In this document: piece after piece, positions 1-64,000 of the stretch | How the letters are laid out: every line of letters starts with the position of its first letter | Numbering within the stretch: the first letter of the stretch is position 1 | Assembly (NCBI RefSeq): GCF_014199335.1 | Contig: NZ_JACIJI010000001.1 | Span: 496,001-560,000, forward strand | DNA: 64,000 bases | Direction of reading: 5' to 3' | Origin: Stakelama sediminis | GTDB lineage: Bacteria > Pseudomonadota > Alphaproteobacteria > Sphingomonadales > Sphingomonadaceae | The notes under the pieces: generated by a model | The model's database searches: none | Seen by the model: only the letters and a program-made list of their open reading frames with translations | What the model was told of the DNA's origin: nothing | Position numbers and translations under genes: made by a program

Positions 1-590
1 ACCGTTACCGGCACCTCAGCAACGCCATGATGTTCGACGGGCGCAACCTGTTCGGGCGGCAGATCGATGGCACTGGGCCATGGATGTTCCGATCCGTTGT
101 GCGAGCTGTCATAGTCAAAACCGAGATCGGACAACGCGGCCAGCGTGTCGTCATTCGCCGAATAGCTTCCCGACCGGAACGCGATGGGTTGCGGGGCACC
201 CGCTGCCACCAGCAGCTCCGTCGCACCCGCAATCAGATTGCGTTGTTCCTCATAGTTCAGTTCGGTCAGTTCGAAGGCCCCATGCGCCGCTCCGCCATCG
301 CCGACTTTTGCACCGCCCCAATTGGCATGGAGGTGAAGCTGCACCTCCTGCCCGGCGTCGAGAATGGTTTCGACAATCTGTCGAATCGGCTCCAGACCGT
401 AGAGAAGCGCCGGCATCGGATCGACGAAGAAGGTCGCTTTCAGATCATGTTCGGCCAGCTTTTCCAACTGCCAGGAAACCCCCACCCCCGCCGGTTCCAG
501 AGAGCGTTCGACAATCTCCTCCAGCGGCAGGTTGGCGGCATGATGCCGCCACGCCAGTTCGGTGTCGATCGTGAAAAATGCCTTTGCCAT
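1..590 (-). CDS. Polysaccharide deacetylase-like protein (NodB fold), C-terminus beyond window
   Basis: The frame opens at an ATG at 590 and stays open to the left edge, giving about 196 residues of N-terminus with the end missing. Motifs fit the NodB/polysaccharide deacetylase fold: FFTIDTEL near the start (metal-site Asp motif), KATFFVDPMP, a His-rich QLHLHANW in place of the usual HxxxH motif, and an Arg motif FRSGSYSANDD. Family members remove acetyl groups from N-acetylated sugars, but the spacing resembles the divergent alphaproteobacterial subgroup, so the substrate is unknown. No signal peptide is visible at this start. A purine-rich GGGG precedes the ATG. It is followed upstream by a hairpin that separates it from the transglutaminase gene. 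Confidence 0.7.
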   Translation of the reverse strand, partial: MAKAFFTIDTELAWRHHAANLPLEEIVERSLEPAGVGVSWQLEKLAEHDLKATFFVDPMPALLYGLEPIRQIVETILDAGQEVQLHLHANWGGAKVGDGGAAHGAFELTELNYEEQRNLIAGATELLVAAGAPQPIAFRSGSYSANDDTLAALSDLGFDYDSSHNGSEHPWPSAIDLPPEQVAPVEHHGVAEVPVT

Positions 591-661
591 CGGCCCCGTT
601 CATACCGGCAGGACATGAACAGATTGCAAAGACGGTCCGTAGGGTCTGGCCCGGTGAAAGC

Positions 662-690
662 GAGCCTCCCCGCTTTCGCGGGAAAGGCTC
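662..690 (-). terminator. Hairpin, possible terminator after the transglutaminase/TPR gene
   Basis: GAGCC...CCCGC and GCGGG...GGCTC form a stem of about 12 bp with two mismatches around a TTTC/GAAA tetraloop. It lies directly downstream of the minus-strand gene ending at 700. The T-tract after it on the minus strand is weak (GCTTTC), so termination may be partial. Confidence 0.5.
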
Positions 691-699
691 ACCCGAAAT

Positions 700-3504
700 T
701 CAGGGTTTGATCCCCCAGCGGGCATATTTCGTATCGATGGTCGGCTGAATCATCCGCGCCGCTTCCAGATCGGTTTTCGCCGCTTTGGCATCGCCCTGCT
801 GCATGCGGATGACACCGCGCATGTACCGGCTGGCGGAATGGTCCGGTGCGATGTTGATTGCCGCATTCAGGTCGGCGAGCGCATCGCTCATCCGCCCCAT
901 GCGGAAATAGACCATCGCCCGGCTGTCGAGCGCGGCGGCCGGGCTGTCGGCCAGCTCGATCGACTTGGTACAGTCCTTCAGTGCCGATGGCAGTTCGACC
1001 TTCATCGTGCCCTTCAGCCAGCAACGTTCGTTGAGCAGCGCCGGATTGCCGGGATTGGTCTTGATCTCTCCATCCAGCGCCGACAGGGCGTCATCCACCT
1101 TGCCGTCGCGCGCCAGCACATCGGCCTTCGCCATCACGAACTGCCGCTTGTCCTTGCCGCCCAGCGCAATCCGCTGATCGGCGATCTCCAACGCCTTGTC
1201 CGGCTGATTGAGGTCGGAATAAAGCGCCACAAGCTCGGATTCGATACTGGCGGAACCGGGATTGAGCTGTTGCGCCTTCAACAGGTCGGCCAGTGCCTTT
1301 TGCCGTTCGCCCATGTTGGCCAGCAAGCGCGACCGCCACTGATAGTTATCGGCGTCGGGTGACAGTTCGATCACCTTGTTGATGTCCGTCAGCGCGTCCT
1401 GCCAGTCATAGACACGAATGAAGAATTGCGCGCGCTCGGTATAACGGTTGGCCTTGTCATCGCTGTCGGCCTGCGCAATCCGCTTCGTAAAGGCGGCACG
1501 CAACGGCTCCAGACGATGGCCGCTCTTGTCCGCCATCACCTGCTTCCACAGCGCCGGATAATCGGCAGGGGCCACCCCGCGCAGCAGCCGGGTCTTGGCC
1601 AGTGCAACCTTTGAACGTGTATCGGCAATATCCGCCGCCGGAATTTCTCCGCCCTTGGTGAAGGCGCTGTCGGTGACCGTCAGCACCCCGTCCTTCAGGC
1701 TGGTCTGGCGATTGAGCGTATATCCGGCAAGTTGCGCGGGCAGCGTGGTATCGCCGTCCAGCGTAAAGCCCTTCCCGCCATCGGGCAGAATGACCTTCGT
1801 CTCCACTACGCGACCGTCGGGATCGCCCAGCGCCACCGGAATATCGCGCCATGCCACCCGTGTGCGGTCGGGCGAAAAGCTGATCGACGACACCGCCTGA
1901 TCCAGCGTCGTGCGATACCGGTCGTCGCTCTTGTTCCAGTCGGGATCGGCAATGCCGGTGACATGCAGTGTGACCGTTCCGGCATCGTCATTGGGGGTCA
2001 GCGCGCTGCCAGTCCGGTAATTGGTGCCGAGATAGCTGTCGATCAACGACCCGACCATCTTGTCCTTGTGATCAGCATCCGCCTGATTCCATGCGGTCGT
2101 CAGCATTTCCGCGATCGACCCATGCAGCGTCATGTCCATCGTGTAGAGGCTCGGCAGATTGATCCCCGCCGTCTCGTCCAGCGTCATCGCCACCTTCACC
2201 GATGGCCGTCCCGGCACCCGCATCGGGATCGGCATCAGTTTCGCGCCATCGGGGCGAATGGGCAGCACCTCATGAAAATCGGGTGTGTCCATGATATCGG
2301 CCAGCCGGTCTCCGGTGCGCGTGCCGTCGAGCCACAGCGATTGCCCGTCAATGGTCGCACGCACCAGCACATGATCGAACGCCAGCGGATCGGGCAGCCG
2401 CTCGACCAGCGTACCGCCCAGCTTGCTGCTGGCCATCACAGGTTCGGCCTCGATCCCCATATCGCGCAACATGGCAAGCAGCAGCAGCGTCTTCGCCTTG
2501 CAATCGCCATAGCGCAGCTTCCAGGTGTCCGCCGGGGTCTGCGGCACGTAATTGCCGCCGGCCATGCCGTTGAAAAGATAGCGGATATTGTCCTGCACCA
2601 CGCGCAGTGCCATGGCGGCGCGCACTTTCTGGTCGGTCGTTTTCTTCTCGATTGCCGCAACCTCGGCAGCAATCGGGCCATCGGGTGCGATCAGCCCGTC
2701 GGTCTTGTAGAGCGGTGCCATCACCTTCGACACCGATTGCCAGTCGGCGAAACTGCCCGCCTCAAGGATCGGCAGCCGCTGATACCGCTGCGGCACATCG
2801 TCCGGCAGTTCCGGCGCCTTGTCGAGCGGCAGTTGCACCTGCACCGTCGAATAGCCGTTATCGTCGACGACCTGAGGATGCTGGTCTTTGTCCTGCAACT
2901 TCCAGTGGATCGCCTCCCCCTTCGGCCAGGACAGGATGGCGCGGGCAAAACCGACGCGCACCGGCTTTGAAATCAGCGGCACCGCCGTCTGGACATTGCC
3001 TTTCAGCGCCGGGTCTTTGACGGTGATCGACGCGACGACATGCAGCACGTCCCCGACACGCAGACCCTGTACCGGCATGGTCGCGGTCAGGATGCCGGTG
3101 AGTTCGTATCGTTCCAGTTGCTGTTCACGGCGCAGCACCGTGAACTTGCTGCCGTTGTCCAGCACGTTGATGTGTTTGCCGTCGCGCAGGATTTCGACCT
3201 TGTGAATGATCAGGTCGCCCGAATCCGGCTTCCACGGCAGGGTCAGCGTACCGACCTGAGTCAGCACCTGATTGCTGGCGATGCGGATTGCGGTGTCGGT
3301 ATAGGACCAGACCTCCCCCTTCTCCAGCCGCTGCTGCTGATCGCTGCGCAACAGGATGGGGGATGCATCGGTCAGCTTCGTGCTGTCGATCGGCGGCGCC
3401 GGTTTCACCCATTTCGGCGCTGGTGCATAGACCGGCTTTTCTCCGGCCCAGGCGGCGGTCGCACTGACCAACATGGTGGTGACCGCCAAACCCCTCAACA
3501 ACAT
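700..3504 (-). CDS. DUF3857 / transglutaminase-like protein with C-terminal TPR repeats, exported
   Basis: The 934-residue protein begins with a signal peptide (cleavage near AAWAG, residues 17-21). A DUF3857-type beta domain spans roughly residues 50-250. A transglutaminase core follows, with the likely triad Cys335 (in LRYGDCKAKT), His378 (FDHVLV) and Asp393 (WLDGT). The last 250 residues are TPR-like helical repeats. Proteins of this build are common in sphingomonads and related bacteria; the catalytic domain could be a peptidase or cross-linking enzyme, and no substrate is established. Residues 400-680 look like a second beta-rich region. The gene stands alone between uvrC and the deacetylase. 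The start gives a clean signal peptide. Confidence 0.85.
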   Translation of the reverse strand: MLLRGLAVTTMLVSATAAWAGEKPVYAPAPKWVKPAPPIDSTKLTDASPILLRSDQQQRLEKGEVWSYTDTAIRIASNQVLTQVGTLTLPWKPDSGDLIIHKVEILRDGKHINVLDNGSKFTVLRREQQLERYELTGILTATMPVQGLRVGDVLHVVASITVKDPALKGNVQTAVPLISKPVRVGFARAILSWPKGEAIHWKLQDKDQHPQVVDDNGYSTVQVQLPLDKAPELPDDVPQRYQRLPILEAGSFADWQSVSKVMAPLYKTDGLIAPDGPIAAEVAAIEKKTTDQKVRAAMALRVVQDNIRYLFNGMAGGNYVPQTPADTWKLRYGDCKAKTLLLLAMLRDMGIEAEPVMASSKLGGTLVERLPDPLAFDHVLVRATIDGQSLWLDGTRTGDRLADIMDTPDFHEVLPIRPDGAKLMPIPMRVPGRPSVKVAMTLDETAGINLPSLYTMDMTLHGSIAEMLTTAWNQADADHKDKMVGSLIDSYLGTNYRTGSALTPNDDAGTVTLHVTGIADPDWNKSDDRYRTTLDQAVSSISFSPDRTRVAWRDIPVALGDPDGRVVETKVILPDGGKGFTLDGDTTLPAQLAGYTLNRQTSLKDGVLTVTDSAFTKGGEIPAADIADTRSKVALAKTRLLRGVAPADYPALWKQVMADKSGHRLEPLRAAFTKRIAQADSDDKANRYTERAQFFIRVYDWQDALTDINKVIELSPDADNYQWRSRLLANMGERQKALADLLKAQQLNPGSASIESELVALYSDLNQPDKALEIADQRIALGGKDKRQFVMAKADVLARDGKVDDALSALDGEIKTNPGNPALLNERCWLKGTMKVELPSALKDCTKSIELADSPAAALDSRAMVYFRMGRMSDALADLNAAINIAPDHSASRYMRGVIRMQQGDAKAAKTDLEAARMIQPTIDTKYARWGIKP

Positions 3505-3635
3505 ATACTGCTCCCCGTATTTTCAGCACAGCCTATCGCGCCGCTGCGATCAGGCAAGTGAAAAGCCTGTGCAGAATCAATTGAGAAATCATGACTGCCG
3601 AAGGCAACGGTTGCACGCTGCCAGAAAGCCGCATC

Positions 3636-5582
3636 CTACCGCGCATGATAGAAATCATAGACCTGCTGTGCCACACCTTTGCTGACGCCCGGCGCGCGTT
3701 GCAGATCGTCGAGACTGGCGTTACGCACCGCGCGCGCGGTGCCGAAATGCATCAGCAGTGCTTTCTTGCGTGCCGGGCCGATGCCGGGCACCTCATCGAG
3801 CGGGGACGCGCCCATCGCCTTTGCCCGTTTCTGCCGATGCGCGCCGATGGCGAAGCGGTGCACCTCGTCGCGTAATCGTTGCAGATAGAACAGCACCGGC
3901 GAATTGACCGGCAGCGTCAGTTCGCGCCCGTCCATCAGGTGAAATATCTCCCGCCCCTCGCGTCCGTGATGCGGTCCCTTGGCCACGCCGACCAGATTGA
4001 CGTCCTCGATCCCAATTTCCTCCAGCACGCCCATCACCGCGTTCAACTGCCCGCGTCCGCCGTCGATCAGCACCAGATCGGGCCAGTCGCCGCGGTCGCG
4101 ATCCGGGTCTTCCGCCTGTGCGCGCGCGAAGCGGCGTTCGAACACCTCCCGCATCATCGCATAATCGTCGCCGGGTTCGGTTTCCTTCCGTTTGATATTG
4201 AACTTGCGATACTGGCCCTTGCGAAACCCTTCCGGCCCCGCGACCACCATCGCGCCCAGTGCATTCGTACCCTGAATATGGCTGTTGTCGTATACCTCTA
4301 TCCGGTCGGGAGGGCCGTCCAGTTCGAACAGGTCCGCCACCTCGCGCAGCAATTTCGCCTGTGTCGTGCTTTCCGCCAACCGCCGGTCGAGCGCCTCCAC
4401 CGCGTTGCGGGTCGCCTGATCGATCAGCTTGCGGCGACTCCCGCGCTGCGGCACCGAAATCGCCACCTTGTGTCCCGCACGCTCGCCCAGCGCTTCGGCC
4501 AGCAGGTCGCCGTCGCTCAGGATGCGGTCGAGCAGGAGCGTGCGCGGCGGCGGCACCTCCTCATAAAACTGGGTGAGGAAGCTTTGCAGCACCTCTTCCT
4601 CCGGCACATCGCCGGCATGGCGCGGAAAGAAGCTGCGATGTCCCCAATTCTGCCCGCCGCGAATGAAAAACGCCTGAATGCCGGTCGCGCCTTCCTTCAT
4701 CGCCATGGCGAAAATATCGGCGTCCCCCACTCCCTCGGCATTGATCGCCTGACTGCCCTGAATGAAGGTCAGCGCCTTCAGCCGGTCGCGCAGAATCGCG
4801 GCATGTTCGAAATCAAGGTTTTCAGCCGCCGCCTCCATCTGCGCGCCCAGCTTTTCCTGCACGCTGGTCGATTTCCCCGCGAGGAAGTCCTTCGCATCGC
4901 TGACCAGCTCGGCATACCCCGCCGCATCGATCCGCCCGACGCACGGTGCCGAGCAACGCTTGATCTGATAGAGCAGGCAGGGCCGGTCGCGATTGTTGAA
5001 GAAGCTGTCGGTGCACGACCGCAACAGGAACAGTTTCTGCAAGGCATTCAGCGTGTTGTTGACCGATCCGGCGCTGGCGAACGGGCCGTAATAATTACCC
5101 TTCGCCCGCCGCGCGCCGCGATGTTTCTGGATGCGCGGAAAATCATGATCGGCACGCAACAGGATGAAGGGGAAACTTTTATCGTCGCGCAGCAGTACGT
5201 TGTAGGCGGGGCGGTAGCGCTTGATAAGCTGCGCCTCCAGCAGTAGCGCCTCCGCCTCATTGTTCGTTGTGACGATGGTCATGTCGCGGGTCTGCGCGAC
5301 CATGCGCTGCAACCGCTTCGGCAGGCGATTGACCTGTACATAGTTGGTGACGCGGTTTTTCAGCGCCCGCGCCTTGCCGACATACAGCACGTCACCCCGC
5401 GCATCGAGCATCCGATAGACGCCGGGCCGCGCGGGCAGCGTGTTCAGTACATTGCGGATTGCCGCCACCCCGGCTTCCAGATCGGGCTGCTCCGACCCGC
5501 GCACGGTATAGGTCTGCTTCTCCTCATTGAAGCGGGAGGCAGCGTTGGGCAGATCGGGGCGGTCGGCTTTACTGGGCGGCAT
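3636..5582 (-). CDS. uvrC: Excinuclease ABC subunit C
   Basis: UvrC makes the dual incisions in nucleotide excision repair after UvrAB has located the lesion. The 648-residue protein shows the expected order: an N-terminal GIY-YIG nuclease (PGVYRM...DVLYVGKA, residues about 54-75), a Cys cluster (RPCLLYQIKRCSAPC), a UVR motif that binds UvrB (EAAAENLDFEHAAILRDRL), an RNase H-like C-terminal nuclease (IEVYDNSHIQG and LVLIDGGRGQL), and a tandem helix-hairpin-helix at the end (VPGIGPARKKALL and APGVSKGVAQQV). Length is normal for the family with about 40 extra N-terminal residues. The ribosome site before the chosen ATG is weak, so the start could be slightly internal. No SOS box was recognised upstream. 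Confidence 0.96.
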   Translation of the reverse strand: MPPSKADRPDLPNAASRFNEEKQTYTVRGSEQPDLEAGVAAIRNVLNTLPARPGVYRMLDARGDVLYVGKARALKNRVTNYVQVNRLPKRLQRMVAQTRDMTIVTTNNEAEALLLEAQLIKRYRPAYNVLLRDDKSFPFILLRADHDFPRIQKHRGARRAKGNYYGPFASAGSVNNTLNALQKLFLLRSCTDSFFNNRDRPCLLYQIKRCSAPCVGRIDAAGYAELVSDAKDFLAGKSTSVQEKLGAQMEAAAENLDFEHAAILRDRLKALTFIQGSQAINAEGVGDADIFAMAMKEGATGIQAFFIRGGQNWGHRSFFPRHAGDVPEEEVLQSFLTQFYEEVPPPRTLLLDRILSDGDLLAEALGERAGHKVAISVPQRGSRRKLIDQATRNAVEALDRRLAESTTQAKLLREVADLFELDGPPDRIEVYDNSHIQGTNALGAMVVAGPEGFRKGQYRKFNIKRKETEPGDDYAMMREVFERRFARAQAEDPDRDRGDWPDLVLIDGGRGQLNAVMGVLEEIGIEDVNLVGVAKGPHHGREGREIFHLMDGRELTLPVNSPVLFYLQRLRDEVHRFAIGAHRQKRAKAMGASPLDEVPGIGPARKKALLMHFGTARAVRNASLDDLQRAPGVSKGVAQQVYDFYHAR

Positions 5583-5644
5583 GAAAACTATGTAATGGCA
5601 AGCATCATCGGCGGGAAGCCGTGCACCACCCGCCAGCCACGCAA

Positions 5645-5983
5645 TTACTGGATCGCGGCCAGATCCTTCGCAACCTTATGCATCATTGCATCGGTAAGCT
5701 GACCGCCGGTCATAGGCTGAAACTTGCGCAGGCTCATAGCCTTGAACTTGTCGAGATTTTCGTCGGTGCTCAGCCCCGGCAAATCCTTGTCGAGCACCGC
5801 TCGCGACCGCTTGTCCGCGATCAGCGTCTCGATGGGCGTATCCAGCGTAAACAGCGACATCTGAAATCCGGCATCGGCGGATTCAGGGGTCTTTGCGGGC
5901 TTTTGCGCAGCATCCTGAGCAAAGGCGGGCACCGTGGTAACGGCCATCAGTAACGGCAAGACGACAAACAACTTCATAACCAT
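5645..5983 (-). CDS. Small secreted protein of unknown function
   Basis: This 112-residue protein starts with a clear signal peptide (hydrophobic core LFVVLPLLMAV, cleavage near AFAQ). The mature part is short, helical and contains FKAMSLRKFQPMTGG and a basic C-terminus. I do not recognise a named domain; the pattern resembles small conserved periplasmic proteins of sphingomonads. A second in-frame ATG two codons in (5977) is an equally good start. It lies between uvrC and the OpgH-like gene on the same strand, with about 60 bp to uvrC, so co-transcription with uvrC is possible. Confidence 0.6.
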   Translation of the reverse strand: MVMKLFVVLPLLMAVTTVPAFAQDAAQKPAKTPESADAGFQMSLFTLDTPIETLIADKRSRAVLDKDLPGLSTDENLDKFKAMSLRKFQPMTGGQLTDAMMHKVAKDLAAIQ

Positions 5984-6069
5984 ATACTCTCAACAAACCG
6001 CACGCGGGGCGCGGCAACCACAAACCGCTTTTAGCCCGCCAAAGGTTCCACGGCAAAGCCGCAATGACA

Positions 6070-7836
6070 CTACTTGTAAATCGGGCTGAGATTGTCGGCG
6101 GAAATCCGGCTTCCCGGCAGTGCCATACCGATGAAAAGCCCCGCGCGCCCCGCCCGGACGCCCAGCGCCGGGTCGGCAGTCCACTTCACGAGCCACGGAG
6201 CGCATATCAGGCTCAGCATCACCGGCGACAGCCATGCCGCCAGTATCGGCGCGCGCGGGATCAGGGTAAGCAGCAACAGCCCGAATGCGAGATACCAGCG
6301 ATATTGCGCCATCACCTCTCCCATCGGCGGTTTGTGATCGCCCTGCTTTCGGCAGAATTCGGATAGTAACGTTTCGGCCAGATCGATGGCCCGGCTTACC
6401 ATCCATACAGGCGCCGACAGAAGGGACAGGCACCATTCAGCCGACAGGGATCGCAGGGTCGCACGGCCGCCACCAAACTGGCCGCGCCGTTCGCCCGAAA
6501 CCATCGTCCAGACAGTGGCCAGAACCTTTGGCAACCATAGCAGAAGCAGCAACGATATGGTCATCCATAGCAACGTTCCCATCGGCATGTTGCGCCGGAC
6601 CATCGCGCTGATCCAGACCATACCCAGCGTCGCCAGCCACAGCAGTGACGCCCCATAGGCTGCCATCGTCCGCAACATCGGCATACTGCCTGAAACACTG
6701 AAGCCCGGCGCATCGGACAGCCGGAACAGTGCCAGTCGTCCCGTCAGCTTCTGGCGATCGAATACGGCCTGATCGGGCATGGTCGGCGACCATTCACGAT
6801 AGCTGCCGTCCATCACCACTATATGCGTTTCCCAGCCGCGCCAGCGCAATAAGGATGCCACCGCCGGATCGCTGCTGCTTGCAGTCCTTTCGAAGCGCAA
6901 TTTACCCGTCGCCGCCGGAAGCGATGCGCCGCAACTTTGGGCATAGGCACGGGTACGGATCATCGCATTGGTACCCTGAAAGGCTGCCTCCTGTCCCGAC
7001 CACCACAATATTCCCGCCGTGCTCAGGGGAGCATAAAGACGATCGGCGAACTGCTGCCATCGCTGGAACAGGGTGCGCCCCTCGATGATCGTCGGCACGG
7101 TCTGCAACAATCCGATCGATGGCCGTTCCTGCATGATCGCGGCCAGACCGATCATGGCCCGCCCGCTCATCAGGCTATCGGCGTCGAGTATCAGCATATG
7201 ATCGTAACCGCCGCCGAAGCTGCGCACCCATGCCGTGATACCGTCGACTGAATCGGATAACGTTGGCGAGTGCTTACGATAATAGACCGGCACGGGGGAA
7301 CGCACCGCCAGTTTTTCCCATGCGCCCCGCTCCGCCGCATCCTTTTCATCGGTAGATTCGCTTAAAACGAAAAAGCAGAAACTGTCATACCCCTGCGCGC
7401 GCGACAGTGACCGGATCATCGCGGCGATCCGGGTAAACACCGCATCAGCATCCTGATCGCAGATCGAAACCAGCACCGCCGTCCGTGCCACCAGATCGCC
7501 GCGTGGCCGCAGCAACGGCACAAAGGCGGGATGCTTGCCCTGAGCAACCATCGTCACAAATCCGGCCAGTGCCTCGGCACAACCGAACCCGGCACCGGCG
7601 AACAGCGGGAAAAACAGGGCCGGAAGGGCGACATCCCCAACCTGCCACCCGTCACGGAGCAAGGCGATAGCGAATGCCGATGTTGCCGCTATTGCCAGCA
7701 CCAACGCGATGCCCAGCAACGCCGCCCGCCGCACGATCAGATATCGGGGCGGCCGATATGCTTCGGCCATCACCTGCGACACCTGTCCCGGCATATCGAG
7801 CGGCGACTCCAGCGGAAGAAGCGGCGGCCGGGTCAT
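6070..7836 (-). CDS. OpgH/MdoH-like membrane glucosyltransferase, divergent
   Basis: The 588-residue protein resembles OpgH, the inner-membrane GT2 enzyme that builds periplasmic glucans. It has two N-terminal membrane helices, a cytoplasmic catalytic domain beginning near RTAVLVSICDQD (residue 118) with LILDADSLMSG (DAD at 218-220), and several C-terminal membrane helices. It is shorter than enterobacterial OpgH (847 residues). Several residues normally conserved are changed. The KSGN segment after the RRR run is replaced by TLSDS, GHNAIIR is GTNAMIR, SHDFVEAA is SSDPAVAS, and the RDRRW acceptor/product motif near residue 360 reads FDRQKL. No opgG lies beside it. It may be a specialised or impaired homologue. 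The start has a weak ribosome site. Confidence 0.75.
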   Translation of the reverse strand: MTRPPLLPLESPLDMPGQVSQVMAEAYRPPRYLIVRRAALLGIALVLAIAATSAFAIALLRDGWQVGDVALPALFFPLFAGAGFGCAEALAGFVTMVAQGKHPAFVPLLRPRGDLVARTAVLVSICDQDADAVFTRIAAMIRSLSRAQGYDSFCFFVLSESTDEKDAAERGAWEKLAVRSPVPVYYRKHSPTLSDSVDGITAWVRSFGGGYDHMLILDADSLMSGRAMIGLAAIMQERPSIGLLQTVPTIIEGRTLFQRWQQFADRLYAPLSTAGILWWSGQEAAFQGTNAMIRTRAYAQSCGASLPAATGKLRFERTASSSDPAVASLLRWRGWETHIVVMDGSYREWSPTMPDQAVFDRQKLTGRLALFRLSDAPGFSVSGSMPMLRTMAAYGASLLWLATLGMVWISAMVRRNMPMGTLLWMTISLLLLLWLPKVLATVWTMVSGERRGQFGGGRATLRSLSAEWCLSLLSAPVWMVSRAIDLAETLLSEFCRKQGDHKPPMGEVMAQYRWYLAFGLLLLTLIPRAPILAAWLSPVMLSLICAPWLVKWTADPALGVRAGRAGLFIGMALPGSRISADNLSPIYK

Positions 7837-8060
7837 CGGACAGAAAGCACAACATATGGCGCGCCCGACCGTCGGCCCCGTGCCGCCATTCCATCAACTG
7901 CCCGCATCCATCCGCCTGATCGTTGTCGCACTGCTTGCCCTATGCCGACATCGCACAGTCGGCAGCACGGCATTGTATCGCTCCATGCGGCAACGATTCA
8001 GATATTACGGGGTAATCGAGGGGCAGTTCCCATAAATTGCGTGCACAAAGACCGTACGGC

Positions 8061-8381
8061 CTAACTCGCCGAGGTCAGTTTGGCACCCACCACGCCGATC
8101 ACGATGAGCGCGAGGAACAGCGCCTGTACACCCGACACCTTATCACCGAACAGCACCGCGCCGCCGATAATCACGCCGACCGCTCCCAGCCCGGTCCAGA
8201 CCGCATAAGCGGTGCCCGCCGGGATTCCGCGCATGGCAAGCGCCAGCAGCCCCATATTCACGAAAGACAGGACGATGGGCACGATCGACACCATCCAGTT
8301 CCCTGCCGTCGATGCCCATTTGAGGCTCAGTGCCCAGCTGATTTCGGTGAATACGGCGATTCCCAATATGATCCAGGCCAT
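8061..8381 (-). CDS. SMR family exporter, guanidinium (Gdx/SugE) type
   Basis: This 106-residue protein has four membrane helices and the small-multidrug-resistance signature. Glu13 is the proton/substrate carboxylate, Trp16 lies in TEISWA, and Trp62 in AYAVWTGLGAVG. The E-x-x-W spacing and AYAVWTG segment match the Gdx (formerly SugE) branch, which exports guanidinium, better than the EmrE branch. Position 42 is Asn where Gdx proteins often have Ser. There is no guanidine riboswitch: only about 30 bp separate the start codon from the terminator of the ATP synthase operon, so expression may come from read-through. The ribosome site is a GGAG about nine bases upstream. Confidence 0.85.
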   Translation of the reverse strand: MAWIILGIAVFTEISWALSLKWASTAGNWMVSIVPIVLSFVNMGLLALAMRGIPAGTAYAVWTGLGAVGVIIGGAVLFGDKVSGVQALFLALIVIGVVGAKLTSAS

Positions 8382-8410
8382 GCAAGCGGCTCCGTGCAGC
8401 TAATCAATCA

Positions 8411-8443
8411 ATAAAGAAGCCGCCCGCCGAAGGGCGAGCGGCT
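8411..8443 (-). terminator. Terminator of the atp F0 operon
   Basis: On the minus strand AGCCGCTCGC and GCGGGCGGCT pair over 10 bp (one G-T) around a 6-base loop, followed by TCTTTATT. It lies 34 bp past the atpF stop codon and 30 bp before the exporter start codon. Confidence 0.85.
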
Positions 8444-8476
8444 GATAGGCAACGGGGCATGAAACGCCCCGGAAAA

Positions 8477-9046
8477 TTAATTGAGGCGGTTCAGCCCCGC
8501 AATGGTGCGGTCGACCAGCGCCTTGTCGGCGTCGGCACCGTGTTTCTGCGCGATGATCGTCCCGGCGGCCTTGGCGGCGGCTTCGGCGGCGGTCGCGCGT
8601 ACTTCCGCCAACGCCTGACGCTCGGCAGCCTCGATCTTGTCCTCGGCCATCTTGGCGCGCCGGACAGTCAGCTCAGCGGCGTCCTTTTCGGCCTTGGCCA
8701 GCATCGCCTTCGCCTCTTCCTCGGCATGGGCGATGATCGCATCGGCATCGCCAGCACTCGCGGCATGACGCGCCCTGGCATCGGCAAGCAGCTTCTCGGC
8801 CTCGGCTCGGATAGCCTTGGCTTCTTCAAGCTGCTGCTTCGCCTCGGCAATGCGCTTGTCCAGCGCATCCGCGATCAGGCGATGAAATTTGAACTTGGTG
8901 AACGCCAGGATCAGGAAGATCGTGATCCCGACATAGACCCAGCCCTCGGCGCTCAGACCCAGCAGTTCGGGTCCGTGCGCTCCGTGTCCTACTGTCTGAT
9001 GTGCGTCGATTGCGTCCACCACATGTTCCGTATTGACCATCATCAT
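8477..9046 (-). CDS. atpF: ATP synthase F0 subunit b
   Basis: Subunit b forms half of the peripheral stalk that holds F1 to the membrane. The 189-residue protein has one membrane helix (VYVGITIFLILAFTKF, residues about 37-53) and a long charged, Ala/Glu-rich coiled coil. It is the last F0 gene in the order a-c-b'-b usual for alphaproteobacteria, two bases after the b' stop codon. The longer N-terminal segment before the helix fits b rather than b'. Three successive ATG codons (9046, 9043, 9040) make the exact start uncertain by one or two residues. The operon terminator follows. Confidence 0.92.
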   Translation of the reverse strand: MMMVNTEHVVDAIDAHQTVGHGAHGPELLGLSAEGWVYVGITIFLILAFTKFKFHRLIADALDKRIAEAKQQLEEAKAIRAEAEKLLADARARHAASAGDADAIIAHAEEEAKAMLAKAEKDAAELTVRRAKMAEDKIEAAERQALAEVRATAAEAAAKAAGTIIAQKHGADADKALVDRTIAGLNRLN

Positions 9047-9048
9047 CG

Positions 9049-9531
9049 TCAGCCCAATGCCGCCCGGGCAGCCGATGTCGCATCGCTGTCTGCCGGGCGG
9101 GTGCCCGTCAGCTTTTCGACGATCCCGGCAGCGGCGTCGGCAGCAATGGCCTCAATCTCTCCGACCGCCTTGGCACGCGCGGCGTCGAGCGACGCCTGCG
9201 CGGCTTCCGCCTTGTCGTGAAGAACCGCATTGGATTCGGCGAGTTTCGCCTCAATCACCTTGGCAGACCCGGTGCGTGCTTCGGCCAGCCGGGCACGTGC
9301 CTTGTCCTGCGCCGACGCGACACCGGCATCATATTCGGCCTGCATGCGGTCGGCCTCGGTCTTCGCCTGCTGGGCGCTGTCGAGGTCTCCCAATATCTGA
9401 TTGGTGCGGGCATCGATCGTCCGCCCCAGACGCGGCAGAGTCGAACGCACGATCACGAAATACAGGATCGCGAACGCGACGACGAGCCACGCCATCTGGG
9501 GGATGAAATTACCCGGTTCAAACTGAGGCAT
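9049..9531 (-). CDS. atpF': ATP synthase F0 subunit b'
   Basis: Alphaproteobacteria and cyanobacteria carry a second b-type stalk subunit, b', that pairs with b. This 160-residue protein has a short N-terminus, one membrane helix (MAWLVVAFAILYFVIV, residues 13-28) and a long Ala/Glu/Lys-rich coiled coil. It lies between atpE and atpF. The motif LPRLGRTIDARTNQI right after the helix is typical of b'. Confidence 0.92.
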   Translation of the reverse strand: MPQFEPGNFIPQMAWLVVAFAILYFVIVRSTLPRLGRTIDARTNQILGDLDSAQQAKTEADRMQAEYDAGVASAQDKARARLAEARTGSAKVIEAKLAESNAVLHDKAEAAQASLDAARAKAVGEIEAIAADAAAGIVEKLTGTRPADSDATSAARAALG

Positions 9532-9565
9532 TGGTCAAACTCCCGACAAGCGCCGGATTTCAGGT

Positions 9566-9793
9566 TCAGCCCGCGAAGGCGAGGTACAGCGCGACAACCG
9601 CAGCGATCAGGCCCAGAGCCTCGACCACGGCGAAGCCGAGGAACAGACGACCGGCAATGCGCGGCTCTGCATCGGGGTTGCGGAACGCGCCGAGCAGGTG
9701 CGAACCGAAGATGTAGCCGACACCGATACCGGCGAGACCCGCACCCATGGCGGCAAGACCGGCGCCAATATATTTTGCTGCTTCTGCGTCCAT
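9566..9793 (-). CDS. atpE: ATP synthase F0 subunit c
   Basis: The c subunit oligomerises into the rotating proton ring. The 75-residue protein is two membrane helices joined by a polar loop (FRNPDAEP, residues 37-44). The essential carboxylate is Glu58 in FAVVEALGL. The N-terminal helix carries the glycine-rich packing pattern GLAAMGAGLAGIGVG. No sodium-type Gln/Glu pair is evident, so a proton ring is expected. An AAAGGG ribosome site precedes the ATG. Confidence 0.96.
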   Translation of the reverse strand: MDAEAAKYIGAGLAAMGAGLAGIGVGYIFGSHLLGAFRNPDAEPRIAGRLFLGFAVVEALGLIAAVVALYLAFAG

Positions 9794-9832
9794 TTCAGAT
9801 ACCCTTTTTGGTCAAATATAGTGCTGAAAAAA

Positions 9833-10591
9833 TCAGTGAAGGTTGATCGCGTCGTTCAGATAGATCGAAGCGAGCAGTGCGAAAACATAAGCCTGAATCA
9901 GCGCGATCAGCAGTTCGAGCGCGGACAGCGCCACGTTCACCGCCAGCGGCACCACACCGAAGACATAGGGCAGCGCGCCGAACGACCCCAGCGCCACGAC
10001 GAAGGTACCGAACACCTTCAGCAGAACGTGACCCGCCGTCATATTGGCAAAAAGTCGAATGGCCAGAGTGAAGGGCCGTACGAAGAAGCTCACCACCTCG
10101 ATCGGCATGATGAACAGCGCCAGCGGCCAGGCCATGCCCTTCGGCCAGAAAAAGGTCAGGAAGTGCAGCCCGTGCTTCACGAAACCGACCACCAGCACGA
10201 TCGCGAAAACGATCAGCGCCAGTGCAAGTGTCACCGCGATATGGCTGGTCGGCGTGAACGACCCCACCCAGGGGATCATGCCGAGCAGGTTGCAGGCGAG
10301 CACGAACACGAAGACCGAAAAAATCAGCGGGACGTATGCCTTGCCCTTCGGTCCGATATTCTCATCCACCACGCCCAGCACGAAATCGTACATATATTCG
10401 ACCGCCGCCTGCCAGCGGCCCGGCACCATTTGCGGCTTCATCGTGCCGACGATCAGGAAGGTCGCGACGATACCCAGCGCGATCAGCATCCACAGCGCGG
10501 AATTGGTGAACGACACGTTCTGCCCGAAGACGCTCAACGGGTGGATCGTCGTGATCGCGAACTGTTCCATCGGGTTGGTGGCGGAGGACAT
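9833..10591 (-). CDS. atpB: ATP synthase F0 subunit a
   Basis: Subunit a carries the proton half-channels and faces the c ring. The 252-residue membrane protein contains the essential Arg179 in LAIRLFANMTAGH and a conserved C-terminal ELLIALIQAYVFALL segment. NLLGMIPW at residues 101-108 is also typical. Length is normal for alphaproteobacteria. The gene sits 40 bp before atpE and 12 bp after atpI. Confidence 0.97.
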   Translation of the reverse strand: MSSATNPMEQFAITTIHPLSVFGQNVSFTNSALWMLIALGIVATFLIVGTMKPQMVPGRWQAAVEYMYDFVLGVVDENIGPKGKAYVPLIFSVFVFVLACNLLGMIPWVGSFTPTSHIAVTLALALIVFAIVLVVGFVKHGLHFLTFFWPKGMAWPLALFIMPIEVVSFFVRPFTLAIRLFANMTAGHVLLKVFGTFVVALGSFGALPYVFGVVPLAVNVALSALELLIALIQAYVFALLASIYLNDAINLH

Positions 10592-10603
10592 GGTCTTTAC
10601 GGC

Positions 10604-10912
10604 CTATTGCTTGTCGTTCGTGAAATCGGTGTCGAACTGTTTCGACATGGTGATTGCGCGGCGAAGCCCGGCAACAAAGCCGAGCAGCAGCAGCACGATC
10701 ATGATCCATGGCGCGGTGCCCAGCCACTTGTCGAGCAGCAGGCCGACAACGGCACCGACCAGTACGGAGCCGACAAATTCGATGCCGACCGCCCAGCCGC
10801 GGTTTTCCGACACGCCTTCCTGCGGCCCGTGCACCTTGTGGGTGTTACGGGCTTTCGCATCGGCGATGCGGCGTTCGAGATCATCCTGGCCGTTTCGGCG
10901 GTCGTCAGACAA
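10604..10912 (-). CDS. atpI: AtpI-like ATP synthase assembly protein
   Basis: This 102-residue protein has an acidic/basic N-terminus and two membrane helices (WAVGIEFVGSVLVGAVVGLLL and WIMIVLLLLGFVAGL) separated by DKWLGTAP, as in the AtpI/AtpZ family that helps c-ring assembly or magnesium supply. It is first in the F0 operon, as usual. The start is TTG: no ATG is in frame, a TGA lies just upstream in frame, and AGGA is placed eight bases before the TTG. Confidence 0.88.
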   Translation of the reverse strand: MSDDRRNGQDDLERRIADAKARNTHKVHGPQEGVSENRGWAVGIEFVGSVLVGAVVGLLLDKWLGTAPWIMIVLLLLGFVAGLRRAITMSKQFDTDFTNDKQ

Positions 10913-11000
10913 GGTTCAATCCTGATATGAAAATGCCGCCACACCAATCGGGCGGCGACATACATACACCATCGCGGACTTATGCCCCCGATTGCTGGCC

Positions 11001-11029
11001 CGTTTAAAAAGCGCGCCCCGCCAAGTCAA
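11001..11029 (-). promoter_or_regulatory. Probable sigma-70-type promoter of the atp operon
   Basis: On the minus strand TTGACT (11029-11024) and TAAACG (11006-11001) are separated by exactly 17 bp. The boxes sit about 90 bp upstream of the atpI start in an otherwise gene-free interval. The -35 box is strong and the -10 box moderate. Confidence 0.5.
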
Positions 11030-11079
11030 CCTTGAGAGTCGACTACGGCAAGGCGTTCAGTCGCTTACGATTTGTCTGA

Positions 11080-11469
11080 TTACACGCAGCGCGCGTCCCG
11101 CTCCGGCGGGGCCGAGGTCATGGTTTTCCACTGACCCGACGGCGTCTGATATTTTTCGCCCGCCGACAGGTTGGCGATCAGGTTACACCCGGTGGTGAAG
11201 GCCATCTGCTCGACCGTAGAGCCGGTAGCCTGCGCCTTCTGGGTATAGACCGCCTTGCGCTGAATATTGATGTTATTCACCATCTTGCGCAGCTCCGGCG
11301 TTGCGGAGCCGACAATCCCCAGATACCCATCGGGCTGTTCGCCGACCAATCCCTTGGCCTTCGCAGCAGAATAGGCAGGATCACGCTGCGCATAGGCCGC
11401 GCTTGCAACGCCACCCAGCATCGCCACCGCGCCCAGCGCCATCAGCATTTTTTTGGTCATCATTTTCAT
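11080..11469 (-). CDS. ydbL: YdbL family periplasmic protein (DUF1318)
   Basis: The 129-residue protein has a signal peptide (MLMALGAVAMLGG, cleavage near AYAQ) and the DUF1318 pattern: AKAKGLVGEQPDGYLGIV near residue 35, then VNNINIQRKAVYTQKA. In Escherichia coli YdbL is encoded with YdbH and YnbE and is thought to act as a periplasmic chaperone or regulator of the YdbH-YnbE bridge. Two Cys (CNL and the penultimate CV) could form a disulfide. Its ATG overlaps the ynbE stop codon by one base (TGATG), so translation is coupled. Confidence 0.88.
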   Translation of the reverse strand: MKMMTKKMLMALGAVAMLGGVASAAYAQRDPAYSAAKAKGLVGEQPDGYLGIVGSATPELRKMVNNINIQRKAVYTQKAQATGSTVEQMAFTTGCNLIANLSAGEKYQTPSGQWKTMTSAPPERDARCV

Positions 11470-11705
11470 CAGAAAATACCCGGATTATCCTTGATGAGAC
11501 TCTTTGCGTCCTTGTCCAGCTTATAGACCACTTCCTGAGAAATATTGATATTCAGGTCGATCTGGATCGGTTTTGTCGGTGCATTGATCGTAACGCACCC
11601 GGTCAATGCAACCATACCGGACATCAGTACGCCAAGGGCCGTCTTTCTCCACATGGGTGCAATCATTGCCTGCCGCACCCGGTTAATCAACATTGTTTCG
11701 ATCAT
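11469..11705 (-). CDS. ynbE: YnbE family small lipoprotein
   Basis: YnbE is a small outer-membrane lipoprotein that, in Escherichia coli, pairs with YdbH to form a bridge for lipid transport. The 78-residue reading has a lipobox VALTGC with Cys37, and the mature part CVTINAPTKPIQIDLNINISQEV is the family hallmark (a short beta-strand-forming segment). The ATG at 11705 overlaps the ydbH stop codon as ATGA. An internal ATG at 11654 would give a more usual 20-residue signal before the Cys, so the N-terminus is uncertain. Confidence 0.85.
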   Translation of the reverse strand: MIETMLINRVRQAMIAPMWRKTALGVLMSGMVALTGCVTINAPTKPIQIDLNINISQEVVYKLDKDAKSLIKDNPGIF

Positions 11706-14700
11706 GGCATATTCCTGCTTTCCGGGGGCTGAACGCTCGCGTCAGGCGCTGTTTTGCTTTCAGCCGCATTCTTCTCGTCCTTGGCTTTTTCCGCCTCGAT
11801 CAGGGCGGGGAGGTTCTGCTGCATCATTGTGGTGGGGTCGTAATAGGAACGGACCGAATCGATCAGTTGGCGGAAGGGCGCGCGAATCGTCACGTTGAAC
11901 ACGATCGGCAGCTTCGTCAGGCGCTTGAGCAGGAAATTGCTCTTCGTTCCCTTGCCCTGCTTCACGCCGCCGAACCGGACCCTGGTGACCATTTCACCCG
12001 ATAACGGCCCGTTCATGGTGATATTCAGGTTACGATATTTGAGCGATTTGAGCGCCTGAAACGCCATATTGCCCCATGTGCCGAGATCTTTCTGGCTGAC
12101 CGATCCGACATAGGCGAGCGTTCCGCCACCCTGTGATTCAAGATGCCCGTCGACGATCCGGCCTCCATTATCGTCGAATACCATCGGCAGGATACCGTCA
12201 AACGTGCCGGTAGCGTTCAGATTGTCAAAATCGAACTGTTGCAGAAACTGCGCCGCATCCAGCGCGCTGACCCGAAAGGTCATGTGCCGTTCCTGATGTG
12301 CATGGAAATCGAGAAGCGTCGGTTCCAGCACGAGCTGCCCGCCGGCAAAGGGCCATTGCGCACCGGCAACCTTCACCCGCTGATCGCCCGGCAGACTATA
12401 ATGCACCACGCCGTTCTCAACCGCGATGCCGGGATTCACCTCCGCCACTGTTGCCACTTCGTCGGGTGAGGACACCATGCCGAGCAGATCGGTAAAATGC
12501 ACCGTGGTCGAAAGCCCGGTCACCGTGCCGAAGGCTGCGGCAAGGTTGGTGCCCGTCGTCTTGAAATCGCCGTTGCTGGTCACCCCCTTCGCATTCCAGG
12601 CGATATGCCCCTGCCCCGATACCGTCCCGTCGACATTGGCGATCACACCATAGGTCAGCGGCGTCACATCGTCGGGTTGAAGGCCGTCGGTCTTGAAGGA
12701 TATTCCCGGCACGTCGAGGTCGGCATGTCCCGTACCGGTGGCCAGATCGTGGGTAATCGCCACCTTTGTCACCAGCGCACCGCGCTGCGGCGTCTTCAGC
12801 GTTCCACCGGCGGTAATGTCGCTCGACACCAGCTTGAGGTGAAAATCGTCGCTGACAAGCGGCTTGAAGCGCGGGCTGTCGGTCTGCGCATCCGCGATCT
12901 GAAGCCCGCCATCAAGCGTCAGCGCTCCATTGATCAATTTCCAGTCGCCTGCGGCCTTCGACATCAGCAGCGGTACATTGCCGATCTGTCCGGCGGAATC
13001 GGCAAAGCTGCCGCCGACGCTTCCGCCCTGAATTTTCCCGTCGAGCGATCCGATGTCCAGCCGCGTCATGCTATCCGCACTGCCCAGTCGCGCGGCGACA
13101 TCGGCGAGGTGAAAGCCGTTATCGGCGAAACGGAATTCCGAACCCTTGGCAGCGAGCGTCAGCGGTGTGCTGCCGATATGGCCGCTCAATTGCGGGGCAG
13201 CGATCTGCGCACCACCGCGCATGCGCCCCTTCTGCACCGTCAGCAGCGCTCCGCTTTGGGGACAGACCAGCAGCTTCGCCGGATCAAGGACCAGCCCCGA
13301 CACCGCCAGCTTCCGAAAAGTAAGCGGCGCACAGCCGCGATTGATGTCCAGTCGCCCGGCCCCGTTCCAACGCGCATCGACCGGCATGCTGATCCGGTCG
13401 ACCGCGCCATTACCCAGCGGCCCGGACAGGGTGACTTGTGTTGAAATGCGGGTACTGTCGCCGCCCCCTGCACTGAACCTGACCGGAGTCAGCGCCAGCC
13501 GTGCGCTTCCCGCCTGATAGGGGCGCATGATCGCGGTGCCGGTCACAGCACCGTCCGGGGCCTCCTGTGCAAGGCGAATCGCCGTTTCGGGCAGGCCACC
13601 ACCACTGGTGGACACCAGCCCGTTGAGCGTCAGCGCGCCGTCCGACCAGCGATATCGCGCGCCCTGATTGCCCGAAATCGCCACCTGCGCGCCGCTTGCC
13701 GCAGTCAGGTTCAGCCGCGATACCGCAACAATCCGGCTGTTCATATCGACCGCAAGCTGCGCGTTCAGATCGGCATCCCGCGCCGCACGCAATGCCGCAC
13801 TACCCAGCTTAGCGGCGAGTGGGCCAACCGGTGTGCCCTGGGTGCCGTGCAGCACCCGGATGAACGACGCCATCATGGCGGGGGCGAGTTGTGCATTATG
13901 CGCCGCAACGGTGCCGTCGAAACTGTTACCCGCGCTGCCTGCGGTATAATTTCCGTCCAGCGCAAAAACGCCGCCACTGGCGCTCTTCGTCGCGAAGGAC
14001 TGGCCGTTCAGATCCACCGTTCCGGTCGTGCGCTCCGGGCCGCCATTGAAATGGACGGCACCCGACAGAGACTGTGCGCGTCCCGCCGCACTTTCCATCG
14101 TCCGCACATTCAACCCTGCCTGCCCCTTCCACCGGTCAAGCGCCCCGTTCAACAGCGCATTGACCTGTAAGGCAGGGTGGTCGAGCGCGACATTGCCGCA
14201 ACGGATTTGCTGCGCACCCAGCGGCCCCTTGATCAGCGGCTGGGTATCCGACACCGCGATCCGCAACTTGGCCGAAGCACGGTCAAAACTGCATCCCGCG
14301 ACCGTCAGCTTCGATGTCACCGCCGCCAGCACACCCGAAAAACCATCGTCCAGTTCGCCGCTGCCGGTCAGTTTCAGACCCACCGTGCCGTAAGGCGTTT
14401 CCAGATGCATCCGGGCGTCCTGTATGTCTGCATCGATCGTAGGCAACGCAAATGGCTTGCCGGTCGACGGCGGCATCAGGCGGTCGATCTCCCCCAATGA
14501 CAGCTTCCCGTTCACCAGCTTGCCGCGAATTCGCACATGACCGGCGCGAATGGCCTGCACGCTGACTCCGTTCAGCGAAACATGCGTACCGACCTCCACC
14601 CAGTCGGCAACCAGATCGGGATGATTGGGATTTCCGATCACGACATTGGTGAGGCGCTGGGTCGAAATGCCCAGATCGGCAATATGATAGCGTGCGGTGA

Positions 14701-14896
14701 CGCCGCGCTTGGCCAGTGCGCGCTGAATATAGCCGTTGGCAATCGGCTTGCGCTGAATCCAGATGAACAGGACGATGATCAGCAGGATGAGCGCGAAAAC
14801 CGCGAGCACCCGACCGATGACTGACGCGGGTATCAGGCGGCGGACCCGTCGGGGCGCGCCTGCGGAATCGTCATCCTGTTCGATTTCCGCTGTCAC
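11702..14896 (-). CDS. ydbH: YdbH family AsmA-like inter-membrane lipid transport protein
   Basis: The 1064-residue protein has a cytoplasmic N-terminus, one membrane helix (VLAVFALILLIIVLFIW, residues about 30-46) and a very long beta-rich periplasmic domain with the DUF-type repeats of YdbH/YhdP/TamB relatives. In Escherichia coli these three proteins redundantly move phospholipids between inner and outer membrane. The C-terminal 250 residues (GIAVENGVVHYSL, GTFDGILPMVFDDNGGRIVDGHLES) match the dicarboxylate/YdbH-type end. The start is GTG at 14896 with AAAGGG upstream. It heads the coupled operon ydbH-ynbE-ydbL and is divergent from radC. Confidence 0.88.
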   Translation of the reverse strand: MTAEIEQDDDSAGAPRRVRRLIPASVIGRVLAVFALILLIIVLFIWIQRKPIANGYIQRALAKRGVTARYHIADLGISTQRLTNVVIGNPNHPDLVADWVEVGTHVSLNGVSVQAIRAGHVRIRGKLVNGKLSLGEIDRLMPPSTGKPFALPTIDADIQDARMHLETPYGTVGLKLTGSGELDDGFSGVLAAVTSKLTVAGCSFDRASAKLRIAVSDTQPLIKGPLGAQQIRCGNVALDHPALQVNALLNGALDRWKGQAGLNVRTMESAAGRAQSLSGAVHFNGGPERTTGTVDLNGQSFATKSASGGVFALDGNYTAGSAGNSFDGTVAAHNAQLAPAMMASFIRVLHGTQGTPVGPLAAKLGSAALRAARDADLNAQLAVDMNSRIVAVSRLNLTAASGAQVAISGNQGARYRWSDGALTLNGLVSTSGGGLPETAIRLAQEAPDGAVTGTAIMRPYQAGSARLALTPVRFSAGGGDSTRISTQVTLSGPLGNGAVDRISMPVDARWNGAGRLDINRGCAPLTFRKLAVSGLVLDPAKLLVCPQSGALLTVQKGRMRGGAQIAAPQLSGHIGSTPLTLAAKGSEFRFADNGFHLADVAARLGSADSMTRLDIGSLDGKIQGGSVGGSFADSAGQIGNVPLLMSKAAGDWKLINGALTLDGGLQIADAQTDSPRFKPLVSDDFHLKLVSSDITAGGTLKTPQRGALVTKVAITHDLATGTGHADLDVPGISFKTDGLQPDDVTPLTYGVIANVDGTVSGQGHIAWNAKGVTSNGDFKTTGTNLAAAFGTVTGLSTTVHFTDLLGMVSSPDEVATVAEVNPGIAVENGVVHYSLPGDQRVKVAGAQWPFAGGQLVLEPTLLDFHAHQERHMTFRVSALDAAQFLQQFDFDNLNATGTFDGILPMVFDDNGGRIVDGHLESQGGGTLAYVGSVSQKDLGTWGNMAFQALKSLKYRNLNITMNGPLSGEMVTRVRFGGVKQGKGTKSNFLLKRLTKLPIVFNVTIRAPFRQLIDSVRSYYDPTTMMQQNLPALIEAEKAKDEKNAAESKTAPDASVQPPESRNMP

Positions 14897-14999
14897 GCCA
14901 CCCTTTCACACGACCCGTCCCGTTACCTTGCTTTTGCCCGGCCCAAGGTCAAGCCATTGCGATTGCGTCTATCGCCACTTCGCCTTAATCGTCTGAACC

Positions 15000-15683
15000 A
15001 TGGCAGGTTCCGTCGAAGACAATGCCGGCCATCGCGCCCGGCTTCGCCAGCGCCTGCTGGGCACCGGCGGCGATGCGCTACTAGATCATGAGTTAGTTGA
15101 ATATTTGCTGACGCTGGCCATCCCGCGCCGCGACACCAAGTCGCTGGCCAAGGCATTGTTACGCGAATTCGGCGGGCTGGCGGGCCTGCTGACCGCAGAT
15201 TCCGACGCAATTCAACGCGTGCCGGGCATGGGCGAAAGCGCAATAGCGGCGGTCAAAATCGCGCATGTCGCCGCCATCCGCCTGCTGCGTGCCGAAGTTG
15301 CCGAGCGGCCGGTTCTTTCCAACTGGCAGGCACTGCTCGACTATCTGCGTGCCGAGATGGCGCATTCGCCGATTGAACGAGTGCGCGTGCTGCATCTCAA
15401 CACCCGCAACATGCTGATTCGCGACGAATTGATGAGTGAGGGCTCGATCGATCAAGCCGCCGTCTATGTCCGTGAAGTCATCCGCCGCGCGATCGATATC
15501 GGCTCAGCCGCGATCATTCTCGTCCACAACCACCCCAGCGGCGACCCCTCCCCCAGCCGCGCGGACATCGATATTACCCGCGCCATCATCGAAGCGGGTA
15601 AGCGGCTGGAAATCGCCGTCCATGATCACATCATCATCGGCACGCAGGGACATAGCAGCCTGCGTGCCATGGGGCTGTTGTAA
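15000..15683 (+). CDS. radC: RadC/YsxA family JAB1-MPN domain protein
   Basis: The 227-residue protein has an N-terminal helix-hairpin-helix region (IQRVPGMGESAIAAV, residues 71-85) and a C-terminal JAB/MPN domain with the metal motif HNHPSGDPSPSRAD (His176, His178, Asp189). The name RadC is historical; a role in recombinational repair is disputed and the biochemical function is unknown. It is of standard length. It is divergent from ydbH with about 100 bp between the starts, and is followed by a palindromic repeat and a hairpin terminator. Confidence 0.93.
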   Translation: MAGSVEDNAGHRARLRQRLLGTGGDALLDHELVEYLLTLAIPRRDTKSLAKALLREFGGLAGLLTADSDAIQRVPGMGESAIAAVKIAHVAAIRLLRAEVAERPVLSNWQALLDYLRAEMAHSPIERVRVLHLNTRNMLIRDELMSEGSIDQAAVYVREVIRRAIDIGSAAIILVHNHPSGDPSPSRADIDITRAIIEAGKRLEIAVHDHIIIGTQGHSSLRAMGLL

Positions 15684-15696
15684 CATCCGGACACAC

Positions 15697-15862
15697 TAAG
15701 CCGTAAACCTATAAACGGCACCATCGCGGTTTGGGCCAAAATGGCTTCCATCTCGAACCGAACGCCGCTTGCAAAGGCAAAGAGCCTTTGCCGCGCGTCG
15801 TTCGGCCCGATCTGTTCGCCATTTGGGCGACTCAACGGTGCCGTTTATGGGTTTACGGCCTA
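15697..15862. repeat. 166-bp imperfect palindromic element (MITE/REP-like)
   Basis: Two arms of about 80 bases pair almost end to end. The outer 26 bases read TA(A/G)GCCGTAAACC(T/C)ATAAACGGCACC in both arms. The middle is less conserved (AAATGG, then ACCGAACG/GCCGAACG), and the centre is a perfect GCAAAGGC-AAAGA-GCCTTTGC hairpin. Both ends are TA, as expected for elements using a TA target. There is no coding capacity. It lies just after the radC stop codon. Confidence 0.75.
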
Positions 15863-15890
15863 ATACCCGCACCGAAAACGATGCGGGTAT
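15863..15890. terminator. Bidirectional hairpin terminator between convergent genes
   Basis: ATACCCGCA and TGCGGGTAT form a perfect 9-bp stem with a 10-base loop. On the plus strand it is followed by TTTT, and on the minus strand by a short T run. It separates radC from the convergent secreted-protein gene. Confidence 0.65.
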
Positions 15891-15913
15891 TTTCCGTAGG
15901 ACAGAAACGGATA

Positions 15914-16252
15914 TTACAGGTGCGGTTCGTCCGTATTCGGGGTGGAATGGGGGTCGGACGGCGCCATGCTGTTGGAAGTGTCCGCATCGTCCGAACTGTT
16001 GGCATCAGGCGTCGTATTCGTATCCGGCGCCATGCTGTTGTCGGTATCGTCGTCGCTGTTCGGGGTTGCCGATGGAGGGGGCGTCGTTTCCGGCATGGTT
16101 TGCGGAGTTTGCGGCGGCGTTGTCTGCATCGGTGCCCCCGGGGTCGTCATGCCGGGCTGTGCCGGAGGCGTGGTTTGTGGCGCCTGCGCCTGCGCAGCCA
16201 TCGGCAGTGCCAAAAGAGCTGCTCCAGCGAAAGAAATTGAACTGATACGCAT
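15914..16252 (-). CDS. Low-complexity Pro/Thr/Asp/Ser-rich secreted protein
   Basis: This 112-residue protein starts with a signal peptide (ISFAGAALLALPMAAQAQA) and then consists almost wholly of P, T, Q, then D, N, S residues. Two similar blocks, DNSMAPDTN and SNSMAPSDP, suggest internal duplication. No domain is recognisable; such acidic, disordered proteins are frequent small secreted proteins in sphingomonads. I chose the ATG at 16252 because GGAGAG lies at good spacing; another ATG at 16264 has no ribosome site. Confidence 0.6.
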   Translation of the reverse strand: MRISSISFAGAALLALPMAAQAQAPQTTPPAQPGMTTPGAPMQTTPPQTPQTMPETTPPPSATPNSDDDTDNSMAPDTNTTPDANSSDDADTSNSMAPSDPHSTPNTDEPHL

Positions 16253-16269
16253 TATTCTCTCCATGTAAG

Positions 16270-16288
16270 GACTGAAACTCTTTCAGTC
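16270..16288. other. Perfect small palindrome upstream of the secreted-protein gene
   Basis: GACTGAAA-CTC-TTTCAGTC is a perfect 8-bp inverted repeat, 18 bp upstream of the start codon at 16252. It could be an mRNA leader hairpin or an operator; nothing distinguishes the two. Confidence 0.4.
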
Positions 16289-16427
16289 AGTTCACGAGGA
16301 AATAAACCGCATCGCATTTAATTCGATCCCATTCCGGCTCCGCTCCTTGCGTCTTCCATCTACCGATCCGGGCATATCATCGGAATTTGTGCGTGATTCG
16401 CGATAAAATGAAATAGAAGTTTGTTTT

Positions 16428-18563
16428 TCAGGGTCTGTAACTTTTTTCCACATGCCCCTTTAGTTCATCTGAGGTAAATAAAACCGGCTTGAATCGATGA
16501 GCGACGAAAAGCGGCGCCTGATCCGAATAATGCGGGGAGTCGGGTCGGCTCGTCGCCGCGCCATAGGGCACGATCGATTTCGAATGCACCTTGCCGTTCC
16601 GGTCCCAGATCATGAACATGATGAAACTGTCGCCGTGCACCACCTTCAGGCGACCATTGGGACCGGATTCCCAGCGCCCCATCGCCCGCAGCACATCCGG
16701 CCCGCCGTCGAGCGGCAAATCCACCTTGCCATGGTGCAGGCGCAGCACCTGCCCCAGCGGAGGATCGAGCCTGCCGAAATAATTCTGCAAATGCTCCGCC
16801 GCCTTGCGCAGCGCCGTCCGCGGGTTGCCGAGCGGCTTGCGCGGATAGTTCCGCACAACGCCGTCGCGCATCACCATCGCGGCAAGCGCATCGGCGGGAC
16901 CATGTCCGTCAAAGTTCCAGTCCCAGCGTGCCAGCACGTCGTGCGCGCGCTGCAACAGGGGGTCGCCCTTCGGGTCGACCGCCTGCACCGACCGCATCCA
17001 GCCATAGGCCCAGCTTTGCCGACTCACCCCGGTGTCGAACTTGATATTTTCCAGCGCCTGCTCGGTAATTTCGGGCGCTCCCTCCATCAGCTCGACCGCA
17101 CGCACCGCGCGGTTGGTCAGATCGGTCTCGATGCCCAGCAAGGGCGAGAAATCCTTCGGATCAAGCTCGCTGCCCTTCCCCGCCGCCAGATAAGGCGTAT
17201 CGTTGGCGTTGATGATGAACCCCGATTTGGGATTCATGTTTTTCGGCACCATCGACCAGGGCACGGTGCCGGGCTCGTAATCCTTTGACGTATCGCCGGG
17301 CAGGATCTTGCTGTAATCATATCCCGGCTTCCGCTTTGGAAACATCGCATTGTAGATCAGGCCGATATTGCCCGCCGCATCGGCATAGATGAAATTGGTG
17401 GCGGGCACCCCCTGCAACGCCATCGCCCGGTTCCATTCGGTCCAGTTGCGCGCCTTGTTCAGGCGATAATATTGCTCGACCATGCGCAATTCATCCATCC
17501 CGGCATAGCGGATGGCGAAGGCGCCCTTTGCGTTCTCGATCACCGGTCCCTGCACCGCGCGATAGACCATTTTCGGCACCGGCAGCACGAACGGCCCCAT
17601 CCTGACCCGTAACCAGACGCGATGCTTTTCAAGCGGCCGCCACACTCCGTCGAAACGATATTTGTCGCCCGCCTTGTCGAGCACCAGCTTGTAGATATCG
17701 GTCAGGTCCGGGCGGTTGACGGTGTTGGTCCAGCCCAGCGTCCTGTTATGCCCCAGCAACGGATAAGGCGCGCCGGGAAAGGTTGCCCCGGCAAAGTCCC
17801 ATCCCTGCCCGGAATGCACGACCAGTTCGTACCAGGCGACCGCACCGCTCCATGGCTGGTGGGAGTTCGACACCAGCCGTGTCACGCCGGTGCCGGAGCG
17901 GCCGGGTGCCACGGCAAAGGCATTGGAGCCGTTGCGCACTTCGGGCGGACCGCCCGGCGTGATGTTCGGTGCCTGCGGCATCGCGCCTGCGCTTTCCTTC
18001 GGCAAGGGATCGCCGCCGCTCAATGCCTTCAACTGATCGCCCAGTCCGAAGAAAAAGGGAGAGCGCAGTACAAAGGCAGCCGCTACATCCCGCCCGTCGA
18101 TCGGGAACAGGCGGGACAGTTTCACCTCGTCATGATGGGTATCGGCATAATGGTTCAGGCCCGCCGCATAGCCGTCGAGCAGCGCCCAGACATCGGCGGG
18201 CTGCTCGTCATAATGCCGTGCCACCGTACCGCGCACATCGAGCAGGTGGACGATATAATCGGTTCTGGCACCGTCCTCTCCGGTCAGCGCCCCCAGCCGC
18301 CCGCGTGTCGCCGCCATGACTTCCTGCAAGGTCGGAAAATCATCCTCGGCATGGGCATAGGCAATGCCATAGGCGACACCGGCATCGGTCTTTCCGAAGA
18401 TATGCGGCACACCGAATGTGTCACGCTTGATGACAACATCGTACCGATGCTGCGGCGGGGGCGATGCGCGATGCGCCGTGAGCGGCTCCCACACCATCAA
18501 CCCGATCGCGACCAGCAGCACCAAAACGAATATTCCGCCGCCGATCCGCCACACCCGACGCAT
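16428..18563 (-). CDS. Penicillin acylase family hydrolase (Ntn-type, peptidase S45)
   Basis: The 711-residue precursor has an N-terminal membrane/signal segment (IFVLVLLVAIGLMV) and an alpha-subunit region (KRDTFGVPHIFGKTDAGVAYGIAYAHAEDD). The autoprocessing site has the nucleophile Ser213 in NGSNAFAVAP, which becomes the beta-subunit N-terminus after removal of a spacer. SNSHQPW and PLLGHNRTLGWTNTV are typical beta-subunit motifs. The family includes penicillin G, cephalosporin and N-acyl-homoserine-lactone acylases; the quorum-signal type is plausible but the substrate cannot be read. The start at 18563 has a strong GGGGAGGA site; an upstream ATG would add 15 residues. It is divergent from clpB. 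Confidence 0.9.
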   Translation of the reverse strand: MRRVWRIGGGIFVLVLLVAIGLMVWEPLTAHRASPPPQHRYDVVIKRDTFGVPHIFGKTDAGVAYGIAYAHAEDDFPTLQEVMAATRGRLGALTGEDGARTDYIVHLLDVRGTVARHYDEQPADVWALLDGYAAGLNHYADTHHDEVKLSRLFPIDGRDVAAAFVLRSPFFFGLGDQLKALSGGDPLPKESAGAMPQAPNITPGGPPEVRNGSNAFAVAPGRSGTGVTRLVSNSHQPWSGAVAWYELVVHSGQGWDFAGATFPGAPYPLLGHNRTLGWTNTVNRPDLTDIYKLVLDKAGDKYRFDGVWRPLEKHRVWLRVRMGPFVLPVPKMVYRAVQGPVIENAKGAFAIRYAGMDELRMVEQYYRLNKARNWTEWNRAMALQGVPATNFIYADAAGNIGLIYNAMFPKRKPGYDYSKILPGDTSKDYEPGTVPWSMVPKNMNPKSGFIINANDTPYLAAGKGSELDPKDFSPLLGIETDLTNRAVRAVELMEGAPEITEQALENIKFDTGVSRQSWAYGWMRSVQAVDPKGDPLLQRAHDVLARWDWNFDGHGPADALAAMVMRDGVVRNYPRKPLGNPRTALRKAAEHLQNYFGRLDPPLGQVLRLHHGKVDLPLDGGPDVLRAMGRWESGPNGRLKVVHGDSFIMFMIWDRNGKVHSKSIVPYGAATSRPDSPHYSDQAPLFVAHRFKPVLFTSDELKGHVEKSYRP

Positions 18564-18633
18564 AGTTTTCCTCCCCCGTACCGATTGCATCCCACACCGC
18601 GACAACACAGATAGTCGAAATGTCGAACACCCC

Positions 18634-18661
18634 CTTGTGTTGTAAATTTACAACACTATCT
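18634..18661 (+). promoter_or_regulatory. Heat-shock (RpoH-type) promoter of clpB
   Basis: CTTG at 18634-18637 and ACTATCT at 18655-18661 are 17 bp apart. The known alphaproteobacterial RpoH pattern is CTTG, 17-18 bp, CYTATNT. The start codon is 30 bp beyond the -10 element, and clpB is a classic heat-shock gene. Confidence 0.6.
18637..18656. promoter_or_regulatory. 20-bp perfect palindrome inside the clpB promoter
   Basis: GTGTTGTAAATTTACAACAC is identical to its reverse complement and fills the spacer between the two promoter boxes. That placement suggests a repressor operator acting on clpB and perhaps on the divergent acylase gene. It does not match the CIRCE/HrcA consensus. Confidence 0.5.
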
Positions 18662-18690
18662 CTTGGATCAAAGCGTAGCAGGGAATCACC

Positions 18691-21270
18691 ATGAATCTCG
18701 AAAAATTTACTGATCGCGCCAAGGGTTTTCTTCAATCGGCGCAAACCGTTGCCATCCGCATGTCGCATCAGCGGATTTCACCCGAGCATCTGCTGAAAGC
18801 ACTGCTCGAAGACAATGAGGGCATGGCGTCCGGCCTGATTCAAAAGGCAGGCGGCGATCCCAAACGCGCGCAGTCCGATATCGATCTGGCACTGGCCAAA
18901 GTGCCGTCTGTGTCCGGCTCCGGCGCGCAGCAGACGCCGGGTCTCGACAATGATGCCGTGCGCGTGCTGGATCAGGCTGAGCAGGTCGCGCAAAAGGCGG
19001 GGGACAGCTATGTTACTGTCGAACGGCTGTTGCTGGCACTCGCGCTGTCGCAGAACACTGCCGCCGGTAAGGCGCTGAAGGATGCCGGCGTCACCGCCGA
19101 AGCGCTCAATACCGCGATCAACGATCTGCGCGGCGGCCGTACCGCCGACACCGCCAGCGCCGAGGATCGCTATGACGCACTCAAGAAATTCGCCCGCGAC
19201 CTGACCGAGGCAGCGCGCGACGGCAAGCTGGACCCCGTAATCGGGCGTGATGAGGAAATTCGTCGCACCGTCCAGATTCTCGCGCGGCGCACCAAGAACA
19301 ACCCCGTACTGATCGGCGAACCCGGCGTCGGCAAGACCGCGATTGCCGAGGGGCTGGCGCTGCGCATCGCCAATGGCGACGTGCCCGACAATCTGAAAGA
19401 CCGGCAGCTGATGGCGCTCGACATGGGCAGCCTGATCGCCGGTGCCAAATATCGCGGCGAGTTCGAGGAACGGCTGAAAGGCGTGCTCGACGAAGTGAAA
19501 GGTGCCGAGGGTCAGATCATCCTGTTCATCGACGAGATGCACACCCTGATCGGTGCGGGCAAAAGCGAGGGCGCGATGGATGCGGGCAATTTGCTCAAGC
19601 CCGCCCTAGCCCGCGGCGAACTCCATTGTATCGGCGCGACGACACTCGACGAATATCGCAAATATGTCGAAAAGGATGCGGCACTTCAGCGGCGGTTCCA
19701 GCCGGTGTTCGTCGGCGAACCGACGGTCGAGGACACCATCTCGATCCTGCGCGGGCTGAAGGAGAAATACGAACTGCACCATGGCGTGCGGATCACCGAC
19801 GGCGCAATCGTTTCTGCGGCAACGTTGTCCAACCGCTACATCACTGACCGCTTCCTGCCCGACAAGGCCATCGACCTGATGGACGAAGCCGCCTCGCGCA
19901 TCCGCATGGAAGTGGAATCCAAGCCGGAGGAGATCGAGGCGCTGGATCGCCGCATCATCCAGCTCAAGATCGAACGCGAAGCGCTGAGTCGAGAAACCGA
20001 CGACGCATCGCGCGATCGGCTGGAACGGCTTGAGGACGAACTTGCCGGACTGGAAGCGGAATCGGCTGCGCTCACCGAACGCTGGCAAGCGGAAAAGGTG
20101 AAGATTCAGTCCGAAGCAACGCTCAAGCAGCAGCTTGACGCCGCACGCATCGAACTGGAACAGGCGCAGCGCGCAGGCGATCTGGGGCGTGCCGGCGAGC
20201 TGTCCTATGGCACCATTCCCGAGCTCGAAAAGCAGCTCTCTGAGGCGCATGGCGCGACCGAAGGCGCAATGCTGCGTGAAGAGGTGACCGCCGACGACAT
20301 TGCGTCCGTGGTCAGCCGCTGGACCGGCGTGCCCGTCGACAGGATGCTGGAAGGCGAACGCGAAAAGCTGCTCCATATGGAGGATCAGCTGGGCAAGCGC
20401 GTCATCGGTCAGGCCGATGCGGTCAGGGCCGTCTCCACCGCGGTGCGCCGCGCAAGGGCCGGGTTGCAGGATCCGAACCGGCCGCTGGGCAGCTTCCTGT
20501 TCCTGGGCCCCACCGGCGTCGGCAAGACCGAACTGACCAAGGCGCTCGCCGAATTTCTGTTCGACGATTCAAACGCCATGGTCCGCATCGACATGAGCGA
20601 GTTCATGGAAAAGCACGCGGTCGCGCGGCTGATCGGCGCGCCTCCGGGCTATGTCGGCTATGAAGAAGGCGGCGTGCTGACCGAGGCCGTTCGCCGCCGC
20701 CCCTATCAGGTCGTGTTGTTCGACGAGGTCGAGAAAGCCCATGGCGACGTGTTCAACGTGCTGTTGCAGGTACTCGACGATGGTCGCCTGACCGACGGTC
20801 AGGGCCGCGTGGTCGATTTCTCCAACACGATCATCATCCTGACCTCCAATCTGGGCAGCCAGTTGCTGACCAATCTGGGCGACGGCGAGAGCGTGGAGTC
20901 GGTCGAGCCGCAGGTCATGGATATCGTACGTGCACATTTCCGACCGGAATTTCTCAACCGGCTGGATGAGGTCATCCTGTTCCACCGGCTGGGTGCGGAG
21001 CATATGGCACCGATCGTCGATATTCAGGTCAACCGCGTTGCAAAGCTGCTGGCCGATCGCAAGATCAGCCTCGACCTGACCGACGCGGCACGCGCCTGGC
21101 TGGGCCGGGTCGGCTACGATCCCGTCTACGGCGCCCGTCCGTTGAAACGCGCGGTGCAGAAATATCTGCAGGACCCGCTCGCCGACCTGATCCTGAAAGG
21201 CGAGGTCAAGGACGGCGCCACGGTTAAGATCGACGAAGGTGATGGGTCGTTGGCGCTGAGAGTAAATTAA
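18691..21270 (+). CDS. clpB: ATP-dependent disaggregase ClpB
   Basis: ClpB extracts and unfolds aggregated proteins with the DnaK system. The 859-residue protein has the N-terminal Clp domain (two repeats), NBD1 with Walker [14 protein letters not shown] (about residue 210) and Walker [10 protein letters not shown], a coiled-coil middle domain (about 400-530), NBD2 with [14 protein letters not shown] and [11 protein letters not shown], and the C-terminal domain. Length is standard. AGGGA lies before the ATG. A heat-shock-like promoter lies upstream and a bidirectional terminator downstream. Confidence 0.97.
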
Positions 21271-21274
21271 AAAA

Positions 21275-21300
21275 GGGGGCTCCAGTTTTCTGGAACCCCC
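21275..21300. terminator. Bidirectional terminator between clpB and the convergent receptor gene
   Basis: GGGGG-C-TCCAG and CTGGA-A-CCCCC form an 11-position stem with one mismatch around a TTTT loop. It is flanked by an A-rich run on the left and TTAATTT on the right, so it works in both directions. Confidence 0.8.
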
Positions 21301-21316
21301 TTAATTTCATATTAAA

Positions 21317-24300
21317 TCAGAACTTTGCGGTTGTATTCACAAAGAACGTACGACCAACATAATCATATCCCGAATAAAGCGGGGTATTTCCTACCATATT
21401 ATAGCCCCCAGCAGTAATGCGGGGCAGCTTTGCATTGAACAGGTTACGCACACCAGCAGTAATCTGGAATTTTTTAAGAGAAATTTGTACAGACGCATTG
21501 TGAAGAAAATAGTCAGGAACTTCAAAGTAGTAATTGTCCTTAAGGAACTGCTTATAATCCTGATCAATCGTACCATCTGGATTTAATGAAAAGTAATTAT
21601 AGGTCGCATTCTTGTCTCCAGTGATCCAATCTAGGCCATAGTGGAAGGTTACTTGATCAATGCGATAGCTCGCATTGAAACTCCCGACCCAATCCGGTGT
21701 CGTAATTGTTCCATTCGCATCCTCAAGCGGATCATCCGGAAACAATTTGCTCGACTGCTCCAGATAATGGATTACGTTTCCGTTCAGGATAAAGCGGCCG
21801 GGGCCGATGTCACGCGAGTAACGGATATTCGCTTCGACACCCCGTCGAATATCGGTCGACAGGTTGATGTAGTTATTATTGACCGTTAGAGCGTTGTTAT
21901 TGTCTCGATTAACCAATCGACAATAGCCTTGGCCTGGCTGAAAATTAGTATCGCCGTAGCACAAGTTCAGAATATTCGCTGCGCCAGCGCGGTTAACGCC
22001 GTTACTTACTTCAATTCTGAAATAATCAACCGACAGAGAGAAAGAACCCACGGACTGCGGCAATACCGGCTGCAATACAATCCCACCTGAGAAGTTGGTG
22101 GAGGTTTCCGCTTTCAGCCCTGATTCTCGACCACCTGCGCTAAGTACTGTAACACCACTAGTTTGTTGGAAATCGGCCGGAAGGCCGATCGCCGCGCAGT
22201 TTTTCTGGATAATCGGATTCTGTGAGTTCGCGTAATCGTCGCACGGGTCTGTTGAACTGGACAAGAAGCCGCTGGTCGCACCCAGGAATTGTTCGAACAG
22301 CGCAGGAGCACGATAGGACGTACCATAGCTGGCCCGGAAGCCGACTCCGCGAACCGGCTGCCACTCACCGGAAACCTTGTACGTCCAGCCCGATCCATAG
22401 GATTTGTAATCGGTGTACCGCCCCGAAGCATCCAGGTTGAGCCGATAGGCAAATGGCACATTTGCAGCCAACGGCAGATAGACTTCGCCAAACGCCTCCC
22501 ACACATTGTCGCTACCGCGTGTGATAGCTGCTGATGTCAGGTTATAAAGATTTCCATCTTGACTATCCTGAGGCGGAGTATCGTTGATACTGGCATCGCG
22601 GTACTCGAGACCAAGAGCAAGCTGCGCGTCACCGCCCGGCAAGTGGAAGATCGGACCATTGACGTTCAACGACGTCAGGAATTCACGATATTTCGTCGTA
22701 CCGACGACATTCTTCGTGATATAATTCCTGTACGCATCGGACAGATTACCACCAACCGACGCGGCATTGAGCGGCGGCGCAGCCACACAGTTCGGATCCG
22801 TCGTCGTAGCACAGACAAACCCGCCGTTGCCGTCGGAAACGACATCAAGAGACCGCGCGATACGATCTGTCAGGAACGTTTCAGTCTCGTACGTACCGTC
22901 ACTGAATGTCTTGCTGGCAAAATAATCATATTTCCAGCCAGAGAAGAAGAAATTGCCGCGAAGCCCGCCACCGAGGCGAGCAAAGCTGACTTCTTGTTTC
23001 GAGTTGAGGTTACCATATCCGATGAATGAACGCGCGGCGACAATATTGCCGTTCGAAATCTCATTTGGATTGTAGAGCGCTCCGTTGCGATATTCAGCAG
23101 GAAGTAACGGACTACCCTGCGCATAATCGAGAGTAAGCTGACGATAGCCCAAATTGGATGAATGCCGCTGGTTACCGAGAAGCTCGACGTAAACCTCGGC
23201 ATCCCCCAAAATATCAAGCTGATAGCCGGCCTGAAGATAGCCGGTGTAGATTTCCGCAGGGGTTACGAGTTGCTCCTTCTCCTGACGCGGATCGAAGCTG
23301 TCACGGGTATAGTAATCGACGCCCAGCAAACCCGGCGTGGGACCACCGGTAACGGACGGGGCCGGAACAAACCGGTTATAGTTACCCAAAGCACCCGTGA
23401 GCCGATCATAGGCCTGACGCGTAGGAAGGGCGACCGTATTGATGGTTACGCCGCCGTTGTCGAGCGTAAAGCACTTTGGCTTACCCGTGGCAGGGTCGAT
23501 ATAATCACCCGAGCCAAAAGCAGTCCCTTCACCAGAGAGGTATCCACCAATCGGGCATTTGGTAAAGTTTTCATCTTCTCTGGCAAGACTCTGCCGCTTG
23601 TAATATTCAAGCGAACCGATCAATTTCAACCGCTCGCCGGAATAACCAAAGGATGCCGACAGACGATAAGAGGTACCTGCTCCAACTTCAGGAACGTTGA
23701 CCTGCCCATCGAGCACCAGTCCGTTCAGCTCAGTGTCGGTAATAATGTTCACAACACCTGCGATAGCGTCGGAACCATAAATGGACGAAGCGCCCGCCTT
23801 CAGGATTTCAATACGCTTGATCAATGCAGTCGGCAGAACGTTCAGATCGGCCGCACCGACCGAACCGCGCGTGCCAGCAGGTGCCAAGCGATGGCCATTC
23901 AACAGAATAAGGGTGCGGTTTGGACCAAGGCCACGCAAACCAAGCGTATTCGCACCCGTGCCGCCGTTCGTGACATAGCCGCCAAAATAGTTGTTGATTT
24001 GACTGGCACCTTGGGTGACCGCAGTGCTTTGCAAAGCTGAAGCAGCGGAGTCGAATCCGGACTGTGTAATTTCATCCGCCGTAATGACAGTCAGCGGCTC
24101 CATCGTTGAAAACGCATCGCGACGAATAAGCGAACCCGTCACAACAATATCGCCGTTATCGGTTTCCGGTGCGACGACGTTGTCGCCTGCCTTGCCCTGC
24201 TTTTGCTGCGCCTGCTGCGTCTTAACCGCCGTTTGATCGGACGCATTCTGATCGTTTGTTTGCGCTGCAGCCGGACTAGCAATCGAAATTGCGCTCCCCA

Positions 24301-24376
24301 TGCAAATTAGTGCCAACGCCTGCAAGGCGGTACTTCCACGAAGCTTCGTTCGCGTCAGGCTATCGTTCGATTTCAT
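21317..24376 (-). CDS. TonB-dependent receptor (AT-rich gene)
   Basis: The 1019-residue outer-membrane receptor has a signal peptide ending near PAAAQ. A Gln/Ala-rich linker leads to a TonB-box-like segment GDIVVTG (residues about 74-80). The plug domain contains LRGLGPNRTLILLNGHRL and ASSIYGSDAIAGVVNII, and a 22-strand-type barrel ends with Phe (NTTAKF). Substrate is unknown. Its plug is clearly related to that of the receptor at 28168-31401. The gene is AT-rich: the 60 bases at 21481-21540 hold only 20 G/C, against 34 of 60 in a clpB line (19441-19500). It lies downstream of the oxygenase/sulfotransferase pair on the same strand after a 233-bp gap. GAGGGAAA precedes the ATG. Confidence 0.93.
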   Translation of the reverse strand: MKSNDSLTRTKLRGSTALQALALICMGSAISIASPAAAQTNDQNASDQTAVKTQQAQQKQGKAGDNVVAPETDNGDIVVTGSLIRRDAFSTMEPLTVITADEITQSGFDSAASALQSTAVTQGASQINNYFGGYVTNGGTGANTLGLRGLGPNRTLILLNGHRLAPAGTRGSVGAADLNVLPTALIKRIEILKAGASSIYGSDAIAGVVNIITDTELNGLVLDGQVNVPEVGAGTSYRLSASFGYSGERLKLIGSLEYYKRQSLAREDENFTKCPIGGYLSGEGTAFGSGDYIDPATGKPKCFTLDNGGVTINTVALPTRQAYDRLTGALGNYNRFVPAPSVTGGPTPGLLGVDYYTRDSFDPRQEKEQLVTPAEIYTGYLQAGYQLDILGDAEVYVELLGNQRHSSNLGYRQLTLDYAQGSPLLPAEYRNGALYNPNEISNGNIVAARSFIGYGNLNSKQEVSFARLGGGLRGNFFFSGWKYDYFASKTFSDGTYETETFLTDRIARSLDVVSDGNGGFVCATTTDPNCVAAPPLNAASVGGNLSDAYRNYITKNVVGTTKYREFLTSLNVNGPIFHLPGGDAQLALGLEYRDASINDTPPQDSQDGNLYNLTSAAITRGSDNVWEAFGEVYLPLAANVPFAYRLNLDASGRYTDYKSYGSGWTYKVSGEWQPVRGVGFRASYGTSYRAPALFEQFLGATSGFLSSSTDPCDDYANSQNPIIQKNCAAIGLPADFQQTSGVTVLSAGGRESGLKAETSTNFSGGIVLQPVLPQSVGSFSLSVDYFRIEVSNGVNRAGAANILNLCYGDTNFQPGQGYCRLVNRDNNNALTVNNNYINLSTDIRRGVEANIRYSRDIGPGRFILNGNVIHYLEQSSKLFPDDPLEDANGTITTPDWVGSFNASYRIDQVTFHYGLDWITGDKNATYNYFSLNPDGTIDQDYKQFLKDNYYFEVPDYFLHNASVQISLKKFQITAGVRNLFNAKLPRITAGGYNMVGNTPLYSGYDYVGRTFFVNTTAKF

Positions 24377-24609
24377 GTACTATTTCCCTCGTTTATCCAC
24401 AGCTGCAATCCTTTCAGACTGCTTCTGCGAGACCCCCGCTGGCTTTGACGCAACGTGCCACACGCGCCGGTTGCCAACATGTATTCAGAATGAACGAGGG
24501 TTCAGGAAACTGTAAAGGGGTCGCTCGACACCACCTTCCCTTTTAGGGGATGTGTAACAGAAATATCACACCGCCATGACGCGAAGATTACCTGCGCTGA
24601 CCATCTTAC

Positions 24610-26499
24610 CTAAAGGTCATATTCCATGCTTTTTGCCCATGGTTTCAGCGTCGGCAATACCGGCTCCAGATGATGGCGATACCGTTCCCATCGCCCGGAG
24701 GCGCGGGTATATAATGGCTCGGTCACCTGCGAATAGCTGGCCGTCTTGATCTGCCCGCGCCGGGCCGCACTGGCCTGATTATCGAGCACCGCCGGATCCC
24801 AATCGATGTCCAGAAATTTCAGCAACGGCCGCATCTCACCTTCCAGATCGGAAACCATCCGCTCATAGCGGATGCGGTGCACGTTCAGCGGCAAATTTCG
24901 CTCAGCCAGCGTCCAACAGCTTTGCGCCGCATCGTAAAGGCGCGCCGCATCTTCGAGTGTCGTAAAATTGGCCATTGCGCGGTTGAGCTGAAAATTCGCC
25001 ATGAAGCAGCTTAGCACGACGTCACAGGGATGACGCTCGACGAACACCACCTTCGCATCGGGAAAGATGCGATGAATCAGGGGCATCTTTACCATGTGCA
25101 GAGGAAATTTATCGATAACCGTCTGGCCCGGTTCCGGCGATGCGATAATGCGCAGCGCGTCGAAATAGGCATTGCGCAACTTCACTATATCGCCCTGCGT
25201 CAGTGTTGCGATGCGGTCGATATCGCCCAGCATCGTTTCCACCGGGCGCAACACCATTTGCTCTTCCAGTACATGCACGTCGGGAAGATTCATCAGCAGA
25301 GTATCAAGCAGCGTCGTTCCCGAACGTGGAAAGCCGACAATGAAGATCGGGGAGGCTGGCTCTTTCGGTACGCTCACCGTCGTCCAGCCAGCAAGTTTTT
25401 TGGGTTCAAGCTGTGCTGTATAGGCCCGCACCTCTTCCAGATATCCGGCGGCCTGGAACGGCGCCTGCGGCCTGGCTTCGACTGCGGCGCGATTCATGTC
25501 GCTATAGGCGGCGAATGCCTTATCGGTGTCGCCCAGTCGCTCAGCGATCCCGGCAATCAAATGCGACCGCCGCACAGGGTTGATTGTATCCGCAGCATTT
25601 TCCGCTAACGGCAGGGCATCGACAGCTCGCCCCTGCCGAAACAAGGCCCATGCTTTGAGGAAACGCACTTCCGCTTCCGGCAGGCCATTCTCCTCTGCCA
25701 GATCGGCAAGGCGATACAGTGCGTCCAACCGGTTGAGATTTTCGAATAACATGCCGAGTTCGAGATATGCGGGCAAATAATGCTTGTTCGCAGCAATCGC
25801 ATCGGCAAAGGCGCTTTCCGCCTGCTCCAGTCGCTGCACGCTGGCCGCAGCACGCGCAAACTCCGTCAGCACTTCCGCGTCGAGCGGTGCCATATCCCGG
25901 GTTCGGCGCAGCAGTTGAAAGCGCTCTTCAAACCGTTCGGCATCGTTGAGCAGATAAGCGAGATTCTTTTGCAGCGGGACTTCTCCCGGGGCCAGTCGCA
26001 TCGCTTTATAGAGGCAGTCGATCGCCCCGTTTCGATCACCGAGCGCCGAGCGAATATTGGCCAGGTTGTTCCAGCTTTGAAAATCGTTCTGAGCCTGTGC
26101 CAGCACATATTCATAGGATTTTGCCGCATCGGTCAGCTTGCCGAGATGCTGCTGCACATAGGCCGCCAGACGACGCAGCGAAATATCCTCGGAAACAGCC
26201 GTCGCTTCCTTTTCTGCATTCTCCCACTGCCCTGTTTCTATCAGCGCCGTGACCAGATTACGGCGAACGGAAAGGTCTTCGGGCAACGCCGCACTGGCCG
26301 GACGCAGATATTCGACACCGCGGGAGGGATCACCGAGCTGGCAAGATACCAACCCGGCGAAAGACAATAAGGGCGCGAAATCGTCCCCCGATGAGATAGC
26401 CTCTTCGGCAATCTTCAGGGCACCGTTCAAATCTCTGGCTTGATATTTTTCAAGTGCTCGAAGCAGCGACGCATTGGTTTCTTGGGTGGGAGCAGTCAT
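24610..26499 (-). CDS. TPR-containing sulfotransferase
   Basis: The 629-residue protein joins an N-terminal TPR superhelix (roughly residues 10-370) to a C-terminal PAPS-dependent sulfotransferase domain. The 5'-phosphosulfate loop is FPRSGTTLLDTLL (390-402), LEEQ at 411-414 places a Glu where tyrosylprotein sulfotransferases have their base, and the 3'-phosphate motif is VERHPCDVVLS (487-497). ASYSQVTEPLY and GRWERY near the end also resemble the tyrosylprotein-type branch (Sulfotransfer_3). A peptide or glycan acceptor is likely but unknown. No signal peptide is present, so it acts in the cytoplasm. Its ATG overlaps the stop codon of the oxygenase gene (ATGA). Confidence 0.9.
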   Translation of the reverse strand: MTAPTQETNASLLRALEKYQARDLNGALKIAEEAISSGDDFAPLLSFAGLVSCQLGDPSRGVEYLRPASAALPEDLSVRRNLVTALIETGQWENAEKEATAVSEDISLRRLAAYVQQHLGKLTDAAKSYEYVLAQAQNDFQSWNNLANIRSALGDRNGAIDCLYKAMRLAPGEVPLQKNLAYLLNDAERFEERFQLLRRTRDMAPLDAEVLTEFARAAASVQRLEQAESAFADAIAANKHYLPAYLELGMLFENLNRLDALYRLADLAEENGLPEAEVRFLKAWALFRQGRAVDALPLAENAADTINPVRRSHLIAGIAERLGDTDKAFAAYSDMNRAAVEARPQAPFQAAGYLEEVRAYTAQLEPKKLAGWTTVSVPKEPASPIFIVGFPRSGTTLLDTLLMNLPDVHVLEEQMVLRPVETMLGDIDRIATLTQGDIVKLRNAYFDALRIIASPEPGQTVIDKFPLHMVKMPLIHRIFPDAKVVFVERHPCDVVLSCFMANFQLNRAMANFTTLEDAARLYDAAQSCWTLAERNLPLNVHRIRYERMVSDLEGEMRPLLKFLDIDWDPAVLDNQASAARRGQIKTASYSQVTEPLYTRASGRWERYRHHLEPVLPTLKPWAKSMEYDL

Positions 26500-28019
26500 G
26501 CCGCTGGATGCGCAACGTCGAACGCAACTGTCAACCTCTCACCAGTGTCGAAAGGTCGGGTTCCATGCCACATGGTCGACGGAAACAGCGCGAGATGTCC
26601 CGGTTTTGGCTGGATAGTGCGATATGCCGGCAGTGCGATTCCGAGCTCCTTCTGCGGTTCACCAAGAACAAGTGCGCCATCCTTTGTGTCGCCATCGGCC
26701 TGCGATGCGAGCACCTCTTCCGGAAGCGAGACATAGAGTGCTGAACTGATCCAGCCGGCGGGATGCACATGATTGGCGTGATGCCCCTTCCCTGCCAGCC
26801 GCACTGACCATGACCCGGCGAACCGCACCGGTCGATCCCGCCGAACGTCCAGCAGCGGGTGGCCATCTTCCTGCGAAGGCAAAGCATCGATATAGCGCTG
26901 CACCGCCTTGACGATTGCTTCGCGCAATGTACGAATTTGCGGTTCGATCCGCGCGAACAGCGCACCATCGGTCTGTGTACCGCCCCGAACCGATTGATCG
27001 AGATGCTGCGCGCGTGCCTGGTGCAGACCGCGCAGATGATCGGTAAACACCTCCAGCGGCGGAAGAAATTCTCTCAGATCATAATATTGCACCAGCGCTT
27101 CCGGGCGATCGAGCCAATCCGCTCTGGCGTCGTCGGACAGCCGCCATGCGATCGAAGCGTAAGGCCACATGATCGCTGCCCCTGTCCCGCCCAGCGCCTT
27201 GTCAATGACCGGAAGCGCGCGCTCAATTTGTGCGGTTCGCAGATAATGCCGGACCTTGCGCACATCGAAAGCCGGGTCTTCCAATGACGAGAGCATGTCA
27301 AATAGTTGATCCGCCCGTTCCTTATGACCGGTCTCAGACGCAATAACCGCGTCGGTTGCGTCGAGAAACTGTACGTCGCCAATCCGCTTTCGTGCCCGCC
27401 CCGATATGACAGCGGCATCTTCATACGCTTCCGCCTGTTGCAGCGTCAGCAACCACAGGTGCCAGAGATCAGCACTATCGTTCCCATCTGCTACCGCCTG
27501 TTCGAACGACTGCATGTGGTCGTCCTGCTGCCCGGCCATCCAACGCAATCTCGCCAGTTGCGCATGTCCATCCAGCCAGCCGGGGTTAAAGCGTACCGCG
27601 TCTGCCACCAGCGCTATGGCGCGTTCCACATCCCCTTCCGCAAAGCTTGCGGCTGCGAGCCCCAGCACAACGCTTCCGTCCTGCGGTGTCAGTCGCCGGG
27701 CCTCTTCAAAAGCATCAACGGCAGGCAACCCGGCTTCCAACAGGGTTCGCGCGTGTCCATGCGCTATTTTACCATCTGTCGGGGAGAGTTTCCTGGCCTC
27801 CACAAATGCGCGCAGGGCCGATTCCCTCTGGTCCAGCGCGCGATGCAGCAGCGCCAGCCATTGGTGCAGCGCGGCGATGTTCGGAAAGCGGCGAATGCCC
27901 TCTTTCAGTACCGGAATTGCCTGTTCTTCGGTCTGTTCACGCAGCGCCCGCGACGCCAGGGCTGCAAAGTCGCCCGGTGCCATGACGCTCGCACTAAAGC
28001 CCGGCCTGTGGCTTGCCAT
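26496..28019 (-). CDS. TPR-containing putative 2OG-Fe(II) oxygenase
   Basis: The 507-residue protein has TPR-like helical repeats up to about residue 290. The C-terminal double-stranded beta-helix domain is of the 2OG-FeII_Oxy_5 type. Candidate iron ligands are His417/His419 (HANHVHPAGW) and His485 (FPSTMWHGTRPF), with Arg495 (GERLTVAFDV) for 2-oxoglutarate. The usual carboxylate ligand is not obvious, so the site is tentative. Such enzymes hydroxylate peptides or small molecules. No signal peptide is seen. It is the first gene of a coupled pair with the sulfotransferase, 90 bp downstream of the terminator that ends the upstream receptor gene. AGGAAGG precedes the ATG. A weak promoter (TTGGGT, 17 bp, TAAAGT) may lie in that gap. 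Confidence 0.85.
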   Translation of the reverse strand: MASHRPGFSASVMAPGDFAALASRALREQTEEQAIPVLKEGIRRFPNIAALHQWLALLHRALDQRESALRAFVEARKLSPTDGKIAHGHARTLLEAGLPAVDAFEEARRLTPQDGSVVLGLAAASFAEGDVERAIALVADAVRFNPGWLDGHAQLARLRWMAGQQDDHMQSFEQAVADGNDSADLWHLWLLTLQQAEAYEDAAVISGRARKRIGDVQFLDATDAVIASETGHKERADQLFDMLSSLEDPAFDVRKVRHYLRTAQIERALPVIDKALGGTGAAIMWPYASIAWRLSDDARADWLDRPEALVQYYDLREFLPPLEVFTDHLRGLHQARAQHLDQSVRGGTQTDGALFARIEPQIRTLREAIVKAVQRYIDALPSQEDGHPLLDVRRDRPVRFAGSWSVRLAGKGHHANHVHPAGWISSALYVSLPEEVLASQADGDTKDGALVLGEPQKELGIALPAYRTIQPKPGHLALFPSTMWHGTRPFDTGERLTVAFDVAHPAA

Positions 28020-28115
28020 TCACCTTCCTCGCGCAACTGTGCCGGAAACTTTATCAAAGCCGTTGCCAAAACCCAATTGGCCTTAGGCAAGCCGTTCTAC
28101 GAATTGCATAAAAAA

Positions 28116-28143
28116 AGGGTCGGCAGAATGCTCTGCCGACCCT
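28116..28143 (-). terminator. Strong terminator after the upstream TonB-dependent receptor
   Basis: On the minus strand AGGGTCGGCAG and CTGCCGACCCT form a perfect 11-bp stem with a 6-base loop, followed by a run of seven T. It ends transcription of the receptor gene, so the oxygenase pair probably has its own promoter. Confidence 0.92.
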
Positions 28144-28167
28144 CCGAAATCCACACTGTCTTCTGAA

Positions 28168-31100
28168 TTAGAAGTCCAGCGTAATGCCGGTGAAGATGTA
28201 ACGACCCAGCGAATCGTACACCACCGGATAGGTGTTGCCGTTACAATAGACCGACGCACAGCTCGACAAACTGCCCGAGCTGGAAACGATCGGCGGCTGG
28301 CGATCCAGCAGATTCTGCACACCAAGACGGAAGCGATAATGATCCGCGATGCTCGCTGTCATCGTCAGGTCGAAATAGCTCTGTGCCGGAAGATGCGCAG
28401 CAAACTGAGAGTAGTTACCCGCCAGCGACGGATTGCTGCTGCTCTTGTCCACGTCGACACCGCTAAAGTAGCGCCATGCACCCGACAAGCCAATGCCGCT
28501 CGGAAGTGTGAAGCCGACCCGCAGCTTGTGCCGCCATTTCGGCATCGGCGTGCCGCACTGAACGCCATAGTAACCCGCGCAGTCATATGGCGTAGAAACG
28601 CCATTGTCGGTGACAAACTTGTCGAGATAGGTGCCGTTGAAATTCATGTTGATCTGCGCAAAGCCCAGATCACGCGAATAGCTGGCACCGACATCAACAC
28701 CACTGGTCTTCACGCTACCGATGTTCTGCGTCAGATCGACCACATAGCCATTTGAGGAGCGCCACAGCGATCCGGTAGCATCACGATGCACATAATCGCA
28801 CAGAGGCGAGTTTGCATCTGCAGTACAGCTCTGAACGATCGTATCAGCCCCGATACCCTGAATGGTGTTCTTCACCTTGATGTTGTAATAATCAACAGTC
28901 AGAGCGAGACCACGCAGGCCTGACACCAAATCACCCGGCTGCAGCACGAGGCCCGCCGTGTAGGTATCTGCGATTTCCGGTTCCAGGTTGATGTTACCAC
29001 CGATTAGGCCATTATACTGCGCCGCCGGGTTACCGACAACCGTCTGACCCACGGTCAAGCCCTGAGCAAGGCATCCGGTATCCGCAGCCGTAATCGGAAC
29101 CGGGTTACCCTGTTTGTCAACCTTCGCACAGGGATCAGTGCTGCCGTCCAGAGCAACACGCTGCGGTGCGAAGAACTCCTGAATGTTCGGCGAGCGAACC
29201 GCACGATTATATGCACCGCGGAAGCGGATCGCACGGATCGGCGCGAAGTCCGCACCCAGCTTATAGGTGTCAGTGCTGTAGTTGCGGCTTGCAACTTCAT
29301 AGCGTGAATGACGGTAACCGCCATCGAATGACAGGTCATAGAAGAAGCTGTCCTGCACGATCGGAACGCGCAGTTCAGCATAGGCTTCATATACGTTGAA
29401 CGCACCGCTGACCGGCAACGTCGCCGCACCCTGACCGGCAAGGTCGCCCGTCTGGTATTCAAGGTCCGATTTGAAGTCGAGGGCTTCACGACGATACTCC
29501 GTACCGACGTTGATACCCACACCGTCTTCGGCCCAGGGCGACTTGACACCGTATTTGCCGAGCAGGCCGGTCACGTTGACCGACGCCACCTGTTCCGACA
29601 CGATACCACGCTGGAAACCGGGCGCTGTAATGTAGTTCAGCGCGGCCTGCGACACTCCACCAGCGGTGAAGATATTGTACGGAACACAGTTCGGATCTGA
29701 ACCATCCAGAGCCGAACGACAAACCGCCTGACCGGTGTTCGGATCGGTGACCACGTCAAGCGACTTGCGCATACGACTGATCGACAGATCGTTCACATAG
29801 GTTTCGGAAAAGTTGGTCCGACCATACTGATAGTATGCATCATAGGTGAATGCGTCATTGATATCACCCTTGGCACCGACAACCAGACGATACGCCGTAT
29901 GCTGCAGGTCGTCCTGACGCGCCGCACCTTCGACATTGCGCTTGTAGATTTGTGCGAAGCCACGCTCATAGGTGTTCCCGCTGGCATCAGTGAACTGATA
30001 CGGCGTCAGCGCATAGCCTGCCTGAGCAGCCGACGTAACCGTCGTCGGCGGAGCATTCATCGGCGGGGGCACCAGATTGCCGGTAACCGGGTCGATCGAG
30101 GACGTTACAAGATTGCCCGGCGAACAGATAATGCTCTTCTGCTGTGCGCTGAGAAGCGGATTATCGCAGTTGATCGAATAGACGTTACCGAACGTGCCCG
30201 ACGGCGCGATCTGGGCGACCGAACGATCGTCCATGAACATGCCCGACATATAGGGCTTGAAATGATCGCTGACATCGTAATGCGCGAAGAAGCCGGCCGT
30301 GTAGCGTTCGTCCGGACGCTGATAATAGTTATACGGCGCATAGTTATACGGCGTATAGCCCGGAATAATGGTCTGGTTCGGGCCGATCTGATAGGACAGC
30401 GATGTACCATCACCGTAAGGCAGAGCCTGGCCGCTATCCGGATCAACGTAACCCGGAGTGCCGTCCCCGTAAGAGACGATGGAACCGTTTGCCGAGTTGA
30501 ACGAACCCGCACAGCTGAGAGAGCCCGATGCAGAAGCCCCCAATGCACAGGCGCTGTAATCGCGCGCGGCCTGCGTAACTGCGTTGATCCGACGATATCC
30601 GGCGTATGCTACGACGTGGCCACGATTATCGTCAAACCCAGCACCAATTACTGCGGTGGTATCAACGGTACCCCCATCCGCGACATCACCGCTGGGGTAA
30701 CCGAAGTTGCGCGCGTCCAGAGCATCGCGAATGGCACTGCTTGCACTGTTGCTATGCTGATAGAAACTATACTGGCCATCAATCTTGAAGCCGGTAAAAT
30801 CCTTATCCATGATGAAGTTGACAACGCCGCCGACAGCGTCCGCACCATAGGTGGACGACGCACCGCCGGTCAGCACGTCAACGCGCTTCACGAGCGCAGC
30901 AGGAATGAAGTTAAGGTCAGCTGCGGAATCCGTCGGGTCACCCGGGACAAGTCGGCGACCGTCGATCAGGACCAGAGTACGGTTGGCACCAAGGTTACGC
31001 AGGTTGACGGTTGCAGTACCGGTCGCACCGTTGGCGATGCCGCCGCCCTGGTCCGCAAACACCTGCGGCAGCGAATTCAGCAAATCCTCGGTACGAGTCG

Positions 31101-31401
31101 TGCCGGTGAGCTTGAACTCCTGACTGTTAACCACGGTTACCGGGCTGACCGACGTCAGGTTCGGCTGAGGAATGCGCGAACCGGTAACGATCAGGTCCTG
31201 TCCCTGCGTTGCAGCGCCTTGAGCAGTAGCAGCCGGAGTGGCGGTCGTGCTGTCCTGCGATGAGACGGCGGTCGAATCCTGGTCGGAAGTCGTACTGCCG
31301 GTCGTAGTTTGCGCGTACGCAGGCGCAGCCACGACAGCAAGGCTGAGAACGAACGGCGCAGCGCCCGACTTCAGCGCGGATATGAGCTGATGCTTGGTCA
31401 A
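28168..31401 (-). CDS. TonB-dependent receptor
   Basis: This 1077-residue outer-membrane receptor has a signal peptide (FVLSLAVVAAPAYAQ), a Ser/Thr/Gln/Ala-rich linker, a TonB-box-like DLIVTGSRI near residue 70 and a plug with LRNLGANRTLVLIDGRRL and ASSTYGADAVGGVVNFIM. The barrel ends with Phe (GITLDF). Several Cys pairs (YSACALG/LSCAG and INCDNP/IICSPG) suggest disulfide-pinned extracellular loops. The plug is paralogous to the receptor at 21317. The start codon is TTG at 31401, preceded by AAGGG; no in-frame ATG gives a better signal peptide. Its ligand is unknown. Confidence 0.92.
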   Translation of the reverse strand: MTKHQLISALKSGAAPFVLSLAVVAAPAYAQTTTGSTTSDQDSTAVSSQDSTTATPAATAQGAATQGQDLIVTGSRIPQPNLTSVSPVTVVNSQEFKLTGTTRTEDLLNSLPQVFADQGGGIANGATGTATVNLRNLGANRTLVLIDGRRLVPGDPTDSAADLNFIPAALVKRVDVLTGGASSTYGADAVGGVVNFIMDKDFTGFKIDGQYSFYQHSNSASSAIRDALDARNFGYPSGDVADGGTVDTTAVIGAGFDDNRGHVVAYAGYRRINAVTQAARDYSACALGASASGSLSCAGSFNSANGSIVSYGDGTPGYVDPDSGQALPYGDGTSLSYQIGPNQTIIPGYTPYNYAPYNYYQRPDERYTAGFFAHYDVSDHFKPYMSGMFMDDRSVAQIAPSGTFGNVYSINCDNPLLSAQQKSIICSPGNLVTSSIDPVTGNLVPPPMNAPPTTVTSAAQAGYALTPYQFTDASGNTYERGFAQIYKRNVEGAARQDDLQHTAYRLVVGAKGDINDAFTYDAYYQYGRTNFSETYVNDLSISRMRKSLDVVTDPNTGQAVCRSALDGSDPNCVPYNIFTAGGVSQAALNYITAPGFQRGIVSEQVASVNVTGLLGKYGVKSPWAEDGVGINVGTEYRREALDFKSDLEYQTGDLAGQGAATLPVSGAFNVYEAYAELRVPIVQDSFFYDLSFDGGYRHSRYEVASRNYSTDTYKLGADFAPIRAIRFRGAYNRAVRSPNIQEFFAPQRVALDGSTDPCAKVDKQGNPVPITAADTGCLAQGLTVGQTVVGNPAAQYNGLIGGNINLEPEIADTYTAGLVLQPGDLVSGLRGLALTVDYYNIKVKNTIQGIGADTIVQSCTADANSPLCDYVHRDATGSLWRSSNGYVVDLTQNIGSVKTSGVDVGASYSRDLGFAQINMNFNGTYLDKFVTDNGVSTPYDCAGYYGVQCGTPMPKWRHKLRVGFTLPSGIGLSGAWRYFSGVDVDKSSSNPSLAGNYSQFAAHLPAQSYFDLTMTASIADHYRFRLGVQNLLDRQPPIVSSSGSLSSCASVYCNGNTYPVVYDSLGRYIFTGITLDF

Positions 31402-31546
31402 GATACTAATCCCTTTTTTGACGGCCCTTTTCGGGCCAATCCCTCGCCTGAATCACGCTATTTTAGCAGCATGTCGACGAATGTGCCCCCGATGCGCTAT
31501 TGTGCGTATGCGTGTAAACACTGAATTCTCCGTACAGGGCGCATTC

Positions 31547-31574
31547 ATTATAGAGTGTAGCCTGTTTGCAACAA
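31547..31574 (-). promoter_or_regulatory. Probable promoter of the TonB-dependent receptor
   Basis: On the minus strand TTGTTG (31574-31569) and a perfect TATAAT (31552-31547) are separated by 16 bp. The start codon at 31401 is about 145 bp downstream, leaving a long leader. Confidence 0.6.
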
Positions 31575-31583
31575 TTCACCCCG

Positions 31584-31612
31584 TTGACACCGCCCCCCAA
31601 GCGCGGAATGTA
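31584..31612 (+). promoter_or_regulatory. Weak promoter candidate for the small periplasmic protein gene
   Basis: A perfect TTGACA (31584-31589) faces the gene at 31641. The best -10 at 17 bp spacing, AATGTA, is poor, so only the -35 box is persuasive. Confidence 0.3.
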
Positions 31613-31640
31613 AAGAAAATACTGGTTTTGGGAGCGCTGC

Positions 31641-32168
31641 ATGCAGAGGCAAATACGAAACACGTTCGTCCTGGTCATGGGATTGGGATTGCTTAGCCCT
31701 CACCTTGCCGCAGCGCAAAATAAGTCCGATGAGCGCTCACAGCTTTTCGATCAGGCAGTGGCGTGTCGAAAGATCGCCGACAGCGATCAACGGCTGGCCT
31801 GTTACGACCGCACCGTTGGTGCGCTCGATGCGGCCCAAAAGAAGGACGAGGTTTACATCGTCGATCGCGATCAGGTGCATAAAGCCCGCAAATCGCTGTT
31901 CGGTTTCTCGCTTCCGAAAATCAAACTGTTCGGTGGTGACAAGGATCAGATCGACCACATTACAACCATTGTTACGGGAATATCGCACGATCAGAACAAC
32001 CGCATGATCTTCACCGTGAAGGGCGGCGCCAAGTGGCATCAGATTGGCGACCGCGTGGTCGTCGGCGTCCGTCCCGGCACGCAGGTCACGATCAAGACCG
32101 CTGCCTTTGGAAGCTATTTTGCCGACTTCAAGGGCAGCAGTTCGATGCGGGTTCAGCGCGTCAAATAA
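31641..32168 (+). CDS. Periplasmic protein of unknown function with CxxIxDxxxRLxCYD motif
   Basis: The 175-residue protein has a signal peptide (FVLVMGLGLLSPHLAAAQ) followed by VACRKIADSDQRLACYDRTV. That two-Cys motif is shared with periplasmic proteins such as the VasI/TagO family of type VI secretion, but no type VI genes are nearby, so the link is only at motif level. The C-terminal half (IVTGISHDQNNRMIFTVKGGAKWHQIGD) looks like a small beta-barrel domain. GGGAG lies eight bases before the ATG. It is divergent from the TonB-dependent receptor. Confidence 0.7.
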   Translation: MQRQIRNTFVLVMGLGLLSPHLAAAQNKSDERSQLFDQAVACRKIADSDQRLACYDRTVGALDAAQKKDEVYIVDRDQVHKARKSLFGFSLPKIKLFGGDKDQIDHITTIVTGISHDQNNRMIFTVKGGAKWHQIGDRVVVGVRPGTQVTIKTAAFGSYFADFKGSSSMRVQRVK

Positions 32169-32201
32169 CGCTCTGAACGACCCCGACGGGACGAAACACA
32201 C

Positions 32202-33143
32202 TTATTGCGGCATCGGCCCCGCCAGCAGCAGCGGGTCGATGCGCGCCGCATCCCATTTCAGGCCCCAGTGCAGATGCGGGCCGGTGGCACGGCCTGTATC
32301 ACCGCTATAGGCGATGACCTGCCCCTGCTTCACATGATCGCCGACATGCACCAGAATTTTCGACAGGTGCAGGAACGCACTGTTCAGCCCCATACCGTGA
32401 TCGACCATCAGCAGATTGCCCTCCAGCGTGAAGGGCTTGGCCGTGGCCAGAATCACCACACCATCGGCGGGCGCGCGCACCGGGGTCCCGACCGGCACCG
32501 CGATGTCGATACCGGAATGATAGGAGCCCTTCTGTCCGCCCTTATAGATACGCTGCGCACCGAACAGCGTAGAGATGCGCCCGGTGGTGGGCCAGATGAA
32601 CTTCTGCCGCCAGCCATGTGCATCGGTGGTCATGGCACGCGCGGCATGGATCTGCGCCAGTTCGGGTGGGCGCAGCCGTTTGAACTCGGCGGAAGGCACA
32701 GGATATTTCGGCAGGCGGTTGAGGCGCGAAATCTTCCACGCACGCGGTGCGACGCTAATATCGCGCGTCAGCTGCGCACCGTTCGCCAGTGTCGCGACCA
32801 GCGTTGCCTGCGGCCCGGCATTGCGGTCGAACGCGATCAGGAATTCGCCGTCGGAAGCGACGGGAATCGTCTTTCCGTCGAACGTCAGTGTCGTCGTGCC
32901 TGTCGGTACCGTGCCCAGCACCGCACCGCCCTGTTCGAAATGACCGTTCAGGGTAAATGTCTCTGAAACCGGAGCCTGTACCGGCGTGGCGGGCGCCACC
33001 GGTGGCGACGCAACCCGGTCACCCGGCACCTGCGCCTGAGTGCCCGCAGGCGCCGCCGCCTCAGCCCCGTTGGGAACAACTGCACATCCGGCGAGCAGGA
33101 CCAGTGCCGCCGCGCCGACGATTTCCTTGCCGATGATCCGCAT
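32202..33143 (-). CDS. M23 family metallopeptidase lipoprotein (LytM domain)
   Basis: The 313-residue protein starts at an ATG that shares a base with the DUF2093 stop codon. A lipobox LLAGC places the lipidated Cys at residue 20. A middle beta domain precedes the C-terminal LytM/M23 domain. That domain carries the zinc motif HSGIDIA and a second motif HLHWG (GRATGPHLHWGLKW), both intact, so an active peptidoglycan endopeptidase is expected. It probably acts at the outer membrane on cell-wall cross-links. The frame is open further upstream but the extra residues are Cys-rich and unlike a signal. Confidence 0.9.
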   Translation of the reverse strand: MRIIGKEIVGAAALVLLAGCAVVPNGAEAAAPAGTQAQVPGDRVASPPVAPATPVQAPVSETFTLNGHFEQGGAVLGTVPTGTTTLTFDGKTIPVASDGEFLIAFDRNAGPQATLVATLANGAQLTRDISVAPRAWKISRLNRLPKYPVPSAEFKRLRPPELAQIHAARAMTTDAHGWRQKFIWPTTGRISTLFGAQRIYKGGQKGSYHSGIDIAVPVGTPVRAPADGVVILATAKPFTLEGNLLMVDHGMGLNSAFLHLSKILVHVGDHVKQGQVIAYSGDTGRATGPHLHWGLKWDAARIDPLLLAGPMPQ

Positions 33144-33343
33144 TACTGGTCGAGCAGCGCTTTGGTGGCAATCTCCGCAGTCGCATAGGCCTGTTGCGAG
33201 CGCACATCCCAATAGCGCAAATCATCCAGCGGAATGGCCTCCCCCGATATCGCGCACAGCACATGATCGCCCGGCGACAGCACCCGGAATCCGTTGGCGA
33301 GATAATGAAGCCGCGCGGTGCGCGAACGGTTGGACATCAGCAT
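33143..33343 (-). CDS. DUF2093 domain protein
   Basis: This 66-residue protein matches the small alphaproteobacterial DUF2093 family: LHYLANGFRVLSPGDHVLCAISGEAIPLDDLRYWDV is its core. Function is unknown; the fold is a small zinc-ribbon-like or beta domain at best. It lies between xseA and the M23 gene as in other alphaproteobacteria. GGGAG precedes the ATG and its stop codon overlaps the next start (TAATG). Confidence 0.88.
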   Translation of the reverse strand: MLMSNRSRTARLHYLANGFRVLSPGDHVLCAISGEAIPLDDLRYWDVRSQQAYATAEIATKALLDQ

Positions 33344-33376
33344 GATTGGCTCCCGTGGATACGAAGATACTGGGGA

Positions 33377-34759
33377 TCAAAGCAGTTTCGGCTGCTCCGG
33401 CTTGTCCGGGATATAGGCTTTGGTGCCGCTGCGCTCAACCCGCACATCGACCTCGCCATCGTTGAAATGCAGTGTCAGAGCACCCGCCGAACGCGCCGCT
33501 TGCGCATTGGCCGTCACCTGCCCGGTGGTACGCGCCGATACCCAGGCATAGCCGCGTTCCAGCGGCTTGTTGGGATGGACTGAGTCCAGCAACCGCCCCG
33601 CCCCGTCCAGCCGCTGTCGCGCCGCCTTCAATCGCTGTTCCAACATTGCCGGACGCAACGCTCCGGTGCTGCGGTCAAGCTGGCGGCGCGCCAATGCCAC
33701 GCGCCGTTCCAGTGCCAGTCCCAGCCGATGGCCCAGATCATCGGCCTTTTGCCGCTGCGGCCCCAGCAGAGCATCCCGCCTGGGCAATACACGCACCAGT
33801 GCCGAAAGCCGCTCCTGTCCACGCTCGTGATACCGCCGCGCGCAGCGTTCCGCGCGCAGGCCGAAAGTGGCGATGCCGTTACGCAATTCGGCCACCACCG
33901 GCACCGCCAGTTCGGCGGCAGCGGTCGGCGTCGGCGCACGCAGATCAGCGGCATGGTCCGACAGGCTGGTATCGGTTTCATGCCCGACCGCCGAGATGAC
34001 GGGAATCGAGCAATCGGCAATGGCGCGCACCACCACTTCCTCATTGAACGCCCATAAATCCTCGATCGACCCGCCACCGCGCGCGACGATCAGCAGGTCG
34101 GGGCGCGGCACCGCCCCTCCTTGGCCCGGTAGTGCATCAAAACCGCGTACCGCGCGCGCCACCTCTTCGGCGGAACCCTCGCCCTGTACCTTGACCGGCC
34201 ACAATACGACATGGCTGGGACAGCGATCCTCCAGCCGATGGAGAATGTCCCGGATCACCGCGCCGGTGGGCGAGGTTACAACACCGATCATCCTGGGCAG
34301 GAACGGCAGCGGCTTCTTACGCTCGCTATCAAACAGCCCCTCCGCCCCCAGCTTTGCCTTCAGCTTCTCGAACAGCGCCATCAGCGCGCCTTCGCCCGCC
34401 AGTTCCATCCGTTCGATAACGATCTGATATTTGGACCGGCCCGGATAGGTGGTCAGCTTCCCCGTGGCGATCACCTCGATCCCGTCCTGCGGTGCAAAGG
34501 GCACCGCCGATGCCGTGCCGCGCCACATCACCGCGTCGATCACCGCCTTGTCGTCCTTCAGCGCCATATAGACATGGCCCGATGCCGCGCGTTTGAACCC
34601 GGAAATTTCGCCGCGCAGCTTCACATGACCGAACTCCCCCTCGACCATGCGTTTCAACCGGTTGGACAAATCGCTGACACTGACGGCTGCGGCGTTGTCG
34701 CCGGGCTGGCTCTCGGCTACCAGTCGCTGCGAACCGGAATCAAAGGGGGAATCGGGCAT
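33377..34759 (-). CDS. xseA: Exodeoxyribonuclease VII large subunit
   Basis: XseA with XseB degrades single-stranded DNA to oligonucleotides. The 460-residue protein has an N-terminal OB-fold ([24 protein letters not shown]), the conserved catalytic region ([54 protein letters not shown]) and a long helical C-terminus. The start at 34759 is chosen by family alignment (MPDSPFDSG...) and an AGGA five to six bases upstream. It overlaps the purD start codon head to head. xseB is not in the window. Confidence 0.95.
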
Positions 34760-36023
34760 GAACGTCCTGCTGATCGGATCGGGAGGGCGCGAACATGCGC
34801 TGGCGTGGAAGCTGGCGCAATCGCCCCGTCTGACTAAACTATATGCGGCACCGGGCAATCCCGGCATCGCCGATTATGCCGAATGTACCGACATCTCTGC
34901 AACCGACCAGCGCGGAATTATCGATTTCTGCCTGCGCAACTCGATCGAATTTGTCGTAATCGGGCCGGAAGCACCGCTGGTCGAAGGGCTGGCGGACAAT
35001 CTGCGTACCATGAACATTGCGGTGTTCGGACCGGGCCGCGAGGCAGCGCAGCTGGAAGGGTCAAAGGGCTTTACCAAGGATCTCTGCTCGGCAGCGGAAA
35101 TCCCCACCGCAGGCTATGTCCGCGTCGAATCGATTGAGGGCGCGCGTGCAGCACTCAACGATTTCGGTCTGCCGGTCGTCATCAAGGCGGACGGGCTGGC
35201 TGCGGGCAAGGGCGTCACCATCGCCTATACGCCCGAAGAGGCCGAAGCCGCGGTCGCCGACCTGTTCGACCGTTCGGGCGGCGAGGCGGTGATCGAGGAG
35301 TTCCTGACCGGCGAAGAGGCCAGCCTGTTCGTCCTAACCGACGGCGAAGCGGTCATGGCCATCGGTTCGGCGCAGGATCACAAGCGCGTCGGCAACGGCG
35401 ATACCGGCCCCAATACCGGCGGCATGGGCGCCTATAGCCCCGCGAGCGTACTGACGCCGAAGCTGGAACGCGAGGCGATGGACCGGATCATCCGCCCGAC
35501 GGTGAAGGCGCTGGCCGATGCCGGAACGCCCTATTCGGGCGTACTCTATGCCGGGCTGATGCTGACGGATCTGGGTCCGAAGCTGATCGAATATAATGTC
35601 CGCTTCGGTGATCCCGAATGCCAGGTGCTGATGCTGCGGCTGGAAGACGACCTGCTCGACCTGATGCTGGCGACTGCCAGCGGCACGCTGGCCGATTTGC
35701 CCGCCCCGACATTCCGCGACGAAACCGCGCTTACCGTGGTCATGGCGGCAAAGGGCTATCCCGGCACGCCGGAAAAGGGCGGTACGATCGACGGTATCGA
35801 CGCGGCCGAAGCCACCGGCGCGAAAGTGTTTCAGGCGGGTACCCGCGAAGAAGGCGGCACACTAATCGCCAATGGCGGCCGGGTCCTCAACGTCACCGCG
35901 ACCGGCGCGACTGTGGCCGAAGCGCAACGCAACGCCTATGCGGCAGTTGAGGCGGTCGATTTCCCCACCGGCTTCTATCGCACCGACATCGGCTGGCGCG
36001 AAGTGGAACGCGAAGCAGGCTGA
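34758..36023 (+). CDS. purD: Phosphoribosylamine-glycine ligase (GAR synthetase)
   Basis: PurD joins glycine to phosphoribosylamine in the second step of purine synthesis. The 421-residue protein begins [19 protein letters not shown], the usual N-terminus, and shows ATP-grasp motifs ([63 protein letters not shown]). The start at 34758 has a strong AAGGGGGA site and lies inside the xseA start region on the opposite strand. Confidence 0.97.
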
Positions 36024-36128
36024 CGGTGCCGAAGGGCTACTGCGCAGCCGATCCCGCATTGGACTGACGCGACAGCCACGCTAAAAGCACTGCAAGACAT
36101 AGTTGCCATGCCTGCGGGAGAATGACGA

Positions 36129-36755
36129 ATGGACGAACAGCAAGCGCAATCGCCAGTGGGGGTCGCGGACCACATGCTGCCGTTCACCATTACCCATCTC
36201 ATCCTGATTGCACTGTTTGCCATCGCCGTGATCATCGCAATCTGGTGGGGCGTCCGCATGCGCCGCAAGAACAACGAGGCGCTGCACGAACTGGAAGAAG
36301 AACAACGGCTGGAACGCGCCGACGCCGATGCGCCCGTTCAAGAGAAAGCCCCGCCTCCCCCGCCCATCAAAACCGCACCGCCGCCGGTAGCCCCTCCCCC
36401 GCCGCCCATTGCCGACAGCGAAACCGTTGCGAAGGCTCCCGCCCCGGCGACACCGCCCGCTCCAGCGCCCCAACCCTCTGCGCCCGCAAAACCGCAGGCC
36501 GCCACATCGTCAGGGGGCGACGACCTTCTGATGCTGAAAGGCGTCGGTCCCAAACTCGCGACGAAACTGAACGAGCTGGGCATCATCCGCTTTGAGCAGA
36601 TCGCGACGCTCACCCCGGATCAGGCGGCAGCGCTTGATGGGCAGCTTGGCAACTTCAAAGGACGGATGGCGCGCGACCGCTGGCAGGAACAGGCCGAATT
36701 CCTGGCAAAAGGCGACCGCGAAGGTTTTGAAGCGAAATTCGGCAAACTCGGCTGA
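36129..36755 (+). CDS. Membrane-anchored protein with Pro-rich linker and helix-hairpin-helix domain
   Basis: The 208-residue protein has one membrane helix near residues 18-40 (ITHLILIALFAIAVIIAIWWG), a cytoplasmic charged stretch, a Pro/Ala linker (residues 70-125) and a C-terminal domain LMLKGVGPKLATKLNELGIIRFEQIATLTPDQAAAL. The C-terminal part is a helix-hairpin-helix of the kind found at the end of some NuoE-like and uncharacterised alphaproteobacterial proteins. It might bind DNA or a protein at the membrane; no function is known. It lies 105 bp after purD. Confidence 0.7.
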   Translation: MDEQQAQSPVGVADHMLPFTITHLILIALFAIAVIIAIWWGVRMRRKNNEALHELEEEQRLERADADAPVQEKAPPPPPIKTAPPPVAPPPPPIADSETVAKAPAPATPPAPAPQPSAPAKPQAATSSGGDDLLMLKGVGPKLATKLNELGIIRFEQIATLTPDQAAALDGQLGNFKGRMARDRWQEQAEFLAKGDREGFEAKFGKLG

Positions 36756-36785
36756 AACCAGCCACGGATTTCACGGAAAAACGCT

Positions 36786-38102
36786 TTATTCCTCGTCGTC
36801 TCGCGCTGCGCTGACCAGCAGCTTGTCGATCTTGCGTCCGTCCAGATCGACAATTTCGAAGCGCCAGCCCTGTTCGACGAAATGCTCGCCCTCTTCGGGC
36901 AGGTGCTTGAGCACCGCCAGCGCCAGTCCGGCAACGGTGGCGTAATCGCGATCCTCGTCCAGGTCGATGTCGAGCCGGTCGGCCAGCGCGTCGGCGGGCA
37001 TCTGCCCGGACACCAGCAGGCTGCCGTCCTCGCGCTCGACGACATGCGGTGATTCACCGTGCTCGACGTCCGAGGCAAACTCGCCCGCAATCGCGGCGAG
37101 CAGGTCGGAAGGCGTCACAATGCCTTCGAAATGGCCGTATTCGTCATGCACGAAACCCATCGGCACCTCGGCCACGCGCAAGGCATCGAGCGCATCCATC
37201 GCATCGACCTGATCGGGCAGCACCGGCGCGGGCCGCATCAGCGCGCGCAGGTCGAGCGGCTCATGCCGGAACAATGCGGCGACGATATCGCGCGACTGCA
37301 CCACACCGATCACCGAATCGACCGATCCTTCCGCCACCGGCAGGCGCGTATGCGGCGTTGCCAGCAGTGCTTCACGGATCGCGTCGGCATCCAGATCAAC
37401 GTCCAGCCAGTCGACATCGGTGCGTGGTGTCATCACCTCACGCACCGGCCGGTCGGCCAGCCGCACAACGCCGGAGATGATCGACCGCTCATGCTCTTCG
37501 ATCACACCCGACCGGGTCGCCTCGGCAACGATCAGTTGCAGTTCCTCCGCCGTCACCCGGTTTTCCGATTCGCGCTTCAGCCCCATGATCCGGAACAGCA
37601 GCGCACTGGTCGAATCGAGCAGCCAGACGATCGGTGCCGTGATTCGCGCGAGCCACAGCATCGGCGTCGCCACCAGCATCGCAATCGGCTCGGGCGAACG
37701 CAGCGCGAACTGCTTGGGCACCAATTCACCGATGATCAGCGAGACATAGGTCGTCACCCCGATCACCAGCGCAAAGCCGAGCGATTGTGCGGTATCCGCT
37801 GCGACCCCCATCGCCTGCAACCGTGCCGCCGTCGGCTCGCCCAGGCTCGCCCCCGAATAGGCACCCGCCAGAATGCCGATCAGGGTGATGCCGATCTGTA
37901 CCGTGGACAGAAACTTGCCGGGGTCTTCCGCCAGCCGGATGGCGGTTTCGGCCCCGCGCTTGCCCGCGCGCGACGCACCCTCCAGCCGTGCACGGCGCGC
38001 AGATACGATCGCCAGTTCCGACATGGCGAACAGTCCGTTCAGGGCAATCAGCGCGAGGATGATCACCACGTCGAACCAGGGATAGGGAGCAAGCGCGTCC
38101 AT
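36786..38102 (-). CDS. Hemolysin-family CNNM/CorC-type membrane protein
   Basis: The 438-residue protein has an N-terminal DUF21 (CNNM) membrane domain of about 180 residues (FDVVIILALIALNGLFAMSELAIVSARRARLE), a CBS pair (REVMTPRTDVDWLDVD and residues 260-320) and a C-terminal CorC_HlyC domain (YGHFEGIVTPSDLLAAI). Relatives take part in magnesium or cobalt efflux or act as regulators; the hemolysin name is historical. The ATG at 38102 is preferred over a TTG further upstream, although its ribosome site is weak. It converges on the HhH-protein gene. Confidence 0.9.
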   Translation of the reverse strand: MDALAPYPWFDVVIILALIALNGLFAMSELAIVSARRARLEGASRAGKRGAETAIRLAEDPGKFLSTVQIGITLIGILAGAYSGASLGEPTAARLQAMGVAADTAQSLGFALVIGVTTYVSLIIGELVPKQFALRSPEPIAMLVATPMLWLARITAPIVWLLDSTSALLFRIMGLKRESENRVTAEELQLIVAEATRSGVIEEHERSIISGVVRLADRPVREVMTPRTDVDWLDVDLDADAIREALLATPHTRLPVAEGSVDSVIGVVQSRDIVAALFRHEPLDLRALMRPAPVLPDQVDAMDALDALRVAEVPMGFVHDEYGHFEGIVTPSDLLAAIAGEFASDVEHGESPHVVEREDGSLLVSGQMPADALADRLDIDLDEDRDYATVAGLALAVLKHLPEEGEHFVEQGWRFEIVDLDGRKIDKLLVSAARDDEE

Positions 38103-38237
38103 TGGCGTTTGTTGCCCATAGCCGCAACCGGGGCGGTTCGACAATATCCGGCAAGCGCCTGTTCATGCCGGATGCGGAACAGAGCGTATAATTGTAGCGT
38201 TTCCAGACAGTATTTTGATTACAAAGGGAGGATTTTG

Positions 38238-38924
38238 ATGCGATTCACATCTAAACTGGCCGTTGCAGGCGCCTTATCGGCACTGGTGCTCACCAGTGGC
38301 TGCGTCACTGATCCGGTGACTGGCCAGCGCAAGATTTCGAAAGCCGCGATCGGCGGCATCGGCGGCGCGGTGGGCGGCTATCTGCTCGGCGATCTGGTCG
38401 GCGGACGCCATGACCGTACCGAGAAAATCATCGGTGCCGGGATCGGCGGCATCGCCGGTGCTGGCATCGGGGCCTATATGGACAAGCAGGAGCGCGACCT
38501 GCGTCAGCGCACCGCCGGTTCCGACGTGCAGGTGATTCGCCAGGGCGACGATCTGCTGTTGCGGATGCCGTCGGGTATCACCTTCGCCACCGACAGCGCC
38601 AATATCCAGCCGCAGTTCCGCTCAACGCTGGATCAGGTCGCGCAGGTGCTGCAACAATATCCCGACACCTATGTCGATGTGTACGGCCATACCGATTCAA
38701 CCGGCTCGGCCCAATATAATCAGGCATTGTCCGAACGCCGCGCGCAGTCGGTCGCGGGCTATCTGACCAGCCACGGCGTACAGGCCGCGCGGATCGCCAC
38801 GCGCGGTTTCGGCGAGACCCAGCCGATCGCATCCAACGATACCGAAGAGGGCCGTGCGGAAAACCGCCGTGTCGAAATCAAGCTGGTCCCGATCAGCCGG
38901 AGCGACGTACAAAGCGGCTATTGA
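38238..38924 (+). CDS. OmpA family lipoprotein with glycine zipper
   Basis: The 228-residue protein has a lipobox LTSGC (Cys22), a glycine-zipper segment (IGGIGGAVGGYLLG ... GAGIGGIAGAGIGAYM, residues 41-90) and a C-terminal OmpA-like peptidoglycan-binding domain (VYGHTDSTGSAQYNQALSERRAQSV; then ENRRVEI). This layout matches YiaD-like proteins that tie the outer membrane to the wall. GGGAGG lies seven bases before the ATG. The frame is open for more than 1 kb upstream opposite the CorC gene, but that part is a shadow. Confidence 0.9.
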   Translation: MRFTSKLAVAGALSALVLTSGCVTDPVTGQRKISKAAIGGIGGAVGGYLLGDLVGGRHDRTEKIIGAGIGGIAGAGIGAYMDKQERDLRQRTAGSDVQVIRQGDDLLLRMPSGITFATDSANIQPQFRSTLDQVAQVLQQYPDTYVDVYGHTDSTGSAQYNQALSERRAQSVAGYLTSHGVQAARIATRGFGETQPIASNDTEEGRAENRRVEIKLVPISRSDVQSGY

Positions 38925-38943
38925 TCTTTAACGACTAACGAAA

Positions 38944-38983
38944 CTGCGCGCCTTCACCGCCGGTCGGCAAAGAAGGCGCGCAG
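38944..38983. terminator. Hairpin across the tadA stop codon, possible bidirectional terminator
   Basis: CTGCGCGCCTTC and GAAGGCGCGCAG are a perfect 12-bp inverted repeat with a 16-base loop between convergent genes. The right arm codes for the tadA C-terminus and the left arm overlaps its stop codon. The T-tract is short. Confidence 0.5.
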
Positions 38984-39403
38984 CATCTTTGCCGCCTCGC
39001 CTTCACCGATGCCGGAAAAGACTTCGGGCCGGTGATGGCAGGTGGACTGCCCAAAGAAACGCGGGCCATGCTCGACCGCCCCGCCCTTCGGATCGGAGGC
39101 CCCGTAATAAAGCCGGTCGATCCGCGCATGACTGATCGCGCCCGCGCACATCGCGCAGGGTTCCAGCGTCACCCACAAATCGCATCCGTTCAGTCGATCA
39201 CGCCCCAGCGCGCGCGCGGCCGCCCGAATCGCGCGCATTTCGGCATGAGCGGTAGGATCACACAGACTGCGCGGCGCATTTCCCGCAACCGCGATAATCG
39301 CACCATCGCGCACCACCACTGCACCGACCGGCACTTCACCGGCATCGGCCGCCGCCTGTGCGGCCTCCAGCGCCGCTCGCATGGGGTCGGGCAAGGGAAA
39401 CAT
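38954..39403 (-). CDS. tadA: tRNA-specific adenosine deaminase TadA
   Basis: TadA deaminates the wobble adenosine of tRNA-Arg(ACG) to inosine. The 149-residue protein carries the zinc motif HAEM (His53, Glu55) and PCAMC (Cys83, Cys86), plus RIDRLYYGASDPKGGAVEHGP that marks TadA rather than other deaminases. The start at 39403 (MFPLPDP) aligns with homologues; the frame could extend 24 residues upstream without a plausible reason. The end overlaps a hairpin. Confidence 0.94.
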   Translation of the reverse strand: MFPLPDPMRAALEAAQAAADAGEVPVGAVVVRDGAIIAVAGNAPRSLCDPTAHAEMRAIRAAARALGRDRLNGCDLWVTLEPCAMCAGAISHARIDRLYYGASDPKGGAVEHGPRFFGQSTCHHRPEVFSGIGEGEAAKMLRAFFADRR

Positions 39404-39511
39404 GGCGCACTGCCTAAACTGCGCCCCTATCCAAGGCAATTGCGATCCCGTCGTTATTGAACCCATCGGCGCCACAGCCTAGGGTCTCACAGGCTGCCGT
39501 CAGGAGGATCT

Positions 39512-39997
39512 ATGAAGGGCGACGATCGCGTCATCGAATTTCTCAACACCGTGCTCAAGAACGAGTTGACCGCGATCAACCAATATTGGTTGCATCACCG
39601 GTTATTCGATCATTGGGGCGTCAAACGGCTCGCCGAATTTGAACGGCATGAATCGATCGACGAGATGAAACATGCCGACTGGCTGTCGGAACGCATTCTG
39701 TTTCTGGATGGCCTGCCCAATTTTCAATTGCTCGGGCGGTTGCGCATCGGCGAAACGGTCGAGGAAGTCCTTAAATCAGACCTCGCACTCGAAATGGAAG
39801 CGGTCACCGACCTGCGCGATGCCATCGCCCATTGTGAGGAAGTGCGTGATTATGTCAGCCGCGACCTGTTCCGCCGCATTCTGGACAGTGAGGAAGAGCA
39901 TATCGACACGCTGGAGCGTCAGTTCGACATGATCGAACGGATGGGACTGGAAAACTACATTCAGCTCAACGCCAAACCGGAAGAAGGCGAGGACTGA
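39512..39997 (+). CDS. bfr: Bacterioferritin
   Basis: Bacterioferritin stores iron and binds heme between subunits. The 161-residue protein has all residues of the ferroxidase site at the Escherichia coli positions (Glu18, Glu51, His54, Glu94, Glu127, His130) and the heme ligand Met52 in ESIDEMKHAD. The consensus Shine-Dalgarno sequence AGGAGG is placed well before the ATG. No Fur or Irr box was recognised. It converges on the Hpt gene with an 18-bp gap. Confidence 0.97.
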   Translation: MKGDDRVIEFLNTVLKNELTAINQYWLHHRLFDHWGVKRLAEFERHESIDEMKHADWLSERILFLDGLPNFQLLGRLRIGETVEEVLKSDLALEMEAVTDLRDAIAHCEEVRDYVSRDLFRRILDSEEEHIDTLERQFDMIERMGLENYIQLNAKPEEGED

Positions 39998-40014
39998 ATC
40001 CTCGCCTATCGCGA

Positions 40015-40440
40015 TCAATGCATCGCGGTGTTGCGGCGTCCGAAGCCGCCGGATTTACGTGAGACCAGCGGATTGGCTTCGCTTTCCAGCGCTGACAAGG
40101 TAGATTCGAACAACGGGCGCAGTTTTACGACATGCTGTAACGCATCGCCCGGCTGCTCGCGCCGTTCGACACAGGCACGCGCAATCACTTCCACCGTTTC
40201 TGCCAGTTCCGACAGCGCCTCGGCCCCAAATTGCCGTGATTCGCCCTTCAGCGTATGGGCCGGGATGACCAGCGCCGCAGCGTCCTGGGCGCGCATCGCC
40301 TGCTCGATCTGGCTGACCGATTTAGTCCCGTCTTCCCGGAAATACCCAAGGATTCGAACGAAATTGGCGCCGAGCTGGGCACGTGCGCTCGCAAAGGCAG
40401 TCCAGTCGATCAGCCCCCTTTCTGCGCTCGCTCCGTTCAT
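40015..40440 (-). CDS. Hpt domain phosphotransfer protein
   Basis: This 141-residue protein is an alpha-helical histidine-phosphotransfer module with the phosphorylated His in PAHTLKGESRQFGAEAL. It would relay phosphate between a hybrid kinase and a response regulator, but no such partner is adjacent. The ATG at 40440 has GGAG upstream. The 5' region is short, with the 222-bp palindromic element starting about 90 bp upstream, so its promoter may lie near or inside that element. Confidence 0.85.
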   Translation of the reverse strand: MNGASAERGLIDWTAFASARAQLGANFVRILGYFREDGTKSVSQIEQAMRAQDAAALVIPAHTLKGESRQFGAEALSELAETVEVIARACVERREQPGDALQHVVKLRPLFESTLSALESEANPLVSRKSGGFGRRNTAMH

Positions 40441-40530
40441 AATACTCAATCTCCAAGCTTACTTTTACCGGACACGGCCCCTTAGTATCGCAAAGAGTGT
40501 AAACAGCCGATTGATATCGCTATCCGATTT

Positions 40531-40752
40531 TAGGGTCAGGCCCCATTAACTTCGTGGATCGTGATATCGCCATGCGGTTTTGTGGCGAGGAAAATGGCCG
40601 AAGGCGGGGCGGCACCCGAAGGGCGGGGCAGCAAAGCGCCGGGACGGCGTTGCTCGATTGGCAGATAGCGCTGCTATCTGCCTGCACGCGCGCCTTGTTC
40701 CACCACTTTGCTGCCTCCGTCACGACCACGAAATCAATGGGGCCTGACCCTA
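40531..40752. repeat. 222-bp palindromic element with 17-bp perfect terminal inverted repeats
   Basis: TAGGGTCAGGCCCCATT at 40531-40547 is the exact reverse complement of 40736-40752. Inside, TTCGTGG(A)TCGTGA pairs imperfectly, and a perfect ggcagatagc-gct-gctatctgcc hairpin lies at 40660-40682. Ends are TA, as in IS630/Tc1-type elements. No open frame inside looks real. Its last three bases form the tusA stop codon. It fills the gap between the tusA and Hpt genes, which holds nothing else recognisable. Confidence 0.8.
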
Positions 40753-40944
40753 GCCCACTATTCGGAACCGATCGACTGCAATCCGCTCGAATTCGCGCTC
40801 TGCTTGCGAGGCAACTGCCGCTAATTCTTTTTCCGCTGCCGGATCATCGGCCAGAATTTCCACGGTGCCGCTATTCTCGCGAAGCGCTTTCGCCAGCCGT
40901 ATCGCGGGCCAGGGGCAACGCATCCCTCTGGCGTCTATCCGCAT
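40750..40944 (-). CDS. tusA: TusA-like sulfur carrier protein
   Basis: TusA-type proteins relay sulfur or affect gene regulation; this one has the Cys-Pro-x-Pro motif (MRCPWPAIRLAKAL, residues about 8-21) as its key feature. The 64-residue protein starts at an ATG one base after the der stop codon; a TTG five codons further upstream is less likely. The stop codon TAG is the terminal sequence of the adjacent palindromic element, so the C-terminus may have been reset by its insertion. It is the last gene of the der group. Confidence 0.85.
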   Translation of the reverse strand: MRIDARGMRCPWPAIRLAKALRENSGTVEILADDPAAEKELAAVASQAEREFERIAVDRFRIVG

Positions 40945-40945
40945 G

Positions 40946-42298
40946 TCAGTCCCGGTCAAAGGGGTTGCGCGGTGCGCGCACGGTCAGCCGTACCGGCACC
41001 GCGCCAAAGCCGAATTCGCGCCGGATGCCGTTGATCAGATAGCGACGATAGCTTTCGGGCAACAGGTCGACCCGCGTGCCGAACAGGATGAAGCTGGGCG
41101 GCCGCGTCTTCGCTTGCGTGACATAGCGCGGCTTGATCCGCTTACCGCCCGGTGCAGGCGGTGGATTGGCCTCCATCGCACGCTCGAACCAGCGGTTGAG
41201 CGCGCCCGTCGACACGCGCCGCGACCAGGCATCGCGCGTTTCGAACGCGACCTTGATCAGCATGTCGATCCCCTTGCCGGTCGCTGCCGACACGGTGAGC
41301 AGCGGCACGCCCTTCACCTGTGCCAGCCCTTCGTCAAGCGCGCCTTTCACCCCGTTGAACAGGCTGCTGGCATTTTCCGCAACATCCCATTTGTTGAGTG
41401 CGATGACCAGCGCACGACCTTCGCGAAGCACGGTGTCGGCGATTTTCAGGTCCTGTACCTCCAACCCCTTGGTGGCGTCGAGCAGCAGCACCACGACCTC
41501 AGCGAAATCCACCGCGCGCAGGGCGTCGGCAACCGACAGTTTCTCCAGCTTTTCCTGAACACGCGCACGTTTGCGCATTCCGGCGGTATCGATCAGCCGT
41601 ACCCGCCTGCCCTGCCATTCCCAGTCGATGGCAATCGAATCGCGGGTAATTCCGGCTTCCGGCCCGGTAATCAGCCGGTCCTGCCCCAGCATCCGGTTGA
41701 TCAGCGTCGACTTGCCCGCATTGGGCCGCCCGACGATCGCCAGTTTGAGCGGCGCATCGGGAGAATCGTCTTCCTCTGCTTCGGCATTTTCCTGCTCGAT
41801 GCGCTCGCAATGCGGCAACAGCGCTTCGAACAGGTCGGCGACACCTTCACCATGTTCGGCCGAAAGCTGCACGGGATCGCCCATGCCCAGCGCCAGCGCC
41901 TCGATCACACCTGCCTCACCCGCACGACCCTCGGCCTTGTTCGCGACCAGCACGACCGGCGTTTCCGAGACGCGCAGCCAGCGGGCGATTTCCTCGTCCA
42001 GCGGCGTAATGCCGGCACGCGCATCGATCAGGAACAACGCGACATCGGCATCGCGCACTGCCGCTTCGGTCTGCGTGCGCATCCGCCCCGGCAGAGTGGC
42101 GGCGTCCTCATCCTCATAGCCTGCGGTATCGATCACCCGGAAATCGAGGTCGAGCAGATGCGCCTCGCCCTCCCGCCGATCACGGGTCACGCCGGGCTGG
42201 TCGTCGACCAACGCCAGCCGCTTGCCGACCAGCCGGTTGAACAGCGTCGATTTGCCGACATTGGGGCGGCCGATAATGGCAACGGTGGGAAGCTGCAT
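40946..42298 (-). CDS. der: Ribosome biogenesis GTPase Der (EngA)
   Basis: Der is a double-GTPase factor for 50S assembly. The 450-residue protein has two G domains (GRPNVGKSTLFNRL at the start and GRPNAGKSTLINRM near residue 180), G3 motifs DTAGYE and DTAGMRK, NKAE and NKWD, and a C-terminal KH-like domain. The start at 42298 (MQLPTVAIIGRP) matches the usual N-terminus. It follows bamB in the familiar yfgM-bamB-der order, after a gap of about 120 bp. Confidence 0.97.
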   Translation of the reverse strand: MQLPTVAIIGRPNVGKSTLFNRLVGKRLALVDDQPGVTRDRREGEAHLLDLDFRVIDTAGYEDEDAATLPGRMRTQTEAAVRDADVALFLIDARAGITPLDEEIARWLRVSETPVVLVANKAEGRAGEAGVIEALALGMGDPVQLSAEHGEGVADLFEALLPHCERIEQENAEAEEDDSPDAPLKLAIVGRPNAGKSTLINRMLGQDRLITGPEAGITRDSIAIDWEWQGRRVRLIDTAGMRKRARVQEKLEKLSVADALRAVDFAEVVVLLLDATKGLEVQDLKIADTVLREGRALVIALNKWDVAENASSLFNGVKGALDEGLAQVKGVPLLTVSAATGKGIDMLIKVAFETRDAWSRRVSTGALNRWFERAMEANPPPAPGGKRIKPRYVTQAKTRPPSFILFGTRVDLLPESYRRYLINGIRREFGFGAVPVRLTVRAPRNPFDRD

Positions 42299-42419
42299 AA
42301 CAAAGGGTATAGCCAAAGCGCGCCGCTTCGCCACGCCCAATCAACGGTCATGGCCAAACGGCGCAGGGTTTCAGATCATGGGCGATAATGGGGCGAAACC
42401 TGACCGCCCCACCTCGTTA

Positions 42420-43739
42420 TCAGCGATAGGCCTTCAGGTCGCCATTATCAGTGAGCAGATACAGCATATTGTTCGCCACCACCGGCGGCAGATAAAAGCT
42501 GCCCTTCAGCTCCATCGTCTTGCCGATCATGCCCTTGGTCGGTTCGACAAAGGTCACCTGACCCAGGTTATTGGTCAGCAACAGCTTGTTGCCCGCCAGT
42601 ACCGGACCTACCCAACTGATCGCATCCTTCTTTTTCTTGGGCTTACGATATTCGGGAAGCTGGGCAATCCAGCGGATCTTGCCGGTATCGCGCGCCATAC
42701 ATAGCAATTTGGCATTGTCAGTGACGACGAAGATCCAGTTCCCCGCGACCCACGGCGTCGATCCGCCGGAGATATTCTGTTCCCACAAACGGCGTCCGCT
42801 CAGAATATCGAGCGCAACCATCCGGCCGCCCTGCCCGATGGCATAGACCTGATCATTATCGAGTACCGGGTCAGCATCGATATCCACCAGCGACGACACC
42901 GAGGTCGACATGCGCGTACGCGCCAATACGTCGCCCCACAGGTTGCGGCCATTCTCATAGCGATAGGCATTGAGCTCGCCGGAGGAGAAGCCCGCGATCA
43001 CACTGCCGCGTCCCGCCGCCGGAGCCGCTACGCCGAACACGCCCTGCGATTCGATCGACCCCGACTGGGTCCAGACGACATGCCCGTCATCATAGGAAAG
43101 CGCGAAGAGCTGGTTGTCCTGGCTCAGCACATAGACATTGCCGTCTGCGACAGTCGGCGAACCGCGCAGCGGGCCACCCGGCTTCTGACGCCACAATTCC
43201 TTGCCGTCGCTGGCATCCATCGCGATCACTTCGCCGATGCCGTTGGTCGCGAACAGCCGCCCGTCGCTGTAGCTGACACCACCGCCGAATACGACGCGGC
43301 TGTCCGCCTTGCTCTTGTCGGTATCCTTGGTCCAGAGCTGCTTGCCGGTATCGGCCGCAAAGGCATGGACCACGCCGTCGGTATCCATAACGTACAGATG
43401 GCCGTCGGCGACAACGGGCGCCGCCGCCAGCCGGGTACGATTGGTACTGCCGGGAATGCGCGCGCTCCAGGCAAGTGTCAGATTGTCGTTGAGCGCAAAG
43501 CTGCCGCCCGACTTGGCCGCGCTACCGCCCGGCTGCGCCCAACTGGGGTTGACCGTTGGCGCGGGCAACGTGACCCGCACATCCTTGATCGTTTTGTCGA
43601 CGGTGATGTCGTCTTCGGATGCCAGAATCGGAATCCGCGCGCCGAGCACCGGCGTCGTCTTCGTCTTGGCCTTGAAAATCCCGCACGCGCTAAGCGCCAT
43701 GAGCGCCGCGATGGCGGCGCCGCTTCTTAATTTCATCAT
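42420..43739 (-). CDS. bamB: Outer membrane protein assembly factor BamB
   Basis: BamB is an outer-membrane lipoprotein of the BAM complex that inserts beta-barrels. The 439-residue protein has a lipobox ALSAC (Cys19) and an eight-bladed PQQ-like beta-propeller with repeated blade motifs (DGHLYVMDTDGVVHAFAADTGKQLWT, then similar). It lies between a YfgM-like gene and der, as in many proteobacteria. Its first ATG overlaps the upstream stop codon (ATGA). Confidence 0.95.
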   Translation of the reverse strand: MMKLRSGAAIAALMALSACGIFKAKTKTTPVLGARIPILASEDDITVDKTIKDVRVTLPAPTVNPSWAQPGGSAAKSGGSFALNDNLTLAWSARIPGSTNRTRLAAAPVVADGHLYVMDTDGVVHAFAADTGKQLWTKDTDKSKADSRVVFGGGVSYSDGRLFATNGIGEVIAMDASDGKELWRQKPGGPLRGSPTVADGNVYVLSQDNQLFALSYDDGHVVWTQSGSIESQGVFGVAAPAAGRGSVIAGFSSGELNAYRYENGRNLWGDVLARTRMSTSVSSLVDIDADPVLDNDQVYAIGQGGRMVALDILSGRRLWEQNISGGSTPWVAGNWIFVVTDNAKLLCMARDTGKIRWIAQLPEYRKPKKKKDAISWVGPVLAGNKLLLTNNLGQVTFVEPTKGMIGKTMELKGSFYLPPVVANNMLYLLTDNGDLKAYR

Positions 43740-44458
43740 CCCGCAGTCTTGTCCTTAGCATCCGTGTCAGCGCCCTTGTATTTGTCGACCGCATCCACCC
43801 CTAATACGGCCGCCATCTGAACCGCACGTTGCCGGATACTGTCCGGCACCTTGTCGGCGGCGGCGATATCGCCGAACATCTTGCCCGCCAGATCGCGGCG
43901 ATTGGCGCGCAGATAGGCGATGGCAACCATTTCGCCCGCACTACCGAACCAGGGGCTTCCCTTCGTCGCCAGCGGGCTGAGCCGGTGAATGATCGCATCC
44001 GGCTTCATCGTGTCGAATTGCACCGCCGTCTCGCGAATGGTGGCGAGATCGCGGTACGGCTGCGGCAGGCTGTTGTCAGCGGCAATGGACGCGAACTTGG
44101 CGGCTGCGCCTTTCTCGTCGCCCTTATCGAGCAGCATGTCGCCTTCGGAGAACAGCGCCATCGCGCGATAGCCCGCAATCTTCGAATCGGCGAGCTTCGC
44201 AAGCGGCTGTGCGGCTTTTTGCGGCTCGGTACCCGACAATTGCTTCAGCGCGTCGTCATAGGTGCGCCCCTGCTCGCCGGCGATAGTATTGTGATGATGT
44301 TGCCAGTACATCCAGCCACCGGCGGCCACAATCGCCAGAACCACCGCAACGGCGATCCACAAGCCCCAGCGCTTGCCGAACTCGGCCAGTTCCTCGCGGC
44401 GAAGTTCCTCATCGACCTCGCGGAAAAAGACTTCATTGGATTGGGGGGACTGCGCCAA
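43736..44458 (-). CDS. YfgM-like tetratricopeptide protein, inner membrane
   Basis: The 240-residue protein has one N-terminal membrane helix (WGLWIAVAVVLAIVAAGGWMYW, residues 31-52) and a periplasmic TPR-like helical domain. YfgM in Escherichia coli is linked to the Sec translocon and envelope chaperones and is encoded beside bamB, as here. The start is TTG at 44458 with GGAG about eight bases upstream; no in-frame ATG fits. The stop codon overlaps bamB. Confidence 0.85.
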   Translation of the reverse strand: MAQSPQSNEVFFREVDEELRREELAEFGKRWGLWIAVAVVLAIVAAGGWMYWQHHHNTIAGEQGRTYDDALKQLSGTEPQKAAQPLAKLADSKIAGYRAMALFSEGDMLLDKGDEKGAAAKFASIAADNSLPQPYRDLATIRETAVQFDTMKPDAIIHRLSPLATKGSPWFGSAGEMVAIAYLRANRRDLAGKMFGDIAAADKVPDSIRQRAVQMAAVLGVDAVDKYKGADTDAKDKTAG

Positions 44459-44517
44459 ACGAAAACTCCATGGATAAGGGCGCCGGACCTTAACCGCGCG
44501 CCGCCGGAAAACCTAGT

Positions 44518-45393
44518 TCAGTTTTTCGGAACGTAAATCTGTTCCTCACCCGGAAAGGCCCTGCTGCGCACATCGGACGCATACTGCCCAACCGCGGCGG
44601 AAATACGGCCAGCCATATCGTCGAATTTCTTCACGAAACGTGGCGTACGTTCGAACAGGCCCAGCATATCTTCCGCCACCAGCACCTGCCCGTCGCATTG
44701 CGCCGATGCACCGATACCGATGGTCGGGCAATCAACGGCCTGCGTGATCTCCACCGCGATCGGTTCGACCACGCCTTCGATCACCACCGAAAAAGCACCT
44801 GCCTGCGCCACTGCTGTAGCGTCCCCGACAATCTTCTTCGCCTCGGCCTCGCTGCGTCCGCGCGCGCCATAGCCGCCCAGCATGTTTACCGCCTGCGGGG
44901 TCAGGCCGACATGGCCCATCACCGGAATGCCGCGTTCGGTCAGGAAGCGGACGGTATCGGCCATCGCCTCGCCGCCTTCCATCTTCACCGCCGCAGCGCC
45001 CGTTTCCTTGAGCAGCCGGGATGCGCTGGCAAAGGCCTGTTCGGGTGAACCTTCATAGCTGCCGAACGGCATGTCGATCACGACCAGCGCGTGATAGCTG
45101 CCGCGCACCACCGCCGCGCCATGCGCCGCCATCATCTCCAGCGTCACCGGTACCGTCGACGGCAAACCGTAAATCACCTGGCCCAGACTGTCGCCGACCA
45201 GCAGCATATCGCAATGCGGATCGAGCAACTGCGCCATGCGCACCGTATAAGCGGTCAGCATCACCAGCGGTTCGCCGCACGCTTCCGCCCCGGCCTTGCG
45301 TCGCCGGATCGCGGGCACCGTCACCCGCTTCATCGGCGCCGGGGTCGGATTCGCACGGCTGGTCGCGGTGTCGATCGTATAGGTGGTGGACAT
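44518..45393 (-). CDS. panB: 3-methyl-2-oxobutanoate hydroxymethyltransferase
   Basis: PanB makes ketopantoate, the first committed step toward pantothenate and coenzyme A. The 291-residue protein has the conserved [27 protein letters not shown] (metal-binding Asp), [18 protein letters not shown] and GHVGLTPQ motifs. About 28 residues before the core are longer than in most homologues. The ATG at 45393 is the preferred start. A partner panC is not in the window. It lies 60 bp after the yfgM-like gene on the same strand. Confidence 0.95.
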
Positions 45394-45515
45394 GCAGCGC
45401 GCTCTAGCGAATATCCGCATGCTTCGCCAAGGAATTCCCGACCATGAGCCGGGATTTTGGCGTTAAACGATGCGTTCGGGGCAAAACTGGAATGCCAGGC
45501 CCTGTCTATACGCCC

Positions 45516-45953
45516 TCAGCGAATCCAGCCGCGCTGGCGCGACCGGGCGGCAAACCACCATTCACCCGCAGCGATCAGGATGACGATCAGCGGAAAAATG
45601 ACCGACGCCATGCCGCGCAGCGCGAGAATATCGGTCGCACCGATCAAATAACCGAACTGCAACACCACCGCGATAAAGGACAGCGCGAACAGCGGCACGG
45701 CGTACCACCGGCGCAACAACAGGATAATCGCGCCCAGCAGGCCGCCCCAGGTGGCTATGCCGTAAACCCAGTGCAGCCACACCGGAATCGATGCGCGCAA
45801 GAGGCGATCGGGTTCGGGCATTGCCGCCACCTGAGCGGGCGACATCATCGCATCGGCATAAAAGGCAAGCACGCCCAAAGCGTTCCAGACGATCAGGATG
45901 ATTGCCACGATGCTGAACCACAGCGGCGGCCGTTTCTCAAATTGCGAAGCCAT
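45516..45953 (-). CDS. Four-helix integral membrane protein of unknown function
   Basis: This 145-residue protein has four membrane helices (LWFSIVAIILIVWNALGVLAF, WVYGIATWGGLLGAIILLL, LFALSFIAVVLQFGYLIG, ASVIFPLIVILIAAGEWWF). It resembles proteins in sphingomonads annotated as sugar transporters, but the function is unproven. GAGAGG lies ahead of the ATG at 45953. It follows panB with a small gap and could share its transcript. Confidence 0.65.
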   Translation of the reverse strand: MASQFEKRPPLWFSIVAIILIVWNALGVLAFYADAMMSPAQVAAMPEPDRLLRASIPVWLHWVYGIATWGGLLGAIILLLRRWYAVPLFALSFIAVVLQFGYLIGATDILALRGMASVIFPLIVILIAAGEWWFAARSRQRGWIR

Positions 45954-46015
45954 TCGACCTCTCCCCCAAATTGTATCGCGATCTTCGCGCAATGCCGGGG
46001 AATTGCAAGCCTGCG

Positions 46016-46363
46016 CTACAGCAAGGCGTCGGCGTAGCGGTCGATGGAAAACCCGACCAGCACCCCACCGGGATATTCCAGCACCGGCCGCTTGATCATC
46101 GACGGACTGGCGACCATCAGCGCGATTGCCTTGTCGCGATCGATATCCTGCTTGTCGGCATCGGGCAGTTTGCGAAAGGTCATGCCTGCCCGGTTGAGCA
46201 GCTTTTCCCAGCCCACCGCTTCGGCCCAGCGCGCCAGCCGCGCCGCATCCGCCCCCTCCTTTTTATAATCATGGAAGGTATAGGAAATGCCGTTCTCATC
46301 CAGCCACAGCCGCGCCTTCTTCATCGTGTCGCAATTGGGGATGCCATAAAGCTGTATTGTCAT
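46016..46363 (-). CDS. ArsC/Spx-family thioredoxin-fold protein (YffB-like)
   Basis: The 115-residue protein has the ArsC-like pattern GIPNCDTMKKARLWLDENG with a single active Cys (Cys11) instead of the Cys pair of arsenate reductases of the thioredoxin type. SMIKRPVLEYP near residue 88 (cis-Pro) is typical. Relatives such as YffB may bind glutathione; no arsenic genes are nearby, so arsenate reduction is doubtful. Its start overlaps the upstream stop codon (ATGA). Confidence 0.88.
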   Translation of the reverse strand: MTIQLYGIPNCDTMKKARLWLDENGISYTFHDYKKEGADAARLARWAEAVGWEKLLNRAGMTFRKLPDADKQDIDRDKAIALMVASPSMIKRPVLEYPGGVLVGFSIDRYADALL

Positions 46364-47019
46364 TCTCTCTCTCCGTCGCGGCAGCGTGCAACCACCTGTT
46401 TGAGCGCATCCTCCACCGGCACCGACAGCGGCACTCGCCCGCCGAGGTCGGTTTCCAGTGTACCGCTCGATTGCATCAAGATGCTCAGCCAGGGCGCGCG
46501 CAACGGCATCTTGCCCGAATAGCGCGCACTGCCCCCGCTCCGTTCCTTGCCATCGTCTTCCCGAAACACCCGCACCAGCGTGCTTCCGGCGGGAAGCGAC
46601 AGGTTGAGAATTTCCACCGGAGCGGTCGCCTCCTCGTCGGGACGACTGAAGGTCAGGGCATTATCGGCGCGGTCACAGCGTACCGACAGGCTTGCGTCAT
46701 CACTGCCCGAGCCAAATAGCGCCACCGCCCCGTTGCTATCCTCCTGAAAGCTCCAATGCCCCTCACGCGGTGGTAGTGGCGGCATCGCGGTGCCCGGCGG
46801 GGCCGGAGTGGGCTTTACCAGCGGCGGTTCATTATCGTCATTGGGAGAACGCACGGATTTCGCCGCCGCACCAACGACGTTCAGCGGCTCCACCGTATCT
46901 GTCGTATTGTCCGCCCCCTTGTCCGAGGATGAACAGGCAGCGCACAGCATCAGAAGCGCAGTCGCCATGGCGCCATATACTCGGCGCTTCAGCGAAAGAT
47001 GCAGGTCGTCCCCGCCCAT
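46360..47019 (-). CDS. Putative lipoprotein of unknown function
   Basis: The 219-residue protein has a hydrophobic N-terminal segment (YGAMATALLMLCAACS) with a possible lipobox ending at Cys29; CAAC is atypical. A Pro-rich linker (PPLVKPTPAPPGTAMPPLPP) is followed by a beta-rich domain. No family is recognised; this pattern recurs next to an ArsC-like gene in sphingomonads. The ATG used overlaps the preceding gene by 31 bases; a start further in at MATALL would reduce the overlap. Confidence 0.6.
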   Translation of the reverse strand: MGGDDLHLSLKRRVYGAMATALLMLCAACSSSDKGADNTTDTVEPLNVVGAAAKSVRSPNDDNEPPLVKPTPAPPGTAMPPLPPREGHWSFQEDSNGAVALFGSGSDDASLSVRCDRADNALTFSRPDEEATAPVEILNLSLPAGSTLVRVFREDDGKERSGGSARYSGKMPLRAPWLSILMQSSGTLETDLGGRVPLSVPVEDALKQVVARCRDGERE

Positions 47020-47624
47020 AATGTCGTAATCCTTGCATCGGAACCGCTGCCGCCGAGCAGTCCTGCCATATCCCCTGCCCGAAATTCCTGCCCCAGCGAA
47101 CTTGTCGAAAGCCGCACGTCATAGGCCGATTTCAACATGTTCAGCGTGGAACCGATTCCCACACCGGCCGCGGTCGTCAGCTTTCCGGTGTCATTCGGCA
47201 CTGTCCAGCCGACGAATGTCGCATTCTGAAAGGACAGGCGCAGCCCGTTTGCGAATTGAGCGATATCCATCGCGCCTGCGGGACATTCGCCATTGCGCTC
47301 CTGTTTCACCGGCTCGCCTGCTATCTGACTCAGCGCCGACAGTACGACATCCTGTGCAGTGCCGAACGGCAACTGGCGACTGTGTCCGTTTTGCGGATCG
47401 ACAAGTGTCAGCCCGTCCGGGGCGATATTCAGTAACAGCTTCGATGCAAGAGTCGCGACCGTGCTGTTTTCCGCCGTGCTATTGGCGGCGACACCGGCCG
47501 GCATCGCACTCTCTACATTCGCATCAGGTGTCGCACTCTGCTCGCTATTGGGCATACGGGTTGAACTGTTGCAGGCGGCGAGCAGCATCGGCCCTGCCAG
47601 CAGCGCCACAACCGTCACGCGCAT
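46989..47624 (-). CDS. Putative lipoprotein of unknown function
   Basis: The 211-residue protein has a good lipobox (LLAAC, Cys18), a Ser/Thr/Ala/Asn-rich stretch to about residue 65 and a globular C-terminal half with two Cys (GECPAG and GTTCIF). No domain is recognised. GGAGG lies ahead of the ATG at 47624. The start overlaps the end of the cobalamin-binding protein gene, so the lipoproteins are in one operon with it. Confidence 0.65.
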   Translation of the reverse strand: MRVTVVALLAGPMLLAACNSSTRMPNSEQSATPDANVESAMPAGVAANSTAENSTVATLASKLLLNIAPDGLTLVDPQNGHSRQLPFGTAQDVVLSALSQIAGEPVKQERNGECPAGAMDIAQFANGLRLSFQNATFVGWTVPNDTGKLTTAAGVGIGSTLNMLKSAYDVRLSTSSLGQEFRAGDMAGLLGGSGSDARITTLWAGTTCIFR

Positions 47625-48568
47625 GACGCAGCCTCCACCGTTTTGGAGGCGCGAATCCACGCCGTGCCTTCATGTCCGAATCGGGCAATATCGGGGTGCG
47701 CGATTTCAGCCAGAATCTCGGCCGATTCGATCAGGCGCGGCCCTGGCCTGTTGAAGAAATACTGACCATCGGTGACGAAAACCTGCCCTGAACGCACCGC
47801 GCGCAAGTCCTGCCAGCGCGGATCGGCGGCAAGCGTCGGCAGTTCGGCAAGCGTCTGGGCGATCCGGTATCCGCACGGCATCAGCACCAGCATGTCGGGA
47901 TCGGCTTCGGCCAGCGCTTCCCAGCCAATCCAGGGCGAATGCTGCCCCGGCGTCGCCAGGACCGACTCGCCCCCTGCTACATCGATCAGTTCGGGCACCC
48001 AGTTACCCGCCACCATCAACGGGTCCATCCACTCGATCGCAGCAACCTTCGGACGCGAGCGCCCCTCGACTACCGCAGCGACACTCGCCAGCCGCGCTTG
48101 TAACTCTGTCACTAGCCGCTCGCCCGCTTCCGGCGCATCCAGCGCGTCGGCCACCCGCCGTACATCGCCCCAGACATCAGAAAGATCATCCGGCGCCAGA
48201 CTGACCAAGTCCGGCTTTGCACCGGTCCAGTCGTTCAGCGCCTGGGTCAGGTCGTCGGGCGTCACCGCACACACGGCACATTGTGTCTGGGTCAGGATGA
48301 CCTGCGGGTCGAGTCTCCGCAATAGAGCCGCATCGACTTCATACACCGACAGACCGCTGGCGACGATTTCCTGCACCCGATCCTCGATCGCACGCGATGT
48401 CAGCCCCTTTTCCAGCTTGCTGCGCGTGACCGGCGGCAGTGCCGATACGCCATCCGGCCAGTCGCATTCATGGCTGCGTCCGACCAGCGCGTCACCGAAA
48501 CCCAGCGCTACGGCAATCTCCGTCGCGCTGGGGAGCAGGGAAACGATGCGCGAACCGGCGCCCTGCAT
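47615..48568 (-). CDS. BtuF-like cobalamin-binding protein
   Basis: The 317-residue protein starts MQGAGSRIVSLLPSATEIAVALG, the start of a type III periplasmic-binding fold, and contains the motif LTQTQCAVCAV that marks cobalamin-binding members. No signal peptide is visible at this start, so it may be cytoplasmic or use an unusual export route. WMDPLMVAGNWVPELIDVAGG and SPWIGWEALAEADPD are further family features. The ATG shares a base with the upstream gene's stop codon (TGATG). No ATP-binding or permease genes of a BtuCD type are nearby. Confidence 0.85.
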   Translation of the reverse strand: MQGAGSRIVSLLPSATEIAVALGFGDALVGRSHECDWPDGVSALPPVTRSKLEKGLTSRAIEDRVQEIVASGLSVYEVDAALLRRLDPQVILTQTQCAVCAVTPDDLTQALNDWTGAKPDLVSLAPDDLSDVWGDVRRVADALDAPEAGERLVTELQARLASVAAVVEGRSRPKVAAIEWMDPLMVAGNWVPELIDVAGGESVLATPGQHSPWIGWEALAEADPDMLVLMPCGYRIAQTLAELPTLAADPRWQDLRAVRSGQVFVTDGQYFFNRPGPRLIESAEILAEIAHPDIARFGHEGTAWIRASKTVEAASCA

Positions 48569-49101
48569 CAGGCGAGGCGGAGGCGCGAACCGAACAGGCG
48601 CGGCGACGTGCTGGCGAGCAGTGCATGTGCAGCCAGCAGCACAGCCAGCCACAGCGCGTCATTGGCCAGAATGCCCAGCACGATCTGCGGCGCAAAAGTC
48701 GGAAGGCCACCAAAGAACAGTGCGACGATGTAGAGCGAACCTTCATAAGCAATGAATGCCGCAATCGCCGCCAACAGCACCTTGGGCAGCGCAGCATTCT
48801 CTCCCGCAACCTTGCGTGCGACGAAATAGGACAGCATCGTCCCGCCCGCAATCGCAGCACCCCAGCCGATCGAATAGGCGTCGACCGGATAGTCCGAAAC
48901 GCAATATCCCATCGCCTGATTGGCCAGCCAGCATGCCAGTACGGTCAGCGCACCGCGGCGCTTGTCCATCGTTACCGCCGCCGCAACCGACAGCGCGACG
49001 AACGGGGTCACACATTTGAACACCCACGACCCGGCAACCGCGAAGATCGCCAGCGTTACCGGCCACAGGACCGTGCGAATCACAGGGTTGGTCGTCTGCA
49101 T
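48568..49101 (-). CDS. Small integral membrane protein, candidate cobalamin transporter (BtuM/ECF-S-like)
   Basis: This 177-residue protein has about six membrane helices and conserved-looking residues WLANQAMGYCVSDYP, with WGAAIAGG in the next helix. Its size, topology and coupling to a cobalamin-binding protein resemble solitary ECF S-components such as BtuM, which imports cobalamin in some proteobacteria and needs a Cys; three Cys are present here. This is an inference from context; I do not recognise the family with certainty. AAGGGA precedes the ATG at 49101, 20 bp after guaA. Confidence 0.5.
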   Translation of the reverse strand: MQTTNPVIRTVLWPVTLAIFAVAGSWVFKCVTPFVALSVAAAVTMDKRRGALTVLACWLANQAMGYCVSDYPVDAYSIGWGAAIAGGTMLSYFVARKVAGENAALPKVLLAAIAAFIAYEGSLYIVALFFGGLPTFAPQIVLGILANDALWLAVLLAAHALLASTSPRLFGSRLRLA

Positions 49102-49121
49102 GTCTGTATCCCTTGTTATGC

Positions 49122-50681
49122 CTATTCCCACTCGATCGTGCCGGGGGGTTTCGACGTATAATCATATACTACACGGTTCACGCCGCGCACCTCATTGACG
49201 ATCCTTGTCGCGACCCGCGCCAGAAATTCGCTGGGAAAAGGATATATTTCCGCCGTCATGCCGTCGGTGGAGGTTACCGCGCGCAGGGCGAGGACATGGT
49301 CATAGGTGCGCCCGTCCCCCATCACGCCCACTGTCCGCACGGGCAGCAGCACCGCAAACGCCTGCCAGATCGCATCATAGAGACCGGCATTGCGGATTTC
49401 CGCCAGATAGATGCTATCGGCCTTGCGCAGAATGTCGCAACGGTCCTTGCTCACCTCGCCGGGAATACGGATCGCCAGTCCCGGTCCGGGAAAGGGATGC
49501 CGCCCGACAAATGCCTTGGGCAGCCCCAGTTCCTGTCCCAGCGCGCGCACTTCGTCCTTGAACAACTCACGCAGCGGCTCGACCAGCTTCATGTTCATGC
49601 GTTCGGGCAAGCCACCGACATTATGGTGGCTCTTGATCGTCACGCTCGGACCGCCGGTAAAGCTGACGCTCTCGATCACATCGGGGTACAATGTGCCTTG
49701 CGCCAGAAATTCCGCGCCGCCGATCTTCTTCGCCTCTTCCTCGAACACATCGATGAAAGTCTTGCCAATGAACTTGCGCTTGGCCTCAGGATCGGTGACA
49801 CCCTTCAACCCGTTCAGGAACAGCGTCTCCGCCTGCACATGCACCAGCGGAATATTATAGCTGTTGCGGAACAGTCCCACGACCTGCTCCGCCTCTCCAG
49901 CGCGCATCAGGCCGTGGTCGACGAACACGCAAGTAAGCTGGTCGCCGATCGCTTCGTGGATCAGCACCGCAGCGACCGCTGAATCGACACCGCCCGACAG
50001 GCCGCAGATCACCCGGCCGTCACCAACCTGTTCGCGGATCTCGGCAATCTTCGCGTCGCGAAATTCCGCCATCGACCAGTCGCCCGCCAGCCCGCAGACA
50101 TGGCGCGCAAAATTGGCGATCAGGCGCCCACCGTCCGGCGTGTGCACGACTTCGGGGTGAAACTGCATCCCGTAATAGCGCCGCGTGTCGTCGGCGATCA
50201 CGGCATAAGGCGCGCCTTCACTGGTGGCGACGACACGAAAGCCTTCGGCCAGCGCCGTCACCTTATCGCCATGGCTCATCCAGACCTGATGCGTCTCGCT
50301 TTCGGTCCACAGCCCGTCGAACAGTTCGCAACGGTCGTCGATGGAAATGAAGGCGCGTCCGAACTCGCCTGAGTCGCCCAACTGCACTGCGCCGCCAAGC
50401 TGCGCCATCATCGTCTGCTGGCCATAGCAGATGCCGAGCACGGGCACGCCGCTTTCGAACACGCAATCGGGCGCGCGTGGACTGTCCTCGTCCAGCACGG
50501 AGGCAGGGCTGCCGGACAGGATCACCCCCCTGGGCTGCAACCGCTCAAACGCCTCTTCGGCCATGCTGAACGGCGAAATTTCGCTATAGACACCCGCTTC
50601 GCGCACGCGACGGGCGATAAGTTGAGTCACCTGGCTGCCGAAATCGACGATCAGGATGGAATCGGACGGATGCGCGCTCAT
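49122..50681 (-). CDS. guaA: GMP synthase (glutamine-hydrolysing)
   Basis: GuaA converts XMP to GMP using glutamine. The 519-residue protein has the class I glutaminase domain with nucleophile Cys85 (LGICYGQQ) and the His/Glu pair ([10 protein letters not shown]). The ATP-pyrophosphatase domain follows with [15 protein letters not shown], and the dimerisation domain ends at [16 protein letters not shown], the usual end. The start at 50681 is by comparison with the usual N-terminus ([20 protein letters not shown]); an upstream ATG adds ten residues. Confidence 0.97.
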
Positions 50682-50769
50682 GGACGCGCGATAGGAAGCC
50701 TGTGCACGCATGTAAAGCGCGCGGGACGCGAATGCCTCGCGCCCCGCCGCATTCGAACCGGCAATCGCC

Positions 50770-52926
50770 CTATTCGACCGGTTTCACTCTCATACCGGTC
50801 CAGTGCGCGGCAAAGGCCCACATATCGGCATATTCCTCGATGATCTTGTCGGTTGGCTTGCCGGAACCGTGCCCGGCGCGAGTCTCGATACGGACGATAT
50901 GCGGCTTGTCGCCGATATCCGCATGCTGAAGCGCGGCGGTATATTTGAACGTATGACCCGGCACCACGCGGTCGTCGGTATCGGCGGTCAGTGCCATAAT
51001 CGCCGGATAGGTCTCGCCTGAATGAATATTATGGTAGGGCGAATAGCTGTAGAGGACTTTGAAATCGTCCTCCTTTTCCGGATAGCCGTAATCGTCGACC
51101 CAATAGCGTCCGGCGGTAAACTTGTCGAAACGGATCATGTCCATGACGCCGACTTCAGGCAGTGCCGCCGCAAACAGATCAGGCCGCTGATTGGTAACCG
51201 CACCGACCAGCAGACCGCCGTTCGACCCTCCCTGTATCGCAAGCTGCTGTTTCGTCGTCACGCCCTCGGCGATCAGATCCTCAGCCGCGGCGATAAAGTC
51301 GTCGAACACATTCTGCTTGTTATGCAGGCGTCCGGCATCGTGCCAGGCCTTGCCATATTCTCCGCCGCCACGCAGGTTGGCAACGACGAACACGCCGCCC
51401 TGCTCCATCCAGGCCAGCCGGGTGGAGGAATAGCCCGGCGTCAGCGAAATGTCGAAGCCGCCATAGCCGTACAGGATCGTCGGTGCAGGTTCGGTAATGC
51501 CCTTTTTATGGACAATGAACATCGGCACGCGCGTTCCGTCCTTCGACGTGAAGAAACGCTGGCGAACCACATACTGGGCAGGGTCGAAATCGACATCGGG
51601 CTTTGACCAGATGCTTGCTTCCCCGGTCTTCACATCATAGCGATAGATGGTGGTCGGCGTCGCGAAGCTGGTAAAGGCGAAGAAGGTTTCGGGGTCGCCC
51701 GGCTCGCCGCCGAACCCGGAAGCGGTGCCGATACCCGGCAGCGTGACATCCCCCAGCGGCTTACCGTCAAGGCTGTAGCGTTTCACTGCCGACTTCACAT
51801 CTTCCAGATAATTGGTCAGCAGCACGCCATCGACGATGCTTGCCCCCTGCAGCGTTGATTGCTGCTGCGGCACCACCTCCTGCATCTTGCGAACCGAACT
51901 GGAGGCATCGATTGCCACTACACGCCCGCGCGGCGCATCGAGATCGGTCAGGAAATAAAAGGTGCTGCCTTCATTGCCCGCCAGTTGCCAGTCATGTTCG
52001 AGACCGCGGATCAGCTTCACCGGCTTCATCTTAGGATCGGTCAGGTCGATCAGCGTGATTTCATAGCGGCTGTCGGTGCCTTCCGAACTGGTGATGACCA
52101 GCCAGTGCCCATCGTCCGTCACCTGCCCGAAATGGCCCAGTTTTGGCCGATCAGGAGTCGCATAGACCTTGATATCGCTCGATTGCGGGGTACCGAGCTT
52201 GTGGAAATAGACGGTCTGATTCATGTTCAGCGCCTGATATTCCGCATCTGCCGCCGGTTCGGGAAAGCGCGAATAGAAAAAGCCCGAGCCGTTTTTGACC
52301 CAGGCGATATTGCTGAACTTCACCCATTTGACTTCGTCGGGCAGCACGTCGCCTGTCGCTACATCCAGCACCCGAATCGTGCGCCAGTCGGTGCCGCCGT
52401 CCTGCACACCGTACGCAATGCGCGTGCCGTCCTCCGACGGGACCCATTCCGCCATCGCGGTTGCACCGTCCTTCGACCATGTATTCGGGTCGATCAGCAC
52501 CCGGCCCTCACCGTTCAGGCTGTCGCGTTCATACAGCACCGCCTGATTCTGCAGGCCCGCATTGTGCATGTAGAAATAGCGCCCGCCCTTGCGCACCGGC
52601 ATTCCCGATCGCGCATAATCCATCAGCGTTTCCAGGCGCTTCTTGAAAATGTCACGCCCCGGCAAGGTGCTCAGATAGGTGTTCGTCACCTTGTTTTCTG
52701 CTGCCACCCAATCGGCGACTTCCTTGTCGGTACGAACATCGTTTTCCAGCCAGCGATAGGGATCGGCGACTTTGATGCCGAAATGGTCCTCGACAATATC
52801 GTCGCGGCGGGTCTGCGGATAGGAAAGAGGTGCGGACATGGTGACAGTTGTCTCCTGCTTGTCCTGGGCCAAAACGGGCCCGGTAGCGAATAGAAGCGGC
52901 AAAGCGATCAGGCTCAGGCGACGCAT
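50770..52926 (-). CDS. Prolyl oligopeptidase family serine peptidase, exported
   Basis: Prolyl oligopeptidase cleaves short peptides after proline. The 718-residue protein has a signal peptide ([16 protein letters not shown]), the N-terminal motif [18 protein letters not shown], a beta-propeller and an alpha/beta-hydrolase domain with the triad Ser568 (GGSNGG), Asp652 (TDDRVVPGH) and His686 (AGHGSG). It probably works in the periplasm. The start lies only 20 bp beyond the rplQ terminator, so its promoter must be within or beyond that hairpin. Confidence 0.93.
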
Positions 52927-52944
52927 GGTGACTGGTTTCCCCCC

Positions 52945-52980
52945 GAAAACAAAGAAGGCCGCACCTTAGGTGCGGCCTTC
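52945..52980 (-). terminator. Strong terminator of the alpha ribosomal operon
   Basis: On the minus strand GAAGGCCGCACC and GGTGCGGCCTTC form a perfect 12-bp stem with a 3-base loop, followed by TTTGTTTT. It lies 38 bp past the rplQ stop codon. Confidence 0.92.
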
Positions 52981-53018
52981 CGTTCGAGCAATCGCGAACC
53001 TGATCAATTGGGGGGAAA

Positions 53019-53441
53019 TCAGGCCGCGTCCTCAAAGTCCTCGTCGCCCTGGACCGGACCGGAGTCCTGCCCCTTGGCATCGACATCGCGGTCGACGAAT
53101 TCGATCACCGCCATCGGCGATGCGTCGGATGCGCGAATGCCGGCCTTGATGATGCGGGTATAGCCGCCGTTGCGATCGGCATAGCGTTCCGCCAGCACGT
53201 CGAACAGCTTCACCAGCTGCGTGTCATCGAGAAGCCGAGCATGGGCGAGACGACGGTTGGACAGGCCACCCTTCTTCGCCAGCGTGATCAGCTTTTCGAC
53301 GTAAGGGCGCAGTTCCTTCGCCTTCGCGACGGTCGTGGTAATCTGCTCATGCTTGATGAGCGCCGCCGACAGGTTGCGCAGCAGCGCAATACGGTGGGCG
53401 GAGGTACGTTGCAGCTTACGGCCGCCATAACGATGACGCAT
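53019..53441 (-). CDS. rplQ: 50S ribosomal protein L17
   Basis: This 140-residue protein starts [24 protein letters not shown], the L17 signature, and has a short acidic C-terminal tail (GDEDFEDAA) beyond the conserved core. It is the last gene of the alpha operon, separated from rpoA by a 200-bp gap holding a dispersed-type repeat. A strong terminator follows. Confidence 0.97.
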
Positions 53442-53543
53442 AGTTCATTCCTTCGTTCGTTAAGGGGCCGCGCGAGGGAAATTCCCCCCCCCAGGTACCC
53501 CAGACCAGGCAGTGTTTCGGGCCACCGCCAACAAACCCTTAAC

Positions 53544-53623
53544 CGTCATTCCAGCCAACGCTGGAATCGCCAACCGCATACGCATTTACTACGGCCAGCG
53601 ACCCCAATCTTTATCGGGATGAC
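53544..53623. repeat. Dispersed-type palindromic repeat in the rpoA-rplQ gap
   Basis: The 80-bp segment opens with CGTCATTCCAGC-CAAC-GCTGGAATC, a perfect-arm hairpin, and closes with GGGATGAC, which pairs with the opening GTCATTCC apart from one base. This outline (GTCATTCC...GGNATGAC) is a widespread proteobacterial intergenic repeat. It carries no gene. Confidence 0.65.
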
Positions 53624-53642
53624 AGAATAAGCTCCTGCGTTA

Positions 53643-54701
53643 TCAGCCGAGGATTTCCTGTTCCAGCTTCTTGGCCATTTCCTCGATATTCTCGGGCGGC
53701 CAGCCGGGGATTTCCATGCCAAGGCGCAGACCCATCGAGGACAGGACTTCCTTGATCTCGTTGAGCGACTTGCGGCCGAAGTTCGGCGTACGCAGCATCT
53801 CGGCCTCGGTCTTCTGGACCAGATCGCCGATATAGATGATGTTGTCGTTTTTCAGGCAGTTGGCCGAACGCACCGACAGTTCCAGCTCGTCGACCTTCTT
53901 GAGCAGATAGCGGTTGATCTGAGCGGCATCGCCCGAACCCTCGCCCGACTGCTGTGCCTGCCCGGCCGGTGCCTGTGCAGGCATTGCCGAGTCGTCGAAG
54001 TGCACGAACAGCGTGAGCTGGTCCTGAAGAATACGCGCGGCATAGGCCAGCGCATCTTCCGGTGCCACGGTTCCGTCGGTTTCGATGGTCAGCGCCAGCT
54101 TGTCATAGTCCAGATCCTGCCCGACGCGGGTCGGATCGACCTTGTAGCTGACCTGACGCACCGGCGAGTACAGCGCATCGACCGGGATCAGGCCGATCGG
54201 CGCATCGGCCGGACGGTTTGCAACCGCAGGAACATAGCCCTTGCCGGTATCGGCAGTCAGTTCCATGTTCAGCGTTGCGCCATCGTCAAGGTGGCAGATG
54301 ACCAGATCGGGATTCATGACCTCGATATCGCCGGAAACTGCGATGTCACCGGCCTTTACCGCACCGGGACCGGTTGCAGAGAGTTGAAGCCGGCGGGCAC
54401 CTTCGCCCTCCATCTTCAGTGCGATCTGCTTTACGTTCAGGACGATATCGGTGACATCCTCACGCACGCCAGCAAGCGACGAGAATTCGTGCAGGACATT
54501 TTCGATCTTGACCGACGTTACGGCCGCGCCCTGAAGCGACGACAGCAACACGCGACGCAGCGCATTGCCGAGCGTCAGGCCAAAGCCGCGTTCCAGCGGC
54601 TCCGCGACGAACGTTGCCTTGCGCTTGGGATCGCCACCGGGCTTCTTGTCGAGGCCGTTGGGCTTCTTGAGTTCCTGCCAGTTCTTTGCGTTGACAGACA
54701 C
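53643..54701 (-). CDS. rpoA: RNA polymerase subunit alpha
   Basis: RpoA nucleates RNA polymerase assembly and contacts activators and UP elements. The 352-residue protein has the N-terminal dimerisation domain ([31 protein letters not shown]) and the C-terminal DNA-binding domain ([15 protein letters not shown] and [18 protein letters not shown]). Length is normal for alphaproteobacteria. The start is GTG at 54701 with GGGGAAG upstream. Confidence 0.97.
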
Positions 54702-54792
54702 GGGCTTCCCCTAGGTTGGGCGGGAAGAGGGGCACCTCCCGCCGAAAAATCCGAAAAGCCGCCCCTTGAAGGAACGGCCGAACGGCGAAAAA

Positions 54793-55182
54793 TCAGACGC
54801 GGCGACGCTTGGACGGACGCACGCCATTGTGCGGGATCGGCGTCACGTCACGGATCGAGGTGATCTGGAATCCGACCGCCTGCAGCGCGCGAAGGGCGGA
54901 TTCGCGACCCGAACCCGGACCCTTGACCTCAACCTCCAGCGTGCGGACGCCATGATCGGCTGCTTTGCGGCCCGCATCTTCAGCGGCGACCTGAGCAGCA
55001 TAAGGCGTCGACTTGCGGCTGCCCTTAAAACCCATCATCCCGGCCGACGACCAAGAAATCGCATTGCCCTGCGCGTCCGTGATCGTGATCATCGTGTTGT
55101 TGAAGCTGGCGTTCACATGGGCGACGCCGGCGGTGATATTCTTGCGCTCGCGACGGCGAATGCGCTGTGGTTCACGTGCCAT
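54793..55182 (-). CDS. rpsK: 30S ribosomal protein S11
   Basis: This 129-residue protein is S11, which lies on the 30S platform. [22 protein letters not shown] and the ending [16 protein letters not shown] are diagnostic. It lies between rpsM and rpoA, with about 90 bp on each side; a small GGCGGGA/TCCCGCC hairpin lies in the gap before rpoA. Confidence 0.97.
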
Positions 55183-55254
55183 TTGGTGTTCCTGACCTGA
55201 AATCTCTATGCGGAAACCGGCGGGCGATCAGCCCCAAGCCTGCCTCCGGCGGAG

Positions 55255-55279
55255 TAATTCACGCGTCGCGCGAATTACT
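55255..55279. other. Near-perfect palindrome at the rpsM stop codon
   Basis: GTAATTC and GAATTAC, with CGCG steps between, form a 25-bp near-palindrome that includes the rpsM stop codon. It would give a hairpin at the rpsM-rpsK junction, possibly a processing or stability signal. Confidence 0.4.
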
Positions 55280-55643
55280 TCTTCTTGCCTGCGATCGGCT
55301 TCGCCTTGCCCTTGCGGGTGCGCGCATTGGTATGCGTACGCTGACCGCGAACCGGCAGGCCCTTACGATGGCGAAGGCCGCGATAGCAGGCCAGATCCAT
55401 CAGCCGCTTGATGTTCATCGCGGTTTCACGGCGCAGGTCACCCTCAACGGTGTAACCGGCATCGATCGCCTCACGAATCTGCAGCACTTCCTGATCGGTC
55501 AGATCCTGAACCCGGCGCTCCGGCGCGATGTTCAGCTTGGTCGTGATTTCCTTGGCTTTGGCCTGGCCAATGCCGTGAATATACTGAAGCGCGATCACTA
55601 CGCGCTTGTTGGTCGGGATGTTAACACCCGCAATACGTGCCAT
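55275..55643 (-). CDS. rpsM: 30S ribosomal protein S13
   Basis: The 122-residue protein starts [26 protein letters not shown] and ends in the basic, Lys-rich tail typical of S13. It is the first gene of the alpha operon in this organism. A TTGACA/TAATTG promoter lies about 140 bp upstream, so it is not dependent on the spc transcript. The rpmJ gene that follows secY in some bacteria is absent here. Confidence 0.97.
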
Positions 55644-55783
55644 GGATTATATTCTCCCAGCTCCACGAGGCGCAGCATGGCAGCATTCGCCCCATCTCGT
55701 CGCGTTTCAATCCGACAACAAAGCATGACAGCGGCGTGCGCAAAATAGCGCCGCCGGAATCACCGGTGTTTCGGAATGGCGCC

Positions 55784-55831
55784 CAATTAGGGGCGGTCGC
55801 TTTTGTTGTCAAGCGAAGCCCGCACTGTCAA
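55784..55831 (-). promoter_or_regulatory. Promoter of the rpsM-rpsK-rpoA-rplQ operon
   Basis: On the minus strand TTGACA (55812-55807) and TAATTG (55789-55784) are separated by exactly 17 bp. A second TTGACA lies at 55831-55826 just upstream. The interval from here to rpsM is about 140 bases of leader without other recognisable signals. Confidence 0.7.
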
Positions 55832-55860
55832 GCGATATAAATCACTGCTCAACGGGCTTT

Positions 55861-57213
55861 TCATCCGACCGCGGGCAAAATGAGCGTTGCCCGCAACCCC
55901 GGCATGTTATCCCTCAGTTCGAATCGGCCACCATGCATTCGCGCGACCGCCGCCACCAGTGCCAGCCCCAGCCCCGCCCCCGGCGTGGTGCGCGCTCCAT
56001 CCAGCCTCCCGAACCGGCTGAGGGCTCGGTCATGGTCTTCGGGCGCAATACCCGGTCCATGATCGCCGACTTCAATGCGCACTTCCCCGCCATTCAGCAC
56101 GATGGTCAGTTCGACCGTGTCACCGGATTTGCCATAGACCATGGCGTTCTCGATGAGATTTGCCAGCGCCTGTGACAGCAACTGGCGATGCAGCGGTATT
56201 TTCAGGGAGGCTTGCACTTCACCGTGAAATGCAAAGTTCAGGCCATGTTCCTCCACTACAGGCGCGTAGAGATCGGCCAGTTCCTGAACCACGGACAATG
56301 GAGAGGCAGGCTTCAGTGAGTCGGCCGGAACTGCTTCTGAGCGCGTGATTTCCATCATGGTCGATAACAGCCGCGTCATCATATCGGCTTCGCTGATCAA
56401 TGCGGTAAGCGCCGAATCGCGTTCCAGTGGGTCGTCGGCCTTGGCTGCCGTTACAGCGTGGGTGCGTAAGCGAGCGAGCGGCGAACGCAAATCATGCGCC
56501 AGACTATCGGTAACCAGCCGCAGCTCCGCGACCAGCGCGTTGACCCTGTCCAGCATCCCATCCATCTGCCGACCAAGTCGGTCAAATGAATCGGCACTAT
56601 GTTTCGGCGCACCGACCCGATGACTCAGCGCGCCCTGCGTCACCGCTTCGGCAACATTGGCAATTCGGTTCAGGCGACGGGTGACGTAGCGCGTCAACAC
56701 CCATCCGCCCAGGCATCCCAATATCAGTGCCAGTCCCAGTGCCAGCAACAGCGCACGCTCGATCGTCCGCTGCGCATGTTGCACATCATCGAGCATATGG
56801 CCGTTGATCAGCCAGAACTGCCCGACCGGCTGGATGGCCACGCCCGCTTCCCGCTCAGACCACTGGCCTGATTGCGCGATCTTGCCGATCCGGAAACGAT
56901 CCCGTGTCAGCGGCACCGAAGGCGCAAGCGGTCCCTGTCCGGCGATCCGGCGACCCTGTGCAGTTACCACTTCGGCAATCATTGCCCGGTCGCCTGCGCC
57001 CACCGAATTCGATATCGTCTGACGCAGGGCAGGCATTCCGCCCGACCGCCACAACGCTGTCAGCGTGTCGGATTGCTCGATGGTATCACGGCGTAGCTCA
57101 TTAATCGCGTCGCCATGGCTTTGCTGCCAGATGAACCCGATCAGCAACAGGCTCGTCGCCAATGTCATCGTCACCGCCAGCAGCGCCAGCCGGGCGGTAA
57201 TCGTAACGCGCAT
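55861..57213 (-). CDS. Two-component sensor histidine kinase
   Basis: The 450-residue membrane kinase has two membrane helices (LALLAVTMTLATSLLLIGFIW and ALLLALGLALILGCLGGWVL) around a periplasmic sensor of about 120 residues. A HAMP region (RRLNRIANVAEAVTQG) follows, then a HisKA domain with His240 in SLAHDLRSPLARLR, and an ATPase domain with NLIENAMVYGKSG, GDHGPGI and GAGLGLALVAAVARMHGG. All are intact. The signal it senses is unknown. The start at 57213 shares a base with the regulator's stop codon (TGATG). Its position inside the ribosomal cluster is unusual. Confidence 0.93.
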   Translation of the reverse strand: MRVTITARLALLAVTMTLATSLLLIGFIWQQSHGDAINELRRDTIEQSDTLTALWRSGGMPALRQTISNSVGAGDRAMIAEVVTAQGRRIAGQGPLAPSVPLTRDRFRIGKIAQSGQWSEREAGVAIQPVGQFWLINGHMLDDVQHAQRTIERALLLALGLALILGCLGGWVLTRYVTRRLNRIANVAEAVTQGALSHRVGAPKHSADSFDRLGRQMDGMLDRVNALVAELRLVTDSLAHDLRSPLARLRTHAVTAAKADDPLERDSALTALISEADMMTRLLSTMMEITRSEAVPADSLKPASPLSVVQELADLYAPVVEEHGLNFAFHGEVQASLKIPLHRQLLSQALANLIENAMVYGKSGDTVELTIVLNGGEVRIEVGDHGPGIAPEDHDRALSRFGRLDGARTTPGAGLGLALVAAVARMHGGRFELRDNMPGLRATLILPAVG

Positions 57214-57905
57214 CAATTCTGCACGGACAACATATATCCCGCGCCGCGTACGGTATGAAGCAATGGCTGTTCGAAACCGTCATCGATCTTGCGGCGCAGG
57301 CGCGCGATATGCACATCGACGACATTCGACCCCGGATCGAAATGATAATTCCAGACCTTTTCCAGCATCATCGTGCGGGTCACTACCTGTTCGGCATTAC
57401 GCGCAAGATATTCAAGCAGGCTGAATTCCCGTGCACCCAGCGTGATCATGCACCCTTGCCGTGTTGCCCGGCGAGCACGCAAGTCGACTTCCAGATCGCC
57501 CACCCGCAATTTTGCCTGTTCGGTGGCTTCGTCATCAGGCCGCGCGCGCCGTAGCAGCGCCTCGACCCGCGCCAGTAATTCGGTAAAGGAAAAGGGCTTG
57601 GTCAGATAGTCGTCCGCTCCTGCCTGCAGGCCGTCGACCCGGTCATCGACGGTTCCCAGCGCCGACAGAACAAGCGCCGGAATGCGATTGCCCGAATCCC
57701 GTGCTGCCCCGATCATCGACAGGCCGTCCATGCCGGGCAGCATCCTGTCGACGATCATCAGGTCGAAAACGCCCTCGCCCGCAAGTTTCAGGCCGTCTCG
57801 GCCGTTGTCGCAATGCTCGGTGACGAAGCCCGCCTCCTTCAGCCCCTTGGCCATATAGGCCGCGGTTGCATCGTCGTCTTCGATCAACAGGAGCTTGCCG
57901 GACAT
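57213..57905 (-). CDS. OmpR/PhoB-type response regulator
   Basis: The 230-residue protein has a receiver domain with acidic pocket EDDD (residues 10-13), phospho-acceptor Asp53 (MIVDRMLPGMDG) and Lys in TKPF. A winged-helix DNA-binding domain follows, with LGAREFSLLEYLARNAEQVVTR and NVVDVHIARLRRKID. It is encoded before and coupled to the histidine kinase, so the two form a pair. The start at 57905 (MSGKLLLIEDD) is preferred to a GTG three codons upstream. Targets are unknown. Confidence 0.93.
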   Translation of the reverse strand: MSGKLLLIEDDDATAAYMAKGLKEAGFVTEHCDNGRDGLKLAGEGVFDLMIVDRMLPGMDGLSMIGAARDSGNRIPALVLSALGTVDDRVDGLQAGADDYLTKPFSFTELLARVEALLRRARPDDEATEQAKLRVGDLEVDLRARRATRQGCMITLGAREFSLLEYLARNAEQVVTRTMMLEKVWNYHFDPGSNVVDVHIARLRRKIDDGFEQPLLHTVRGAGYMLSVQN

Positions 57906-58030
57906 AGTATCCACGCCATTACAGTTTCCGCCGCTATAGCCGCCCGTCCACGCGCGGAAAAGGGGCAGTAAAGCATAGATGGCCCACGCCTTTGCGACGC
58001 AGACGATTCACCGGCATTCGTGGAACCGAT

Positions 58031-58687
58031 TCAGATGACCTTGCCGTCGAGTACCGCTTCGATTTCTTTAGTCACCGTATCGATCTGAGCCATGCCGTCG
58101 ACTCGACGAACCAGACCACGCGCTTCGTAGATCGGCAGGATCGGCGCAGTCTTGGCGCGATATTCAGCCATGCGAGTACGTACGGTTTCGGCGTTGTCGT
58201 CCGGGCGACGTTTGAACTCATGTCCGCCACACACATCGCAAGTGCCTTTAACCTTCGGCAGCTTATACTTGTCGTGATAGCCCTCACCGCAGTTCGCGCA
58301 GGTGAAACGACCGACGATGCGATCGACCAGCGCATCCTCATCGACCTTCAGTTCGATGACATAATCGAGTTTGCGTCCGCGTTCGGCCAGAAGCCCGTCA
58401 AGCGACTCCGCCTGTGCCGCTGTCCGGGGGTAGCCGTCGAAGATCGCTCCCTTTTCGGTATCGGGCTGATCGAGGCGTTCGCCGATAATCGCAGAGACGA
58501 TATCGTCGGACACCAGTTCGCCCGCCTCCATCACCGCCTTGGCTTTCAACCCCACCGGGGTTTCCGCCTTCACCGCAGCGCGCAGCATGTCGCCGGTCGA
58601 TAGCTGGACCATACCGCGATCATGTTCCAGGCGGCTTGCCTGAGTGCCCTTGCCAGCTCCCGGCGGGCCGAGCAGAATGATGTTCAC
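58031..58687 (-). CDS. adk: Adenylate kinase
   Basis: Adk interconverts ATP, ADP and AMP. The 218-residue protein has the P-loop GPPGAGKGTQASRL and a long lid with four zinc-type Cys (CANCGEGY and CDVCGG), a pattern typical of the zinc-containing form. The start is GTG at 58687 with GGGGGGA upstream. It directly follows secY, as in many bacteria, but the next genes are a two-component system rather than rpsM. Confidence 0.97.
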   Translation of the reverse strand: MNIILLGPPGAGKGTQASRLEHDRGMVQLSTGDMLRAAVKAETPVGLKAKAVMEAGELVSDDIVSAIIGERLDQPDTEKGAIFDGYPRTAAQAESLDGLLAERGRKLDYVIELKVDEDALVDRIVGRFTCANCGEGYHDKYKLPKVKGTCDVCGGHEFKRRPDDNAETVRTRMAEYRAKTAPILPIYEARGLVRRVDGMAQIDTVTKEIEAVLDGKVI

Positions 58688-58735
58688 AGGCTTTCCCCCC
58701 TGTTTCTCGTCAGTCTTGAGTCTGCCAGCCCGGCC

Positions 58736-60100
58736 TTAGCGCCTGCGGCCGCCCTTCAGCTTGGCCTTCTTGATCAGGTCACCATATTGATGGGCAAGCA
58801 GATGCGACTGAATCTGTGCAACCGTGTCCATGGTTACGTTGACCACGATCAGAAGGCTAGTCCCACCAAGGTAGAAGGGAATGCCCATCGCCGAAACCAG
58901 ATATTCGGGCACCAGACAGATCAGCGCCAGATAGGCAGCACCAATCACGGTAATCCGGGTCAGCACATAATCGAGATAGACCTCGGTATTCTTACCCGGA
59001 CGAATGCCGGGAATAAACCCGCCATAGCGCTTCAGATTGTCCGCAGTCTCTTCCGGGTTGAACACCACAGCGGTGTAGAAGAAAGCAAAGAAGACGATAC
59101 CCGCGCCATAAAGCAGCATATAGGTGAGCGACCCGTGCTGCAGATACTGGTTGAGCGTAATAATGGCATCGCCCCACCAGCTCTGACCCGCGACGTGGTT
59201 GCCCGCGAACTGCGTGATGGTCAGCGGCAGCAGCAGCAGCGACGACGCGAAGATCGGCGGAATCACACCCGAAGTGTTGATCTTCAGCGGCAGATGGCTG
59301 CGCTCCGCCTGCATACCGCGTGCCGTCTGGCGTTTGGGATACTGGATCAGAATTCGCCGCTGAGCATGTTCCATGAAGCAGATAAACAGTACGATCGCTG
59401 CCACCGCCGCGATCAGCACCGCCACGGTCAGCGGATTGACCGAGCCCGAACGGCCGCCTTCGAACAACTGGGCAAGGCTGATAGGCAGCCGCGCGACGAT
59501 ACCCGCCATGATGATCAGGCTGATACCGTTGCCAACACCGCGACTGGTGATTTGTTCACCCAGCCACATCAGGAACATCGTACCGCCGATCAGGCTGACG
59601 ACTGCGCCGATACGGAACAACCATCCCGGCTGCACCACCGCATGCACGCCTGCCGATGCGCCGAACGATTCAAGCCCGGCGGCAAGCGCATAGCCCTGCA
59701 CCGCGGTCAGCGCGACCGTGCCATAGCGCGTATATTGATTCAGGCGCATCCGGCCCGATTCGCCCTCCTTCTTGATCGCCGCCAGTTGCGGGCTGAGCGA
59801 TGTCGCGAGCTGCACCACGATCGAGGCGGTGATGTAGGGCATCACGCCAAGCGCAGTGATGCTCATCCGCTTGAGCGATCCGCCTGAGAAGTTGTTGAAG
59901 AAATCAAGCACCCCGCCCGAGGTGCGCTCGGCCAGCACGCCAAGTGCGGTGGGGTCGATTCCGGGTAGCGGCACATAGGTCAGCATGCGGAAGATAATCA
60001 GCGCACCGATGGTGAACCACAGGCGCTTCTTCAGCTCCGTCGCCTTGCTGAAATTGGCCAGGCTCAACCCGGCGGACATCTGGTCGGCAGCACTTGCCAT
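58736..60100 (-). CDS. secY: Preprotein translocase subunit SecY
   Basis: SecY forms the protein-conducting channel with SecE and SecG. The 454-residue protein has ten predicted membrane helices and typical motifs TYVPLPGIDP near the first helix, MSITALGVMPYITASIVVQL, and GFIPGIRPGKNTEVYLDYVL in the C-terminal half. It lies between rplO and adk. Confidence 0.97.
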   Translation of the reverse strand: MASAADQMSAGLSLANFSKATELKKRLWFTIGALIIFRMLTYVPLPGIDPTALGVLAERTSGGVLDFFNNFSGGSLKRMSITALGVMPYITASIVVQLATSLSPQLAAIKKEGESGRMRLNQYTRYGTVALTAVQGYALAAGLESFGASAGVHAVVQPGWLFRIGAVVSLIGGTMFLMWLGEQITSRGVGNGISLIIMAGIVARLPISLAQLFEGGRSGSVNPLTVAVLIAAVAAIVLFICFMEHAQRRILIQYPKRQTARGMQAERSHLPLKINTSGVIPPIFASSLLLLPLTITQFAGNHVAGQSWWGDAIITLNQYLQHGSLTYMLLYGAGIVFFAFFYTAVVFNPEETADNLKRYGGFIPGIRPGKNTEVYLDYVLTRITVIGAAYLALICLVPEYLVSAMGIPFYLGGTSLLIVVNVTMDTVAQIQSHLLAHQYGDLIKKAKLKGGRRR

Positions 60101-60213
60101 AATCGTTTCTGAATCCCGATATAAACAAAGCGGCGGGATCGGTTCCTCCGCCCCCGCCGCTTCATATAGTCATGCAATCCGACTTGTCTAAGCCCGATTG
60201 CGCGGCGTGCCGA

Positions 60214-60744
60214 TTAAGCGTCCGCCTTTTTTCCTCTGGACTGGCCCTTGCCCTTCTTGGCAGCGGCCTTTTCCGAAGCGGCGACGACTTCGATCACCTC
60301 GACCGAACCACCTGCCTTTTCGACAGCTTCCTTGGCTGACTTGGACGCACCGGCGACAACGAACTTCAGCTTTGCCGACAGTTCCCCCTTGCCCAGCAGA
60401 CGCACACCGTCCTTGCCGCCACGTGCCAGACCGGCAGCCTTCAGCGCGTCATGGTCCACGGTGGCCTTGGCATCGAGCTTCTTTGCATCGACGGCCTTCT
60501 GCACCGCGCCCAGGTTCACTTCGGCATAATCCTTGGCGAAGATGTTGTTGAAGCCGCGCTTCGGCAGGCGCATGTGAAGCGGCATCTGACCGCCCTCAAA
60601 GCCATTGATCGCGACGCCCGAGCGCGCCTTCGCACCCTTCTGACCACGACCGCCGGTCTTGCCTTTGCCCGAACCGATCCCGCGCCCGATGCGCATCCGG
60701 CCCTTACGAGCGCCTTCATTGTCCTTGAGTTCGTTGATTTTCAT
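60214..60744 (-). CDS. rplO: 50S ribosomal protein L15
   Basis: The 176-residue protein starts [37 protein letters not shown], the L15 signature, and has a Lys/Ala-rich C-terminal extension ([22 protein letters not shown]) longer than in Escherichia coli. The ATG at 60744 is used; a GTG three codons earlier is unlikely. Confidence 0.96.
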
Positions 60745-60786
60745 AATATGCACTCGCTTTCGCTTTGTTCGCGCTGAAATAGAGGA

Positions 60787-60805
60787 AGGGGGCCATTAGC
60801 CCCCT
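60787..60805 (-). other. Small GC-rich hairpin between rpmD and rplO
   Basis: AGGGGGC and GCCCCCT form a perfect 7-bp stem with a 5-base loop in the 90-bp gap between the two genes. There is no T-tract, so attenuation or mRNA processing is more likely than termination. Confidence 0.4.
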
Positions 60806-60835
60806 ACCCCGTGTTTGTCACGATCGAAAAGGCGT

Positions 60836-61033
60836 TCAGCCTTCGACCGACACCATATGGGCGACCTTGGCGATCATGCCGCGTACATCCGGCGTATCTT
60901 CCAATTCGACCGTCCTGTGCATCTTGTTGAGGCCCAGACCGATCAGCGTCGCGCGCTGGCTCTTGTCACGGCGAATGGGCGAACCCGTCTGGGTAACCTT
61001 CACCGTCTTTTTCGCGTTCTTCTTCGCAGCCAT
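60836..61033 (-). CDS. rpmD: 50S ribosomal protein L30
   Basis: The 65-residue protein carries the L30 pattern [26 protein letters not shown]. It has a short Lys-rich N-terminus ([12 protein letters not shown]) and lies between rpsE and rplO in the standard spc order. Confidence 0.95.
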
Positions 61034-61039
61034 GGGGCC

Positions 61040-61765
61040 TTACTCCGTGATCGCCGCGGCATCGGCCTCGGCGGTCTGCGATCCACCACGGCCCAGCAGG
61101 TCGGCGACCTTCTTGCCGCGACGCTGTGCCACCGCCTTGGGGCTGGACTGATCGCCCAGTGCCTCAAAGGTCGCACGGATCATGTTATAGGGGTTCGACG
61201 TGCCTACCGACTTGGTCACGACGTCCGCAACGCCCAACGCCTCGAACACCGCACGCATCGGACCGCCAGCGATGATGCCGGTTCCCGGAGGTGCTGAACG
61301 CGCATAAATGCGACCAGCGCCAAAGGTGCCGCGACCGTCATGGTGCAACGTCCGGCCTTCGCGCAGCGGCACGCGAATCATTTTCTTCTTTGCGGAGGCG
61401 GTCGCCTTGGAGATGGCCTCAGGCACTTCTCGCGCCTTACCATGACCAAAGCCGACCCGGCCATTGCCGTCACCGACCACGACGAGTGCAGCAAAGCCGA
61501 AGCGCTTACCACCCTTCACCGTCTTGGAGACGCGGTTGATATGCACCAGCTTTTCGATCAGCTCTTCGCCGTCGTCCTGATTGTTGCGACGGTCGTCGCG
61601 ACGACCACGGCCACGGCCGCCCCGATCACCACGGTCACCGCCGCGTCCGCGACCGCCACGGCCGCCGCGATTCTGCTGCGGCTGGGTGGCATCCTGCGCC
61701 GTGGTTTCGGGCGCAGTCTTCGCTTCGGGCTGATTGCCCTGGCCGGTCGTATTTTCGTCAGCCAT
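61040..61765 (-). CDS. rpsE: 30S ribosomal protein S5 with Arg/Gly-rich N-terminal extension
   Basis: S5 lies at the decoding site of the 30S subunit. The core ([33 protein letters not shown], then [15 protein letters not shown]) begins near residue 68 of 241. Before it comes a disordered extension with acidic start and an RGG-like run ([28 protein letters not shown]). Escherichia coli S5 has only 166 residues. The extension is in the same frame without a good internal start, so it is probably real. Confidence 0.95.
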
Positions 61766-61767
61766 TC

Positions 61768-62124
61768 TTAAAACTCCAATCCGCCTTCACGCGCCGCATC
61801 GGCAAGCGCCTTGACACGACCGTGGAACAGGAACCCGCCGCGATCGAACACGACCTGCGTCACACCAGCCTTTTTCGCGGCCTCTGCAACGCGCGTGCCG
61901 ACATCCTTGGCAGCGTCGATGGTGGCGCCGGAGGTGCCGCGCACATCCTTCTCCAGTGTCGACGCAGCAGCGACGGTCTTGCCCGCCTGATCGTCGATCA
62001 CCTGAGCATAGATATGCTTGCCTGAACGATGGATCGACAGCCGGGGACGGCCACCGGCGCGTCCGCGAAGCGCACTGCGGTTGCGGCGACGCCGCTTCTC
62101 GAAGAGGGAAAGACCCTTGGTCAT
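61768..62124 (-). CDS. rplR: 50S ribosomal protein L18
   Basis: The 118-residue protein has a basic N-terminus ([14 protein letters not shown]) and the L18 core [33 protein letters not shown]. It binds 5S rRNA. Its start codon overlaps the rplF stop codon (TAATG). Confidence 0.96.
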
Positions 62125-62657
62125 TACTTCTTCTTCCCTTCCTTGCGGAAGATATACTCGCCCGCATATTTGATGCCCTTGCCCTTATAGGGCTCGGGAC
62201 GACGCCAGCGCCGGATTTCAGCCGCGAGCTGACCAACCTTCTGCTTGTCGATGCCGGAGATTTCGACCGTTGTCTGGTCCGGCGTCTTGATCTCGATGCC
62301 TTCCGGCACGTCGATATCGACATCGTGGCTGAAACCGAGCTGAAGCTTAAGCTTCTTGCCCTGCGCACTGGCACGATAGCCAACACCGTTGATCTCAAGC
62401 CGCTTCGAAAAGCCCTCGGTCACACCCGTCACCAGGTTCTGCACCAGCGTACGCTGCATGCCCCAGAAGGAGCGTGCGCGCTTGGTGTCGTTCGCCGGCT
62501 GCAACTGGATACCGCGATCGGTCATCTCATAAGAGACCAGCGGATCCTTCGGCATGGTGAGCGCACCCTTCGGCCCCTTCACCGAAATTTCGTCGCCGTC
62601 GATATTGGCGGTGACACCCGCCGGAATCGCGACCGGCCGTTTGCCTGTACGACTCAT
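62124..62657 (-). CDS. rplF: 50S ribosomal protein L6
   Basis: The 177-residue protein has the L6 pattern [29 protein letters not shown] and the C-terminal [16 protein letters not shown] motif. It follows rpsH; the start codon shares a base with the rpsH stop codon (TGATG). Confidence 0.96.
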
Positions 62658-63052
62658 CAGAACACCTCCGCCAGCACTTCGCCGCCGACATTCTGGTCAC
62701 GCGCCTCAGCGTCGGACAGAACGCCGCGTGGCGTCGAAACGATGGTGATGCCCAGGCCGTTGCGCACGCGCGGCAGGTCTTTCGACCCCGAATAGACGCG
62801 ACGGCCGGGCTTCGAGACGCGCGCGATTTTCTTGATCGCAGGCTGGCCCTCAAAATATTTCAGCTCGATGCGGATGCCGGCTGCCGGCCCCATCTGCTCT
62901 TCGGAATAGCCGCGGATGAAACCTTCACGCTGCAGAACGTCGAGCACGCGGGTGCGCAGCTTCGACGCCGGCGTCAGGACAGAGTCCTTACGCGCGCGCT
63001 GGCCGTTGCGGATGCGGGTGAGCATATCACCCAAAGGATCGGTCAATGCCAT
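62657..63052 (-). CDS. rpsH: 30S ribosomal protein S8
   Basis: The 131-residue protein starts [25 protein letters not shown], as S8 does, and has [33 protein letters not shown] at the end. It binds 16S rRNA and in other bacteria also represses translation of the spc operon. Confidence 0.96.
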
Positions 63053-63064
63053 CTTTGAATATCC

Positions 63065-63370
63065 TTACCAGCTCGACTTGGTGAGGCCGGGGATCATGCC
63101 CTTGTTGGCAAGATCGCGCAGCATCACGCGCGCCAGACGGAACTTACGGTAATAACCGCGCGGACGCCCTGTGAGCTCGCAGCGATTACGCACGCGGGTC
63201 GGATTACCGTTCCGCGGAATCTCCGCCATCTTGAGCCGTGCGATGAGACGCTCGGTCTCATCGAGCGACTTGTCGTTCGCGATGGCCTTCAGTTTCGCAT
63301 ATTTAGGCGCATACTTCTTAACAAGCTTCTTGCGCCGTTCGTTCTTGTTGATCGAACTCAGTTTCGCCAT
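63065..63370 (-). CDS. rpsN: 30S ribosomal protein S14
   Basis: The 101-residue protein is the long, zinc-free form of S14 ([40 protein letters not shown]), as expected in alphaproteobacteria. It lies between rplE and rpsH in the standard order. Confidence 0.96.
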
Positions 63371-63389
63371 GACTTAAGTTCTTCCTTCC

Positions 63390-63968
63390 TTATGCCGCCT
63401 GCTTCGCTTCCGCATCCTGCGGGAACGGGAAGCCGAAGAGACGCAGCAGCTCGCGCGCTTCGTCGTCGGTCTTCGCGGTGGTGGTGACAATCACGTCCAT
63501 GCCGCGCACCTTATCGATGCGGTCATAGTTGATTTCGGGGAACACGATCTGTTCCTTCACGCCCATGGCATAGTTGCCACGACCGTCAAAGGACTTCGGG
63601 TTCAGGCCGCGAAAGTCGCGGATGCGCGGCATCGCGATCGTCACGAAACGATCGAGAAACTCGTACATGCGTTCGCGACGCAGCGTGACCTTGCAACCGA
63701 TCGCCATGCCTTCGCGCAGACGGAACTGGGCGATGGACTTCTTGGCACGGGTGACGACGGGCTTCTGGCCCGCGATCAGTTCCATTTCGGAAACCGCCTG
63801 CTCGACCTTCTTACGGTCCTGGGTGGCTTCGCCGACACCCATGTTGAGCACGATCTTTTCGATCCGCGGAACTTCCATGATGTTCTTGTAACCGAACTTC
63901 GACTGCATCGCCTTGGCGACTTCATCGTCATACAGCTTCTTCATCCGCGGCACATATTTGTCAGCCAT
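63390..63968 (-). CDS. rplE: 50S ribosomal protein L5
   Basis: The 192-residue protein carries the L5 motifs [26 protein letters not shown] and [10 protein letters not shown]-like ([28 protein letters not shown]). It binds 5S rRNA. The start codon overlaps the rplX stop region by eight bases. Confidence 0.96.
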
Positions 63969-64000
63969 TGATGACCTCCCCGGACTTCACGGCCACACGG
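63961..64000 (-). CDS. rplX: 50S ribosomal protein L24, C-terminal end only
   Basis: Only the last 12 codons and the stop TGA (63963-63961) are inside the window. They read [12 protein letters not shown], matching the usual alphaproteobacterial L24 ending GEVIDG, and the gene order before rplE agrees. The rest lies beyond the right edge. Confidence 0.8.

Follow-up and report, generated by a model that had tools for sequence, protein, structure and literature searches.

Among bacterial sulfotransferases, Xanthomonas RaxST has been modelled on TPST2, and raxST homologs are found in varied settings that lack raxX (PMC6637879). The sulfotransferase described here (ST) differs from the raxX-raxSTAB system, with RaxST compared by description, in its N-terminal TPR superhelix and in having genes for a TonB receptor and a 2OG oxygenase (OXY) as neighbours. 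Inspection of all ORFs of at least 90 amino acids between clpB and xseA, a size limit that smaller genes could escape, revealed no raxX-, raxA- or raxB-like gene, since the listed genes fill this stretch; the original prediction had likewise seen no RaxX-like peptide gene. The tyrosylprotein sulfotransferases TPST1 and TPST2 share with ST their fold, the PAPS-binding motif and the EE pair at GEE. In contrast to these enzymes, which lack TPR repeats and reside in the Golgi, ST carries TPR repeats, and no signal peptide was seen by eye in either ST or OXY. The two arginines that we take to contact substrate in TPST are not both kept in ST. Human AspH joins TPR repeats to an aspartyl/asparaginyl hydroxylase, and the same TPR-plus-hydroxylase layout is found here, with an AspH-like PF05118 enzyme fused to TPR at sister loci; OXY, in contrast, belongs to a different 2OG family, PF13759. 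Iyer et al. in 2010 reportedly described gene clusters in which 2OG enzymes, in some cases accompanied by halogenases, were proposed to act on peptides. Unlike such clusters, the present locus places TPR-bearing ST and OXY next to a TonB receptor in a constant chromosomal position, with enzyme sets specific to receptor clades, and a literature search found no report of this combination.

In the window, which is the whole 64,000-nucleotide stretch that was analysed, TBDR_B, OXY, ST and TBDR_A form a row flanked by clpB on one side and by the M23 peptidase and xseA genes on the other (Table 1). Coordinates and Pfam matches agree with the original prediction that four minus-strand ORFs encode two adjacent enzymes, each with N-terminal TPR repeats and a C-terminal modifying domain, flanked by two related receptors. 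The enzyme genes overlap by 4 nt, and the TPR parts of their products are weakly alike (27% over 111 aa). Each receptor has a Plug domain and a TonB barrel, with about 30% identity between the two across both parts. No exporter, inner-membrane importer, NRPS, peptide, biosynthetic or transport gene was seen from clpB to xseA in the window; an APS kinase gene, which would supply PAPS, is present. The flanking clpB was found in 113 of 119 family genomes. Recent acquisition of the four genes was considered and rejected: their GC3 (0.54-0.65) falls short of the values for clpB (0.76) and xseA (0.74), but modifying enzymes have lower GC3 than the flanks in 31 of 33 loci and receptors in 29 of 33, so that low values characterise the locus and do not point to recent transfer. 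P0010 and the terminator are additions to the features originally listed.

Table 1. Features of the locus, with positions numbered from the first letter of the window.
Feature	Position	Strand	Basis or remark
clpB, conserved left flank	18691..21270	+	NCBIfam TIGR03346 above cut-off
TBDR_A (P0001), second TonB receptor	21317..24376	-	Pfam; neighbour, tie to OXY/ST pair not conserved
ST (P0002), TPR superhelix + PAPS sulfotransferase domain	24610..26499	-	Pfam; model; TPST1 match
OXY (P0003), N-terminal TPR + C-terminal 2OG-Fe(II) oxygenase PF13759	26496..28019	-	Pfam; alignment
Intrinsic terminator, 3' of TBDR_B and 5' of OXY	28114..28145	-	14-pair stem + T run
TBDR_B (P0004), linked TonB-dependent receptor	28168..31401	-	TTG start as listed; Pfam Plug + barrel
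P0010, small secreted protein (by eye), divergent from TBDR_B	31641..32168	+	VASI-like label; sub-threshold PF11319
M23 peptidase, right flank	32202..33212	-	PF01551
xseA, right flank	33377..34867	-	TIGR00237 above cut-off

Each enzyme was then compared with its relatives. ST combines TPR repeats with PF13469 (E 1.9e-36), and its model (pLDDT 91.6) places the helices of the TPR superhelix up to about residue 362. The best structural match is TPST1 (5wrj_A; Z 21.8, 242 aligned residues, 2.8 A, 21% identity), followed among other sulfotransferases by 4gbm (Z 19.1, 231 aligned, 3.7 A). TPST is also the closest solved relative by sequence (E 5e-12), in keeping with the tyrosylprotein-type assignment originally made. 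An alignment of 20 sequences reveals P391, R392, S393, G394, T396, E413, R489 and S497 to be invariant. With roles that we take over from TPST for P391-T396, E413, R489 and S497, the 5' PAPS motif, the 3' PAPS Arg/Ser and the catalytic Glu position are all kept; E412-E413 aligns with the GEE motif of TPST, and the DKxP motif has its Lys in no more than a majority of the sequences. For OXY, TPR repeats precede a PF13759 domain (E 1.8e-20; 73.6 bits against a cut-off of 27). H417, H419, H485 and R495 are invariant in an alignment of 24 and, judged by sequence, probably represent residues of the 2OG-Fe(II) ligand type.

To compare loci across genomes, we used our own HMMs (TBDR, OAR, OXYd, STd, ST2, ASPHd, P4H, MT, HAL and VASI) with chosen cut-offs of 25 to 100 bits, and Pfam was run on representatives only. 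Genome searches capped the candidates that were scored in each genome, so that misses are possible in the counts that follow: OXY lies beside ST in 11 of 14 family orthologs and is absent beside 3, and 7 of 17 genus orthologs have no adjacent OXY. A TonB-dependent receptor lies 5' of ST in 50 of 55 evaluable sphingomonad loci versus 0 of 18 elsewhere, where the receptor HMM, trained on sphingomonads, may miss receptors. This count leaves out 3 sphingomonad and 4 other loci with too little 5' sequence, and 4 of the 58 loci assigned to sphingomonads come from MAGs with names no finer than Alphaproteobacteria or Pseudomonadota. At least 6 loci of the named set apparently repeat contigs in the family sample, and the two samples are therefore not fully independent. 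The 50 receptor-bearing ST loci hold OXY in 31 cases, an AspH-like gene in 22 and a VASI-like gene in 27; no other partner accompanies ST in sphingomonads as regularly as the receptor. Given the 11/14 and 50/55 counts, the neighbours of TBDR_B do not vary freely; free variation had been named in advance as grounds for abandoning the functional link, and the census leaves the link of TBDR_B with ST and OXY standing. The pairing of the two TPR enzymes and their tie to a TonB receptor are thus supported for TBDR_B, whereas a role for TBDR_A is not supported: its relatives of at least 48% identity were found at 5 loci, and OXY and ST occur at just 2 of these (G073 and G039).

A six-frame census of loci anchored on clpB provides a broader view. 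From the 119 family genomes, 15 were left out (5 of the 6 lacking a ClpB match, 9 in which clpB is truncated or close to the end of its contig, and G043, where the region missed clpB), as were 2 of the 104 anchored loci, at less than 7 kb. The remaining 102 comprise 55 loci with receptor and modifying enzyme, 24 with receptor only, 3 with modifier only and 20 with neither (Fisher p 1.6e-6, phylogeny ignored). That is to say, 58 of 102 loci hold a modifier, versus 54 of 98 from gene calls, which missed AspH-like genes. One such call, a supposed gene of 153 aa separating ST from OXY at L074, proved to be a gene-caller artefact, the region encoding an AspH-like TPR enzyme by eye and by HMM match. 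For the 87 receptors with at least 3 kb on both sides, a modifier lies within 2.5 kb on the 3' side in 60, on the 5' side in 16 and on both in 7; demanding room on the 3' side only gives 63 of 101 and 16 of 101. The closest TBDR_B homologs likewise have ST and/or OXY, or other modifiers, on their 3' side. Modifiers share the receptor's strand in 30 cases on the 3' side and 13 on the 5' side, and for half of the receptors with a 3' modifier, all such modifiers lie on the opposite strand, convergent with the receptor.

Enzyme sets track the receptor tree, with 8 changes for STd versus 18.9 in shuffles, 2 versus 7.7 for ST2 and 3 versus 14.5 for the PF13661 oxygenase; for none of six enzyme families was any of 300 shuffles as low. 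Different receptor clades carry different enzyme sets, a pattern that also owes something to common inheritance of the locus as a unit, and the OXY/ST/TBDR_B locus is one case of this wider pairing of receptors with modifying enzymes. Oxygenases and transferases co-occur across the 102 loci (39/10/9/44, p 2e-10 uncorrected); the pairing is not significant on 10 phylogenetically independent pairs (median p 0.375), and part of it reflects one clade with OXY, the PF13661 oxygenase and a methyltransferase. A search for terminator-like sites found 5 versus 4.1 in shuffles, the strongest (28145-28114, fold z -5.34) between TBDR_B and OXY, indicating that the enzymes are not simply on one transcript with the receptor. 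Terminators follow 26 of 27 receptors with OXY, ST or an AspH-like gene next on the same strand, one of the 27 being an over-long frame read through Ns, and also 87 of 98 other receptors.

The data establish the linkage, the clade-specific enzyme sets, the folds and the conservation of motif residues. In the best of the accounts considered, tentative but a serious possibility, TBDR_B would be a TonB receptor with dedicated cytosolic enzymes, OXY hydroxylating and ST sulfating an envelope-bound protein, most likely the TBDR_B precursor. Such a protein would cross the cytosol unfolded en route to the envelope, where the TPR superhelices may hold it before Sec export while OXY and ST act on it. 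The mature receptor would then display a modified residue and either bind a particular ligand or escape phage or bacteriocin; the target could alternatively be a co-exported protein modified in the cytosol. We infer that OXY and ST act on a protein, that this protein is the receptor, and in which order they act. Counting in favour are the constancy of the receptor with ST, the association of receptor and modifier across clpB loci, the 3' placement, the agreement of enzyme sets with the receptor tree, enzyme types (TPST-like, AspH-like PF05118 with TPR, and PF13661) that we take to act on proteins, the lack by eye of signal peptides in ST and OXY, the exporter, importer, NRPS and peptide genes not seen between clpB and xseA, and the presence of APS kinase. 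Counting against are the terminator, the convergent strands, the non-significant independent pairs, the 24 of 79 receptor-bearing loci without a modifier, STs without OXY, and the ST family members outside sphingomonads with no detected receptor. Two further points against come from the receptors themselves: comparison found no modified residue or conserved modification site, with no column specific to the OXY+ST clade standing out by inspection, and a search for enrichment of acidic tyrosines in ST-linked receptors was negative. Receptors within 3.5 kb of ST or ST2 have 1.64 acidic tyrosines per 1000 aa versus 2.50 in modifier-free receptors (Mann-Whitney p 0.038) and 2.43 in those near other modifiers only (p 0.017), lower counts and not higher.

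Alternatively, the enzymes might act in trans on a different protein or peptide, either P0010 or one encoded elsewhere, that is exported and then recognised or re-imported by the receptor, like RaxX with RaxST. P0010-like genes recur beside these receptors and go with modifiers among 74 receptor-bearing clpB loci (36 with VASI and a modifier, 5 with VASI alone, 15 with a modifier alone and 18 with neither; p 1.2e-4, with a VASI HMM trained mostly on modifier-bearing loci), and the TPST-like fold of ST suits a peptide. This account appears unlikely, however, with VASI-like genes in little more than half of the receptor-bearing ST loci, no exporter or peptide gene seen in the locus, and the acidic tyrosine of P0010 (DEVYIVD) not conserved in an alignment of 39, which also eliminated P0010 as an acidic-tyrosine substrate. 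Somewhat more doubtful is action on a small molecule or surface glycan, with the receptor importing or sensing the product. PF13469 and the 2OG oxygenases include small-molecule enzymes, the sulfotransferases next after TPST in the ST matches are natural-product domains such as 4gbm, and a Trp-halogenase-like enzyme adjoins some receptors with OXY. These observations contrast with the TPR fusions of ST, OXY and the AspH-like enzyme, with TPST as the closest solved relative of ST in sequence and structure, and with the biosynthetic and transport genes not seen from clpB to xseA in the window.

A further account, already weakened and in our judgement very improbable, treats the clpB-xseA interval as a mere hot spot of insertion and exchange where receptors and enzymes meet by chance. 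Its contents do vary within the genus, the window receptors being 27% and 33% identical to their nearest counterparts at the G091 locus versus 73% for XseA and 86% for ClpB. In contrast, ST loci away from clpB (G013, G031 and G066) keep a 5' receptor on the same strand, and receptor clade predicts enzyme set, although inheritance of the locus as a unit contributes to that agreement.

Should the substrate prove to be the receptor or a partner, its modification by ST and OXY would be a novel means of altering outer-membrane import proteins that touches on nutrient specificity and on recognition by phage or bacteriocins, and it would parallel in bacteria the protein sulfation and hydroxylation of the eukaryotic secretory pathway. 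On a more speculative and rather unlikely reading, sphingomonads would possess a receptor-editing system: TonB-receptor lineages at clpB loci could each own cytosolic enzymes that hydroxylate the unfolded receptor and then add a sulfate or methyl cap before export, and outer-membrane proteins would bear modifications familiar until now from the secretory pathway of eukaryotes. Receptor clade and enzyme set together offer a genomic handle on large enzyme families without assigned substrates. The locus survey also points to ST2, an unannotated family of sulfotransferase fold. A sequence search of the PDB gave no convincing match for ST2 (sole match E 0.69), and profile comparison with ST gave a probability of 61% (E 8e-5). 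Its model best matches sulfotransferases, TPST foremost, and in predicted structure both ST and ST2 are closest to the tyrosylprotein sulfotransferases.

The receptor-linked enzyme module is real and conserved, and it proved wider than the original prediction had seen. ClpB was matched in 113 of the 119 genomes of the family, and 102 clpB loci, each with at least 7 kb on the clpB 3' side, were scored for receptors of the TonB or Oar-like type and for modifiers, namely the TPR-sulfotransferase ST, the TPR-oxygenase OXY, a TPR-PF05118 AspH-like hydroxylase, a PF13661 oxygenase, a methyltransferase and ST2, an unannotated sulfotransferase-fold family. Receptor and at least one modifier occur together at 55 loci, a receptor only at 24, a modifier only at 3 and neither at 20 (Fisher p 1.6e-6, uncorrected for phylogeny). 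Among 87 receptors with at least 3 kb on both sides, a modifier lies no more than 2.5 kb away 3' of 60 and 5' of 16 (30 and 13, respectively, if only modifiers on the same strand as the receptor are counted). This set includes loci picked for their enzymes, which does not account for side, and the clpB-anchored loci alone give 45/66 and 12/66. Of 80 titled ST loci, 55 from sphingomonads or unassigned MAGs could be evaluated, and 50 of these have a receptor on the 5' side of ST, with OXY or AspH-like as the sole labelled genes in between; outside these, the count is 0 of 18 evaluable loci. Tandem sulfotransferase-domain matches occur in a Phycisphaerae MAG (L284, four) and a Gammaproteobacteria MAG (L260, three), with no TonB receptor detected in either.

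Translations and Pfam matches bear out the four genes originally described. The minus-strand order is M23 - TBDR_B - OXY - ST - TBDR_A, and clpB, beyond TBDR_A, runs convergently towards them. The reading frames of OXY and ST share 4 bases. Because a strong intrinsic terminator (fold z -5.34) separates TBDR_B from OXY, receptor and enzymes are best described as neighbours with separate or attenuated transcription and not as a plain operon. The same kind of terminator follows 26 of 27 receptors with OXY, ST or AspH-like next on the same strand, and also 87 of 98 other receptors. The sole Pfam match of P0010, a small gene beside TBDR_B, is a sub-threshold piece of VasI; its family comprises small proteins encoded divergently from these receptors, commoner where modifiers are present.

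Features of the locus and of related loci
Feature	Location	Orientation	Remark
TBDR_B	window 28168-31401	-	TonB-dependent receptor
OXY	window 26496-28019	-	TPR-2OG-Fe(II) oxygenase
ST	window 24610-26499	-	TPR-PAPS sulfotransferase
TBDR_A	window 21317-24376	-	TonB-dependent receptor
P0010	window 31641-32168, between TBDR_B and M23	+, divergent	small, secreted by eye
Penicillin-amidase family protein (PF01804)	window 16428-18608, 5' side of clpB		PvdQ match far below cut-off
ST2	L161:3744-4784		11 further aligned homologs
Oar-like receptor with distant sulfotransferase	L106:1795-4959		also L126, L130, L138, L146, L153, L170
M14 zinc carboxypeptidase-domain protein	L201:6388-9204; L203:6382-9174		930-938 aa
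Trp-halogenase-like gene	L100:7351-8871		also L089, L090, L093, L139

Inspection of the family reveals OXY adjoining ST in 11 of 14 ST orthologs (E <= 1e-100, window genome included), with an AspH-like gene between them in G067. Among 101 genomes sampled from the genus, ST occurs in 17 others (E <= 1e-85) and OXY lies within 2 kb in 10 of these; two genomes (G477, G478) carry OXY on the opposite strand with one internal stop codon. In the class sample (289 genomes, window genome included), ST relatives appear in 16 others (E <= 1e-45) and OXY is rarer, with relatives in 10 others (E <= 1e-20), including same-genus G091. Among these genomes, both occur only in G122, on one contig, ~5 kb apart and on opposite strands.

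A FastTree phylogeny of 66 receptors places TBDR_B in a supported group of 13, 12 of which carry ST. A second supported group of 15 has OXY, the PF13661 oxygenase and the methyltransferase in 13, while a third, of nine, has ST2 in seven, five of them with an AspH-like gene. For each of the six enzyme families, the tree needs fewer state changes than shuffled data do (0/300 shuffles as low), a match to which common descent of the whole locus contributes. The proposed receptor linkage is supported for TBDR_B; TBDR_A groups with a G039 receptor and shows no tie to the pair. The window genome's receptors at the locus share 27-33% identity with that of G091, as opposed to 73% for XseA and 86% for ClpB, indicating that the place is kept while its contents differ.

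ST combines a TPR superhelix with a PAPS sulfotransferase domain (model mean pLDDT 91.6). TPST1/2 are the best solved relatives of this domain by sequence (E 5e-12) and its best structural match (Z 21.8, 242 residues, 2.8 A), followed by a natural-product sulfotransferase domain (Z 19.1, 231 residues, 3.7 A). The 5' PAPS motif, E413, R489 and S497 are invariant (n=20), and the TPR part resembles those of MamA and O-GlcNAc transferase, a common repeat arrangement. OXY joins TPRs to PF13759, with H417, H419, H485 and R495 invariant (n=24). The window genome holds one PF13759, two PF13469, one APS kinase and 32 Plug matches.

The favoured reading is that the module would modify an envelope-bound protein, foremost the receptor precursor, since no other partner is as constant as the receptor, neither ST nor OXY shows a signal peptide by eye, and no exporter, importer or biosynthetic gene was seen in the window between clpB and xseA. 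The TPR domains would hold the still unfolded chain on its way to the envelope, with the receptor precursor as first candidate; OXY would hydroxylate it and ST would sulfate it. Against the receptor as substrate, acidic tyrosines are not enriched but fewer in ST-linked receptors, and no conserved site was found in the receptors. The scheme is further opposed by the 24 of 79 receptor-bearing clpB loci that lack a modifier, and by an oxygenase-transferase coupling that is not significant on phylogenetically independent pairs.

The nearest bacterial precedent known to us is RaxST; unlike there, the rax neighbour genes were not seen at the window locus. According to PMC6637879, raxST homologs are present in diverse contexts without raxX. 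The main text of PMC7142613, on TonB transporters in sphingomonads, is free of the words 'sulfotransferase', 'oxygenase' and 'tetratricopeptide'. Among the papers listed in our search of the openly licensed literature, none reports a receptor-OXY-ST type arrangement.

ST2 gave no Pfam match in two proteins tested. Its model (pLDDT 83.8) superposes on TPST1 with Z 15.6 and 212 residues aligned, with other sulfotransferases just below, and Foldseek returns a sulfotransferase at E 1.7e-5. By gene-caller census, 12 of 15 ST2 genes have a TonB receptor no more than 1 kb away. Of nine Oar-like receptors, which carry a carboxypeptidase-regulatory domain, seven adjoin a more distant sulfotransferase, G091 being among the cases; TPR matches were found in all three tested (L106, L126, L138), and at L138 a single frame encodes two sulfotransferase domains. 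OXY relatives adjoin the M14 proteins of L201 and L203, which L202 resembles by eye. Trp-halogenase-like genes (Pfam run on L100 only) lie near TonB receptors at five loci; the available parts of two halogenase papers (PMC5945002, PMC8269204) do not contain 'TonB'. An OXY relative is present at four of these five loci, but those four were fetched because of OXY.
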